Shown piece after piece: positions 1-64,000 of a stretch of DNA of 64,000 bases. Location of the stretch: positions 1 to 64,000 of the forward strand of contig JANDJZ010000080.1 of NCBI GenBank assembly GCA_027943245.1, in the 5' to 3' direction. Made by a program: the position numbers and the translations under genes. The first letter of the stretch is position 1, and each line of letters begins with the position of its first letter. This DNA comes from Acanthamoeba sp. SK_2022b. Lineage: Eukaryota > Discosea > Longamoebia > Acanthamoebidae. The notes beneath the pieces were generated by a model. It was not told the DNA's origin. It was given only the letters and a program-made list of their open reading frames with translations, and made no database searches.

Positions 1-313
1 CCTGTGCGACACGTGGCCTCCTCACCTCTTTCGTGTTCAACGTTTTTTTCGTTCTTTGTGGTCCAACAACGACAGCAAGAGCAACGCGCTCGGTTGGGAA
101 CTGCTGGCCATCATCTCCTGTACGCGTGGACTCCTCCTCCCCTTTCCCACAATCCTTGGGCGCGTGCTAATCTGGTGGCCCGGGTGGTGGGTGGGGTACA
201 GCCATCTGCTTTCCGACCAAGGACCTGGAAGTGCACCTGCTGGCCTACCTCAACTTTTACCTGGGCTGGAACGACGACCATGTACACGCGCCATCTCTAC
301 TCTTCTCCCCCTT

Positions 314-382
<69 letters not shown>

Positions 383-822
383 AACAACACACGATCGGCT
401 CGCTGCAGGTACGTGCGATAGCGCACTACTGCTTGCGCAAGCTGAGCCAGAAGGGCAGACCCGTCTCCCTCCACCGAACGATCACTCTCCAGGAGATCGT
501 GCGCTACAAGGTGCGCCCCCCCCCCACTCCCACTCCCCTCTCCCAGCGCTGGGCCTTCTCTGCGGTGAGGAAGGCGACCTCACCGAGCGACGCGTGGGGC
601 GTGCACAGGCGGCCCCGTTCCAGAAGTCGTGGTTCGGGAGCTCCCTCGAGGAGCAGATGGACATGCCGGTCCAGGCGTCGTCGCCCCAACCGCCAGCCGA
701 CATTCCTCTCATTCTTCCCGCCCTCACCCGCGCCATCCACGCCGCCGACGGTAAATGCATTCCTTGCATTGGTTGCTGCCTCCTCGCCCCCCTCCCTTGA
801 CAACCTCGCGAACGCCCCTTTT

Positions 823-872
<50 letters not shown>

Positions 873-1795
873 CGTGCGTGTGTGCGCGGTGATGGCAGGC
901 TTCAAGACGGAGGGGCTGTTCAGGATATCGGGCGACGGGGCCGAGGTGAGCCGACTGCGGGCGCAGGTGGAGGGCGGCGACCTCACGTTCGATCCGCGCG
1001 CCTGCCCGCACGACCTCGCCTCGCTCCTCAAATCGTGGCTGCGCGAGCTCACTCCCGTCGTCGTCATTCCCGAGCTCTAGTATGTCCTCTCCCCTCTCTT
1101 TTCCGCGCGTGTCGCGCACGTCGTCACATGGTGGTCTGATCTTGGTCGTCGCTCCCGAGTGCAGCCAGGACTTTCTCAACGGCTGCGACAATCAGGCCAG
1201 GCTGCGCGAGCTCGTCGCCAGTCTGCCTCCGCTCCACAACAAGGTGAGGCGAAAGCGCTCTATCCCGCGGGTTGGTGGTGATCGGGCGATGATGCGTGCT
1301 GTGAGCTCGTTGGCCTGAATGTGTGCGTGTGCATGTGGTGGACCAGGTGTTGCTGCACATGATGCGATTCCTGCAGGCGCTGACGCATCCCGACAACGTG
1401 CCCGCCACCAAGATGACGGCCGCCAATATTGCCCTCCTCTTCTCCCCGCTCCTGCTCAGGCACACTTACCTCACCCCGTCCCCAACCACCCCCAACTCCT
1501 CGCCCTTGCATAATCGCGCTTCTTTCTCATCATCCCTCATCTCTCTCTCCTGGCATGGCTGTCTTCTCTCCGCAGATGTCCCAGGTGAGCCTGCAGCTGC
1601 CTCTCCCCGTGCATGTCTCGGATGCGTTGGATGTGGCTTCGTGTGGTGTGAATGGCTAACCTTTTTGCGTGCAGTGACGATCCGATGGTGATGCTGGAGA
1701 ACACCAAATCCGAATCCAAGGCCGTCGCAACTCTCCTCCATATCGACTGGGCCAACGATTCACGCCCGCCAACGTTTGGGGTTAGCAGCGAATGA
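1..1795 (+). CDS. MyTH4-RhoGAP protein (ARHGAP39/Vilse-like), 5' end outside window
   Basis: This is the 3' part of a Rho-family GTPase-activating protein, which would switch off Rac/Rho-type GTPases at the actin cortex. Exons near 206-290 (KDLEVHLLAYLNFYLGW) and 408-510 (RAIAHYCLRKLSQKG, then LQEIVRYK) match the end of a MyTH4 domain. The linker FGSSLEEQM near 630 precedes RhoGAP exons with FKTEGLFRISGDG (about 899-960, carrying the catalytic arginine finger in LFRISG), LKSWLRELTPVVVIPEL, CNDNQARLRELV-type sequence at 1164-1240, TAANIALLFSPLLLR near 1420-1457 and DDPMVMLENTKSESK (1676 onward). The stop TGA is at 1793-1795. MyTH4 followed by RhoGAP is the ARHGAP39/Vilse arrangement. The two largest introns hold long TG repeats. 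The start and any N-terminal WW domains lie before base 1. Domain identity is confident; exact exon borders are approximate. Confidence 0.85.
316..380. repeat. (TG)n microsatellite in intron
   Basis: About 65 bp of uninterrupted TG dinucleotide lies within an intron of the MyTH4-RhoGAP gene, just downstream of the exon that ends near 290. Open frames through it encode only Cys-Val runs and are artefacts. Confidence 0.95.
824..882. repeat. (TG)n microsatellite in intron
   Basis: A second TG dinucleotide tract in the same gene grades into TGCG units at its 3' end. It lies just before the RhoGAP exon that starts near 899. Confidence 0.93.
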
Positions 1796-2800
1796 CGTGC
1801 CAAAATCAGAATTGAGCCACAACTGGAATCCTTCTGCTAGCAAATAGAGAGTGCATCAAATGTGATGCAAGGCGTCACCCAGCAGTCTAATCTGCTGGCA
1901 GGCCCAGAGCAGTCATATGCGAACCAAAGGCCATGAATGAGATTGAAAACTCGGCAAGACATGCTGGCGTGGTCTTGTAAAATGGTGAAATTACTTATAC
2001 AGCCAATCAATGCTCATTTTTCATGTCCCAACTAGCGAGCAGCAGTGGAAACTTGAAGACTGGCCAAGAGAGGTCGCCAATAACAGGGTTCTGATTAAGT
2101 GACTGTGTTTCTGTTTGCAATGTACAAACTTTACTCTCCACCACCAAGTTAATTTATGGTCTCGCCAATTTGACAAGCAAGAAAAAAGACTCATTGTTGA
2201 TCTTTTAGTTGGTCCTGATGGATATTGGTTCTGAGTGATTCTGATTTTAGTTGACATGCCTGTTTGGTGTATGTTGCAATTATGGTATAGCTGAATTTCT
2301 GCCAACCAGGTCGTTTTGGGTGGATGAACTGATGCACATAAGCTTGGCATTACTCCCAAGTCTTTGTTTTTACCTACTGTATAGTTTTTGATTTTACATC
2401 TGATTTTTTGATTGATTCAACTGGATTACTGGATCAAATAAAAACAAGGTAAATCATCATTAAACATAAAGTTACAATGTATGCAGCTTTGCTGCCCATT
2501 CTAGTTTGCACCAAGGTAAACTGCCCTGTCTCAATTGGTTGGGAGCATGCCATTCCGCCAGCTTGCCTCTCCTTACTTCCGCCACGCACTAAACTTAGAA
2601 AAAACCGGACTTCAAGTGGCAACGCTAATTTTGCGGACCGCGCCTTTTCTGAAAGTTCAGTTTTTCCCCGACTGTCGACTATCTTCGATCCGCGGCACGA
2701 CCTGTTTTTTCCCACTTCCTCAAAAACAGCTCTTGTCCTTGCGCAGCTCCTCGCTTGCCATTTAACTCTTAGCTACCTAGCGCAAGCGATAGCAGAAGAA
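1796..2800. other. AT-rich intergenic DNA, no gene seen
   Basis: This stretch is distinctly more AT-rich and CpG-poor than the flanking genes. Only short open frames without recognisable domains are present. It probably holds the 3' UTR of the RhoGAP gene and the upstream region of the methyltransferase gene. No RNA gene or intact mobile element was recognised. Confidence 0.5.
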
Positions 2801-3610
2801 ATGCAAGAGCCGACTTACGTCTCCGGCCACCACGAATCTGTCTTGCGCTCGCACACCTGGCGCACCGCCGCCAACTCTGCGGGCTACCTGCTAAGTTCTC
2901 TCCGGCCTAACATGCACGTCCTGGATATCGGCTGTGGTCCTGGCACCATCACCATCGACCTTGCCACATTGGTGCCTCAGGGGCAGGTGATCGGCCTAGA
3001 CTACGCGCAGGAAGTAGTGGAGCAGGCCCAGGCCACGGCTGCCGAGCGGAGGATCGACAACGTCAAGTTTCAGGTCGGTGATGTCACCGCTCTGGACTAT
3101 CCGGATGACACCTTCGATGTGGTACACGCTCATCAGGTGCTACAACATGTTGGGGACCCCGTCCGGGCACTGCGCGAGATGCGTCGCGTTGCCAAGCCAG
3201 GTGGCATCGTCGCCGTCCGCGAGACGGACTTCTCCGCCATGACGTGGTACCCGGAGGTTGCTGGGATGCAGGACTGGCACGATCTGTACGTGACGGTGGC
3301 TCGCGCAAAGGGCGGCGAGCCGAACGCCGGACGCCGTCTGCACTTCTGGGCGAGTCAGGCCGGCTTTGATAGGTCAAGCATCACCGCTACCGCCAGCGCC
3401 TGGTGCTTCAGCAATGCGGAGGAGCGGGCTTGGTGGAGCAGCCTGTGGGCGGACCGGGTTGTGCGTTCCTCCTTGGCCACCAACGCAATCGAGGGGGGAC
3501 ATGCCACTCGAGACGATCTGGAGCGCATAGCGGCGGGGTGGAGGGCATGGGGGGCACATGAAGATGGTTGGTTTGCGGTACTACATGGTGAGGTCCTGTG
3601 CCGTGTATGA
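2801..3610 (+). CDS. Class I SAM-dependent methyltransferase, intronless
   Basis: This 269-residue protein would transfer a methyl group from S-adenosylmethionine to a small molecule; the substrate is not predictable. Motif I is LDIGCGPGTITIDLA, followed by the acidic loop VIGLDYAQEVVEQA that binds SAM ribose, the motif II-like FQVGDVTALDYPDDTFDVV, and the post-core HVGDPVRALREMRRVAKPGG. This order is typical of the UbiE/Methyltransf_11 group. The start at 2801 gives a normal family N-terminus (MQEPTYVSGHHESVLRSHTW); the frame is open further upstream but that sequence looks like AT-rich leader. Unlike almost every other gene here, it has no introns, and AT-rich islands lie on both sides. The C-terminal part resembles bacterial and fungal stand-alone methyltransferases, so acquisition from bacteria is plausible but unproven. 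Confidence 0.85.
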   Translation: MQEPTYVSGHHESVLRSHTWRTAANSAGYLLSSLRPNMHVLDIGCGPGTITIDLATLVPQGQVIGLDYAQEVVEQAQATAAERRIDNVKFQVGDVTALDYPDDTFDVVHAHQVLQHVGDPVRALREMRRVAKPGGIVAVRETDFSAMTWYPEVAGMQDWHDLYVTVARAKGGEPNAGRRLHFWASQAGFDRSSITATASAWCFSNAEERAWWSSLWADRVVRSSLATNAIEGGHATRDDLERIAAGWRAWGAHEDGWFAVLHGEVLCRV

Positions 3611-6368
3611 TCACCAGATAAAACAGATCTGACAAAAACAACCCGCGCAGATTGGCTTTGTGTAACTTCCTTTCTAGTTCTAAACGTTTCGGCTGCCCAT
3701 GTGAGCCACTCAACCAACCAGTTCAGGCACAGTGGCGCCTACCACCCCAGCCAGATGATCCTCATCCACTACAAGCAAAAGAAGGCTCCCACCAGGACCA
3801 ATGACACAGTATCAGAAGACCTGCTCATGCGCCAATGCAACAAGTGTTGGCAACCAGGAAGGGCAGACGCAAACCAACTGATGTGGGACACTGCCCCAAA
3901 AACTGCTAGCAACATTGGTGTCATGGACCCACAAGATCAATCACGTTAGTCTTCCACAACAGACAAGGGAAAAGAAAAAGAATGGGAGAATGCTGACAAT
4001 GGCCAAGACAAGGATGGAGAGGAAGATGAATCTCTCAAGAGGGGACATAGCATCAGTTTGGCTGCAACAGCTGGCCACACAATGGCTTGCAGCATGAGAG
4101 CCTGGCACCACCCCTTGTGTACTGGGTACAGATCTGTGGCTTCTCTGCACATTACCCTCTAGTGTTGTGTGTACTCTGGTCTCAGGTTTGACATGGCAAC
4201 GTCATAAGAACTGAGAACAAGAGTTGGAGTGAGTCAAGCAACAGGTGAGCCTTCCAGATGATTAACATGGCAGAGCCATCCTTCCCACCAACACTTAAGT
4301 GTTCTTTGATCATGTGCAGCTGCAACATGGACTCCTAACCTTGATAGCAATGCTGGATGGTCATGATCCTTCTCCAGCATCTGTCATCATCATGTTCTTG
4401 CAAGCTTGCCTTGCTCCTGGAGAAGATCTGCCAAGTGTTGGATTCTGAGGATCGGATGAACACTCGCATGGTCCTTGCTACCAAAAAACGCCATCTGAAG
4501 CTGGAGTTCATCAATGGGTTGGCTGGGGCTGGTACAACCGCTTCATTGCATCACCTGACCGCTGCCTTGAACTGTGACAGCAAAGGACATTATTCAAGAG
4601 ATGGAATTTTTTACCACAGTAGGAAAACCAGTGGTGGTTGGGCAATGCCCTGTACTTTCTGTTGGACAAACCAATACATGGCCACTACACCACTGCCAGA
4701 ACTATACATGGCATGGAGGCAGACAAGTAGTGTGGGTTTGTCTTCCACCTTTCAGGTTTGCAATCACCAAAAAGTGGCAGGACATGGTCATGTTTTGGTC
4801 AGAAGTGTCCCATCCACCTGCAGTCCATGCACAATCCTGTCCTCACCTGCCTCATGGTCTGCTGCGAAGGTCACCCTGAACAAAGTGTCAGTAATGTATT
4901 TTGGAGCATGAAACATGCACCTCATGGAGGTGCTCCAACAAGCCAATGGAGCCATGATCACTGTCCTGATTGTGTTGAAAAGCTCCAGGTCCATAGGAAT
5001 AAGGCAGAGGAGGCACTGAGAATTAGCTGACTTGAACTTGGTGACAGAGCCATTTGCAAGTATCATGTAGATATCCACCACACTCTTACTCCTTGATCTG
5101 TTTTCTTTAAAGGCGTCAAGCTAAAACATGGGTAACATGAGCCAGCATGCTGCTGGGTCATGCCCCTGTGAGCATGCCAGAAACTGCATTGACAGTATGA
5201 TGGGCACAATAACATTGATGAGGAAGGTGACCTTTCACATTGCCTGAAGCGCTCTGAATTACAGGGATGGCCTACACTCTGAGTTGGAACAAAGTGGAAG
5301 TGCTCCCAGAAAAAAGTACCTCAAAATGACAAGAATAGGTATTCCAATGCCAAAAATTTGTGAATAAAAGGTGGAACGAGCCCATTTGCCTGTGTTCTGC
5401 TCCTGCCCGCTGGTGGTGTAGTGGCTTGGCTACCACCATGCTTGGGGTAGTGTTCTCATGGCCAGCAGCATGTCAAGCTGTGGTATGTGTATATTACTCT
5501 TAGTATTATAATTTAATCTTTGTGAGATTTTCTCACACTGAGTGGCATCAGAACAAGGCAAACAAGGCAAGCCCTTGGTTACCTGGAAAATTTGCTACAG
5601 AACAACACCTGGCCAGGGACCTGAAGACACAGAAGAACTCAGCATCCTGGCCAGGTTTTGCAAACGTTTTTCCATGAGTACACTAAATTGTATTATTTTT
5701 TTTCCTAGCATACTAACTGTGAATATGTGCAGTGATGGAATGCATGATGAGCGCATTGGATGATATATGGTCAAAGCAGCTCACCATGGAGGCGCATCTT
5801 GCTGTTCTTGTTGACATGAAGGACACCACCATGCCTTGCCACACAAACCATTCTAGAAAACACTCCACCATGCAGGGCAACAACAGGGTGGAGAGCCTGA
5901 CCCACCAATACTTTGCCAGCTTGCTTATGTTCCACTATGATAGTTTTGACCTGATGTGCATCAGCCCAGAAATGGATTTATCTAATTGGATAACCCATGT
6001 TTCACACACTCACTTTCACTCAATGGCATCTACTCCCTGACCATTGCTCAACATTCATTTCAACAGTCCAGTTGCAGTGCCTTTAAAACTTGCAGTTGGC
6101 TCTAATGTCACTATCTCTAAAACCAACTGATGGAGCCTCTAGCCTATGATTTGATTGAACCTACCTTCTCCCAGTCATTTAGCTCTGGTCGGCGTTCTCC
6201 ACAACCTCACCAATTTAGAACAGCTGCACAAAGGCAACCAAAAAAGAGGTAGTATCTATTGTGCTCCTCCCATCATACATCAGTTTTTTCTTCTCCTTGC
6301 TGTAAGGCCATATGTCAATCACTGCTTCAAGCAGTGTAGTCGATTTCTTTCAATCAGCAGCTGCAACG
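3611..6368. other. CpG-poor repeat-like island
   Basis: This 2.7 kb stretch contains no gene that can be supported. Base composition changes sharply: CpG is rare, TG and CA are common, and no open frame shows a domain. The same texture recurs at 41.6-44.3 kb and 48.5-49.3 kb, where recognisable copia fragments exist, so decayed transposon sequence is the likeliest content. See the separate low-confidence entry at 5389-6040. Confidence 0.45.
5389..6040 (+). mobile_element. Possible 5' end of a decayed copia-type element
   Basis: At 5541-5554 the sequence AGTGGCATCAGAAC resembles the initiator-Met tRNA primer-binding site of Ty1/copia elements (usual core TGGTATCAGAGC). It directly follows a stretch ending in TTCTCACA, as an LTR would. 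Downstream frames are short and broken and show no recognisable gag. The LTR start was not found. This is a suggestion only. Confidence 0.2.
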
Positions 6369-7046
6369 ATGGAGAATGAGCGACTGACAGTGGAAGCCCT
6401 CTACGGCGACGCGACGCATGCTGCTCTTCGTCGGTGGCTGAGATCGTGGGAGCTCAGGCCGGCCGGCTCTCTAGCACCAGCGAGCTGGCGGATCTCATCG
6501 CACAACGGGCCTACCCTGCCAGGCTCTCGCTCGGACGAGGAGTGCGAGCGGGAGCTGGTATGCTGGAGCAGGAACTTAAACGTGAAGTGGAGGAACATGG
6601 TTCACGAACCGGCAGAGGACATGGCATGGGACGTGGGGAAGGTGTGGCACGCGCCCAGACTGACCCAGCTCGGCGTAACCCTCCGCCCATTTGTAGGAAT
6701 GCTGCGCCAGGTGGATTCCTCCTGGATGGCGCTCGGCTGGGAAGTAACGTCTACTTGCTGTGGCCTAGAAGCGGCAAAGTCTTGCTGCTGTCGCCGTGGG
6801 AAGCCGACGAAGCGCTGGCGGCCTGGGAAAGGCCTGTACGCCTGCTGGACAGTGACGGGCCGTCCTCGGACACCTGACCTACGCTCGGTACGCGGCCGAC
6901 TCGCACTGGCCGCGCTTCAGCTGTTCAACGGCGAGACCAAGTTCGGCCCGGGGAGCAGGGCGACCAACGTGCTCTCCTCGTGGAGTGTCGCGTGGCCCCA
7001 CCGAAAAAGCGAAGCGTCGTTTCGGAGTTATTACAAAAAGAAATAG
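6369..7046 (+). CDS. Hypothetical protein, reading frame uncertain
   Basis: GC content and codon texture become gene-like again here. One frame opens with MENERLTVEALYGDATHAAL at 6369. From about 6434 a different frame looks more protein-like (STSELADLIAQRAYPARL, then SNVYLLWPRSGKVLLLSP) and stops near 6877. A third segment, LALAALQLFNGETKFGPG, is back in the first frame and runs to a stop at 7044-7046. Either two very short introns join these pieces or there are frameshifts. No domain is recognised. The segment lies 60 bp upstream of the DUF547 gene and could be a decayed gene. Confidence 0.3.
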   Translation: MENERLTVEALYGDATHAALRRWLRSWELRPAGSLAPASWRISSHNGPTLPGSRSDEECERELVCWSRNLNVKWRNMVHEPAEDMAWDVGKVWHAPRLTQLGVTLRPFVGMLRQVDSSWMALGWEVTSTCCGLEAAKSCCCRRGKPTKRWRPGKGLYACWTVTGRPRTPDLRSVRGRLALAALQLFNGETKFGPGSRATNVLSSWSVAWPHRKSEASFRSYYKKK

Positions 7047-7105
7047 CCAGCAAAAGAAATTCAAGAACAAACCGAAATGGTGGAGTACAATTCGTAACAC
7101 AGAAG

Positions 7106-8404
7106 ATGGGGCTACGAACGCAACGATTCTGTTGGGGGATACCTGCTCTTCTGGTGATCGTCTCGGTAGTTGTGGCGAGCGAGGTGACACCCACAAGTTT
7201 CGATCACACCCTGTGGACGAGGGTCCTTCAGTCCTACTCGTCTACGGGTACCTGTCTTTGGGCTGCCACCGGACCTCTTTTCTTCATGAATTTTGTTTTA
7301 TTTGTCGCCAATATTTATTCATTTATTTACAATCCAATAATTCTAATAACCGGGCCGTTTACAGCCAAAATTGATGGCATACAGGAGACGGTGGTCGACT
7401 ACGAGACGTTGAGGCGACGAGCCGACCCTGACTTTGCCGGCTACCTGGCGAAACTCGCCAGCTTCGACCTCTCCGCGTTGGCCAATGCCTCGCGTGAGGA
7501 GACGCTGGCGTTCTGGATCGTACGCTACACTGACACACACAGCGCACACAGATATACGCGACTTGCCTGCGACTTCCCTTTACCTGTTGTTCGATCTCAC
7601 CTCTCCGCGGCAGAACGCCTACAACGCGTTCGCAGTGCGTCAGGTGGTGAGCAATCCCTGCCGCGTGGTGTTTGGCAAGTTTTGCTGGCCCGCCCGAAGC
7701 ATCCGCGCGCTCGGCGGGCTCGGAGTGGTGCGCGGCCGTCTTCACCATCACCACCCACCACCCAACAGTGACCTGAGCGTGGTGTGTGCCATAGAAAAAC
7801 TGGGACGTGCCAGTGGGCAAGATCGGCAACCGGGACTACACGCTGCGTCAGATTCAGGACGTGGTGAGGAGCCTCAACGACTCGCGCGCGTGGTCGTGCA
7901 TGGTAAGCGCCTGCGTCTCGTGTCCGTCGCTCCTCGACACGGCCTACCTCCCGCAAACGCTAGACGCCCAGATGAACCTCTCGGCCGCACTCTACCTCAA
8001 CGACACCGGTCCGTACCTTGGTGTCCCTCCCTACGTGCTGGCAGCTGACTGATTATTTTATTTTATTTTATTTTATTTTATTTTATTTTATTTTATTTTA
8101 TTTTTGTATTCTGATTAAATGTATTTTTTTGATTCGGGGTTCAACAAAAACAGGCAAGGGGCTGCGACTGGATACAAAGAGCGTCTCGCTGACGCTGTCG
8201 CCCATCTTCGAGTGGAACAAGGATGCGTTTGTGCAGCAGCACGGCAGCGTGATCAACTACATCCTGGCCTACATGGACACCAGCACGGCGACCAAGCACT
8301 ACCTTGCCACCAATGCCAACCGCCTGCAGGTCTCCTACTTTGACTACAAGTGGGAACTCAACAGCTTCGAGAACTCGCTGCTTCGGTCACCCTCGTTCTG
8401 GTGA
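7106..8404 (+). CDS. Secreted DUF547-domain protein
   Basis: A hydrophobic N-terminus (FCWGIPALLVIVSVVVAS) looks like a signal peptide, so the protein is probably secreted or lumenal. The order SFDHTLWTRVLQSYSSTG, VVDYETLRRRADPDFAGYL, REETLAFWI, NAYNAFAVRQVV, IGNRDYTLRQIQDVV, SACVSCPSL and LSPIFEWNKDAF follows the DUF547 family (FDHxLW, VDYxxL, AFWINAYNA, CxSCP, LSxIFxW). The biochemical role of DUF547 is unknown; the conserved Cys, His and Asp positions have prompted suggestions of a hydrolase fold. At least three introns interrupt the gene; the one at about 8011-8154 carries an ATTTT repeat. The start at 7106 is chosen because it gives the signal peptide. The splice after SSTG could not be fixed exactly. 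Confidence 0.75.
8054..8104. repeat. (ATTTT)n repeat in intron
   Basis: About ten copies of the pentanucleotide ATTTT lie in the last intron of the DUF547 gene. Confidence 0.93.
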
Positions 8405-8636
8405 CCACCTCCACGGCAGCGTCTCCATCGAGTTCTGATGGACAACATACGCAACAAAAAGAATGCAACCCTCTCGGCGAGCTGGAAAGGAATCTGAGAA
8501 ATGTATGACATTCCGAAAATCTTCTTTGCCCCCTTTCCCTGAACTCGCACAGAACGGGCACAAAAGCCCCTCGTGGCGTATGCAGAGTACTGCATTCAAG
8601 CTCCACACGGACAGATCTGCGTTTACACCAACTACG

Positions 8637-10426
8637 ATGGCCAACTTTGACATGGACAGCATCGAAGCCTGGCGGCAGAAGAAGATTGTGGAGCAGCTCG
8701 AGAGCGCTAAGGGCAACGGCACCTCGTGCATTACCATCATCGTTCCTCCCAACTATCAGATGTGCAACATCAGCAAGCTCTTGACGAGGGAACAGGGCGC
8801 GGCTTCGAGCATCAAGAGCCGCGTCATGCGCAACTCAGTCATAGAGGCCCTGAAATCGATTCAACACCGCGTTAAGCTCATTTCGCGCCCCCCGCCCAAC
8901 GGACTCGCCATCTTCTGCGGCACGGTCATGCGTGATCGCAAGGAGAAGAAGGAGCTCACCGTGTGGGAGCCCATCCAGCCCCTCAAGCAGTTCTCGTACC
9001 TCTGCGACGGCGAGTTCCACGTAGAACAGCTCAAGGCCCAGCTCAACGAGCACGACAAGTACGGCTTCATCGTCATCGACGGCCACGGCACCCTCTTCGC
9101 CACGGTCCAGGGCAACCACGTCAACGTCCTCCAGCGCTACACGGTGGCTCTTCCCAAGAAGCACCGGCGAGGCGGTCAGTCTGCGGCACGGTTCTCCAGG
9201 TTGCGTTTTTAACGCGAGGCATACCTACCTCGTACGTACTCTCCTCTCACCTTAGCACAGTTTTATCGATAATCTTTCGCGTAGGGCCGCAGTGCTGACT
9301 CCTCTCTGTGTGTGTTGCTATTGTGTAGACGAAGGTGGCCGAAACGGCGGTCCATTGCTTCGTGGGTAGGGACGACCAGCCCACAGTCAAGGGTCTGGTG
9401 GTGGCCGGCTCGGCCGATCTCAAGTCCGAGCTGGTCAGTCCCAAGATCCTGGACAAGCGCCTCCTGGTAAAGGTCCTCAAGACGGTCGACGTCTCCTATG
9501 GCATGGAGAAGGGCCTCCACCAGGCGATCGCGCTCGCCACCGACGTCCTCGGCGAGGTACGCCTACTCAAGGAGCAACGCTTGCTTGAGCGCTACTTCAA
9601 CGAGCTCGTGGTGAGCGCCGACTCGGGCAAGGCCGCGTGCGGTCTGCGCGAGACGATGGCTGGCCTGCGCGAGGGCGTAGCCGACACGATTGTGTGTTGG
9701 GAGCAGCTGCCCGTCGTGCGCTACACCGTCCAACACGCGGTCACGGGCCAGACCGAAGTCATCCACTACAGCCCCAAGAAGGCCGGTCGCTCGGCCGTCA
9801 CGGTGCCCAGCGTGCGCGAGGTCGTCGACAGCCACCGCGTGACCATGGCCGACCCGCAGCAGTGGTCCATCGTCGAGCAGGCGCCGCTGGTCGACTGGCT
9901 CGCCGAACACTACCGCGAGTTTGGCGCGCAGCTGTCGTTCATCTCCGGCAACTCGGAGCTGGGCAATCAGTTCGTGCAGAGCTTCGGCGGGCTTGGCGCC
10001 ATCCTCAGGTATCCGGTCGACTTTGAGGCGCTCGACATGCCCGACGAAGAGGAGTGTGACGCCGGCGCAGACGATTTCGACGACTTTGACACTTGCGTGG
10101 CGGACACCGAGCCCGAGCCAGAGGAGACCAAGCCCGATGGCCCCGCCGAGGAAGTGCTCGAGTTCGAAGAAGACGACTTTGAGGAGGATTGTCTCGATGA
10201 AGAAGCGCCTGCCTCCAGCACCAAGTCACCGCCTGCGACCACCAGCAGTGCCAAGGGCAAGGAGAAGCTCACGGACTACGGACCGCGTGGTGCGAGTCAG
10301 CTTCCCAAGGACGCGGCCGCCAAGCCCCAGCCGCTCAGCAAGGTCAAGTTCACCGAGAAGGTCTTTGTGCCGCGCTCGGTGCCTCCCGCGTCTGAAGAGA
10401 CGAGCGCCAGCCCCTGCGCCAACTAA
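8637..10426 (+). CDS. eRF1: Eukaryotic peptide chain release factor 1 with SIKS motif and long acidic tail
   Basis: eRF1 recognises stop codons in the ribosomal A site and triggers peptide release. The N domain is clear: GNGTSCITIIVPP, then GAASSIKSRVMRNSV where most eukaryotes have TASNIKS, and YLCDGEF matching the YxCxxxF stop-recognition motif. The catalytic loop GGQ is intact in KHRRGGQSAARFSRL (about 9160-9205). The second exon starts near 9329 with KVAETAVHCFVG and runs through the M and C domains (GLVVAGSADLKSEL, DVSYGMEKGLHQAI, GLGAILRYPVDFEAL). The protein continues about 108 residues past the usual end with an acidic then Ser/Pro/Lys-rich tail, ending at TAA 10424-10426. The exon join at 9200-9330 is a problem: no canonical GT donor restores the frame, and the usual EKRHNYVR segment is missing. 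The start at 8637 fits family length. Confidence 0.85.
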
Positions 10427-10719
10427 GCCAGAGACCGCTGAGAGTTCTCTTTCAAACCTTTCCATTGGCCGAAGCGATTTGATGGCCGCGTGCCGTTTGG
10501 GCTGTGCCCGCCAAGCACATCTTCCACATAAACACTCTTCGTCATACTTTTCGTCAGATCGCTGCAACCGGATTGGTCCTACGGAGGCCAGTTCGTGCCA
10601 CCTTTCTCCTTGTTTGCCCCGTTATTATTAACTCCTTCATTCATTCGAGTTCCCGCCACATCAAAGCCACTCTACCAAAAGACAGGCAAGAGAAGAGACC
10701 ACTGGAACCTCTACCAGGT

Positions 10720-13700
10720 ATGATCAGTGCTGGAGGCACTGCGGTGCCGCTGCTGCTTATGGTTCTCGTGTCCCTCTCGGCGACTGCCTCTGCGACCCTT
10801 GTGGCCTACTACGCTTTCACTGGTACACTGGTTCCTCTCTGTAGAAGATGAAGATGCGCCTAGGTGGCCCGGGTCGTTCTCACGAAGTTTATTCTGGTTG
10901 GGGTAGACTATTCCGGAGTTTCGGGCTACTGCTACAACAACCCGCCGTGTATGTCCACCCCCCCCCAGCATTCAATCCTATATCGCCGAGTGACCGCGCT
11001 CTACCCCCCCCCCCAATCGTATGGTGTGTGTGTTCCTTTCAAGCCTTGGTCCTTGGCGGCTCTGCCAAGAGGACCTCCCCAGGGAAGTTCGGGGCCGGGC
11101 TGATCATGTACAACCACAATGACTACGCCGGTACAGTGCTTCTACACTTTGCTCAATGTCGAACGTATGGAGCTGTCCAGTCGTTGACTATGGTATGGTG
11201 GCCCATCGAGGCAGTGCTGGACGGGCTGAGCTTCTTCCCGTCGGCCAGGTCGTCGGCCTTCTCGGCGGCGGCGTGGATTTGGCCCAACCGAACCACCACG
11301 GCATTCTCTGAGCGCCGTATCATGTTCAAGGATAGCTTCATCAACTTCAGGTTGTACAGCTCCGAGGCCTCCACAAACTACGCGGTACTGTTTTCGACAG
11401 GATAGCGTTCTGCTGCGTTGTACTGACCCTCTGATTTATGTCACGCAGCTTCGATGCCAGCTGTGGTTCAGCGGTTCAGTCTCCAGTGACGTGAGAACGC
11501 CCCCCACTACCTTCACCAGGACGACTCGATGGACCCACGTCGCCTGCATCTTCAACACCACCCACCTCTGCGTAGCCTACAACGGCACCATCAGCGCATG
11601 CCAGCCGGGTACTGCCACTATGACCACTCCCTTGCCCTCGCTGACGTCGACTTGACGGTTAACCACTACACACAGCCAAGGCCCAGCAGATCTCGCCTCC
11701 TGCCGGTCGCTTCAATCTCGGCCATACAAGCAATTCCCTGCGGGGAACGATGGACGAGCTCAAGTTCTTCGATCACGCGCTCACCACCGAGGAGCTCACG
11801 CTGCTCTACAACGCCGAAGGCCCAACGATGTTCCTTCTTCGGTGACCATCGGTAACTGCCTCCCTTTATCACTTTCCTATTAAGGTTGTGATCTTGTGAC
11901 GCTTATCTTCAGTTCTGGCTCGGATTCAGACGGGCCCGCTCTGGAGATAGACACGTTGAGCGCGCCGGCGTTGACCTCGGTTGAATTCAACGCCTCGGGT
12001 AGCGATTCCAAGCTGGCCTACTCGGGGGCCTCCGGACAACAACTCTTCTACTCGTGGAGCATTCTGAGCAGCCAATGCGGCATGGCCACAATCTCCAACG
12101 CCTCATCCGACCACCCTTCGCTCTCGCTGCTCAACGTGGGTTCTTTCGTTGTACGTGCCGCTTTCGTTCTTTGGTATGTGTCGACAAAATGTACACGTGC
12201 TCGCGACACTCACACGTGCACACCTGCAGTTGCAACTCTGCATGACAGACGGGGAGCTGTCGATCGGCAAACAGGTCCAGATGTTGGTGACGGCCAGCAG
12301 CCCCGTGATCACGTCCCACTCGCCTGGCGGCAAGCTCAACGTGCCGTTTGGCTCCTCCGTCCACCTTTCGGTGGAGGCCACAGGCGTGCCGGAGCCCACA
12401 TACCAATGGCAGTACCTGACCTATGAGAACCAGACCATTCCTGACAACTCCACCGACGACGACAATATGACCGACCTCGAACGCCGCTACGAAGTTGATT
12501 ATGAGGGCGAGCCAGACGACGACTACGAGCCTCCTCGGCATCACTGGTTCAACAACCGCGCTGCGGGTTGGGAGATCGTTGAGGTGCGGTCACACCTCTG
12601 TCCGCTTGTGTTGGAAAAAGTTTGAACTGACCAGATTCGCCCGTGGTCGACATGAATTCAGAAATGGCTGCCGATTGAGGGGGCAGAGTCGGCCCAGTTT
12701 CAGGTGAATGGAACGCGGGCCATGAACAACCAGACGATTCGCTGTCTGGTCACCAGCAGCGGCGGCTCGACTTGGTCCAACCAGTACACGGTCAACCTCG
12801 TTGCCGCTACTCCCTCTGCGTCTCCGTCAGTTGTTCCCGGTGGCGGGTATGTAGAGACACGCCTTTTGTCTATACCGCGGAGATGGCTTACGTGGCATGG
12901 CACAGATCCACCAACGTTGGGGCGATTGTGGGAGGAGTGATCGGTGGAGCCGGCGGACTGTTCTGCCTCCTCCTCGTTGTGCTCGCAGTTCTGGCAGCGG
13001 TGCTGGCGAGAAACAAGGGCCGACGACAGAAAAAGCTGAAGCAACCAGACTACGTCCAACTGGCGTACGGGGACGTCGACAGCGTCTCCTTGCCCAAGAA
13101 GAGAGCGGAGGTGCGGCCACCCGACGCATTCCTCTTGCTTTGCATGGTTTGCATTCCTCACATATATCTGGCACAACAGCACTTGGCAAGGCTAGAGCAG
13201 TTGTTGATGGTCGAGAACGGCAGGCTCGCACACGCTATGCTGGCCACCACCACGGTCACCGATGCGGAGAAGCTGTGTAAGGCGGTCATGTGCATCTATG
13301 AGGCACACCACCTGGGCTTTGAACTGCTCGAGCAGCGCATTACGGACGAGGTCGCCGCCGCGGCCGACGAGGGCACGCTCTTCCGGGCCAACAGCCTCGC
13401 TGCCAAGCTTTTCGGAGCGTACGTGAAGATGGTGGCCATGCAGTACCTCTGGTTCATGCTGGTCACCTCCGTCAACTCGCTCAACGACGACGCCATCGAG
13501 TCCTTTGGCGAGGAACCGGGTAAGGCTTGTCCTATACAGTGACGATGGCGAGGGCTGACATGACGTCTATTCAGGACAAGGAGCCCCGGTCAGCAAGCGA
13601 ACGAGGTACAAGATGGACAAGATCGACGATGACGACGACAGCAGCAGCGGCACTGGCCTGGACGTCTTCAGCATGACGTCGTCGATGGAGATCGATCCGC

Positions 13701-14497
13701 ACAAGATGAACGACGCTTCCGACTCGGCGATCAACTCCCTTGAGCTGTGGCTCGTGGCGCAGAAGTTGTTCAAGTGCATCGTCAACAGTGAGCGCCTCAT
13801 GCCCACGCAGATCAAGCATATCCTCATGCATATCGACGCCGAGGTGGGCACCCGGTTCAGCAACCAGGCGCAGTTTCGCGCGCTCGGCGGCTTCCTGTTC
13901 CTTCGTATGGTGTGCCCGGCCCTCCTGGCGCCTCAGATGTTTGGCCTGCTTGAGGGCCCACCACACCCAGTGCGCTCCCCTTCTGTTGCCCGCTTGCACT
14001 TGAGACAAGGCAGCTGACAAGTAACCTTTTTTTGGGTTGTGGGCAGGTGGCGCAACGACAATTCATTCTCGTGTCCAAGGTGCTGCAGAATCTGGCCAAT
14101 GACACGCTGCCGGGAGCCAAGGAGACGTACATGGAGCAGGTGCGTTTTCTTACAGCCAGAGATCATGGACATGATGTAGTAGATTATCTCACCTCAAGGC
14201 GTACGTGTGATGTGTAAACAACAGCTCAATAGCTTCATCAGCACCAACAAGGCCGGATTGGAGCAGTTCTATCACAAGCTTGTGTCGGGCGCCCAGCGAG
14301 GTAAGGCGACCATCACCCAGGTGCCGGTCAAGGCCAAGCAGCGTTCGCTGGTCGTCGTTCACCAGTGGCTCGAGTCCAACCTGGCTGCCCTGGAGAAGAA
14401 GATGCTCGATGACGAGAGAAGCACTCACCAGGACCAAGAGCTGATCGAACAGCTAAAGGACGTGCTAGCCTCTCTGGGCGACGATGCCAGCGTGTGA
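10720..14497 (+). CDS. Receptor-like single-pass membrane RasGAP with LamG- and Ig-type ectodomain
   Basis: The N-terminus (MISAGGTAVPLLLMVLVSL, then SATASATL) is a signal peptide. The opening LVAYYAFTG, AWIWPNRTTT, WTHVACIFNTTHLCVAYNG and GTMDELKFFDHALTTEEL (about 10800-11840) match a LamG/concanavalin-like jellyroll. Two Ig-like stretches follow: EFNASGSDSKLAYSG with FYSWSILSS, and VPFGSSVHLSVEATGVPEP with YQWQYL, ending in IRCLVTSSGG (to about 12800). A strong transmembrane helix, GAIVGGVIGGAGGLFCLLLV, lies near 12925-13010 and a basic stop-transfer KGRRQKK follows. The cytoplasmic part is a RasGAP domain: GTLFRANSLAAKLFGAYVK (arginine finger in LFRA), GGFLFLRMVCPALLAPQ (FLR motif) and RQFILVSKVLQNLAN. 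TGA lies at 14495-14497. About ten introns are inferred. RasGAP activity in the cytosol controlled by an extracellular ligand is inference. Confidence 0.8.
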
Positions 14498-14630
14498 AAT
14501 TGCAGCTTATCATCATGTACAAATGAAACATAATTATTATTCACAAAAAATTAAGAGCACGCAACCAACACCCCGCCCGAAAGGGACAACAGATTTAAGT
14601 GCTGTGAAGGTAGAGGGGTAACAGGTCGCT

Positions 14631-14680
14631 AAAAAGTTGGGTATCTTCTCGATTTTGCGTGTCATCCTTGCGCAGGGGCC

Positions 14681-14712
<32 letters not shown>

Positions 14713-14740
14713 ACAGATGGATCCTCCCTTGCGGGAGGTC
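14631..14740 (-). ncRNA. U6: U6 spliceosomal snRNA
   Basis: The minus strand carries the near-invariant core of U6: AAAATTGGAACGATACAGAG, then the ACAGAGA box, AGATTAGCATGGCC and CCTGCGCAAGGATGACACGC, followed by a short 3' region ending in a T run at 14631-14635. The 5' stem-loop is formed by CCTCCC-GCAA-GGGAGG, with a GCAA tetraloop. The T run fits an RNA polymerase III terminator. The 5' end is estimated from the stem. U6 pairs with U4 and then U2 and forms the catalytic centre of the spliceosome. A clear TATA box about 30 bp upstream was not seen. Confidence 0.95.
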
Positions 14741-15060
14741 CAAGCCACACTGCCATCCTCGCGCGCATTCAAAACCAAAAGATGGCCTCCCCCAAACCAT
14801 TGTGGGATCGAACTGGACCAAACCCTTCTTGGGCTTGACAGTTGAAGCACATGCCCCCCTTTTCATGGGCGGGTCCGTCGTAGTGTGCTTGGGCCCAAGC
14901 AGGTTCAGGCCACCTAGCATCTTGGTCACCTGGCTTGTGCCACGCATGAACGACCAATTAAGTGGTTTTCGACATGGCCACGCGCAAAACCCTTTATGGT
15001 CTTGCCCTGAAAAGGATTGTGGCTTTCCTTTTCAAGAATTAAATAAAAACACACCAAAAA
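14741..15060. other. Intergenic, upstream of U6 and downstream of the phosphatase gene
   Basis: It should contain the polymerase III promoter of U6 (reading to the left) and the 3' UTR of the phosphatase gene. AATTAAATAAAA near 15038-15050 is A/T-rich next to the phosphatase stop codon. A GTTCGATCCC string on the minus strand near 14810 looks like a tRNA T-loop but has no tRNA around it. Confidence 0.4.
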
Positions 15061-17247
15061 TCACGAGTCAGAGGCTTGCGTAGGCTCCTCGGCTGCGGCC
15101 TCCTTCTCCTTCTCAACGCCGGCTAGCCTCTTGCCCGCGTCGCCGTTGATGACGTAGTTATCCTCCTCTTCGTCATGGCCGCCGTTCGTATGCTCCTCCT
15201 CGATTCCCACGCGATGGGCGTCGTGGTCGTCCCCGTCATCGTCGCCGATCTCGTAGTGGGCGTCGCCCAGCGGCTGCATGGGGATCATCTGGCGTCGGCG
15301 CCGCTGCCGCCTACGGAGGTAGACCACCAGCAGCGCGCCCAGCGCGATCACGTTGACCGTCCCCAACACGAACAGCAGCAACAACAGGCTGCCGTTCCAC
15401 TGCATGAGCAGATGGAAATCGAGCATGGGCAGCTCGCGCTCCCTGGAATGATGGAGACGAGTCAGTGGTCATCGTGCACAAAGATGAGGTAGTGATGACG
15501 ATGGCGATGGCGACGCACTTTCGTTTGCTCTGAGCGGTGTAGAGGACGGCGCCGGTCTCGTCGTAGAAGGTCGCGGTCATGTTGTCCTTGCCGAGGAAGA
15601 GCGACATGAACCCGGCTCCGTCATGATGAAAGTACGACTGGATCAATGTACTGCAACAGCAACAACGATTTGCTGGTGGTGAGTAGGCTTGGAGCAGCAA
15701 AACGTCACAACGGAGTAGAGCCCCGCAAACACACACAGACGCGGTCCGCGCACCTTTCGTGAGAGCGCGGCAGGAGCTTGACTCGGGAACCGGCGCCGGA
15801 CACAAAGTATTGCACGTCCTTGAACATCACATGCTCGAGGTCGTGCACATGCCTTTACATGCATAGAGGCCATGAGCGCAAAGAGTCTCCCCTCCCCCCG
15901 ATCTGGCGCAAAAGGACCTACCCCGAGATATAGGCCACTGCCCCGTGCTGCTCGAGAAGCGGTTGGAGCGTGGTCTGCAGCTCTCTGTGCCCGCCTGGAA
16001 GTGAGATCACGCAAATAGGGCATTAGAACCGGAAGCGCGGGATGAAGAGCGAGAGGAGGGGGGAGTCGTTGGTGAAGGGGAGCGGGATGCGTGCCGAGGA
16101 ATTCGTTTTGGCCTTCGACCTTGTGTCCGGAGAAGACTGGGTGGTGCCCAAAGACGATCAGCCAGTCCTTCTTGGGCACCTTATTGAACTCCTCCGTGGC
16201 CCACTCCATCTGATCCTGCACACGCGGGACAGTCGACATCGCATTCAGAGTCAGTCGCGCATGGTCGACCAAAGCTGGCCATCGTCGTCGCTGTACCTGC
16301 CAGCGCTGGCTTCGGAGTTGGTTGCGCATTTCGTCGTTTTGTGGGTAGTTGTAGTATTCGTTCACGAAGGGAGTAGTGTCGATCACGACTGAGAGCGGAA
16401 GAGAGGGAGTGTGCGTGAGAGAGAGAGAGAGAGAGAGAAACATAGTTGCGGGCGGGGGCACGCACTGAAGGTGGCGCGGATGTCGCCGGTCACGGGCAGG
16501 GAGAACGTGTAGTTCCTGCCAGGCATGTGCCACCGTGGGTCGGCGTTGTATCGCAGCTGGGCGTCCACCTGTCGGATCAACACGCCAAGGACTTATTAAA
16601 TAAGGAGTCGAGGCAGGGAGGCGGCGATTGGAAGCAAAGGTCGTACGCTGCCCTGGTAGTCGTGGTTGCCGAGCATCTGATACCATCGCTTCTGCAGAGC
16701 CTCCCCGGTGTACATATTTACTGCGTTGGCCAGCCTAGCGTTAGATGGGCTTGCCTTGACGCGGCCTCGACAAGAGGAGACGGATGGGCAACGGTACCAA
16801 AGGAAGTGTTCCACTTGGCGTCGGTCGTGGACTGGACACCGTTCTCGTAGAAGTTGTCGCCCACCGATACTACAAACTGGATATTCTTTCTACATGGTGG
16901 GGCGATAAAGACGTGGTAAGTTTCTGGTTTATATGAATAAAACAATAATTTATAAACAATTTATCATCTAGAAGTGCTCCGTACTTGAGGCCAACTTGGG
17001 CCATGGCTTGGGCGACGGCGGCCTGCGTGGGGGCGTAGGTAGGATTGTCCCCACTGCCCCAGTCGCCCACAACAAGGAACGAGAGCCCTGTCTGGTCGTG
17101 CGGGGCAGGTGCTGTGTGGGCAAGTGATGGTGCATAGGACAAAATGTGCAAAAGGAGGAAGAGCAGGAGGAAGCGAAGGGGCGATGAAGAGGTGGCAGAG
17201 AAGGCGCAAATGTTTCGCATTTTGAGACGGGGTGTTGGCGATGTCAT
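15061..17247 (-). CDS. Purple acid phosphatase-like metallophosphatase, membrane-anchored
   Basis: This is a tartrate-resistant/purple acid phosphatase family enzyme that would hydrolyse phosphate esters outside the cell or in an acidic vesicle, using a di-metal centre. A signal peptide (RFLLLFLLLHILSYAPSLA) opens it. The five metal-ligand blocks are visible in order: VVGDWG, SVGDNFYENG, MLGNHDYQG, VFGHHPVFSG and, across a splice near 15930/15853, ISGHVHD. After the catalytic domain a transmembrane helix (WNGSLLLLLFVLGTVNVIAL, on to LGALLVVYL, about 15310-15390) is followed by RRRQRRRRQ and a short acidic cytoplasmic tail. Family members are usually soluble, so the anchor is an addition. About ten exons are present. 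The start at 17247 precedes the signal peptide; a Met at 17220 is an alternative. It is divergent from Rpn9. Confidence 0.85.
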
Positions 17248-17583
17248 CGTTATGTTATGCGTAAGTAATAGATTTTTCAAAAAGGAATGGCTTGTAGAAT
17301 GTCCATCTATTTTGTCTTGCTGTTGTGTGATGCTTTCTCTTGAGCGACGACGTTGCTTTCCACCTTTCCCACCTTGCGGCTGATCAGCGCAACCCAGCAA
17401 AACCAATTTGGGCGTAACCGTCGACATGCCCCCAAGACCAAGTCAGCCAAAACCTGTGTGGACGCCAGCGAGACCTTCGCTGTGGCCAAAAGATCGAGTT
17501 GCGCTGGGCACATCTGAGAGAAGGAAACACAGAACACGAGCAAGAGGCGCTGAGATCAGTATCATATTGATTGACACAGAAGT
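17248..17583. promoter_or_regulatory. Shared divergent upstream region (phosphatase / Rpn9)
   Basis: The 336 bp between two start codons facing away from each other must hold both promoters. No clear TATA element was recognised. Its regulatory role is inferred from position only. Confidence 0.4.
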
Positions 17584-19202
17584 ATGGACGCTGCCAGAAA
17601 GTATTTGGAGGACTCTGTGGCCGCGCTGGCCGGGCAGGGCCCTGAGTTGGCCGCCAAGTATCAGGAGCTGCTCGATCTCTTCGAGAGGAGGTACGAATCG
17701 GCGATCCCCGCAGCGATGCATGCTTTTGCCACACCTCGATCAAATAAGCTACCTGGGGTATGGTTGATCGACATTAATCACTGTTCGATTTTGTGGTCAG
17801 GCTGTGGCACAACCTCACCACGAAGCTTCTGGAGCTCGTGAACCTCCCCCAGCTCAAGGAATCGCCACAGCTGATTCCCCTCTACACCGACTTCATCAAG
17901 CACTTTGAATCCAAGATCAATCAACTCAGCTTCGTTCACATCATTCTCGCCATCGCCAAGGCATACCGAGGTACTGCCGCTCGCACGCGTTGCTCTCTTG
18001 GCGGCACTGCCATCTCGCAATCTTGTACTAAATGCACAGTGTTGCTGCAACCAGACCCTGCGGAGGCGATCAAGTTCTTGGAGGGTGTGGCGGTGAAGGT
18101 GTCGGGAGCCGAGGGCAGCCCTGATGCTTACCTCCTGGTGCGTTCGGTGATCGCCCAGCTCAAGCTGCAGGACCCCAAGAACCGAGAGGAGGCCAAGGAG
18201 CTGCTCGAGTCCATCCAGAACGGACTTGAGGGCGTGGCCGGCATCGACACCTCTGTCTACGCCAACTTCTACAAGGCCCAGGCCATCTACCACAAGGTAC
18301 TCACGTCCCTCGCTCTTTCTCCTTCGGCCAGGTGGTGTGCTCACGTCGCGTTCTCTCATGGCAGGCTGCCGGTCTCTCGGCCGAGTTCTACCGAAACGCT
18401 CTCCTCTACCTCTCGTACACTGCCATCGAGTCCCTCTCCGAGCAGGAGAAGCTCCAGATGGCGTTCGACCTGGGCATCTCCGCCCTTGTCGGCGAGGACA
18501 TCTACAGCTTTGGCGACCTTGTACGCCCTTCTTTGCTCTACAGCGTTGTCGATATCTGCTGCGGTGCAGTGCGCGTAGTGCGAGTCGTGTAGGGCGAGGA
18601 AGCTGACCCCTCCTCGCTCCCGCTGCTGCGTGCAGTTGGCGCATCCCATCGCGGACTCGCTTCTGGGCACACAAGGCGAGTGGCTGTACCACCTGCTTCA
18701 TGCCTTCAACAAGGGCGACATCCAGAAGTATGAGCAGCTCGTGGCGCAGTACGAGCAGCAGCTGGCCGGCCAACCCCTCCTCGTGCAGCACATCGACCGA
18801 ATGAAGGAGAAGATCTCGATCCTCTGCCTCATCGAGCTCATCTTTGCCCGCCAGGCCATCGACAGGAGTGTCCCGCTCGCCGCCATCGCCGAGGCCACCA
18901 AGGTCAACCTTGATATGGTACACGCATCTCTCCTTCCACAGCACGCGCTAGCGAAGCTGTGACTCACTGTTGTTGCTGCGCTACTGTAGGTCGAGCTGCT
19001 GGTGATGAAGGCGCTCTCGCTTAAGCTGCTGAAGGGCAAGATCGACCAGCTCAACCAGACGTTCAACGTGACGTGGGTGCAGTCGCGCGTGCTGAGCCTT
19101 GACCACATCAAGAAGATGAGGGACAACCTCCAGGACTGGACGAAGAAGGTCAACCAGACCTCCCTCTACATCGAACAGGGCACCCCCGAGCCTGTCATCT
19201 GA
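17584..19202 (+). CDS. RPN9: 26S proteasome lid subunit Rpn9 (PSMD13)
   Basis: Rpn9 is a PCI-domain scaffold subunit of the 19S regulatory particle lid. The N-terminus reads KYLEDSVAALAGQGPELAAK, followed by helical repeats such as YTDFIKHFESKINQLSF, DPAEAIKFLEGVAVKV and FYRNALLYLSYTAIESLS, then the C-terminal PCI part with RQAIDRSVPLAAIAEATKVN, VELLVMKALSLKLLKGKIDQ and WVQSRVLSLDHIKKMRDNL. The order matches the family end to end. Six or seven introns interrupt it. The start at 17584 gives a normal N-terminus, and TGA lies at 19200-19202. Its 3' end converges on SNRNP27, with about 116 bp between stop codons. Confidence 0.93.
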
Positions 19203-19318
19203 TGAAACATCTGCCGTCTTCTTGTCTTCACCTTCGCCTCCGCTGAAAATAACAACGTTTCGTTTTCCCTGTCCTCTACGAGAACGCAAGCCAGCCAAGT
19301 AGAAGAAGGGCAATGGTG

Positions 19319-20340
19319 CTATCTCTTGCCTGTACCGCCAGGTTTCCTGTTCATGTACTGGCGGTACTCGCGCTTCTGCTTCACCTTGACGGCTCCCTGT
19401 GCATTGCCTGCGGGTGTAGCGTGGGCGTGAGTTTGCCGGCGCGTAGTGTGGCGAACACGTGTAGTCGAAGGAGAAAAGAGTACCTTCTACGTGCTTGCCC
19501 TTGGTCGTTTCGAAGCCCACAGGCAGGCCCATGGCAGCCATCATGGCCTCCATGGATCCCTCCTCGTACTTGGGCGCCTTCTTCTCCTTGGCCTCATCTT
19601 TCTCCTCATCCGCGGCGTCGGCCTTGTCTCTTGACTTGGAGCGCGAGTCACGTCTCCTCTCGCTGCGTGTAGCACATATCATGAGACATACAACGCCATT
19701 AGACACGTATGTGGATGAAGAGAGAGAGAGAGAGAGAGAGATTGAGGCTTATACCTTGAGATACTCCTTCTTCTCTCGCGTTCTCGTTCACGCTCCCGGT
19801 GCTCGTCCATGTCCCTGTCCCTCTCCCGGTCTCTGTCCCTCCTGTCGCGGTATTCCCGTTCACGCTCTCGTTCTCGCTCCCTCTCTCGTTCACGGTCCCT
19901 GTCCCTGCCCGACCCTCTGTCTCGCTCACGGTCGCGATCCCTGTCGAGGTCGCCGCGCTCGCGATCCCTGTAACCGCCATCGCGTTCGCGTTCACGGTCG
20001 CGATCGCGGCCTCTGTCTCGATCCCTGCCATCGCGACGAGAGTCGTCGCCTCTGGAGAGTGTGCACAAGACGTTAGTACGGCCGCGCTAGCTCCGTGGAG
20101 ACGAACGCGTGTCAGGTACCGTGCGTGTTCGCTTGTGCGACGAGATTCGTCCTCCCTGCGCGACCTCTTGTCCCGACCGTCGCGATCGCTACTGCGTCTA
20201 TCTGTGGCATCCAAGAAAGCGATCAGCAAAGGAAATGGAAAAATTGAACGAATGTAAAGATTAACAATGAAATGTGAGGATAACAACTACGTGCCTCGTT
20301 CTCTGGAGCGAGACCTAGAACGCTTCCTTGACGAACTCAT
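19319..20340 (-). CDS. SNRNP27: U4/U6.U5 tri-snRNP 27 kDa protein (SNRNP27)
   Basis: The protein is an RS-domain component of the spliceosomal tri-snRNP. The first exon reads MSSSRKRSRSRSRERGT, followed by a long RD/RE/RS-rich region (about 19740-20200). The diagnostic C-terminus is SMEAMMAAMGLPVGFETTKG, then KHVEG, and in a final exon VKVKQKREYRQYMNRKPGG, equivalent to the conserved MMxxMGFxxFDTTKGKxVxG and QKRxYRQYMNRKGG of the family. The C-terminal extension seen in animals after RKGG is reduced to TGKR. TAG stop at 19319-19321. A U6 gene lies about 4.6 kb away, probably by chance. Repeated RERE codons make this region low-complexity on both strands. Confidence 0.9.
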
Positions 20341-20648
20341 GGCTGAAGGCTGAATTGCAGCAGCGAGTTGCGTGGATTTGGTCGCGCGCAAGAAAAAGTA
20401 AAGAAATGTTGCTGCTCTTTTTCTTCTGCTTTTGGCGGGAACACACCAGTTTTCCTCTTGAGAACGCGTTCTGCCTGGCAAACGTAGTGGCATGACGGGA
20501 GGGAGGGCCGTGCCAGCCCTTCGGCGACGTAGCATGCGCTACTCAGTCATTCATTCACACTTGCCCGAAGGCGAACAACCTCTTCACCGCCAAAAGATCC
20601 GCAAGATTTGCATAATCCATACGGTTGTGCTCCACAAGGTCTATTACG
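20341..20648. promoter_or_regulatory. Shared divergent upstream region (SNRNP27 / S1-Plus3 gene)
   Basis: 308 bp separate two start codons facing away from each other. No motif was recognised with confidence. Confidence 0.35.
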
Positions 20649-23600
20649 ATGACGACGGTGGATACCAGCGCCGGAGAACACGCGGTGCTCAGCATGGTAT
20701 GCTCGCTCAGGCGTAGAAGCTCACGACTTACTTACTTGACTTCCTATACGACCGTGCAGGCAAACCAGCTAACCTCTACGCGGAGAATCGATGAGGACCT
20801 TATGGAGCTCGAGGCCTTCCTCCTGTACGCCCGCTGTTTCGCTACTCGCCCTCTGCTACACGATGAATTATAACGATGATGCTCTCCACTACGTTTCAAG
20901 GAATATCAGTGGCGATCTCTACGCCATCGATAGCGAGCGCTCGCTCCTATCATCGTCGCCTCTCGACTCCATGTACGTTCTCCTTTCTTGCCCTACTGCC
21001 AACTCATACCACTGGCTCGCGATATCTTGTAGAGCCAAGACTCAAGGCTGGTATGGTCTTGGTTTCTACCGCAGCACTTCCGCGCCCGCAACCCATGGCG
21101 ATGACCAACCGCAGCCGTCGGCCACGTCCGTCGCCGCCGCTGGTACGTCACTACGTTCTGCTGTTCGAACTCGAGCGTGAGGCCAAACCGTAGGGGTGGG
21201 ATAGATCCGACAGTGGAGGGCGAAGCAGAGGCAGAACATGAGGATAAGCCAGAGGATGCTGACGAAGCGGCGTCGAATAAGGGCTCGAGGAGCACTAGGC
21301 GTCGGCAGGAGAGACGTAGGGTAACCGCAGTCAAGAGGACGATACAGAAGCAGCAGCGTAAGAAGGGACGGAAGGTTTCGCCCAAGAAGAAGAGCAAGTC
21401 GAACGGCAAGACGCCAGCTCGGCGCGGCAAAGCTGTGCTCCAAGATGCCGACAAAGAGAATGTGGACACGAGCAATAGGGACACTGATGTGGGCCTCGCC
21501 AAGGCAAGGCTTGAAGTGAAGCCCTCGACGGTCAAGGATAAGAAGGTCAAAAGCGGCGCCAAGAGAGTCGTATCAAGCGTCACCGGCCGGAGCACGACGG
21601 CTCTGACCGCACGTCGCCGTAGCCGAGAGTCCTCCACCATCACCTCGAGCTTTGCGAAGAGGAAGGCCGGCGACCATGCGACCGCAAAGCTGAAAAACGA
21701 CGAGGACGAGGACGAGGACATTGAAGCTAGCGACGAGGATGTCGACGACGATGACGAAGAGGACGCCGAATGGCAAGAGGAGAAGCGATCCGCGAAGCGC
21801 TGCAAGAAGTTGCAGAAGCCAGCCGCGGAAAAGCCTCTGGTCGAGTCCGAGCCATCGTGCGCGTCCGACAATTCTGGCGTAGCGGACCCACCGGAACACC
21901 CTGCGGAGGAGACCGCGACGATGGTGTCGAAGGGGCTCTACGCGCCATCTCCGGCGGCTCCCTCGGCGTCGGCGCAATCACCAGCGTGGGAGATGTCACC
22001 TACGTCTCATCCATCGTCGGACATTGGCGCCTATGCCTTGTCGCGCTACGCTCTCAACTCGGTGTCGACCTCGATTTCGCCCCTGCATCCGCCCTACGCA
22101 TCGCCTTACCGTCCCCATGCGTCATTGGGCCTGCCAGACTCGTGGGACTGTTCCAGCTGTGGTTGTAAAGGTGCCTTGACATCTATTATTCGCTTTGCGA
22201 AAGCTGCTCTTACCCACGATGTGTATGCTTTGTAGACAATTATTCGACTCGCAGCGTGTGTCGTATGTGCGGAGCACTCAACCCAGCTCGAAAGCAATGT
22301 ACGTCCGTACAGACGCCGTGCGCTGGAGCAGTCGTCTCTCACCCTCAACATTTGGCCCTCAGTGAGCAACACCCTGCCGTTGGTGGGCGATATCGTGCAG
22401 GGCTTCATTCGTCACATAACCTCACGCGGTGTGTTCATCGATATTGGCGCTGCCGTTAATGGTATGAACCTTCTTTTGCTTGCCTGCCAGGGCGATGCGA
22501 AGAGTGGCTCAGTAACTCCCGTATCGTTGTCTGTTTGGCATATGAAGCGTACGTGTCCCCACGCGACGCCAAGCAAGCGAATCTGAACATCCAGCCGGGC
22601 TCCAGGGTCTTTGGCAAGGTCATCATCGCCAAGGTACATCCCTGCGGAGCGTGTCTGCGTATGTTCGCAGACCCGCCCGCTCAAATGCAGTCCATCATCA
22701 ACAGGAAGAAGAGGGTGACACCCGGATCGTTCTGTCGCTCGGTCTCGTCGACCAGGAGACAGGACACGCCCGCCCGTCCGTGCCCGAACAAGGGTCCATC
22801 CACATCGGGACTGTCACCAACGCTTGCACCACTGGCGTCTTTGTCCGAATTCCCGGCTACCAGAAGGAGGGTAAGGCCTCGCACGCATCGTGCGTGTGTC
22901 ACCTGCGTATAAGCGCAGACTTAAGGAGGCGGGCGTATCGCTACATGGCCTGGCAGGTATGCTGCGCTACTGCTTCGATCTGGAAAAGGGGAGCCAGGTC
23001 TGTGTGCGCGTCACCAGGCTCATGGTGCGTACGGCCGGCTTTCAGGTGCCCTTATCTATCGGTGCCTAAGTCGCTTTGAGTGCGCGTTCCTAGGACGTGG
23101 GTGGTGGACGGATCAACTACAACCTGAAACTGTGCCCCAAGGAGCAGCCCCACCAACCCGGCTCCAGCACGCCTTCGGAAAGCAGCGTTGCCGCCGGAAC
23201 GGCTTGCTCGAGCTGCGGCGCCAGCGTGAACGGGGACTACCGCTTCTGTCCCTACTGTGGAGGAGGTACCTCCCTCTGCCTCTCCTTCTGCGCTTTGCGG
23301 CAGCCTCCTCAACGTTCTCCTTCAAATTGAAGGGACGACCCGCGTCACGCAAGCCACCCAGGCCGGCGCCTACAAGGGATACCAGGCGTCGGCGGTGTCC
23401 TACGTGCCGCAGGCCTCGCCCTACGTTGCTCCTGCCGTGCAGTACCCGTCCACTTCCACGGGATGTGGCGGCGAGCTGCAGCACCACGCCATGACAGACG
23501 CGCTGCTCGACGTAACTCTGGAGAGCCTTCAACACGTACGTTGGAGTCTGTCCGCAAGGATTTGATTTCATTTCAAAATCTGCAAGGAGAGAAGTGTCTG

Positions 23601-24197
23601 ACGTGCGCGATGAACGTGACCAGATGCGGCTGGACAGGGACACCTTGCTCCAATGGTTCAAGACAGGCGCCGAGTTTGAGAGCGTTGTCTGTGGCTTCCT
23701 CGTGCGCGTCAGAGGTGCCCCCGCCCACCAACTGGCCGACAAGGGTCTTCGCATTGCTTGCTGGGGTCTAACCTACGCCTCGAAACCAATGTTGCGCACA
23801 GATGCGGGCAAACACTATTCTATCGGGCGTGTGGTGGGTTGCCAGACCGAGGAGTCTGCCTATCGGCATGACCTCATGGGCTCCATCGCCTGTGACAAGA
23901 CTCTGATCGTAAGGGTCTCTGGTATGCCTTCACGCTTCTCTTCCCAGCCATCTCTCTCTCTCTCTCTCTCTGTCTCTGTGTGTGTAACTCACCATCCATT
24001 GGCATCGCTTCCCAGGTGGTCTCGAACTCAAGCAGTACCCGCTCTACATGGTCTCGTCACAGCCGTTCTCCCGCGAAGAGTTCGACGCGTACCGGTTGCG
24101 CGTGGCCCTGAACCCCGAGGAGGCCCTCATGTCGCTCAACGAACTGCAGCAGAAGCTGCGCGTCAAGAGGGTCATGCTTGACCGCCTCCTCAAGTGA
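20649..24197 (+). CDS. RanBP2-type zinc finger, two S1 domains, zinc ribbon and Plus3 domain protein
   Basis: A probable nuclear nucleic-acid-binding protein. After a short N-terminal part (exons near 20649, 20760, 20920, 21030) there is a long Lys/Arg and Asp/Glu-rich region (21200-21900). Then come SWDCSSCG with SVCRMCGALNPARKQ (RanBP2-type zinc finger, 22140-22300); LPLVGDIVQGFIRHITSRGV (S1, from 22373); IHIGTVTNACTTGVFVRIPG (second S1, from 22800); CSSCGASVNGDYRFCPYCGG (zinc ribbon, 23205-23265); and a Plus3 domain with YSIGRVVGCQTEESAYR and SSQPFSREEFDAYRLRVALN (23600-24190). Plus3 in Rtf1 binds phosphorylated Spt5 and DNA. An intron at about 22302-22371 joins zinc finger to S1 in phase, supporting one gene. 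The last codons overlap a good donor (AAGTGAGT), so another exon cannot be excluded. Confidence 0.7.
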
Positions 24198-24401
24198 GTC
24201 TTTTTGATCTTTGGTCATCTCGTGGCGCGGCTCACCACTCGCCGAGCCAAGGTGAGCTTTGAAGGCGCGGTGTGGAGAAGTAATTGTTTATGTTTGATGG
24301 ATGTTAACAATTGATTACAGCGATATGCTGGTTCTCATTACATGGAGAGAAAGAGAGAGAGAGAGAGAGGGGGGAGAAGTAGAAGGTGATGGACGTGATC
24401 T

Positions 24402-26312
24402 TCAAGCCCAGGGAGCAGTGACGGTCTGAGCGGCGCCACCGTTGACGACGAAGGTCAGGGTCGACTTGCAGGCATGCCCGTTGGTCGAGGTGAAGGTCCA
24501 CATGTTGGGCAGCCAGGCCGGAGTCATCTGCACCAGGCCCTGTCCGTTGCCGCAGTCGATCGAGACCGACGTCGAGCCTGGAATCGTGACAGCCATCCAC
24601 CACGCGCTAGTGCCACTGTAGTTATTGCAAAAAGATAGGTGAGCAAACTCTCCAGTCCACACTCACAGGGAGGGTTCAGGGGCAAGGCGTACACATAGAA
24701 GCTAAAGCCATCGGTGGCGGGCGGGGCAGCGGGGGACGATGAGGGCTGGAGAGCAGCGGGAGAAGCAGAGGCCGAGGGCTTGGGCGAAGAGGAGGCCGAG
24801 GGCTGGGGAGCAGCCGGAGAAGCAGAGGCTGAAGCCTTGGGCGCGGCGGGCGAGGCCGAGGCAGAGGCCTTGGGAGCGGCGGGCGAAGCGGAGGCCGAAG
24901 CCTTGGGCGCGGCGGGCGAGGCAGAGGCAGACGCCTTGGGCGACGAGGAGGACGACGGCTTGGGCGACGAAGAGGCAGAAGGCTTGGGCGACGAGGAAGC
25001 CGAGGGGGCCGGCGAGGACGAGGCGGAGGGGGCAGGGTTGTTGCCGCTGCCGCCGTTGACGCAGACCTGACCCTGGCTGTTAACGGAGAACTTGGTAGGC
25101 GACGAGACGAGGGCCGAGAGCAGGCCCAGCTTGCCGGTCTCGGGCGAGCGCCAGTCGTCCTTGAGCAGGCCGCCGGTGTCACCCGAGTTGGGGTTCAGGG
25201 CCCAGAAGAACTGGTCGGTGGCGTCCTTGGCCAGTAGGTAGTCCTTCATCTTGGTCATCCACTGGGCGTCCTTGCCCGTGAAGGGTCCGCCCCACTCGCC
25301 GATCACCATGGCGCGACCGGTGGTAGACGGGATGAAGCCGAAGTGGGCGTCCCAGATGGCGGGCATGTTGTCGGGGAAGTTGCCCACCGAGAAGTAGGGC
25401 TGGCCGTAGACATTGGGGCCGTAGACGTGCGGGCTGTAGACCAACTTGTAGGGGTGGTCCAGGTCGACGGGGTGGGTCTTGGCCCCGATGAGGTTCTCTC
25501 CGTAGAAGCAGGGCTCAGCCGACGACGGCGAGTTGGTGACGCCCTCGACGAACATGAGGAAGCGGGGGCTCACGCCGCTGGCGATGGCGTTGGCCAAGCG
25601 GGCGGCGCCCAGGTTCCAGTCGGTGTTGGGGTTGCCGGTGCCCCAGGTCGCCGAGTGGGGCTCGTTCTTGAGGTCGGCCGCGATGACGTTCCACTGGTTG
25701 GCGTAGCGCTGGAGGATCTTGGTCCAGCCCTGGATGACCTTGGACTCGGGGTTGGCTCCGTTGTACCACATGCCGTCCGACAGGAAGGAGTCGGGCTGGA
25801 ACGAGTGGAGATCGAGCATGACGACGATGCCGCGCGCCGCGGCGCCCTGAATGATCTTGTCCATGACCTGCAGCGACGACAGGCCCTGAAGGTCGCTATT
25901 GGCTCCGTAGTTAACGCCATTGGGTTGAGCATCGTTAAGGGCCAGCTGAAGCTGGAAGGGCATCTGTTGTGTGGTAAACGTTGTTGTCAACCTTGAGGTC
26001 AAATTCGAGAGTGGGAACAAGATTGGAGTTTACCCTAATGGCGTTGAAGCCGTTGGCGGCGAGGAAGTCGAGGAGGGACGTGTAGGACACGGACCACAGG
26101 CCATGGGCGACCTGGGCCGAAGTCTCGAAGCCGAACCACGAAGTGCCCTTCAACTTGAAGCGCTGGCCGTTGACCCACAGACCGCCGCGCTCAGAAGTGA
26201 AGTTGAGCGCGGTAGGGGCGTAGCAGCCCTGTCCCACGGTGGGCGCGCTCATGAACACGACGGCGGCGAAAGCAAGGGCACAGGCCCACATCAACCAAGC
26301 TTGACCGTTCAT
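24402..26312 (-). CDS. Secreted GH5-type endoglucanase with repeat linker and C-terminal beta module
   Basis: A signal peptide (WACALAFAAVVFMSAPTVGQ) leads into a glycoside hydrolase 5 domain. Visible motifs are GFNAIRVN, MLDLHSF, the acid/base glutamate in ADLKNEPHSATWG, and the nucleophile glutamate in MVIGEWGGPF. The likely reaction is hydrolysis of beta-1,4-glucan, either of food cell walls or of the cyst wall. A linker built from SASASPAAPKA and SASSSPKPS units (about 24750-25040) joins a C-terminal module with WWMAVTIPGSTSVSIDCGNG and LTFVVNGGAAQTVTAPW, which resembles an expansin-type C-terminal beta sandwich; that assignment is tentative. Introns lie near 25960 and 24620; the latter join could not be phased. 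The antisense of the linker is also open but repetitive and not credible as a gene. Confidence 0.85.
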
Positions 26313-26736
26313 CCTTATATCCTGCAGATGGAACAGTTCAAGAGTGTTTTGGTTGCGGATGTGGTTGTTGGTAGAAGAGTTTGTAGAGTGATGATCAGGG
26401 CACCGTGCTGGCCCTTTTATCATGTGGCGGAGTCAAGCCCGGGGCCGTGCGGTCGCGCTGTGTGATGGTCTCCCCCTGTGACCGCCAGGAGTTTGGACTG
26501 AAAGACTTAAGGCTATACCGCAGTACTGCTCTGCCCACAGAACTTGGCAAGTTGAGTGCGGGGTTTGCGGAGTTGTCGCGCCAGAAGTGATCGCGTTATG
26601 GTTTATTTGCAGCGTATGACCGAGAAGATTGGGTCGCGTCAGCTGTTCTTCTCAAGCAGCTCTTGGTCGTCTATAATCTTGGTCAAGGTGCTCACGACCT
26701 GTAGTCAAAACGTCCGTTGTATCGAATGGGCAAGTT
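26313..26736. other. Intergenic, upstream of the GH5 gene
   Basis: The cellulase promoter must lie here, reading to the left. TGATAAAAGGGCC near the minus-strand 26410 position is a possible TATA-like element about 100 bp before the start codon. Otherwise no structure was recognised. Confidence 0.35.
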
Positions 26737-27926
26737 TCAGAAATAAAATACAGTGCGCTTATATATCAGGTGGCGGAGACGCACTTCGAGCATGGTGGGG
26801 CGTTCGGCGGGTGACTGAGACCAGCAACGCGCTATGAGCCTGTTCACAGCGGCTGGCGTTTTGTCGGAGAGCATCGGCCGCTCCTCTCTGAGCGTCACGG
26901 CCTGATTCGTCGCACCTGATCAGCTATTGAACATTGCACACGCGAGCCCCTCTGACACGCGCACATCACCGCGCAAGCAGGATTCACCTCGCGGAAGCTA
27001 AGGAGGTCGGAAAAGTTGGAGAAGGCAAAGTCGTTGTTGATCACCTCCCACATCGCCAGACCAAAACTGTACACTAACAACGTACACAACGTTCAGGCAG
27101 GGATAGACGAAGAGGCAATGATGACGATGGGCGTACCATCTGCCTTCCTGCCATCAAATGGCTCAAGTTGCCAAAGTTCAGGAGCTGTATTTTGTGCGTG
27201 GGCGCGGGTGGAGTCAGGCAATGGCTTTCTACGCGAAGCCTGAAGGAGGAAGCTTACCCATGTACAGGGGTGTCCCATGGAAGTGATCGTCGGGTTTCGG
27301 GTGTGTGTCACCCCGTTGGACCTCGGCGAACATCCATCCGCCCAACTTGGCTCTGTTGCCCACCACCTGCCCTTCCCAGAGAGTCTGTGAGCAGCGAGTG
27401 AGGATGGGGGGGGGGGGTTACAACCACGTACCAACCAGTGGGAGGGCTTGACGTCCCGGTGTATCACGTGCATGCTGTGAGCCCACGCCAAGGCCTGTGC
27501 GATGTCTCGCGAGTAGGCCAGCATTGAAGACAGCGTGACGGAGCCGCTTCGCTCCTGCCCCGCTGGCAGGAGGTCTGAGTCGCATACTTCAGTAATTACC
27601 TCGCCGTCTGTAGTGGCGGCCAGCAGGGTCACAATGTGGGGGTGGCGCAGCAGGGCGTAGGCCTGGAGGTTGGCCCGTCGAGTGGCGGCCGGGGGGTTGT
27701 CTTCACTACGCTGGCGGCTGACGATGACGTCTGTGCCGTGAACTACCGCTCGGTGCCATTCGCGCAGGGCCCGTCCGCCCAGCAGCTCGCCCAGCGCGAT
27801 GTCCTTCTTGGCGACGATGGGAAGCAGTGTTGCTCCTCCACCCCCCTGGTCGCCCGCGGCTATACACAAAGCTTTCACGGGCACCTCCAGTCCTGAAGCC
27901 GAGTGGTCTCCTGTGGTGGGCTGCAT
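26737..27926 (-). CDS. TKL-like protein kinase fold, predicted pseudokinase
   Basis: The kinase fold is clear: LLRHPHIVTLLAATTDGEV in the N-lobe, SRDIAQALAWAHSMHVIHRD, HGTPLYM then APELWQLEPFDG across a splice, VYSFGLAMWEVINNDFAF and the C-lobe RCWSQSPAERPTMLEVRL. Catalysis looks lost. The ATP-binding lysine (VAVK in kinases) is replaced in GTDVIVSRQRS; the catalytic loop is HRDVKPSHWL, with His for the metal-binding Asn; and the DFG motif is LGGW in NRAKLGGWMF. The HRD aspartate remains. Five or so introns; TGA at 26737-26739. Such proteins act as scaffolds or allosteric partners. The start codon is about 450 bp from that of the divergent GTPase gene. Confidence 0.75.
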
Positions 27927-28374
27927 TTCTAGCTAGACAGAGTGAATGAAGCTGCCGGCTGTGTGCTGCTTGGGAATCTTAGTCCTTTTCTTGGGTGATT
28001 TTTCGGTGCTCTCTCCAACGGTTGTAATTGCAAGCATAGCGGCGGTCAGCCAATCGCATGGGGCCCCACTTCGGCCGAACAAGCAGGCGCCTATTAATAA
28101 ACCTACGCCACCAGCCGTTCTTATCTCTGCGCCGCACAAACAGATGTTTTTCTTTTCCGGAAGACAGCGAGAGCCTACACCGGCCACAGCTACCCCTCTC
28201 GTACCTATGGGGCCACAGATACCACCGAGGACCTCACCCTCCGAACGCGTTGCGAATGGCTCCACTAAACCACCACAACGCACCACGCCTTCCCCAACTA
28301 GCAGAACAAGACAACCTAATCACTTGCCGCAGAGCAGCTCTCAGGTTGAGCCAACAGTTGAAGAACGCCTCGCC

Positions 28375-30237
28375 ATGAGCGACCTCACCGTTGTCATCAA
28401 CAGCGTTCGTTACTTCTCCAACGGCTGGAGGATTGCGGGCCGCCAAGCCGACATCAAGCGAGGCAACCTCGGCACGGTGAACGGCCGCGTTGTGGCCATC
28501 GTGGGCGGGTCCAAGGCCGGCAAAACTTGGCTCCAGAAGATGCTGCTCCAAACGGGAGAGCGGCTGGACAGCCAGGAGCACTGCACGCAGGGGATATCCA
28601 TGAAGTGCCTTGCGAGGCCACAACATGAGCCTATCGAAGACCCGGGGGCCTCAGGCCAAGAAGGGAGTGGAGGCACTCCTCCACATACCGCGACCAGGAG
28701 GTCCAGGTTTGAGTACATCATTCTGGACTCCCCCGGGACAGAGAGGGCTTGCAGCTGTATGTCCCCTAGCCCCATCTCCCTCCATCGATCTACTCCCTCA
28801 CCCCCACCTGTCACCCAGCCGAGGAGTTGCCCGACGTGCGCGCAACCGAGGCGATAGTGAGGCTTATGCTCATTGAAGCTGCTAGCAAGTTCGTCTACGT
28901 CACCAGCCGCTTTAATCGGCAGACGCTCTGTGCCGTGCGTGCGATCATCGACCAGCTCCGAAGCTGCGGGAAGGAGATCACCACTTCCAACCGACTCCTT
29001 ATTGTGCACAACATGTCCGAGGTCACCACCAAGCGGGTGCTGAGACAGAGAGTGAAGGTGGGCCAGGCTTCCAAGCTCTCTGTTGTTTCAGGACTCGTTT
29101 GTTGCTCACACTCTTTCCCAGGAGGTTCAAGAGGTCTATGCCCCCAACAAGGAAGGGTTGGTGGATGGTGACGACGAGCGGTGGAGGCCAGTCCCGAGAG
29201 ATGTGTTCATCAGGAGCGGACAGTCAGTGCCGTACACTTACTACGACTCGCTGCTCACGACCCACATATTCCTTGTCCAGCACTGCACGGACGCTGCTGA
29301 AGTCGAAAACTGGCGCGAGGAGTTCAACTTAGCCGCCCTTGAGATCATCAAGAGCTTCCTCTTCATCATCGACGCCAGGCCCATCAATCTGCTCGACACG
29401 GTGATCCATGTGGCCCAGCGAGAGCTGCCGCGGTACATCAAGAACTTTCATCAGCACCGCATAGACGTACAGCAGTTCGAAAATGGCAGGTACATCGTGC
29501 CAGTGAGGGCCAAACCTGGCGAGATCAACCACGAGCAGGCCTCATCCTCAAGCCAGGAAGCGCCCCAAGGGCACTATCACCCCAACATGCCGCCCTTCGA
29601 ACTCAATGAGCTCCTTCAGGATGCCATCTCTGACGACGAACAGACCCTCCAGGTATGCCAAGCGCAACAAAATGCATTTGGGAGCAGAGCAGGCGAGCCC
29701 TGACCCTGGCGCCACTTCACGTAGGGCGACGTATTCCACACCGCCCAGGAGTACATCGTCACCATTTCGCTGCCTGGGATGGACAACCTTGAGGAGATTC
29801 TGAAAGGCGTGACGACTCGCCACTTCAAGTTGCTCACGATCGTGGTCGACAGACCCAACCCGCTGGCAAGCTTGGGTCTCCAGACCAAGGGCATCGTGGC
29901 CTTCCACCAAGACAAGCGCTGGGGGCGCAGCGTCTTCACCTGGCGTGCGCCCAAAGGTCAACCCTTCTACAACCTTTCTACTCTGGCCATGAAGCGCGAG
30001 GCCAGCTCACTTAGCAACGGCGTCTTTGTCCTGCGGCTGAAGCGCGAGAGGCACAACGAAGACTCTGAATACGATGAGGAGCAAGAAGAGGAAGGCGAAG
30101 AGGAAAGCGAAGGCGAAGGTGATGGCGAAGAGGAAGGCAAGATTGAAGTAGTACGCGATCACACAACGCGCTGTTGGAGCAAACAATCAACCGCGTCGAA
30201 ACGAGCCAGTCGACAGGAAAACGCCAGAGGACTGTGA
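28375..30237 (+). CDS. GBP/atlastin-like P-loop GTPase fused to Hsp20-like domain
   Basis: A Walker A motif, VAIVGGSKAGKTWLQKMLL, sits near residue 40 (about 28497), followed by LDSQEHCTQGISMKC, which resembles the switch region of GB1/RHD3-type GTPases. Then come YIILDSPGTERA (G3 position) and RLLIVHNMSEV (G4 position). After a helical middle region (EEFNLAALEIIKSFLFIID, HVAQRELPRYIKNFHQHR), the last exon encodes YIVTISLPGMDNLEEIL, FTWRAPKG and LSNGVFVLRLKRER, the strand pattern of an alpha-crystallin/Hsp20 domain, then an acidic tail. The frame is also open upstream to a Met at 27946; 28375 is preferred because the conserved part begins there and room is left for a promoter. The final 22 codons and TGA (30235-30237) lie inside a solo LTR. 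Confidence 0.65.
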
Positions 30238-30388
30238 CGACAGGCGGAGTCGACAGAATCGAACCCAAGTGCGCAACCACTCAACGAAAACGAACACAAG
30301 CACGCGCTCGTGCGCGAGTATAAAGAGGGTGTGCGTAATAAAACGTACTTCTTCCTTCACCTGCACGCGCACAACACCAGTTCCAACA
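30172..30388 (+). mobile_element. Solo copia-type LTR
   Basis: The segment has terminal inverted repeats TGTTGGA...TCCAACA, the usual ends of copia LTRs, with a TATA-like GAGTATAAAGAGG at about 30317 and AATAAA at about 30337. Its first 17 bases match exactly the sequence that follows the RNase H fragment at 41562 on the minus strand, and similarity continues for about 30 bases. No internal element follows, so it is a solo LTR. Target duplication is not perfect for this end; an alternative end at 30365 (CCTGCA) would be flanked on both sides by CGCGC. Confidence 0.7.
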
Positions 30389-30621
30389 CACGACTAGTCT
30401 TTGAAAAGCTGCGCGAATACCATGCTAGACGACAAGTAGAAGTGTCAAAGGGCCAAAGCAAATGAAAGAATCTAGTGAGGATGGCGTCGTACTGCTTGCT
30501 TGCTTGCCGTGCCTGCCATACAATCCTCCATTTGTGATGTATGGTGGGAGGCTTCACCACGACTAAGTGAATTGGGAAGTGTATTGAAAAATGATCACAA
30601 AATTGAACGTCCGCCATCGAA

Positions 30622-32689
30622 TCAATACCACTCGATAAGAACGTGGGTCAGGAGCATGTAGGCGGTCGCCGTCAACGTGGAGACCAACATGCACGGAAAG
30701 CCCATCTGAGCATTCAGCGCGTGACGAATGGATGGGACATGAGCACGTAGAACAGCTACTTGGGCAAAGACGAGCGAGGAGACCGTACCTTGAAGAAATA
30801 GTTGAAGGAGATGGGCCGCCCGTACTGCTCCGCAATACCGGCCGCCACCACGTTTGCCGACGCTGAATAGTGTCCAGAAAGGTAGCGAGGAGGAGAGTTC
30901 GCGTGAGCACATCGCACGCAAAACATCACGGAAGGGGACGATGCTGGTAATCAACAAAGGGGAAGCTCGCGCGTACCACCGATGAGGGTGCCGTTTCCGC
31001 CCAGACAGGCGCCAAAGGCCATCGCCCATGTGAGCGGCTGGAGCGGAAGCGCGAGAGAGCCCTGTCATGTTACGCGGGCCGTCAGTCATTGCGACTCGTT
31101 CGGAATCATGATGCGTTGGAGTGTATGTGGTGTGTGTTGAACCTTGGTGAGCTTGACGACAACGGGAATCATGGTGGTAGTGAAGGGGATGTTGTCTATG
31201 AACATGGACACTATCGCGCACACCCAGATGATCAGGAATACGGCGAAGGCCAGCCGCAGCTTGCCCTATAAACGCGCACGCAAGCCGAGCGAGGGAAAGG
31301 AGAGGAAGGGCGGTCAGTTCTGAAAGCGAGCCGAGTGGAGCGCGACGCACCTCGGGCATGACGTCGATGATGTCGGAGGTGGTGTTGGCGATCCAGATGG
31401 TGACCCCGAGCTCTTCCACACAACGGACCATCACGAACAGCCCCGCGAAGAAGAGCAATGTGCTCGTCTCCACTGTTTTTGTTTTTGTTTTTGGTGGTGA
31501 GTCGTGCCCTGCAGTACGAGGAAGCGGTGGGGCGTTTGGGAGAGGGGGGGGTTGCACCTTTTTCAAGGATTTCGTGAAAGTTGTCCGCGCCGGAGAGGAC
31601 GAGAAGCACAAGCGCGCCCAGGATGGCAATCCACGGCAGCGACAGCTTGATCTCGGCTGCAAACGAGACCGGCCGGAGAGTCAACACTCACCGCATTAAC
31701 ACGACACGATGCGCAGCAAGGATCAGGACCAGACTGGGGTGCTACGTACTGAGGAAAGAATGGAGGAAGAAGAGGAGGATGACCACGACCAGCACGCAGC
31801 AGCTCTTGATGAAGAGCGTCACATCGCTGATGACGTATTTGCGCTCCAGCTCCGCGACGTCGATCACGCCCAAGGGCATCTCTGCGGCGCTACCTTCCGC
31901 GGTGTAGTCCGCCTGGCTTCCGCCCAGCACGTCAGGTTCGTCATCGTCATCGTCGTCCTCGCCGTCGTTCTTGCCGCGGCCCTCCTCTTCGTCAAGCATG
32001 TCGGGCTCGGCCGCCTTTTCCTTCCCCTTGCTCGCCCCACTGACGCCAGCGGCCGCGTGCCCATGGCTGGCGCCGCCACCACCACCGTGGTGTCCACCGC
32101 CGTCTAGGGCGGCTTCGAGGGCGGCGATGCCGGCGAGCCTCTCCTGCAGGCGCTCCTCGAGCTCGCGGATGTGCTTTACCAGCTTGTGGCGCACGCGGTT
32201 GTCCTCGTTTTGGGTGATGCTCTTGTGGCTCATGTCAAAGGCGTGTAGAGTCTTTTTCCAAATCTCGATCTCCTTCGCGAGCGGGTCGACCGGCGCTCTC
32301 TAATTTTTTTTAACACAAAAATAGATTATTGTGTTAAAAAAGAGAAATAAATTAATTGATGAATAGAGTTGTTTACAACAAACCACTCAGGTCGTACGTA
32401 CTTGGCATATCTTTTTCTTGTAGACAAACAGGATCAGCACGAAGGTGCTGCACATTGCGAGAATGGCTCCCGGCGCGACGTGCAGCGTAAAAGAACTGTT
32501 GCCGGGAATGAGGTGTCAACAACGCCCTTGCACGATGCGTATGCGCGCCGACAGCACGTACCTAAAGTCGACCAGGCCCGAGTCCTTGATCTGGGAGTTG
32601 GAAATGATCAAAATGTTGGGCGGATCCCCGATGCCCGTTGCCGTTCCGCCGATGTTGGAGAATATCTGTAGCCAACACGGTCAACGCTT

Positions 32690-32787
<98 letters not shown>

Positions 32788-34606
32788 AAGACGGCGTACC
32801 ACTTCGGACAGGATGACGGGGAGAGGATCGAGGTCGAGGACGCGACAGAGACGAAGTGTGACAGGCGTGACGAGCAGGATGGTGGTCACATTGTCGAGAA
32901 ACATTGACGCCACCGCAGTGAAGCCACACTAAAAATAAAATATAAGGATTATTATAAAGAGCTTTCTCAGAGAAAGTAGAGATCAGGCACACACCAACAT
33001 GATGACGAGATGCCAAATGTTGCCCTTGGACAGCTTATAGGCCTGCACCGCAGACCACTGGACGAACGGAATAAACGTCGACCCGGTGGCCATTTTGCAG
33101 CGTTAGCACGCAGCAGCTCTTCTGGCAACCAAGAGGAGGCAACCACGACGAGGGGGAGTACCTCGAAGAAACCAGTGGTGGAGAAGATGCCGACGAGGAT
33201 CATCATGCCGAACAGCAGACCGATCGTGTCATAGTCGATCCATTCGATCACCTAGTATGCCAGCAGTTGTGCTGTAGCTTAGCGTATGGTTGAATCTAAT
33301 AAAATAAAAAAATAAATAAAAATAAAATAGCTTGGATAGGGGTTACCTCGTAGAGCGAGGGCCGCTCGATGACGGCGGAGAGGATGGCAAGGCCCCAGAA
33401 GGAGCCGATGAGCGCCGCCACGGTCCGGTGGACCCATTCGAAGATGATGAGCGAGTACACCATGACGAGCAGTAGAAAGCCGAACGCCACCTCGTAGCGC
33501 GCGACCCACGACAGCTGTAGGACGTCGAGCCTCAGGCCCAGGTTCTGCAGGGCGTTGGTCGTCACCACCACGCGGTACGTGTGGTATGTGTCCTTGTGCG
33601 TGTCGTTGAGGTAGAAGTAGGTGTAGTCCTCTTCGCTCTCGTCGGCGCGCGCAAAGAGCTCCCACGAGTCCAGGGCGCTCCACGACGCCGCACTGGCCCC
33701 GTCTTCTCGCCCGCACACAACCGCACATTAAGACAGGGGTGTGATGGCGCACGCTTGATCTGAAGTTCGGAGGTTACCGTGAGCGGTGGAGCCCTCGAGC
33801 GTGACGACGACGGAGGTGTTGGAGGGCCAGGACGTCCAAGACGACACGTTGCGCGTCTCCTGTATGGCGAGGTTCACTCGGACCGTGTCCAGCGGCTCGT
33901 CATCGTCCAGCAACCGATAGTAAGGCCACCGAGTTAAGGTCAAATTGCACCTCAAAAACAAATATCGCCAAACGATAAATACAATAACAACAAAAAGGCA
34001 GATTAAAAATGACAAAAAAAGGTTGCAATGCGAAGAGGGTGGGGAGGATATGATGGGCTGGGCCAGGGAGACGCCGGCAAGGCGAGTGGGTGGGCTGTCA
34101 TCGGGCGCGGCAACGGACATGAAGAGCGCCATGCTGGCAAAAAAGATAAGGGAGATGACGGCCACCCTTATGTGGAGCCAGGGCAGCCCAACGAAAAGGT
34201 CCTTCAGCCGAAGTAGTCCCTGCACGGCACGGCGCTTCTGCCGCCTAAAGTGGAAGCGAAAGTGGAAGCGAGTGGTGTGGTCGAGTAGGAACCAGTTCTC
34301 GTGGTGGACGCCCTCTGGTTTCTTGGCTCCCTTCCACTCTGTCCTCGCGAAGATGTGGGATTCGTGCTTGTAGCTCGTCTCGCCGTCGGACTCCTCATAA
34401 GATGAAGAATCGCCTTCAGATTCTGGGGAAGCGATTCGTTGGAAGTCGTTGCTGCGGCGATCGTTTATGTGCCCCACACGCCGTCTGTTCGATTCCTCCT
34501 CATCCTCAGTGAAACCACTCGGTCCGCTGCTCAAGTCTGCTGCTTCCTCAGTTCTTCCCGTGCTCTGTCGCTCTTCATCATCCGTGGCAAGAGGGTGCCC
34601 GCTCAT
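30622..34606 (-). CDS. P protein (OCA2)-like / ArsB-type anion transporter, His-rich loop
   Basis: A polytopic membrane transporter of the CitMHS/ArsB-NhaD superfamily, closest in layout to the melanosomal P protein. Signature blocks are [71 protein letters not shown] and [20 protein letters not shown]. An acidic cytoplasmic N-terminus precedes the first helix ([19 protein letters not shown]), then a lumenal region and about 11 further helices. The central loop contains [19 protein letters not shown] and a long Asp/Glu tract, absent from its paralog at 60045-63601; metal binding there is possible. At least 14 exons; intron places largely agree with the paralog. Substrate is unknown; the family moves anions or protons across endolysosomal membranes. 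TGA at 30622-30624. Confidence 0.88.
32691..32785. repeat. (CGACCA)n hexanucleotide repeat in intron
   Basis: About sixteen perfect copies of a CGACCA hexamer lie between transporter exons. The coding-strand read-through would give a Trp-Ser or poly-Val run, so it is intronic. Confidence 0.92.
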
Positions 34607-35123
34607 CTCACCCGCTCTTTATGTGTGTGCTCTCTCCCTTCTCTCTCGTGCCTTACCGGCAAAATCAATCCGAAACGAATTCCAGATTTAAATCTCCAAT
34701 CTGTGACTTATATCAGACCTGGGCGTGGATGCAGACCGCTGACCGACCTTGTGACGCAATAAAGCACCAGAAGAGTCGGCCGACGAGGACGAGAGCACCA
34801 AGCCCGCAAGAGACACTAAGTTATTAATTAGAAAAGGCTGTGGAAAAGGTGCAAGGCACGCAAGGAACGCTAGGCCCCACCCAAAACGTTTCGGTGGCAC
34901 TCGTGGGTTGGTGGACAGGAGGTAAAGCTGCAGAAGGCGAATCGTGACTCATGCGCCATGCCATTTGGGTTCATAGGGAATCAATAACAAGTTGCTGATA
35001 ATGTAGTGGGCAATGGTTGATTTATTTTTGAGTTCCTTTTTTCTGGCTGTTTTTCCCCTTTCATTGCCGTGTTTCCTGTCTTGGGTGTTTTATCTTGAAA
35101 CAGAAGGAAAACAAAGCACATCG
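34607..35123. promoter_or_regulatory. Divergent intergenic region (transporter / enoyl-CoA hydratase)
   Basis: 517 bp between two start codons facing away from each other. It must contain both promoters. The right half is AT-rich (GATTTATTTTTGAG near 35017). No other feature was recognised. Confidence 0.4.
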
Positions 35124-36241
35124 ATGGGGTACCACGAGCTGCGGGTTGAGGTGAGCAACCACAGGGGCACCATTATTCTGAACCGTCCCGCAAGGGGCAA
35201 CTCCATCACGCTCACCATGTCTGCCGAGATCAAGCATGCTCTCGCCCAGTAAGCCCCCCAAACAACGCTTGCTGAGGTCGTGGCAGTGGTAACGGTTGCT
35301 CTCAGGCTTGAGTCAGACAAGGAGGTGAGAGTTATTGTGGTGACGGGTAGCGGGCGCTACTTCTGCACAGGCATGGACCTCGGAGGCGGCAACCAAGCCG
35401 ACATGTCCCAACAGCTGGAACAGGGCACCGGGCCTGCTGGCGCCATCGACCTCTACGAGCGCTTCCGCAACTGCACAAAGCCTCTCATTGCACGCATCAA
35501 CGGACCTGCCCTTGGTGGCGGCTGGTACCTACGCCGTGATGGAAAATAAGTTGGTGATAGATGTACCTCCGCCTGCAGTCGCTGAACGATAGGGCGCATG
35601 CGAATTCAAAACAGGGGGCTCGTGTTCACTGCCGATGTGCGCGTGGCGACTGTGGACACCTGGTTTTGGTTTGCTGAAGTGAAGCGAGGGCTGGTGCCGG
35701 CGATCATCTCAGCCTACATCGTACCGCAGATTGGTTCCGTCATCATGCTCGCTTCGCTTGTGGTGTTCTCGTTTTGTACTCACTGCCGGGGGGTGGTCGT
35801 ATTGTTGTCTGCTTCTGTTATCGTAGGAGCCTTTCGAGCAAAGGAGTACATGCTTACAGGAAAGAAGATAAGCGCTCAAAAGGCCTACGAACTGGGCTTC
35901 ATCTCAGCTGTGGTGGAGAACGAGCAGCAGCTGGACGCCAAGGTGAACGAGTACGTCGACGAGCTGCTTTCCAGCGCCCCTGAGGCGATGGGCGACATCA
36001 AGCAGCTTGTCAACTACGTTTCATCGCACACGCACGAGAACAACCTAAAGGAGGTATCATATTCCGCCACTCCACCGCTCACTGCAACTCACAATTCGCG
36101 TCGCTGGTGGTTCGCCAGGTGGAGAAGGTGTTCGGAAAGATGGTGCACTCGTCCGAGGCGCTCTACGGCACGTCGTGCTTCGCCCAGAAGAAGAAACCCG
36201 ACTGGGCAGCCTTCCACAACAACAAGGAAGCAAAGCTGTGA
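35124..36241 (+). CDS. Enoyl-CoA hydratase/isomerase family protein, peroxisomal
   Basis: Crotonase-fold enzyme acting on acyl-CoA, probably in beta-oxidation. Exon 1 gives ELRVEVSNHRGTIILNRPAR; exon 2 gives VRVIVVTGSGRYFCTGMDLG and IARINGPALGGGW, with the two backbone-amide regions of the oxyanion hole (CTGMDLG and GPALGGG). The third exon has GLVFTADVRVATVDTWFWFA with EVKRGLVPAII, the fourth AKEYMLTGKKISAQKAYELG, and the last ends KKPDWAAFHNNKEAKL. The C-terminal AKL fits the type 1 peroxisomal signal. The Glu in EVKRGL is near the usual catalytic position, but hydratase versus isomerase activity cannot be decided. The start at 35124 gives a family-typical N-terminus. Confidence 0.85.
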
Positions 36242-36802
36242 CAAGATCACCCCCACGAGCTCGTTATGCTATCCATATGCGAAGCAATACACTATGCGCG
36301 CTAGCTCACTCACCCACGTTCCAGGTGCCGGTGGTGACAGTCCGCACCCAACAGAGGCAAGCATGGCTTCGACCCGGTCGAGACAGGTGAGGTCGTTCAC
36401 GCCGTGGTGGGCAGGTTATTGAGCCGGGAGGAACTTGGGCTTCTTCGGGGCTTCATACCAGCTGGTTTATACTGGAGGAGTGGTACTGCCAGTTCTTGGT
36501 GGTCTTTATCCAGCGAGAAACCCAGAGCGGACGCCGGCGCGGCCAGAGCCTTCTAGTTGGCGAGGTTATCACCTAAGATAACACGTAGATGCGGTTGTTG
36601 TAGGAGCCCACCGTCACTTGGCGCCATCAGAAGGCGACGGGCAGCGGAGTCCACCCAACAACCTTGGACACCACACGCAAGGGCTGCCGTTTAAACCAAT
36701 CTTTTCAGAGATAATCGGACACAAGAGAAAAGATAGAGCTTAATTTCATTTATTAATTCCAAGTTCGCGTAACGTGTTAAACCACCTTTTTCCACACTGC
36801 GA
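36242..36802. other. Intergenic with a possible minus-strand gene fragment
   Basis: On the minus strand between about 36690 and 36423 short protein-like segments appear in different frames (RQPLRVVSKVVGWTPLPVAF, TVGSYNNRIYVLS, and WYEAPKKPKFLPAQ followed by a stop at about 36419). They are separated by stops, or by introns too short to be convincing. It could be the 3' exon remnant of a decayed gene. No domain was recognised. The last 100 bp, AT-rich, precede the lectin-like gene. Confidence 0.25.
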
Positions 36803-38401
36803 ATGGAAGCAGACGGGACACCGCACTGGACCTGTGTTCGTTTGGTGGGGGATGCAGTCCACGGGTCAGTCCACCCGATGCCTTTCATCAGGGCGCTCCA
36901 ACCGTGGCAACTCTTTGCAGGGTGGGCCGACCCAGGCAACACCATTCCTCGTCTGGCGCACTCGCTTGACGAAGCCTATTTCCTCTCGCAGGCGAGCCAC
37001 CCACGCTACGCTTTTGTCTCCAACACCGACGTTGTCTTCTTTATGGTGGGACCGCCCAACGACTCCCTCTCCGCCGTAAACCTGGAGGTGAAGTGGGGCA
37101 AGACGGCCTCTTTCTGGGTGGTCACATTTGGCCAAAAGGGACTGTACGTTAGCCAGACAGCTGCGGTCACGACTACCCCAAGCGATGGACGTTCGGCCGA
37201 AGAGGGCTGGTGGCACAGAATCGCCGTTCCGCTTGCAAAGTCGGGCGCCGTTCCGCCGAAATGGGGCTACCGGGGCCCGTGGACGCCGATCGAGGTGCAC
37301 ACCACGCTGTCCTATCCACCCGCGGCGGGTCTGAAGCAGCGACTTGAACACCATCACCACAGCCGTGTGCCGCCGGCACGGTTCTGGAAGGCTCAACGCG
37401 GATACGCCAGCATCGCTCCCAAGGCTTTGGGCGTGCAATCCCAGACCGCCATCGCCTATCAATTTGCCGTCCGCGCTGTCCTGCGCGACAGCGGTTGGAG
37501 CGCAGCGCTTGCCGCAGGGCATCCGGGAGCCTACGTGAAGCTTATGGGATTCGAGACCAACAACCCCCTACACGACGACTTTAGCCAAAGCGGTGCTCAC
37601 TTCCACATCGCCGCTCGTGGTGGTGATGTGGAACAGACGACGCCACACATCTATCTCGCACCCAACGGCGGGTTCACGCAGGAGATGTGCGGGCAAGGCT
37701 GGGCGCTCGGCAAGGTGTTTGGTGTCTTCGTGCGCGCTGACGGCTCTGCTCTCGACATCGGCCCGCTCGCAAAGATTCAACATTCCCAGACGGGCATGTA
37801 TCTCCACGTGCGCCAGACCAAGTGCGAGAACAGGGACCCGGTGGTGGCTTGGTACAATGGGAAGGACGCCGGGAGCAGTTGGATGGTGCTTCACGATGAC
37901 CCCGAAACGATCCGCCTGTGTAGCACTCGGTCCTGGAAGTTCCTTCACGTACTTCAGACCAGACAAGGCGATGGCTGCGAAGTGGTGCAGTGGGCCAATG
38001 ACGCTGACGACGGCAACAAGTGGACGGCAACCGGTGACGGCCTGCTCAGCCAGCGCAGTAACAGGTACCTGGCCCTGCCTACCGCTCAAGAGGTCGGCAA
38101 CAGGACCCCGACGGTGCAGGCTGCCCAAGCCGACGTGTGGACCCTACAATCCATGAACCCAGCTGGCTTGGAGTATCGCCTCGGTCTGTCCTACACTCTA
38201 GCGTTGACGTGTGCGCACCCGGATGAGGCGACTGTGCGCGTCCTGCGCAACAGCCGCTACTGGACAAGCATTACTACTCGCGATGACTCCGAGAAGGGCC
38301 TGCTTACGGTCAAGGAAGAAGGAATCCCCACAGCCACCCTCTACCGGTACCATCCGATTACGGGAGAACTCATTGAGCAGAAGAATGCGCCTACTGCTTA
38401 A
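36803..38401 (+). CDS. Intronless protein with beta-trefoil (RICIN-like) carbohydrate-binding domain
   Basis: A single 532-residue open frame without introns. The first part (residues 1 to about 330) is unassigned; it contains HHHHSRVPPARFW and GAHFHIAARGGDVEQTTPH. The following 150 residues repeat a beta-trefoil pattern: KIQHSQTGMYLHVRQTKCEN with VVAWYNGKDAGSSWMV; RSWKFLHVLQTRQGDGCEVV with QWANDADDGNKW; and RSNRYLALPTAQEVGN with VWTLQSM. The QW-type ends of these repeats suggest sugar binding. There is no signal peptide at the chosen start. In an intron-rich genome an intact intronless frame suggests recent horizontal origin or retroposition. The stop at 38399-38401 is only 48 bp from a copia LTR. 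Confidence 0.7.
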   Translation: MEADGTPHWTCVRLVGDAVHGSVHPMPFIRALQPWQLFAGWADPGNTIPRLAHSLDEAYFLSQASHPRYAFVSNTDVVFFMVGPPNDSLSAVNLEVKWGKTASFWVVTFGQKGLYVSQTAAVTTTPSDGRSAEEGWWHRIAVPLAKSGAVPPKWGYRGPWTPIEVHTTLSYPPAAGLKQRLEHHHHSRVPPARFWKAQRGYASIAPKALGVQSQTAIAYQFAVRAVLRDSGWSAALAAGHPGAYVKLMGFETNNPLHDDFSQSGAHFHIAARGGDVEQTTPHIYLAPNGGFTQEMCGQGWALGKVFGVFVRADGSALDIGPLAKIQHSQTGMYLHVRQTKCENRDPVVAWYNGKDAGSSWMVLHDDPETIRLCSTRSWKFLHVLQTRQGDGCEVVQWANDADDGNKWTATGDGLLSQRSNRYLALPTAQEVGNRTPTVQAAQADVWTLQSMNPAGLEYRLGLSYTLALTCAHPDEATVRVLRNSRYWTSITTRDDSEKGLLTVKEEGIPTATLYRYHPITGELIEQKNAPTA

Positions 38402-38449
38402 GCCCAGTTGCATTTGTTAGGTCACTCTTCAGCACCGTACTGTGGGTCT

Positions 38450-38704
38450 TGTTGGACCAAGTAAAAAGCATCACGGAAATTGAGGCAGAGTAGTATTGCC
38501 AACCAGGACCATGACACGGTCAAGCTTTCAATTGGGTTAGAAGTGTTGGAAGGTCGAGAGAGAGAGGAAGAAAGGCTGAGAAGCCGAGAGACGTGGTCGA
38601 AGTAGAGGAAAGAAGAAGATGATGTATTTAGGAGTTTTGACGAGTATAAAGACAAGGAGAATAAGAAAGGAATAGGAATACTTGAGATTATAGGTATTCC
38701 AACA
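38450..38704 (-). mobile_element. 3' LTR of a copia element, with polypurine tract
   Basis: On the minus strand this 255 bp segment starts TGTTGGAATACC and ends GGTCCAACA, giving 7-bp terminal inverted repeats TGTTGGA/TCCAACA. The polypurine tract GGGAGGGAG (38705-38713, minus strand) directly precedes it, as expected for the 3' LTR of an element transcribed leftward. The RNase H fragment lies upstream on the same strand. Confidence 0.75.
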
Positions 38705-41510
38705 CTCCCTCCCAGAATCGAGAGTGACCGTATTAGACGCTTTGGATGGAGAGATTGAGTGCCTGCTTGTCACGTTTCAGCTTGGGTGTGGCGACGTGTT
38801 TCGTAAGGAAGTCAGCGAGGTTTTTGTTGGTCGGAATGTAGCTGACAGTGATGTTGTCCTGTTGGATGTGGTCGTAGATGAAGGCGTGTCAGATTGTGAC
38901 ATGCTTGAGTCTCTTAGGCCAGGCGAAGACTGGCTTGTGAACGAGGGTGATGGTTGATTGATTGTCGTTAAGGATTCTCGTTGGCTTGAGTAGCTTGAAA
39001 CCGAGCGCAGGCAGTAGACGTCGTAGGTAGAGCGCCTGTCGTGCAGCGTTGGTCACCGCAGCGAGTTCAGCCTTGGCAGTAGACAGTGCTACTGTCTTTT
39101 GTAGGCGGGACCACCACGCAACCGGTCCACCGGCCCACAGCACAATGTTGCCGGAGTAGGATTTCATGGTCAGTGGATCGGTGCCATAGCTGGCATCACA
39201 GTGAATGACTGGGTCGTGCCTGACCCCTCGGCTGTATCGTATCGTCTGCGCGCTGGTCCTGTTTAGGTACTGCAGCACATGTCTAGCTGCCTCGAAGTGG
39301 GTCAAAGGCGCAGATGAAGCGAGAGAGATATATGACGGCGTGAAGAATGTCTGGCCATGTGGCCAGGGCGATGTAGAGGAGCGCTCCGACTAAGCGACGA
39401 TACTTGAGATGACCATGCGCCGGCGAGGTGTTTTTGACAACGTGTAGGTTCATGCCTGCAGGAAGCAGGCACCTGAGGGGCTTGTGGTGAACGACGTCAA
39501 ATTCGTGGGCCAGATCAACTATCTTTTGTTGTTGGGATATGTTGAGCACCCCCTTCAAGACATCGTAGTTAACATTGATGCTGAGGATAGTGGTGACCGC
39601 ACCAAAATCCTTGATGTGGAATCGTTGTTGAAGTTTCTCTTTGATGGCGTCGACATTGCTGGGAAGACTGATGATGAGGAGATCGTTGATGTAGATGGAC
39701 AGGATGACTTGAGGCATCCCTTCAGCACTTGAGTTGATGAAGATTGTGTGTAACTCAGGGTTGTATGCGTTCTGGTCGCCTTCCGTCTTGTGGGGGTGGT
39801 TGTGGAGCGTGTAGAGGCATGGATCGGTGGAGGCAGTGTGGAAACTGATCTTGGTGAGGAAGGTGTTGAGGGTGCGGTTCCAGGTGAGAGGTGCCTGTTT
39901 TAGGCCATAGAGAGCCCTCTTTAGGAGTAGCATGTGACGAGGGTGGCTGGTGTTGACAAAACCCTTGGGCTGAGTGATGTAGACCTCCTTGTGTAGCTTG
40001 GCCTGAAGAAACGTGTTGTTGATATCCATTGAGTGAGTGATGAAGCTGTTCATGATGGTGTACACCAGGAGCAGATGTAGATTTTTGAGCTTCATGACTG
40101 GTGTGTATGTGTTGTTGAGATCAACACCAGCCTTCTTCTGTGAGAATCCTTGTGCAACCCAGTGTGCCTTGTGGACTCTGGCAGCCTTGAGGTTGAATAT
40201 ATTGAGTGCTGACTGCCTTTTGGCTGGGTGGTAGGTTGATGAGCTTGAAGGTGTTGTTTTTGATGAGTGCATGGATCTCGTCTTGCATGGCTGCCAGCCA
40301 TAGGTCCTTGGTGTTGGACTTGAGAACCTCTTTGAATGTACAGGGAATGAGCGTAGTGTTCTGTGCTGGCTTGAGCTCATGCGCCATGTGTTGGAGTTGC
40401 AGCATTGTGTGTGTCTTGTGTGAGGCTTGCGTGCCAAGAATGGATGTGATGAGGTTGAGAGTAGCCTGGTAGGATGGTCCTGGTGCGCCCTGGGGAGGCT
40501 GGGCGTTGGTGAAGTGTGTGGGTTGTTGTACGTTGCGCCTGGACTGTGTGTGTGCGACTGTTGGACCACTGTGTTTTGCACTGGCAGTGGTGGCCCTGTT
40601 GATCTGCTTGCTGTTGACAGTGGCCATGCCGTGGGACAACACAAGAATGCATGGTATGGCGACAGGCGTGGTTGGCGCCAAGTCGCTGGGGCCAACTGCG
40701 ATGGATGTGGCACTCAGGTTGCCTGATGTGTGTTGGGCATCTGTGGAAACGGTGTCTTCGCTGGAGGTGTTGTTGGTGGCATCTTTGTCTTGATCCCTGA
40801 CTGTCACCTCACCCAGTGAGCGCCCTGTGGGTGGTGAAACAGCTGCTTGGCCAGGTGCTGGCTCTGTGGTGCTGCTGGGCAGGGGCAGATTGTCATCATT
40901 GTAGAAGAGTGGAGTGTACAAGAGGCCTGCGTTGGCGGGGGTGGGTAGGCTGTCAGCCAATGGGTGGATGCTGTCCTCATTGAAGATGATGTTGCATGTG
41001 TCCACTGCCCTGTGCTGGCTGGTGATGAATATGTGGTAGGTGGAGGTTGAGTAGTCCACGGTTCCCAGCACTGCAAGAACGCTGACTAGCACTTGAATGC
41101 AGGCCCAGACCAAGCGTACCATGTCACCAGGCTTGAGGAGATAGGTTTCAGGTTTTCCAAGATCACGTCAAGCGGCCTGGAGGGCAACATCATTGTTCCT
41201 GTAGCAGTTGTTGATGGCGGTCCAGAGAGTGAGCAGACAGCCATCACTCATGCCAGAGATGTCCTCCAGTAGCTCAGGGGCTATGGTGCTGCATATGAAG
41301 ACGAACATCTTCCTGCGACCCTTGCAAATCTCCCAAGCAGACTTGAGACTATCAGCATCAGAAAATGGGGAGACGTACTTGCCAGCCTTCTTCACTGAAG
41401 AGCTTGAGGCAGCTGACTTAGACTTCTCCCCAGAGACTGAGTCTGATGTGAGAATGACGCTGTCGTTGATACCCAGGGAGCTGAACAGCTCTGAAGTGCT
41501 TGCAATGTCA
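38705..41510 (-). mobile_element. Decayed, internally deleted Ty1/copia retrotransposon
   Basis: Reading leftward: a gag fragment (WEICKGRRKMFVFICSTIAP, then LWTAINNCYRNND, 41500-41168) is followed almost at once by the C-terminal part of integrase and linker (from about 41140), then reverse transcriptase (MQDEIHALIKNNTFKLINLP, ALYGLKQAPLTWNRTLNTFL, LSIYINDLLI in place of YVDD; about 40370-39290), then RNase H (VIHCDASYGTDPLTMKSYSG, STAKAELAAVTNAARQALYL; 39305-38889). Gag C-terminus, protease and integrase core are missing. The pol frame is broken near 40230 and 39290. It is a non-autonomous relic. Confidence 0.85.
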
Positions 41511-41562
41511 TAGAGATCCTGTTGGCTGGCTCATTAGATGCAGTCGATTGTTTGCTCCAACA

Positions 41563-43860
41563 CGCCCCTCAATTGAATGTGACAGTATTGTCTTGTCTAA
41601 GCAGTTTGACCAGGTGCTGGAGTTTTGGTCTTGGAAGCGCCTTGGTGAGAAGGTCAGCCAGCATGTTCTCAGTCAGGCAGTAATGTAGATCAAGTCATCT
41701 GGATGAGAGTGCGTCATGAAGATGAGCTACCTTGACGTTGTAGTATTTCATTCGCCCATGGTAGGTTGTGAGTCTGTTCTTGAGAACAGTGAGTGCACTC
41801 TGATTGTTGCTGTAGATTTGAATTGTTGCTTTGTTGTTGTCCAGGTTGCATATATGCTTACAAAGGAAGAAACCTCCTCTATTATCAAAGAGAGGTCGAA
41901 AATGACTGGCTTTTTTTTGTGTGCTCATTTCAAGGAATGCTGCGCTATCTGGTGAATTAACCAGCTTTAGACCAAGTACCAATTGTAAGTTCGTGTTTAC
42001 TAGATTTTAGGTAGGGTAATTGTTTTTATCAAAATGGATGAGGTAAAATTTCTTATTTTATTGAAGTAAAAGTCAATGGAGAGTGCAGAAAATGGAGAGC
42101 TGCATCTTTGGGCTGTGGTCATTGAACTGATGTGCATCAGGTCAATGCTCACCTTTTTGGTTTGTGATGAAAAAGGTAAGTGGTGAAAAAGTCACATCTG
42201 TGGATGTACAAATATACATGGGTTCACCTTGGGTCATGTACAGGCATTTTTGGGTTCATTAAAAAGTGACATTGGTACTTTTTTCTGAACACTCTGTTAT
42301 TTACAATGGCCTTACAAAACCAGCTGGTTTCTCTTCACACACCAAACCTCCTCCCCAACAACCCCCAACATCTGAATGACAACAGAGATGCCTACCCTGT
42401 ATGGACCACACTTCACCTGAAACTGTGAACTTCCAGGCTGCAAAATACTGTCTATGCATTGGTGTTTGCCCATGCAATCATTGCCAAGGGGTGGAGTAGC
42501 TGGCACATCAAAAATCAGACAGGACTGGACAGGAACGAATGGTAAAACGGACTTGCCTTGGGTCACCATAAAAATGCTTGCTATCTGGTCATGTACAAGC
42601 AAGTGATGTTGACGGTCTTCTTGGCATTTCTCTGCTCTACATTGTGTATTCACATGTGATGCTCTTTAGGACTACTTACGTGTACATGATGAAAAAACAA
42701 CTGAAAAATGGAAGATTTTGAGTTATGTGTGTGTGTTTCTCATTGTACTTGCCCAGATGGTGAATCAACATGACAACATAGAGGGTGTAATTGTGGGAAA
42801 GAAGGTGCATGAGCATTGTGTATGTGTACACATACACAATGGTATAGCAAGCATAAATGTCATGAAGACCTCCAACATCACACACATGACCAGATGGCAG
42901 GCATTTTTGTGGTGACAGAGGTGCATGAGCATTTCATACACATCTGCAATGGTATGGCAAGCATAAAACCCCAGAAGGCCATCAGCACCACATGCTCATA
43001 CAGGACCAGATGATGGCAGGATGTGGTGAAGAGGAGCTGCATGAACACTGCACATGTGGACGCTATGGTTGCAAGCAAGTGTGTGTGTGGTGAAGGAGGT
43101 GCACTGGCAAAACCTTGATGCCATGCCATCAATGAAGCAGCTCTCACCTGACAGTGCAGCATCAAGTGGGGAAGGAGACAAAGAAAGTGCAGAGTTGATT
43201 GAGTTCTGTGTGCAAGCAGCAGCAGCGTTTGAGTAGGCAGCTGTCATGTTTCTTGAAGGTGCCACGGACTGTCAATGTTGTATGTTTGTGATTTGCACCA
43301 TTCACCAGTAACCAGCCACCATGGTGGGCTGCTGCAGAATTCATGAAATGTTAATGCTCATCACTGAGTAAGGGATGGGGGCTGGATGACTGACCTTGTT
43401 GACTGCTTCTAACTACAACATCTTTACTGAAACCACCATTACTGCTGTGACCTCCACATGTCTAAAAACCAGCTAGTGCTTCATGACATCATCTACTGCC
43501 AACTCAATGCCCTTGCAGTCCAAAGTGATCACTTGTTGTTTGCATTGTAGCATGGGTTATCCTGGTTTTTAAAGTGCTTTCTCAACTACTGTCATGGCGA
43601 TCTCTCATTGCGTGTGGATGGTTAATGGCACCTTGAGCATGCTGCCTGTCCTTGTGGTGTGGAGGCACATTGTGCCACTGGTTGAAAGATGGTGCATCTG
43701 GTTGAGTGGATGATTGCTACACTGCCTGAGTTGGTGATGACTGCAGTCAATAGTAGATTGCTTGTGATTGTTGGTATGTACAGCACTCTTGGGAGTGTGA
43801 AGTTGGTGCTCTGTCCATCTTTGCCAATTTGAGTTGTCACCAAGAGTGTTGTTTTTCACA
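41563..43860 (-). mobile_element. Fragments of a second, more decayed copia element
   Basis: Leftward-reading fragments are: a protease/integrase junction (TLPRVLYIPTITSNLL, then GSVAIIHSTRCTIFQ; 43843-43622), and an RNase H end (IQIYSNNQSALTVLKNRL, GRMKYYNVKVAHLHD; 41982-41695) continuing into CLTENMLADLLTKALPRPKL and a purine tract TTGAGGGG at about 41570. An LTR start, TGTTGGAGCAAAC, follows at 41562. The 1.6 kb between these fragments is CpG-poor and unrecognisable apart from the repeats at 42.56-43.08 kb. Confidence 0.6.
42563..43080. repeat. Tandem and inverted repeat cluster inside the decayed element
   Basis: Three diverged direct copies of a unit of about 110 bp begin near 42795, 42911 and 43022; each contains a GTGCATGAGCATT-like start and a GGTATRGCAAGCATAAA-like middle. 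The segment 42563-42660 is an inverted, imperfect copy: GTCACCATAAAAATGCTTGC there matches the reverse complement of sequence at 42895-42920, and similarity extends for about 100 bp. Confidence 0.55.
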
Positions 43861-44602
43861 AACTTGCCTTGATCAAGCTGCTAGCACATCCCCACAGACA
43901 TTTGCCCATGAGGGCAGCGCGTAGGCATTTATGCCAGACTCAATAGTCCTCAGCTATTTGCAGCATCAGGCAGGGGAGAGTCATCTCATTCATTCTAACA
44001 TGTAGGCTTTAGCAACAGGATATGGAGCATGCTTTGACAAGGATAAGCTGCTAAACTGTTTATCCATGCTACTCACAAGTGTTGCCTGCACTTGTGTGCT
44101 CAAATCTGTCAACTTGTCAACTTCGCCCATTGCCATGGTCCACTTCCTGTTGACTGGCTCATTTTGGCTTTAGACGAAAAAACACTCTCGTTTTCCACAA
44201 CAGTAGATACTGACGTGCCCATGGTAGCACATACTGGGTGGGGAACTCGCCACATACTGTGTTTGTGTGTGTGAAGCTAAGAATGGACCACCACCATATC
44301 ACAAAACAAGAGGTTGAGCGAACGAGCTTAGTAAGCCACGCGGTCTTGGCCGGTGCCGCCTCGCCAACCACCGCTACCTTGAACGAACGCGCGGAGTTGT
44401 CCACCTCCCCGGCAATAAAAGAAGAAGAACCGGAAAAGAGCAAAGACGATGGACCACAAAGCGGGCTGGAACGGCGTATCACTCATCACTCACCTTTGGG
44501 CAGACTTGAAAGAGGTTGAGGTTTCGTTTGCCTCGACAATGTAAATAGGCAGAAGTGGCCAGGTCTCCACCACGAGAGGGTGCAACATGCTTGGCTTTCG
44601 GC
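43861..44602. other. Intergenic, mostly CpG-poor
   Basis: No gene is supported. The composition is repeat-like up to about 44290 and then returns to gene-like GC content near the 3' end of the F-box/actin gene. The open frame on the plus strand at 44238-44519 lacks any domain. Confidence 0.4.
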
Positions 44603-46633
44603 TCAGCAAGAGGGTATCGTGGCGGAGACTTTCTTGAAGATCTCATCGAACGGGGCGCGGGGCCTCGCCGCAGCCAGCATACAGGCGCCCTGGGCGGCGT
44701 CGAAGCCTCTGCGCTCCCTCCGCGCATCGTCCACCTGCAGGCGTGTGCGTGAGAGCTAGTGAGAACAAAAGAGATCGTGCATCGTGGCTGTTTTGGTGGA
44801 AACAGAACAGAAGGTGCCACCTGAAGCACGCTGTGCTGGAGGTGGGCGTTGCCCGAGGTGAGCTGGGTGAGTTCGCTCTGGAACAGAGAGTCCCAGTCGC
44901 GCCTCTTCAGCGACCCGCCGCCGGTGATGACCACGTTGCGCAGCAGTTCGTCGAGGTCGATGCGATTGAGCTCGGCCCCGTTCTTGTGCCTATGCATGCG
45001 CTCCAGAACCGACACCACGAGCTCGGCCGCCACCTGGTGCGAGTCCCAGTTGTCCTTCTCGACGGCCTTCGCGAGCTCCTCCTCCTCCTCCTCCCAGGGG
45101 CTAGCTGGCTTCTTGGCCTGGGGCTGTGGGCCGTCATGGCACCGAGAACAGGCGAGCCTACCCCGCTCGCCATGCAGGCACTCGCGGCACCGCACCGATC
45201 CGCATATCCTGACGGAAAGGTGAGCGTGGAGACAGGCATCACGTGGTGGTGGTATGAACTTACCTGCAATGCCTACGCCGTATCCACAGAGTAAAATCGC
45301 GAAAGCAATCCGGGCATGTGTCGCCTTCATTGTAATCGGCGATCCAGACCCTGCTCCCCCCCCCCCCAATGATTGGCAACGCCCAAGCCAACAGACTGTG
45401 GGGAAGAGGGGACAGAAGGGAGAGCGCAACGTACAGCGGCGTGGTTGGGGCGGTGGCGGCGAGGCACCTGAGTGCGACAAATTTGCGCAGGAGTTTGCCC
45501 TCGTGGACGGGCGAGACCGAGATCACCTCGGCTCCCACATCGACAACCACGCCGCTCCTCTTGCCGTACGATGCCAGCACCAGCACGCCCGAGTCCTGAT
45601 GCATGGTGATGTCACAAAACCTCCTTGGTTGGCTTCAAGCTTGGGATAGCTGTGCATTGGGCAGAGGGGGGGAGTTTACCTCGGCGCAAGCAAAGGGCGA
45701 TTTTAAGGTCTTCATCATGCGAGATAGGGCGTCCCACTCCTCGTCCCAAGTGGGCGGCACGCAGAACACGATCGGCGATGGCTCAGAGATGCCAAGCCTG
45801 ATGCGGTCCACGAGTTACAGCGTGCAACACACACAGACACACGGTTCACACGAGAACGTCAAACGAATCAGCCGGGAAGCGCAGTTCCCGCGCGCACCTA
45901 CTCAGGCAGTGCTCCAGAAGATGTGTGAGGCGATACATTACAACCACCTTTCCTGTACAGGTCAGTGCAACAAAAAGAGTTAATTTAAAAAAATGCTCTT
46001 GAAGATCACTCGAGGGCCAGTGCTGACTTACCTCCATAGACCAGCTTGTCCACTCGATCTCCGTACTGGCGGATGGCGTCCTCGCCAAAATAGTGCCTGA
46101 CCGGCGCGCGGTAGTGCCACGCGTGCTCTAAAAGAAGGAGAACAAGGTGTTGGTGATAGACTCACCCAGCGCAGGAATACGGCGTGGGCAGGGAAGGGGG
46201 GAGGGGATCAGGGGCAAGGGGGGAGGGGATCAGGGGCAAGTACCGCTGATGGATGTCATGACAGACCGATCGGAGAGAGTGACGTAACCGTCGTCCAGAC
46301 CCGTCATCACGCACTTCACCGAATGGCTTCCGCAATCGATTGCCATCACCGTCGCATGCGCGCTCCTCTCGTAGCTGCCACCGCCCGAGCCCGCAGTCAG
46401 TTGATTAACGTGTGTTCCCACAGCTTATCTCACATTTGATGTGCTGGCCTTCAGAAGAGAGCGAGGTGGGTTATTGGGGCGGTTACCTGGCACGCGTCTT
46501 CCAGCAGCCGTACCAGTCCTCGATCTCGGCGTTTGACTCTGCAAACTCGCCTGTCGGCGACAGGGAGCCCCATCTGGCCTGATACTGCTGTTTCCACAGC
46601 TTGCCATCTTGCGCAATGTCGTACCATAGCTGT

Positions 46634-46697
<64 letters not shown>

Positions 46698-48441
46698 GTG
46701 TGTGTTGAGTTCATGCACAGGCGCCAGGCGCGAGAGAATGAGCCTTACCTTGGACACGAGCTGCAGTCGGCCAATCTCAGGCGGCGACAGGTAGCCAAAG
46801 ATGTGCAGGTAAACCTCGTACGGGAGCGCCAGCTCGCTGGCCAGCCGCAGCTTGTCCTCCCCTACCACACCACCATAGCGCGTGAGCAGCTCCGATCTCA
46901 CTTGCGCGCATCATTCCACACAGCAGCTTCTCTAGCCCGGGGCGGATGGGTCGGGGGAGTGTGAAGCACCGATGGAGCGCTGTTCGTCGCGTTGCAGCTG
47001 GATGGCCTGAAGGTACTTCTCCACGAATTGCTTCACATCTCCCTGGTCGATGGCGTCGTCTGACTGCGCGTAAACCTTGACAAGCTGTCGATGTGGCCAG
47101 GGGTCCAAGGAAGGTGAGCTGCGATGATCGCCACATACACCCCAAGGGCAGAGAGTGCCTTCCGATAGGTGGGCTTGTCGAGGTAGTCGTCGCGAGCGAC
47201 CACCGCCCCGGTGTCCACCCGCTGAAACATCATCTGTGTTTGTGTGGAGACACATAAAACGACCAATGGCATGCGCATTCTCATAGAGTCAACAACAGCC
47301 AAGTGCGTCGTTGATCGTGGTAGTTACTGGAGGTGAGTGAGGCAACGTGCCTCGGTGCGGAGGATGTACTTGACGCCCTCGATCACAGGTTCGCCTTCGT
47401 GATAGGTGTCGTGGTTGAAGATGACCGCCTGGCCCGCCTGCGGCGTCACCCTCCACAGTAACTCCTTGGTGGCTTTCCAAAGCCACACGACGCAACCAAA
47501 CACAACAAGACGACACAAGGTAAACGCAAACTTGTTCAGTATCAACTTGGTTGGCTCAATAGAGCGAAGCCTCACCTTCGGAGCGAAAGTTGGTGCACCC
47601 GCCCTTGTAGTCATCGTTGAGGTAGATGACCACCGTGTAGATAGAGCTTTCGTCTAGCCTAGGCACCCACGGGCCATCCACGTGCCCTCTATGATGACGG
47701 TGATGCCCATCAGATTCCCACGTGTGCGCATGTTGTTGGGGTGAGCGAAGCGCCACAGGTAACGCGAGCTCAACCGTCATGACCAAGAGCGGCTAACGCA
47801 CGAGAAATGGTCGCCGGCCTTATAGCGCACCACCTTAAGGCATTCGTTGAGACGGTACGGCCGCCACGTGCCCGCGTTGCCGAACCCTGCAAACCAAGTC
47901 CACACGCATTACCGTTTGCGGGCTCTTCAGCGAATTCCACCAAGCCGGGTGGCAAACCGATGGGGCGGACGCGAAGCACGTCGTCGCGCGTGAGACCTGG
48001 TTTGATTCGCTGCCACAGCTCATGGGCTAGCTGCTCGTCCATCACGAGCAGCCGATCACCGCCCCTGTACTCGCTTGCGAACAACCGTCCCAGCTTCTCC
48101 CACCCTTTACCACCGCCCTTCGTAGCAGTGGTGCCTGCAGCACGCTCAGCTGCGTTGATGAGGTTGGCGCATTCCTGTGGCGTGAGCAGGTTGCTGAGGA
48201 TGAAGCACCGCCCATGCTGGGGGCCTCCTAACTTGACTTCGTGCCTCACCAGGCCCCGCTGCTTGCCTTTCTGCTCCGGCTGTCTCGCCTGTCTCTTCGC
48301 GTCGCAGGGTGGGGCGACGAGCGGCTCGGGGGCAAGGGGCGTGAAGCACAGTGCGTCCGGCTGCCGCGGTGCGGGCACCATGGGCGCAATTTTCACCTCC
48401 ACCACTTGCCCACCTCCTTCCTGCTCTCCCACTTGCTCCAT
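44603..48441 (-). CDS. Prolyl 4-hydroxylase-like dioxygenase / F-box / actin-related protein fusion
   Basis: Three modules join in one spliced frame. (1) Fe(II)/2-oxoglutarate dioxygenase, 48441 to about 47230: GPQHGRCFILSNLLTPQECA, NECLKVVRYKAGDHFSGHVD (HxD ligands), YTVVIYLNDDYKGGCTNF, FNHDTYHEGE (distal His) and GVKYILRTE (2OG-binding basic residue). (2) F-box, about 46855-46545: LPYEVYLHIFGYLSPPEIGR, LQLVSKLWYDIAQDGKLW. (3) Actin fold, 46377-44603: VMAIDCGSHSVKCVM, HYFGEDAIRQYGDRVDKLVY, ASYGKRSGVVVDVGAEV, RNVVITGGGSLKRRDWD. Introns at 47234-47350 (GC-AG), 47085-47140, 46932-46969 and 46862-46901 all keep phase, linking dioxygenase to F-box. F-box plus actin is known from plant ARP8. The first dioxygenase intron is uncertain (a 26-nt or about 70-nt choice). 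TGA at 44603-44605. Confidence 0.75.
46196..46240. repeat. 22-bp tandem duplication in intron
   Basis: Two exact copies of a GGGGAGGGGATCAGGGGCAA-type unit lie in the intron after the first actin exon. Confidence 0.85.
46635..46695. repeat. (TG)n microsatellite in intron
   Basis: A TG dinucleotide tract ((CA)n on the coding strand) lies in the intron that splits the F-box between VSK and LWYDIA, next to the acceptor site. Confidence 0.95.
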
Positions 48442-49467
48442 CGCTCTTCTGCTTCAGCAAAAGATAAAATTTACCAAAACCACTACCGAGTGACCACGTC
48501 GACAAAATGGTTTGCAGATTGGCCCTATGACAAAAACTATTGTCAGCGCACCTCCTTCCCCACACATGCCCTTGCCATCTGCTCCTGTACTTCCTTTGCA
48601 CAATGCTCATGCACCTGCCATTTTGAGAAGGGGCATTGTCTCATTTTCCTCAACACTCAGTTTCTTGACCCACCTTACCATGCTGGCCTTGTCCTGACAG
48701 GCAAGGCCTCACTTTTGATAAGCCTGCTCCCGGCCTCAGGCACCTTGTATGGCCACTGTCACACTCAGATGCACAGCAAGTGAGGATACCCTGGCCTGTA
48801 GAGCCACCAGGCACCTGCTTTGTGAACTGATGGTGCTTGGTGTCAGGGGGGTCCTGTCCTTGACCAAAAAACCAGGCCTGTTGCTCTTGCCTCTCTTGCT
48901 TATGTGCTCACCACACCTCACTGCAGGCAGCAGGGGCCTCCTGTTGGTTCAACAAAGATATCAAGCTTATTGCCAAGCAGTCCATCTTGTCCTGAACTAT
49001 CAGCATCTGTCTGACACAAACTGTAGTGTGCATGTCCTCCCACTCCAGGGCAGCTTGCTCACCCATCGCATGGCTCTCAGCCCCAGCACCACCAAGGCAT
49101 CCATCAGGAACTCTTCCTGCTTGCCTATGGACTAGTCATGTGGATGACCACTTCCCATAAAAGTGTTGCTGTGTCCATCACCATGGCCAAATTGAACACA
49201 CTCTGAAACCCCCAGACAAGCTCTACCATCATGCCAACCTTCTGCAATGAGATAAAGCACCATATCAAGACCTACAACGAATCAGTGCCTTCTGCGCAGT
49301 ATGACCTTCGCGGTTGGCCGTTCCTCCACTCCGCGCTCTTGGGTATTGCTCCTCCCTCTCTTGCTTACGTGAAATGGCCAAGCGGGTAGGGGTAGTCAGG
49401 TGGCTTGTTGGTTCTCAAAAAAGAAAGGGGGAATGGGGAACACAAAGGCCAACGCAACATCTGCGGA
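48442..49467. other. CpG-poor intergenic island
   Basis: About 1 kb between the dioxygenase fusion start and the stop of the CHD gene. From 48540 to 49240 the composition resembles the other transposon-rich islands, with few CpG and no domain in any frame. The first part must hold the promoter of the fusion gene. Confidence 0.4.
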
Positions 49468-51864
49468 TCAGGATCTTCGCGAAGATCCGGGCGACGTGCG
49501 CTGCCGAGATGAAGACGACGGGGATGAAGAGGCAGACGAAGAAGAAGAGTGGTGGCTGCCGCTGCTGCTTCGCGAATGCGAAGAGGAGAAGGACGAAGAA
49601 CTGTACCGATCAGACCTGCTGTCCCTCTCGCTGCGATCTCGTCCGCCTCCATTGCCTCCTCGGTCTCTGCCGTCTCTGCTGCTCTCCCGGTCTCGCTCCC
49701 TGTCCCGCTCCCGATCGCGCGATCGGCCTCCGCCGCCGCTGCTGCTTCCGCGGTCGCGGTCGCGGGGGCTGATGGGCCCGCCGCGGTCGCCCCTGTCGTC
49801 GTCGCTGTCGGCATTGGCCGCTCCTCCCGCCGCTGATGAAGACGACGACGACGACGATCGTCGCTTGTCGCCCGATGACGACTCGAGGACGCGCTTTTTC
49901 TTGGGCAGCACGAAGCGCGGCTTGGCGTCGCCGTCGGCGCCGCGCGACTTGAACGAGGGGAGTGTCGACTCCCGCTCGCGCTTGGACGACGACGACGAAG
50001 ACGACGATGACGATGACGATGACGAAGAGCCAGAGGAGCTGCTGTAGTTCTGCATCTCGTATTTTGTACAGTTATCAGCGTGCGGCAACTCTGCATCACA
50101 ACGACCATGAACGATGATGAGCCAATGAAACTGTCGTGTCGTGTCGTGTCGTGTCGTGTCGTGTCGTGTCGTGTCTCACCTTGGATCAGCTTGGCGATGG
50201 CGGGCACGCCAAAGCCAAAGTACTCGGGACCGGAGACGGAGGTGAACTGGCGCTTGCCGGTCTCCTCGGTCTTCATGTTGTTGACCTTGGCAATCACGGC
50301 CGACCACGCCGCCGTCGCCGACTTCTCGATGATGGCCTCGTCCTCGTCATCCTCGGGCGCCACCTTGAACAGCGGACCTGTGATCACCATTCGCCACCGC
50401 CATCGAGTCAGCCCAGCCGCCAAGTGGCCACACACACACGTTTAATCAAAATAATTAAAATGTAAATTATTAAGATAAATAAATGTAGAAAAAAAGAAGG
50501 AGAACACGCACCATTGAACTTCTGCGAGGTCTGGAGGCCGTCGAGGATCTCGCTCACGTAGTTGCAGCGCACCGAGGGGTCCTCGAAGCTCGAGTACTGC
50601 CGCATCGACTTGAACCCGACCGGCCAGATGTATCGCTTCTGGTGGAACTCGGGCCGGTCCTTGGGAATCGAGCCTGTGCCGTGCCGACACGCCATCCATG
50701 AGTGAGAACGAGAGAGAGAGAGAGAGAGAGAGAGACTAGCGCATAGAGCACAAACGCAGAGGCAAAAATTACCGAGCGAGAGAACGGTGAGGCCGGCGAT
50801 CTTGATGGGCATCTTGACGCGACCGTGCTCGTCGGTGGGCAGGTCGACGATCTTCTTGGTCCGGGGCGTCTTGTCGCCGCCCTTGCCCCCCGCCGCCTTC
50901 TTCTTGCCCTTGGCCGCGGCCTTGGACGAGCTCTCCTTGTCGACGTCGGTCTCCCTCTCCTTCTCCTTGGCGTGGTGGTGGTCCCGCGTCTGCCGCTCCT
51001 TGGACGCGTGCTCCCGCGTCGGCGACGGCGACCGCTTGGCCTTCTTACGCCCCGTGGCCGACGCCGACGCCGACTTGCCTCCGCCGTTCCTCGCGGCCGC
51101 GGCCGCGCCGGCCTCCTCTTCTTCGTAGTCGGAGCTGGCCCTCTTCCTCTTCTTGTCCTTCTCCTTTTCCTTCTCCTTGCCGCCGCTGCTCGACGGCTCC
51201 TTCTTGACGAACCGATCCAGCGACTGCTGCTTGCGCGAATCGCCGGCGGCCCGAGACGACGACGACGACGCGGACGAGGTCGACGAGGAGGTGGAGGTGG
51301 AGGAGGAGGACTCCCTCTTGACAAAGTCGGGGATCTGGGAGGAGAGGGCCACCTTGAGGATGTACTCGAGCCGCTTGGCGAGGACCGCCTCGCGCGGGAA
51401 GTCGATCACCTGCCGGTTGAGCAGCCCGGCCGTTCGCTTCGCCCCGCGCGCAGGCTTGCCGCCTGGCTGGTCGCTGCCCTCGCCCTCCCCGCCGCCGTTC
51501 GCGCCGTCCTCGTTCATCTCGTCCTCGTCGGCGGCCTCATCGTCATGGTCGTCGTCCTGGATGTCGTCATCGAGGTCCATGTCGTCGTCGTCGTCGCTGA
51601 TCTCGCCCTCCTCGCGCCCCTCCCGTTTGACCTGACCGCCCTCGCCGTCCGCGCCGTCGGCCTTGGCCTCGTTCTCGCCCTTGCGCTCGGACTCGACGCG
51701 CTCGCGCATGCTCTGGGCGATGGCGAAGAACGGGAGGTCGGGATCGGAGCACATCTCCTCCCACCGCCCGTATCCGTGCTTGTCGATGCCCTTCAGCAAC
51801 GCGATGTCGTGCGTCGTCACCTGCCACCACTTGGGCAACCCTGTGAACAGCCGCAGGTTTTTCT

Positions 51865-51933
<69 letters not shown>

Positions 51934-52358
51934 CGGCCGCGGCATCGGGTGAGTGGCACTGCGATGGAGGCGTGGAGGCGTATGTGGGGGGGGTACCAGA
52001 CGGAAGCGGAGCTCCTCGTCGCCGAGCTTGAGAGCCTTGCCGCGGATCTTGGAGAAGAGGATGATGCGCTGCAGGACCTTCATGGCCTGGGCGTAGGTCA
52101 TCTCGTCGCCGTCCTCGCGGAGGATGACCTCGTCCTCGGGCCGCTTGCGGCCGCCCGTGGCGGCGCCCTTGCCCTCCATCTTCTTGAAGAGGCGGATGGT
52201 GCTGCGACACCGCTCGAGCAGCTCGACGTAGTGCTTCTCGATCATGGCGGGCGTCTTGCGGGAGAGATTGGCGTTGCGCTGCATGACCTTCCAATCGTAC
52301 TCGCCCTCCTGGTCGTACGGCACGCCGTGCGTGATGAGCGCCCTGTAAAAGTCTGTGT

Positions 52359-52424
<66 letters not shown>

Positions 52425-55400
52425 GTGATGTCAGCAGCGCGGAGACGGTGGCTGATGGTGATGGGGGGACACGTGCCCTGCTTCTCGCGCTTGGACCACT
52501 CCTTGACGGGCTTGCGCAGCTGGGCGTCCTCGTCCTTGGGGTGCTGGAGCTGGAAGGTCGGGCCGGAGGCGGCGCCGGCCCTGCCGCCGGCGTCCTTGGC
52601 GCCCTTGTCGCCGACCACCGCAGCCGGCCGCTTCTTGCGGAAGGAGACCTCGAGCGCGCGGAGGAGGTTCTTGAGGCGCAGGTTGAGCGTCTTGGTCTGC
52701 GGCCACTCCATGACCTGGGGCCGCTTGCCGCGTCGCGCGGCCGAGCGCCGCCGGCCGCTATGTACATCGAAGCCGCCGTCGTCGTCCAGGCCCTCGCCAG
52801 AAGCGGCCAACGCGGCGGCCTCCTGGAACCTCTCCTGGAAGCAGAGCGCCGGGTCGGTCTTGATGTCGTCGTAGTGGCCCATGCCGTGCTTGTACACGCC
52901 CAGCAGGAAGCTCGCGTCCTCGCGCTTGGTCCACCAGTCGGGCATCACCCCGCGCGACATCGTCGGGACCTGCTTCTGCAGCTGCTCCACCGAGCCCTCG
53001 TTGGCCTTGATGAGCTGGCCCAGCTTGGCCAGGTCCTCGAGGGCCTTGAGCAGCTTCTGCGCGTTCCGCTTGAGGTACTCGATGAACTTGTCGTCGTCGG
53101 CGAGCGTCGTGTCCTCGAGCAGGGTGCGCCACCGCTCGTCGCTGATCGGCGAGACGCCCGCGGCCTCGGTCGCTCCCTGCGACGACGCGGGGGTCGCTGG
53201 CCCTGCGGCGGCGGCAGGCGCGGCCGACTCCCTGTCGGCCCCCGCATCCTTCTCCCCTTCGCCCTCCTTGGCCTTGCTGGCCTCGTCCTTGCCGCCGCGC
53301 GGACTGCTCGCCTCAGCGCCGGTCGCGGCCGCACTCGCGGCAGCGGAGCCGTCCGTACTAGCGGCCGCGGGAGGGTTGAGGGACACGTTGGTGATCTTCT
53401 TGAGGACCTCCTCCTCGGTGCCGATGTCCGAGTCCTCCTCCTTGGCGTAGTTGTAGATCATGTGCAGCAGCGCCCGCCCGTAGCCCTCCACCTCGGTCTG
53501 CGTTCGTCGCGTAAGCTTGCCCATCGTCTTGATCTCGTGCCACCTGCAAGAAACAGATCGCGTTGATGGACACGCGCCCATATACGATTAGGGTTGCAGG
53601 AGACAAGCTGGAGGAGGTCAGTGTGTCACGTGCCTCCCGTAGCCAAAGTTGAAGATGGCGCTCTTGAAGCGGGATCGCTCGGCGTTCGACCACTCGCGGC
53701 CTTTGACCTTCTTGCCGCCGGCCTTGCCGCCGCCGCCGCCGCCGTCGTCGGGCTCGCTGTAGGCGCCGTCGTCCTCGTTCTCGGCCTCGTCGTCGGACAC
53801 GCCGCCGCCGCCCTTCTGGCCGAAGCGCTTCACCTTCCGGCGCACGCGGGATCCCGTCTGGATGCTGGGGTCGGGCAAGTTTTGTGCGGCCTGTGTGCAC
53901 GCATAACCGGTCAGACACATACACCAGCCAAGCCGCTCCCGAGCAAACGCACACGTGTGCGCACAGGACATGGGGGAAGGAGGTGAAGACCTCGGGCAGG
54001 ATCTTCTTCCAGAAGTCGGGGTCGTCGAGGTCCACGTCGGGCGCCGACGAGGCGGAACAGAAGCTGGCCTTGGAGAACGCCGACAGCGCACCGCCAGGCT
54101 CACCTCCTTTGTTTTTTGTTTTTGTTTTTTTGTTTTTTTGTTTTTTTTTTTGTTTTGTTTTTTGTTTTGTTGTTTTGTTTGTTTTTGGAGTAGGAATGAG
54201 TGAGCGTGGCAGTGATGCGTGCATTGAACAGGCGGGCAGTACCTTGGCTCTCGGGCTTGAGGGTGAAGGACGACCGCTCGAGGATCTTGTCGATGTCTTC
54301 CTCGTAGTACTGCTCGCCTTCGTCCTGTCCCTCGCGGAACACGTCGTACGCACCATACTTTAGCAGCGCATCGATCTCCTTCTTGTCCAGCTTTTTCTCC
54401 TCGCCGGCCTTCTCGTCCTCTGTGTCCGCCATGTGGGCGTGAGCGCTCCGCAGTGGTTTGGGACGCAGCTGTTCACTCATCAAGTGGGTCATCGGGTACC
54501 TCGACTCTCGGCCATTTTGCCCAGGACGGCCTGGTCGAGTCCCAGCTTGAGCGACGCCCTCTCGAACATGTGTCGCTCGTAGGTGCCTCTCGTGATCAGC
54601 CTGCCGATAGGAAAAATGATTTTTTTTTAATAAATTAATTAATTAATAAACGTAGAGTGCCGTCAAACAGGGAGAGAGAGGAACCTGTAGACTTTGACCA
54701 TCTGCGTCTGGCCAATCCTATGGCACCGCGCCTGGGCCTGGATGTCGTTCTGCGGGTTCCAGTCGCTGTCGAAGATGATCACCGTATCGGCGGCCGTCAA
54801 GTTGATGCCCACGCCTCCGGCCCGCGTGCACAGCAGGAAGACGTTGCGATCCGAGCCCTGCGAGGAAGCCAGGGCGAGAGCAGCGAGCGGAGTTAGGTTC
54901 AATGATCGTGACGTCAGCATGAAAAGGAGGAGGGGGGAGAGAGAGAGAGAAGGGCAGGTTGAAACCTTTTTGCAGAAGCGGTCGATGGCCGCTTGGCGGT
55001 CGTTGCCGCGGACTCCGCCGTCAATGCGCTCGTAGGAGTACTTGCGGTAGTTGAGGTAGTCCTCCAGAATGTCGAGCACGCGCACCATCTGCGAGAAGAT
55101 GAGCACTTTGTGGCCGCCGGCGATGAGCTTGGGAAGGAGCTTGTCGATCAGCACGAGCTTGCCCGAGCTCTTGATGAGCATCTGGTAGATCGACTCCGGG
55201 TCGGAGAGCCCGTTGAGGATCTGCGACTCCACGCCGTTGATGAGGTACGGATGCTGTCGTCACGTCAGAGAAGGAAAGAAGGAAAAGAGGGAGAAAGTGA
55301 GGAAAGGGTGTTAGTGGCGCGTGCTGGTCGAATCAAAGGCCGAAAAGCGCAAGCGTACATTGCAACACTTCCTGAGCTGCATCATGATGTTCAGCATGTT

Positions 55401-55479
55401 GGGCACGTTGCCGCCCGAACAGCCCTTGGTGAGGAAGGCGGTGTTCTGCGTTCGTTCACAAGACAGGTTAGACTTTGGC

Positions 55480-55528
<49 letters not shown>

Positions 55529-58500
55529 CGGCAGTGCGAGAGAAGATGTTGGAACCTTTTCGTAAATGGCCTTGTAGTACTTCTTCTGCGTGACGGTGAG
55601 CTCCACCTCCACAATGGTTTCTTCCTTGGGCGCAATGCTCTTTTCCACATGCTCCTTCATTCGTCGAAGCTGCATTGTTGCGGGAGGGAGTGGTCAAACG
55701 CGCATTAGAGGTGCATTCGACGGCCGCAGCTGCGGAGAGCGGCGGCGATGTTACCAAGTGAGGTTTCAGCAGGTCGTGCAGCCCTTGCACTTGGTTTGTC
55801 TGTTTCAAGTCGCCAAAATCCGACATGAAGTCCTCTGAAGAACTATCACACAACACGCGACACACGGACAATGTTAGGAAGGAGTTGACAACATCAAATT
55901 TCACCAAAAAAAAAAAAAAAGAATAAATGATTTGTTTAAATAAATAAGTATAAAAAAATAAGTATGAAAAAAGTAGGCGAAGTGGTACTGGAACTTCTCG
56001 GGGTCGAGGAAGTTGAGGAGAGACCACAGCTCCTCGGTGTTGTTCTGCAGCGGCGTGCCAGTAAGCAGCAGGATGTCCGAGAAGTTGTAGGTCTGCAGCT
56101 CGATCAGCAGCTTGCTGTTCTGTTCTCGCGAAGCCGCGCAGAGGGAGGAGGAAAGGAGGTCAGCACCGCCGGCCGCTAGCGATACGCCGGGGAGCCATGT
56201 GGCACACATTTTGATAGGAGGGGAGGGAGGGGCGCCCACCTTGTTCTTGAGCCTGTGGGCCTCGTCGATGACGGTGTAGCGCCAGTCGATAGTCTTGAGC
56301 AACGCGCTGTCCGCAAGTATCATCTCATAGGTTGTTACCAGCACGTTCCACTTGAACAGATTAGGAATGGCGCGCCCCTGTGGATTGTACCGCGGTCATC
56401 ACGATAGGTAAGCGGTGGGCGCACTTGATACTAGCTGCGGGCAGCGTAGCCCGTCGACATACCTTGGCGTCCAGGTAGTTCCATTCGTACTTGCGAATGA
56501 CCTCGCGTGCTGCCGACGAACCGTGGTAGACGATCACGTTCATTTCTGTCGACGAATGGAGGTTATAACACACAGAGGGACCGCGAGAAGCCACCCGGTG
56601 ACTGCTATGCGTACCTGTCCAGTTTTCGACCTCGCGCTTCCAGTGGCCAATGGTGGACAGGGGCGCGATCACCAGGAAGGGACCGCGAACCTTCTCCACC
56701 GTGAACAGGTGCCACATCGTGGAGATGCTCTGCACGGTTTTGCCTGGTGGAGAGATAAGAGACTCAAGGCTATCAGTTGTCTCTACTCAGAGAGAGCACG
56801 GCGGCAACTAACTATCGCGCAGCAAAGGAAAAGTAAAGCCATTTGAGTGGCTAGGTGGGGTTTGGGGGGGGGGGGCAATCATGTATTACCGAGACCCATT
56901 TCGTCGGCGAGGATGCTGTTGCGACGCTGGTACCAATTGAACACGAGCCAATTGAGACCCTCCAGCTGGTAGGCGCGGAGTTTGTTGCCGTCCTTGAACC
57001 TGTGATTACCGCCGTAACGTATAAGCGACAAGACCGATGATAGGACCTCCCGTGTTGGTTCGATGGAGGGGAAGACGCACTCGGGCGACTCAGTGTACTC
57101 ACGCCACTCCTCGGCGTCGGGACGGCCCGGCAGGCCCTTCGACGCGGGCGGCAGCTGGTTGGTCCGTTTGAACTGCGCAATCTTCTCGTCATCCTGTCAC
57201 GGACAGCAAGCGAGCATGAGCGACGGCAAAACTGAGCGGGGGTCATATTGAAAAGGGGGAAGGGAAGAAGAATTGAGAGAGAGAAAGAGAGAGATGAGGT
57301 TTACGTTGATGTCGGTGGCGAGCTCCCACGTGCTTTCGTTGTAGGGTGTCGACTCCCACTTGACGAGGTACTTGGTGATCTCGTTTCCGTCCTCGTCCGT
57401 CTCCACCGTTTCGTCCAAAATCCTGTCGACTTGCACAAAGTCGGGGTTGAACGGCTTGTCCTCGTCGTAGACGAGCGGCGGGTGTCGGTAATAGCGCGCA
57501 AGCTTGGTCTTGCCAAATCGCTCGGCCAAGATGTCGGATTCCAGCAGCCACTCGACGTGCAGATACGATTGGCCCTATAACGCCGTCGTATCGCCGAGTT
57601 AAGATCTCAAGGGTAACCAACGGAAATCGTGCTAGGATGTGATGTGACTCCGAGGTGGGGACGGACCTTCCATTTGACGAGATATTTCGTCACCGCTTGA
57701 CCCTCCTCGGTCACTTCCTTGTGGCACAGTATCTTGTCGATCACTTGCTGCTCGCGAAAAGCGGGAAAGAGAGAGAGAGAGAGAGACGGGTGAGCTTGAA
57801 CATCAACAAAGAAAAAGCAAGGCTTGCTCACCTTGGGCTCTTCGAACAGCGACTTGGCCTTGTCTCCTTTGTGGTGACCGCCCTCTTCTTCGTCTTCGTC
57901 CGACATTCCCTCGTCCTCCTCCTCTTCGCCCTCTCCCTCCGACTCCTGTTCAGTCGCACACAGACGGGAATGAATTGCCGGTGAGAGGAAAAGCGGCGCG
58001 GGTGAAGGCTGCCTGCGCCTTGGGAGCACCGAAAGACGTACGGCGTAGTTGACCTGAGTCCTCCGCTCCTGGCGAGCACTGAAGCGCGTCGGGATGATCT
58101 CGTCTGACTTGGACCCTGATGAGGCCAGTACAGTAGGACACCACAAATGCAAATCAACAAAACCAGGTTGGGAAAGGAAGGAAGAGTTGGGGGGGGTGAG
58201 GAGGTAGACGAATCAAAGCTGCGTACCACGCGAGGAAGATGTTGCCACCGGCTTCGGCACGCCCCTGGATCTGACAGAGGGCACGGGGGTGGTCTTGCCA
58301 CCAACCGCGCGGTGCTCGTTGTCATCTTCGTCTTCTTCGTCTTCGGCTGCATTTCCATCGTCTGCCTCAGCACCGAAATCCGAATCCGAATCCTCGTTGA
58401 TCTCCTCTTCGGCATAGTTAACTCGTCGCCTCTCGCGTAGGCCCAGCTGGATGCTCTTCATGTCCACTGCCCGCGAAGATGATCTTGAAGATGGCGTTTG

Positions 58501-59301
58501 CACAGCGGCAGATCGCCGTTTCTTCCTGATTATGGGCTCCTCGTCGTAGTCCTCGTCATCCATTGATGGTTCGTCCTTGATTGGGCAAAGGAGGTAACCA
58601 ATCGTTAGAACGTTAAAAATCAGTGCAAACTCTTGAATTCCCAAGATTGCGGGCCACAAACAGAGAGTCAGAGGATGCTTATAAATTGTGATCAACTCCT
58701 TGCGATGCGGGCAATGCAAGGAACCCTCGATTCTTGCCAGCTGCGCACTTGCAATTTGGGCAAATCGTAATCGTCAAATTTGGGGCTGCCTGCAACGTAA
58801 AGAAGCGGCCAGACAGGCACAAGGCCAACACGAGGATGATGATCTTTTTGGAGCATTAAGTGGGTGGAAGGAGCACGCAAACAAGAGAAAGAGGGTGAGA
58901 ATTACCTCATCCAAAGGCTCTTGAAAGTCCTCGTCGAGGCTGCGAGAGGACTTGTGGGGTTGAGCGGTCCCCGTGGCTAAGTAGTCGTCGCTGGCGTCCT
59001 TAGAACTCTCGCTCTCTGAATGATCCTCGCTCTCGCTCTCGCTGCTGAGATTGCCATCAGATTCTGATGAGGAATCGTCTAGGACCGACTCGCTCGAGCG
59101 CACGCCTGGGTTGGCCCCATTCCCGGCCCTTGTTGTATGTACATAGCCGCTGCCGTTGGCCATCATGTGATCGCTCTCGCTGTCGTCAGCCGTCACCACC
59201 TCAACCGTTTCGTCCATGATATCATCATCGTCTTCTTCATCATCGTCAAAAATAATTTTCTTTATCTTCTTGCGCCCCTGCTCGTTCGGCGGGGCCTCCA
59301 T
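49468..59301 (-). CDS. CHD6-9 (Kismet/CHD7)-type chromatin remodeler with FYRN and FYRC domains
   Basis: An ATP-dependent nucleosome remodeler of nearly 10 kb with about 25 exons. After an acidic N-terminus ([16 protein letters not shown]) come two chromodomains ([39 protein letters not shown]), the Snf2 ATPase ([44 protein letters not shown]) and helicase C ([39 protein letters not shown]). CHD6-9 traits follow: [24 protein letters not shown] with [18 protein letters not shown], and [19 protein letters not shown]. The same exon runs on to [13 protein letters not shown] and then by a phase-1 splice to [20 protein letters not shown] (FYRN, about 50690-50515) and [15 protein letters not shown] (FYRC, to about 50185), ending in Ser- and RD-rich sequence. 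The join near 54500 lacks a canonical in-phase donor. Confidence 0.88.
50134..50175. repeat. (GTGTC)n pentanucleotide repeat in intron
   Basis: About eight copies of GTGTC lie at the 5' end of the CHD intron that follows FYRC. On the coding strand the repeat starts close to the donor. Confidence 0.92.
51869..51931. repeat. (CA)n microsatellite in intron
   Basis: A CA dinucleotide tract ((TG)n on the coding strand) lies immediately before the exon encoding [18 protein letters not shown]. Confidence 0.95.
52360..52423. repeat. (TG)n microsatellite in intron
   Basis: A TG dinucleotide tract ((CA)n on the coding strand) ends just before the exon encoding [17 protein letters not shown]. Confidence 0.95.
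54110..54186. repeat. T-rich (GTTTTT)n-like tract in intron
   Basis: A run of GTTT/GTTTTTTT units lies between the exon ending TLKPESQ and the exon starting [10 protein letters not shown]. Frames through it encode Lys/Asn runs only. Confidence 0.85.
55481..55526. repeat. (AC)n microsatellite in intron
   Basis: An AC dinucleotide tract ((GT)n on the coding strand) lies in the CHD intron between [10 protein letters not shown] and NTAFLTKG. Confidence 0.95.
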
Positions 59302-60044
59302 CTTGTGAGCGTTGATCACGCCCCCTCGGCAAAGCTCCCTTACGTCTCTACAAATAACAATATTTTCTGTCTTTTCCCCTTGCCACACACCAGTTTGGCG
59401 CCTTGTCAAAGAAACAAAAAAACGACTCGCGCAAAAAGCTACACAGAAAAAAAGCTCGCGCCCACCACGCTCACGTGCGCACGCGCAACTCTTGGACAAT
59501 AGGCGCCCTTCCCTCCTGTGGAAAGGAATCCACCAGCGTTTCCCTCCAACCAACCGAATCATGCTCAATCCACACTGTCGGGCCAGGGAGCTTGTCAGAA
59601 CACAACATCTATTTGTTCCATTTTATTGGGCATGTAATATATCCAGAGAATGCAAAACAGGCCAAGCCCCGGGCTTTCGCTTCGGTTGCCGACACCGTTT
59701 GGGCGGGAAGCGGCCACACCGAGCAGCTGCTCGGTGGGAAGTCGCTGCGGGCGCGGCTGACCCAATTTCATACGAGGAGTTCGTTCCGTTATTGAACAGC
59801 CAACACCGCGCGTGCGAGAAGCAGGAAAGCTCCGGACCTTGTTGTCTGCCACAGCTAGCGCGCCTGCCTGCCCGTTCCTGTTTCTCGTCTTGTCCCCACT
59901 TCGTCTACAAGTAAGCCCCCTTGTCTGGCATTGAGCAATTTGCTAATTTCTATCGACCAGAAGCTGCCTGCAGGACGCACATCTCGCTGACATCGCTTTG
60001 CTTTCAGGGCTTAATTGCTTGTGTCGATTAAGGTTTCTCTCAAG
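59302..60044. promoter_or_regulatory. Divergent intergenic region (CHD gene / transporter 2)
   Basis: 743 bp between two start codons facing away from each other. It must hold both promoters and 5' UTRs; the pyrimidine-rich TTGCTTTCAG ending at 60007 may be an acceptor of a 5' UTR intron in the transporter gene. No coding exon was recognised. Confidence 0.4.
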
Positions 60045-63000
60045 ATGGGAGATACCGAGACGAGGTCGTTCAGTCAAACTAACGTCAAGGGCTATGGCGC
60101 TACGTCGGCGCCCTACCACGACATGGAGGACGTCGAGTACAATGACGATCACAGCCGGCATGGTGATGAAGAGAGGGGAATGTCGTCGTCAGGCGATCGT
60201 TCTCGCAACACCAACTCTGGTAACCTCTCTCTGATGACCCTCTTGACTTATGATGCGGGGCCACCAGATTTTGTTCTTTTTCAACTGATTTAGTTGCAAT
60301 TCATGTTGACGCAGTCGATGAGTACCGTGGGCGACGCCGGCCAGAGGATGCAGATGGAGAGAATTGGTTCCTTTTCGACAAGGAGGGCAAGCAGATGGGT
60401 GTCCTCCCCAACAAGTATAAGAAGGAAATCACCGACGCCAAGCAGAAGTTCACCGGCTTGCCGTGGCACCACATCAAGGTGGCCGTGATTTCGCTACTGT
60501 TCGTGGTGGCACTCATTATGTTTGCCCCTATCGAATCTCCCGATGAGAGCCCCGTGTCCCACCTGACTGCGGTCTCGAGCGACACACCCTACGTGCGTTG
60601 CCTACCAACCTATTATTTATTTGTTATTTAATTTATTGGCATTTTTGCTTATGAATTAATCGTTATGCCTTTAGATTGTGGACCTTCTTCCTAGCCACCC
60701 CCTCGATACAATCAAAGTCTTTGTAACGATTCAAGAGCTAGGTACCCGCGCTCCCCCCGAGCCTCATAATCGCAGTGTGCAGCGGCAGGCGAGCTTACCT
60801 TACTTCACGCGCCTCAGTCAATTCGTCTGGGAGTGTCTTTCCAAATCCGACGTACATCTACTTCACTGTGGAGGGCCTCATTCCCGGTGCGTCCAACTCC
60901 AGCCATCAAGATGACGACGACCACCACGCGGTCGCAGGGTACCCATGTCTCCTTCTACTTGCAGCCTCTCTTCTCCCCCTCTTTCTCTCCTCTTCTGTCT
61001 CTGTCTCACCGTGTGCGTGCGTGGCTTCTCCAGCTTGAGCGCCAGTTCCAGCACCGAGCACGAGACGCCTCACTATCCTGATGGTGTGTGGAAGCCTCTC
61101 CACTATTGGGAGATCGCTGGTGCGTTCCCCTCGCTTAGAGCTCGTGGCCTTATTGTTCCATGGAAGCGTCGCCCGATTCTGACCCCCTCGCGTGTGCAGG
61201 CGACGCCTTTGATGCGCAGATGGACTCGCACTACTTCTACCTGACGGACGAGGACCGCGGCGACCACTACGCCCTGCGCTTGAACGTCACCTCCAACTCC
61301 AAGCAGCCCGTGGGCCTGCAGCTCAAGGTCCTCCAGCTGCGTCACATCGTGCGCTACGAGGTCGTTCTCGGCCTCGTTCTCCTCGTGCTCGTCTACGTGC
61401 TCATCGTCTTCGAGTTGGTGCACCGCACCATCGCCGCCTTGATCGGTTCCTTCTGGGGCCTTACCTTCTTGGCCGTCATCCAAGAGAGGCCCAGCTTCCT
61501 CGAGGCACGCCCCCAACCCCCCCCCCCCACGCACGGTTCGCGTCTTACCCGCCTTCCCCAACCTCCTCTGACCAGGTCATCATGTGGATCGACTACGACA
61601 CGATCGGCCTGCTGTTCGGCATGATGATCCTCGTCGGCATCTTCTCCACCACCGGTTTCTTCGAGTACTCGGCCGTCAAGGCCTACAAGATGTCCAAGGG
61701 CAACATCTGGAACCTCGTCCTCATGCTCTGCATGTTCACTGCCGTCACCTCGGCCTTCCTCGACAACGTGACCACCATCCTGCTCGTGGCCCCCGTCACG
61801 CTGCGTCTGTGCAAGGTGATCAACCTGGACCCTCTCCCCGTCATCCTCGCTGAAGTGGTAAGCGTCCACCCCCGCCCACTCCCCACTCCCCATTACTTCG
61901 CTGGTTGCTTCTCAGAGCTGACCGCGTTTCTCTCGCTCGCTTGCTCTGTCTGTCTGTCTCTCGCAGATCTTCTCGAACATCGGCGGTACCGCCACTGGCA
62001 TCGGAGATCCCCCGAACATTCTCATCATCTCCAACGCCAAGATGAGGGCCTCCAAGAAGGTGGACTTTGCTACCTTCACCATTCACGTCGCTCCCGGTAT
62101 GGCCACTACTCCTTTCTCCCCTCCTTCACTGCCACCGAGAAGGCGACGACTAACTTGGCGTATCCATCGGGCCTTGTTTTTCGGGCAGGCGCCGTCCTCG
62201 CCCTGATCGTGACGGTCTGGTTCGTCAAATTCAAGTACGGCAAGATCCTGTCCGAGAGGTCGGCCTTCAACCCGCTCCAGCGTGAGATCGAGATCTGGAA
62301 GCGGACCGCCGCCCGCATCTCGCCCGTCGAGGGTGACGAGGAGAAGAAGGTGCGCACGGCGCTGGAGGACTACGTGGAGCAGCTCAACGATAAGCTCGCC
62401 CACGGCGCCGTGACCGAGAACAAGGAGATCGACATCACCGAGATGGAGGAGAAGTACAAGATCACCGACATGCCGCTCTTCATCAAGACCTGCGCTGTGT
62501 TGGCCGTCGTCATCGCCCTCTTCTTCATCCACCCGTTCGTCCACGCCATCAACCTCTCCCTCCCGTGGATCGCCCTTACCGGCGCCATGGCTCTCCTGGT
62601 AACGCCGCCACCGCCGCCACCGTCGTTGCTTGTTTGGTCGTGTGTCCCCCCCCCCCCCCTCCCCGTCCACTTCTAACGCTCGAGCGTCGCTTCTCCGGCA
62701 GGTGCTGTCCGGCATCCACGAGATCCAGGAGATCATCGAGAAGGTTGAGATGGCCACCCTGCTCTTCTTCGCCGGTCTCTTCGTATTGATGAGGTGCGTC
62801 CCCGTGCCTCGGATGGCTCATGCGCGCGGGGTTGCCAGCGCCACCTCACGTCGACTGGGGACTCACTCGCACGCACGCGCGCGTCTCGTGGCTACGCAGA
62901 TGCATTGAGGAGATGGGCGTCATGCTGTACATTGCCGACTTGACCGCCGACCTGATCGCTGTCGTCCCGGAGGGTCGTCTTCGTCTGGCCGTAGCCTGCA

Positions 63001-63601
63001 TCATGCTCATCTGGGTGTGCGCCATCGTGTCGGCCTTCATCGACAACATTCCCTTCACCACCACCATGGTACCGCCTCTCTCTCTCTCTCCCTCCCTCTG
63101 CTCGCTTGCGCTCTCCCGAGTCGTCACTCAACCGGGCCCGCCTCGCGCGTACGCAGATCCCCATCGTCGTGAAGCTGTCGCAGTCGGGCTTGGGCCTTCC
63201 CCTTCAGCCCATTACCTGGTCGCTCGCCTTGGGCGCGTGCTTGGGCGGCAACGGAACGCTAATCGGTGGTACGTGTGCCTCCTCTCCTCTCCCCTCCCCT
63301 CCCCTCTCCGTGCTGGCGGTGTGCATAGACGAGATGGCGGCCTCACCTCTCTCTTCTTCTTATTCAGCATCGGCGAACGTGGTGGCGGCCGGTATTGCGG
63401 AGCAGCAAGGCTATCCCATCTCCTTCAACTACTTCTTCAAGGTATCGTCCGTCGTCTGTGGTCTCGTGAAATGACATTAGCGCAGCATGCTCAACTTCGT
63501 ACTTCTTCTTCTTGCAGATGGGCTTCCCGTGCATGTTGGTCTCTACGGCGGTGGCCACCGTCTACGTCCTCATCTCGCACGTCATCATTCCCTGGTACTA
63601 G
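60045..63601 (+). CDS. P protein (OCA2)-like / ArsB-type anion transporter, second copy
   Basis: Paralog of the transporter at 30622-34606, on the opposite strand. The cytoplasmic N-terminus (VKGYGATSAPYHDMEDVEYN) leads to a first helix (HIKVAVISLLFVVALIMF), a lumenal region, then [102 protein letters not shown] and [14 protein letters not shown], ending VIIPWY with TAG at 63599-63601. The central loop is shorter and lacks the His-rich and poly-Asp insert of copy one (here it is charged: AARISPVEGDEEKKVRTALE). At least 12 introns; several fall at positions equivalent to copy one. Substrate unknown. Confidence 0.88.
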
Positions 63602-64000
63602 GCGGACAAGGACAGAAGCGAAGAAAGAGGAGCGCTGCCAGCAAGCAGCAAGGAGAAGGTGGGAGGAGCGCTGTGCGGGGAGAAGCCTGCGATGCTGGAG
63701 AGTATACTTACTACAGAGCAGAGGAGAGAGCGGGAGTAGGGGTACTTTTGTGCAGATCGGGTCAAGGTCTTTTGGCTTTTTCACCGGTGTTTGTTTATAT
63801 AGCAGCCCTACAACACAGAGCTGTCCAGAGGTGTTGCTTCGTTCTCCCTCCTCAGTTCACCTTCGCTTGCGCTCTCTCTCTCTCTCTCTTTTGAACTTGC
63901 GCGTGCTCGCTCCGTTGCTCCTGTCCTGTCCGTGACTCCGCTGCCGGCTCTACGGCACTACTCAGAATCGGGAAAGGCGTATTTGAGCCACTTTGCGGGG
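63602..64000. other. Downstream of the transporter gene
   Basis: It holds the 3' UTR and flank, with a short CT repeat near 63872-63890. No gene was recognised before the window ends. Confidence 0.5.

Follow-up and report, generated by a model that had tools for sequence, protein, structure and literature searches.

Predicted fusion of a prolyl-4-hydroxylase-type domain, an F-box and an actin-like module with a FYVE finger in one Acanthamoeba gene

Do a dioxygenase, an F-box and an actin-related domain read from the minus strand of an Acanthamoeba contig belong to one protein, and what could such a protein do? The locus lies in the window, by which we mean the whole stretch of 64,000 nucleotides of contig JANDJZ010000080.1 that was analyzed. 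A preliminary description made from the letters of this DNA had named these three parts; all three were found, while a fourth, a FYVE-type zinc finger, had been overlooked (Table 1).

Structure of the gene and the junction between hydroxylase and F-box

The gene model was guided by a splice-aware alignment to P0001, an independent full-length relative of 811 aa on a contig of 2579 bases that carries all four domains. The match runs from P0001 residue 2 to its end and crosses 15 introns. P0001 is most likely spliced RNA, since a close genomic open reading frame (ORF; P0002, 166 of 184 aligned residues identical) retains at intron 1 a 25-residue read-through that is absent in P0001. A paralogue in the same genome, at locus C550, shares all 15 introns in identical phases; together with the P0001 alignment it bears out the placing of all the domains on one gene of the minus strand. 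In both paralogues two of the introns begin with GC instead of GT. Splicing by hand had yielded 17 exons, with intron 1 only 26 nt long and a pair of small introns between hydroxylase and F-box; the P0001-guided model superseded this version. The Pfam searches of the gene were run on hand-spliced halves.

Table 1. Features of the gene (window positions; all on the minus strand)
Feature	Positions	Strand	Evidence or remark
Whole gene, start to stop codon	44603..48441	-	16 exons, 805 residues; splice-aware alignment to P0001 and exon table
2OG/Fe(II) prolyl-4-hydroxylase-type domain, residues 77-270, exons 1-5	47228..48213	-	Pfam PF13640 2.6e-12; Foldseek match to P4Hs
HVDGPW, iron ligands H192 and D194	47667..47684	-	
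HDTYHEG...GVKYILRT, distal iron ligand H252 and putative 2OG-binding K262	47354..47413	-	
GC-AG intron	47234..47350	-	Phase 0; GC-AG in C550 too (splice-aware alignment)
Helical extension of hydroxylase, residues 271-331	46971..47227	-	Aligned in P4H-F-box relatives; helices in P0001 model
GC-AG intron	47085..47158	-	Phase 0; GC-AG in C550 too (splice-aware alignment)
F-box region, residues 332-388, exons 6-8	46573..46970	-	Pfam PF12937 1.9e-14
Junction intron	46862..46969	-	108 nt, phase 1; joins hydroxylase exon to F-box exon
Actin-like N-terminal half, residues 423-593	45467..46358	-	Pfam PF00022 9.6e-13; hhalign to actin residues 51-171
FYVE-type zinc finger, residues 603-660	45127..45439	-	Pfam PF01363 4.6e-8; PDB EEA1 FYVE 2.3e-6; position tests
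Actin-like C-terminal part, residues 689-805, VITGGGS included	44606..45042	-	

Introns do lead from the hydroxylase to the F-box as had been described, but three rather than four of them lie between the distal-His exon and the F-box exon (47350-47234, 47158-47085 and 46969-46862). The hydroxylase frame meets a TAG at 46934-46932, which turned out to be intronic and is removed by splicing. Were the junction intron left unspliced, the hydroxylase would end at this TAG, and a separate F-box-actin gene could begin at the ATG at 46914, where a 40-nt first intron of the form GTGAG...TAG (46901-46862) would give an open frame of 467 aa. We give very little credence to such a pair of adjacent genes. 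Both parts stand on a single chain in P0001 and in P0012, a second relative; the junction intron of C550 (94 nt), in the same place and phase, holds no stop in the hydroxylase frame and would cause a frame shift only; and splicing out the 108-nt intron reproduces the P0001 junction, its RSLGEDKRKLASELALPYE being matched as RSIGEDKLRLASELALPYE. Judged by sequence, the fusion is real and forms one gene. It is not a chance arrangement, because an independent relative matches it over the full length and the F-box region is identical to that of C550 at 57 of 57 residues despite a dS of 0.26 between the paralogues in this region.

Subfamily of the hydroxylase and its relation to Skp1

The residue set of a P4H-type 2OG-Fe(II) oxygenase is complete in the spliced protein (H192, D194, H252 and K262), and the Pfam match, to 2OG-FeII_Oxy_3, agrees with the intact HxD...H...K dioxygenase described earlier; a JmjC domain was absent at E 1 in the same database. 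The F-box follows the hydroxylase, as had also been proposed, with 53.6 bits for F-box-like PF12937 against a curated cut-off of 24.3. The structure prediction suggested at the outset was run on P0001 with an alignment of 19 rows. AlphaFold gave a usable P4H domain (mean pLDDT above 80 in 14 of the 20 ten-residue blocks of residues 71-270), and a less usable extension (block pLDDT 59-80) and FYVE finger. It did not resolve the actin region, where no block exceeded a pLDDT of 42, so that the actin fold rests on sequence profiles.

By both profile and fold, the best solved matches of the hydroxylase are Bacillus P4H and the viral collagen-type P4H of PBCV-1 (vCPH), which differ from it in standing alone, without extension, F-box or actin. 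Sequences close to it in the prokaryote scan are bacterial: proteins of about 130 to 250 aa align over the hydroxylase domain, and the confirmed stretches (72 of 243) matched query residues 51-297 only. The viral scan gave at least 322 confirmed loci; among the 80 matches listed, only query residues 71-316 were matched, a span that takes in the hydroxylase; a few loci reach partway into the extension as well.

P4H-F-box proteins without a FYVE match were found among metagenomic sequences and in the transcriptome of the flagellate Papus. The latter protein, P0012 (EukProt PhM_4, Papus ankaliazontas, with a transcript-style name), combines on a single chain the P4H domain, its extension and an F-box that scores weakly (0.0041), and two further relatives (P0008 and P0010) are ORFs that start within the P4H domain and continue through the extension to an F-box above the cut-off. 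The core of enzyme and adaptor recurs in sequences of other microbes. An AlphaFold model of P0010, built from 6 rows, had a mean pLDDT of 35 and was discarded.

The preliminary description had the fused enzyme hydroxylating Skp1 in cis. The F-box would place the hydroxylase beside Skp1, and the best Skp1 match in the genome (L024, assessed here in preference to the weaker L025 and L026) retains ...NDFTPEEEEQ..., which we take to be the PhyA target site. However, a separate exon elsewhere in the genome matches Dictyostelium PhyA (6t8m, 1.5e-17), and a profile search of solved chains with the fused hydroxylase returned no PHD or PhyA chain at E 0.01. Foldseek with the P0001 model did match PHD2 and 6t8m besides P4Hs, and fold scores barely separate the P4H subfamilies; the likeness to the Skp1 and HIF prolyl hydroxylases is one of fold class, and the difference one of sequence subfamily. 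The likely 2OG ligand differs as well, being Lys where theirs is Arg: in DdPhyA, Arg276 comes after His266 (available part of PMC7864055), and the fused enzyme has, at the place of Arg276, a Lys 10 residues past its distal His. Hydroxylation of Skp1 in cis is therefore improbable. By its profile matches the fused hydroxylase is not PhyA and belongs to another subfamily, and the Skp1 hydroxylase appears to be encoded elsewhere in the genome. Eight hydroxylase loci were translated, the proteins of L017, L018 and L019 being set aside in the assessment because their reading seems to have followed the wrong strand. The fused enzyme may hydroxylate an SCF client.

The actin/FYVE module and selection between paralogues

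The "nearly complete actin fold" of the earlier reading needs revision: the stretch of actin subdomain 4 is gone, and the FYVE finger occupies its place (hhalign, position tests). The donor of the intron before the finger (45434) is less certain than the other donors. The finger scored 33.5 bits against a Pfam cut-off of 27.8 in the window gene and reached an E value of 2.2e-10 in P0001. A FYVE signature comprises eight Cys, WxxD and R(R/K)HHCR; WIAD and the eight Cys were recognized by eye. The basic motif reads RRRHCR in the window gene and C550 versus RRHHCR in P0001, and PI3P binding by the window finger may therefore be weak.

An actin-type ATPase depends on Q137, H161, D157 and the phosphate loops. 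In the module D157 is replaced by A or F, G158 by E and H161 by S, Q137 probably by S (with uncertain alignment), and the phosphate loops are partly retained. With D157, H161 and probably Q137 lost, the residue set of such an ATPase is not present, and the activity assigned earlier finds weak support.

We compared the window gene with C550. The dN/dS ratio was 0.08 (95% interval 0.04-0.14) for P4H, extension and F-box and 0.62 (0.47-0.83) for the actin/FYVE tail (residues 423-805), with 1.99 (0.95-5.72) for the acidic linker and 0.53 (0.22-1.10) for the FYVE finger. The hydroxylase and F-box are strongly constrained, and the tail is weakly constrained and fast-evolving. The tail could be partly decaying. 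These ratios for tail, linker and finger would also fit a tail in decay as a whole, the P4H domain and F-box alone being of importance, but the interval for the tail leaves out 1, and all three copies retain the eight finger cysteines (by eye) and actin residues D11, G13, K18, D154, G156, G301 and G302 (alignment). We hold this account to be unlikely.

Proposed function and comparison with known systems

The protein, an F-box protein with a hydroxylase of its own, is most probably an oxygen-dependent SCF substrate receptor, the explanation that we favor with moderate confidence. The F-box would bind Skp1, and the actin/FYVE module would recognize the client or place the complex on PI3P membranes such as endosomes and phagosomes. 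The hydroxylase would modify that client or a partner, and the supply of oxygen, 2OG or iron would therefore gate ubiquitination or turnover of the client.

KDM2A, a JmjC 2OG oxygenase (demethylase) with F-box, CXXC, PHD and LRR, likewise has an F-box on the chain of a 2OG oxygenase, and its F-box appears among the PDB matches. In Dictyostelium, JcdI/Fbxo13 and JcdH also join an O2-dependent 2OG dioxygenase to an F-box in one protein, JcdI being described as Skp1-binding and oxygen-limited; their enzyme is of the JmjC/JmjD6 type, unlike that of the window gene, and sits after the F-box (main text of PMC9485057). A word search of that main text found "actin" once and neither "P4H" nor "FYVE". 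A Skp1-linked down-regulation described there for JcdI lends some weight to another explanation, that the F-box serves to degrade its own enzyme, SCF setting the hydroxylase level and the actin/FYVE part acting as a targeting tail. The constrained parts are indeed the F-box and the hydroxylase, but FYVE and actin lobes would make an elaborate targeting device, and we rate self-degradation as a minority possibility.

Plant ARP8/SUSA2, which binds ASK1, resembles the window gene in architecture, an F-box being followed by a divergent actin domain; the available part of PMC7562919 describes no hydroxylase or FYVE in it and reports the F-box/actin pair in plants only. The window gene, with its N-terminal P4H domain and a FYVE finger in place of subdomain 4, contradicts that restriction at the level of predicted architecture. 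We found in the literature no family of F-box proteins carrying its own oxygen-dependent P4H-type hydroxylase. The gene would represent an invention, separate from the JmjC fusions, of a dioxygenase on an F-box protein, and a candidate route by which oxygen acts on ubiquitin ligases while bypassing Skp1 modification. It also places the F-box-actin architecture outside plants and offers a case of an actin-fold lobe exchanged for a lipid-type zinc finger.

A bolder and improbable extension is that SCF receptors gated by oxygen, composed of P4H, F-box and reduced actin, form a family of ancient origin in eukaryotes, with plant ARP8/SUSA2 as a branch that has lost its hydroxylase. In Acanthamoeba, FYVE would have replaced actin subdomain 4, bringing the ligase to PI3P membranes, where it would hydroxylate its own client before ubiquitination. 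A P4H-F-box-actin order in the ancestor is hypothetical, since the tails of the FYVE-less relatives (P0008, P0010 and P0011) have no actin signal of their own: against actin minus subdomain 4 they gave no signal, with a score of 12.2 reached by 17 of 20 shuffles. Against the actin part of the window gene the same tails gave a weak match of 26.0 over 21 columns, a score reached by none of 20 shuffles (best, 22.8).

One gene for hydroxylase, F-box, actin, and FYVE finger

The gene was read on the minus strand (48441-44603), where already with hand splicing the open frame runs through all domains. By Pfam, the first part matched 2OG-FeII_Oxy_3 (2.6e-12), and the second had three domains: F-box-like (1.9e-14), Actin (9.6e-13), and FYVE (4.6e-8), of which the FYVE finger was absent from the preliminary description. 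Hand splicing left open a reading as two adjacent genes, hydroxylase and F-box-actin, because an in-frame TAG of the hydroxylase (46934-46932) is followed just downstream by an ATG able to open the F-box-actin frame. With the F-box-actin part alone as the query, P0001 was the sole protein at an E value of 0.001 (8000 candidates scored), and this 811-aa relative, from a 2579-base contig, has the hydroxylase too, which argues against two genes.

The gene model was obtained by threading P0001 through the window with a purpose-written splice-aware aligner. The alignment covered P0001 residues 2 to 811 (the last) and gave 16 exons, 15 introns, and 805 residues, with the start at 48441 and the stop at 44603. 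The hydroxylase-F-box junction is a single 108-nt phase-1 intron (46969-46862), and the TAG sits within it, again contrary to a two-gene reading; the protein across the junction is RSIGEDKLRLASELALPYE in the window and RSLGEDKRKLASELALPYE in P0001. P0001 is most likely a spliced RNA, since P0002 (an ENA ORF identical to it at 166 of 184 aligned residues) carries 25 additional residues exactly at the first-intron site, where P0001 has none, and since 15 introns could not fit in a 2.6-kb contig next to a frame of 811 codons. With P0001 aligned through all 16 exons and the junction being one intron, the earlier claim of hydroxylase, F-box, and actin in one gene held: the fusion is real, occurs in more than one species, and is richer than first reported.

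Conserved core and fast-evolving tail

A DNA search of the genome (45 Mb, 1129 contigs) found one other copy, a paralogue on contig C550, plus one 52-base match on C445. All 15 introns of the C550 copy are in the same phases as in the window, both GC-AG introns included, with lengths of 58 to 169 nt (55 to 119 nt in the window); an extra 27-nt intron in the aligner's output was discounted as artefactual. Over a 9.9-kb stretch of C550, the flanks of this copy showed no similarity to the window. At the junction, the C550 intron measures 94 nt, and the hydroxylase frame is stop-free there but shifts.

The dN/dS between the copies (799 codons; bootstrap 95% intervals in parentheses) was 0.10 (0.04-0.19) for the hydroxylase and 0.06 (0-0.20) for its extension, and all 57 residues of the F-box region were identical at a dS of 0.26. 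For these three pooled it was 0.08 (0.04-0.14), versus 0.62 (0.47-0.83) for the tail (residues 423-805, including linkers); therefore, the hydroxylase and F-box are maintained together, and the tail is evolving rapidly, yet as a whole is under some constraint. By part, the tail gave 0.45 (0.30-0.68) for actin N, 0.53 (0.22-1.10) for FYVE, and 0.68 (0.38-1.25) for actin C; the acidic linker reached 1.99 (0.95-5.72).

The hydroxylase part had eight matches among 1425 candidates: P0002, P0003, P0005, and P0006, short ORFs apparently with unspliced introns; P0007, a stand-alone hydroxylase; P0004 and P0008, which continue into an F-box; and P0009, a same-family hydroxylase with WD40 repeats and another possible hydroxylase-receptor fusion. 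A profile search (five matches at an E value of 0.01 among 7885 candidates) recovered P0008 again, P0010, P0011, P0012 (EukProt PhM_4, 745 aa), and P0013, a different protein with two dioxygenases. P0008 and P0010 start within the hydroxylase domain, without HxD, and P0011 starts downstream of it. The F-boxes of P0008, P0010, and P0011 scored above the F-box-like cut-off, and those of P0004 (19.4 versus 20.5 bits) and P0012 (17.3 versus 24.3) below it. A six-sequence alignment spans the extension, and the DW after the F-box is invariant. No FYVE match at an E value of 1 was found in P0004 (whose sequence is incomplete), P0008, P0010, P0011, or P0012, nor was there any actin signal in the tails of the last four. 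The shared arrangement thus supports an old P4H-extension-F-box core, an age suggested for the core only, the actin part aside. P0012 is possibly a prey contaminant, since PhM-4, identified as Papus ankaliazontas, a prokinetoplastid, was cultured on bodonid prey (PMC7859406).

FYVE finger within the actin part

In the three copies with a FYVE finger, the sequence preceding the finger aligns with actin residues 51-171 and the sequence following it with residues 292-323. When the finger and actin residues 181-269, which we take to be subdomain 4, were both removed, one colinear alignment resulted (52-238 on 51-234) with a score of 48.1; the best of 20 shuffles scored 19.6, and with whole actin the alignment stopped at residue 171 (37.0). 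When an 89-residue cut was moved along actin in steps of 20, only 2 of the 15 places, 181-269 (48.1) and 201-289 (49.1), exceeded 37.2. Because of the colinear alignment and this control, the finger occupies the position of subdomain 4, its borders being defined to within about 20 residues. In the nucleotide site, actin D11, G13, K18, D154, G156, G301, and G302 are retained in all three copies; D157, G158, and H161 are altered, and Q137 probably is. Classical ATP hydrolysis and filament formation by this part seem unlikely. Six positions separate the genome's actin gene L179 from L185, and at all six L179 has the residues of 4efh_A (presumably Acanthamoeba castellanii actin); as it carries the 4efh_A residue wherever either differs from L185, it is the same as 4efh_A over 375 residues, and the genus is accordingly taken as Acanthamoeba.

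Hydroxylase, Skp1, and other features

H192, D194, H252, and K262 are in place, confirming the intact HxD...H...K dioxygenase described earlier, and the distal His and Lys columns are among those at least 90% conserved in an alignment of 20 sequences. By profile, the top P4H relatives of known structure were Bacillus P4H (1.7e-5) and PBCV-1 P4H (0.0029), with no PHD or PhyA chain among solved structures at an E value of 0.01. Foldseek with the predicted P0001 model placed viral and Bacillus P4Hs at ranks 1 to 4, PHD2 from rank 15, and DdPhyA (the Dictyostelium Skp1 hydroxylase) at rank 44, with small score gaps. Bacterial relatives reached 8e-30, as E values relative to candidate stretches only. 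A separate exon, C247:3857-4129 (L016 1501-1773), had DdPhyA as its best solved match (1.5e-17). A second place, C646:40767-41039, had an equal score, the DdPhyA comparison covering the C247 exon only; the two are perhaps a redundant contig pair. The genome's best Skp1 match, on C241, retains NDFTPEEEEQIRKENEW. Given the PhyA-type exon elsewhere and the P4H-type affinities of the fusion, the Skp1 hydroxylase is most likely a separate PhyA-type gene, contrary to the proposal that the fused enzyme modifies Skp1 in cis.

The fusion is most likely an SCF receptor that has an oxygen-dependent hydroxylase on the same chain, and for it we infer Skp1 binding, activity, lipid binding, and a client. Dictyostelium JcdI is an F-box protein, oxygen-limited JmjC dioxygenase, and Skp1 binder (PMC9485057), Arabidopsis SUSA2/ARP8 combines F-box and actin, binds ASK1, and is reported as plant-only (PMC7562919), and Acanthamoeba is listed among protists possibly sharing Skp1 modification (PMC3515798). 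Among the matches listed in open PMC papers only (subscription journals and preprints aside), no description of a P4H-F-box-actin or FYVE-in-actin protein was found.

Other features of the window
Feature	Coordinates	Strand	Remark
RVT_2 long ORF (Pfam 2e-39)	39283-40713	-	Reverse transcriptase, presumably of the type of copia-type elements; near GC-poorest 2-kb block 42001-44000
1059-aa ORF: FYRN (1.6e-18), CHD1/Hrp3 HTH, CHDCT2	50408-53587	-	Read without splicing
CitMHS citrate-transporter ORF	61213-62676	+	Only one of three above curated cut-off
CitMHS-match ORF	62793-63935	+	Below curated cut-off
CitMHS-match ORF	30622-31680	-	Below curated cut-off
GH5 cellulase match (3.9e-28)	24524-26029	-	Single open frame

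The chromatin-domain combination of the 1059-aa ORF is unusual, and the two plus-strand CitMHS ORFs neighbour each other, each matching a different portion of the profile. In the genome, F-box-like was found in all 150 scored candidates (of 421), a large repertoire of at least 150.
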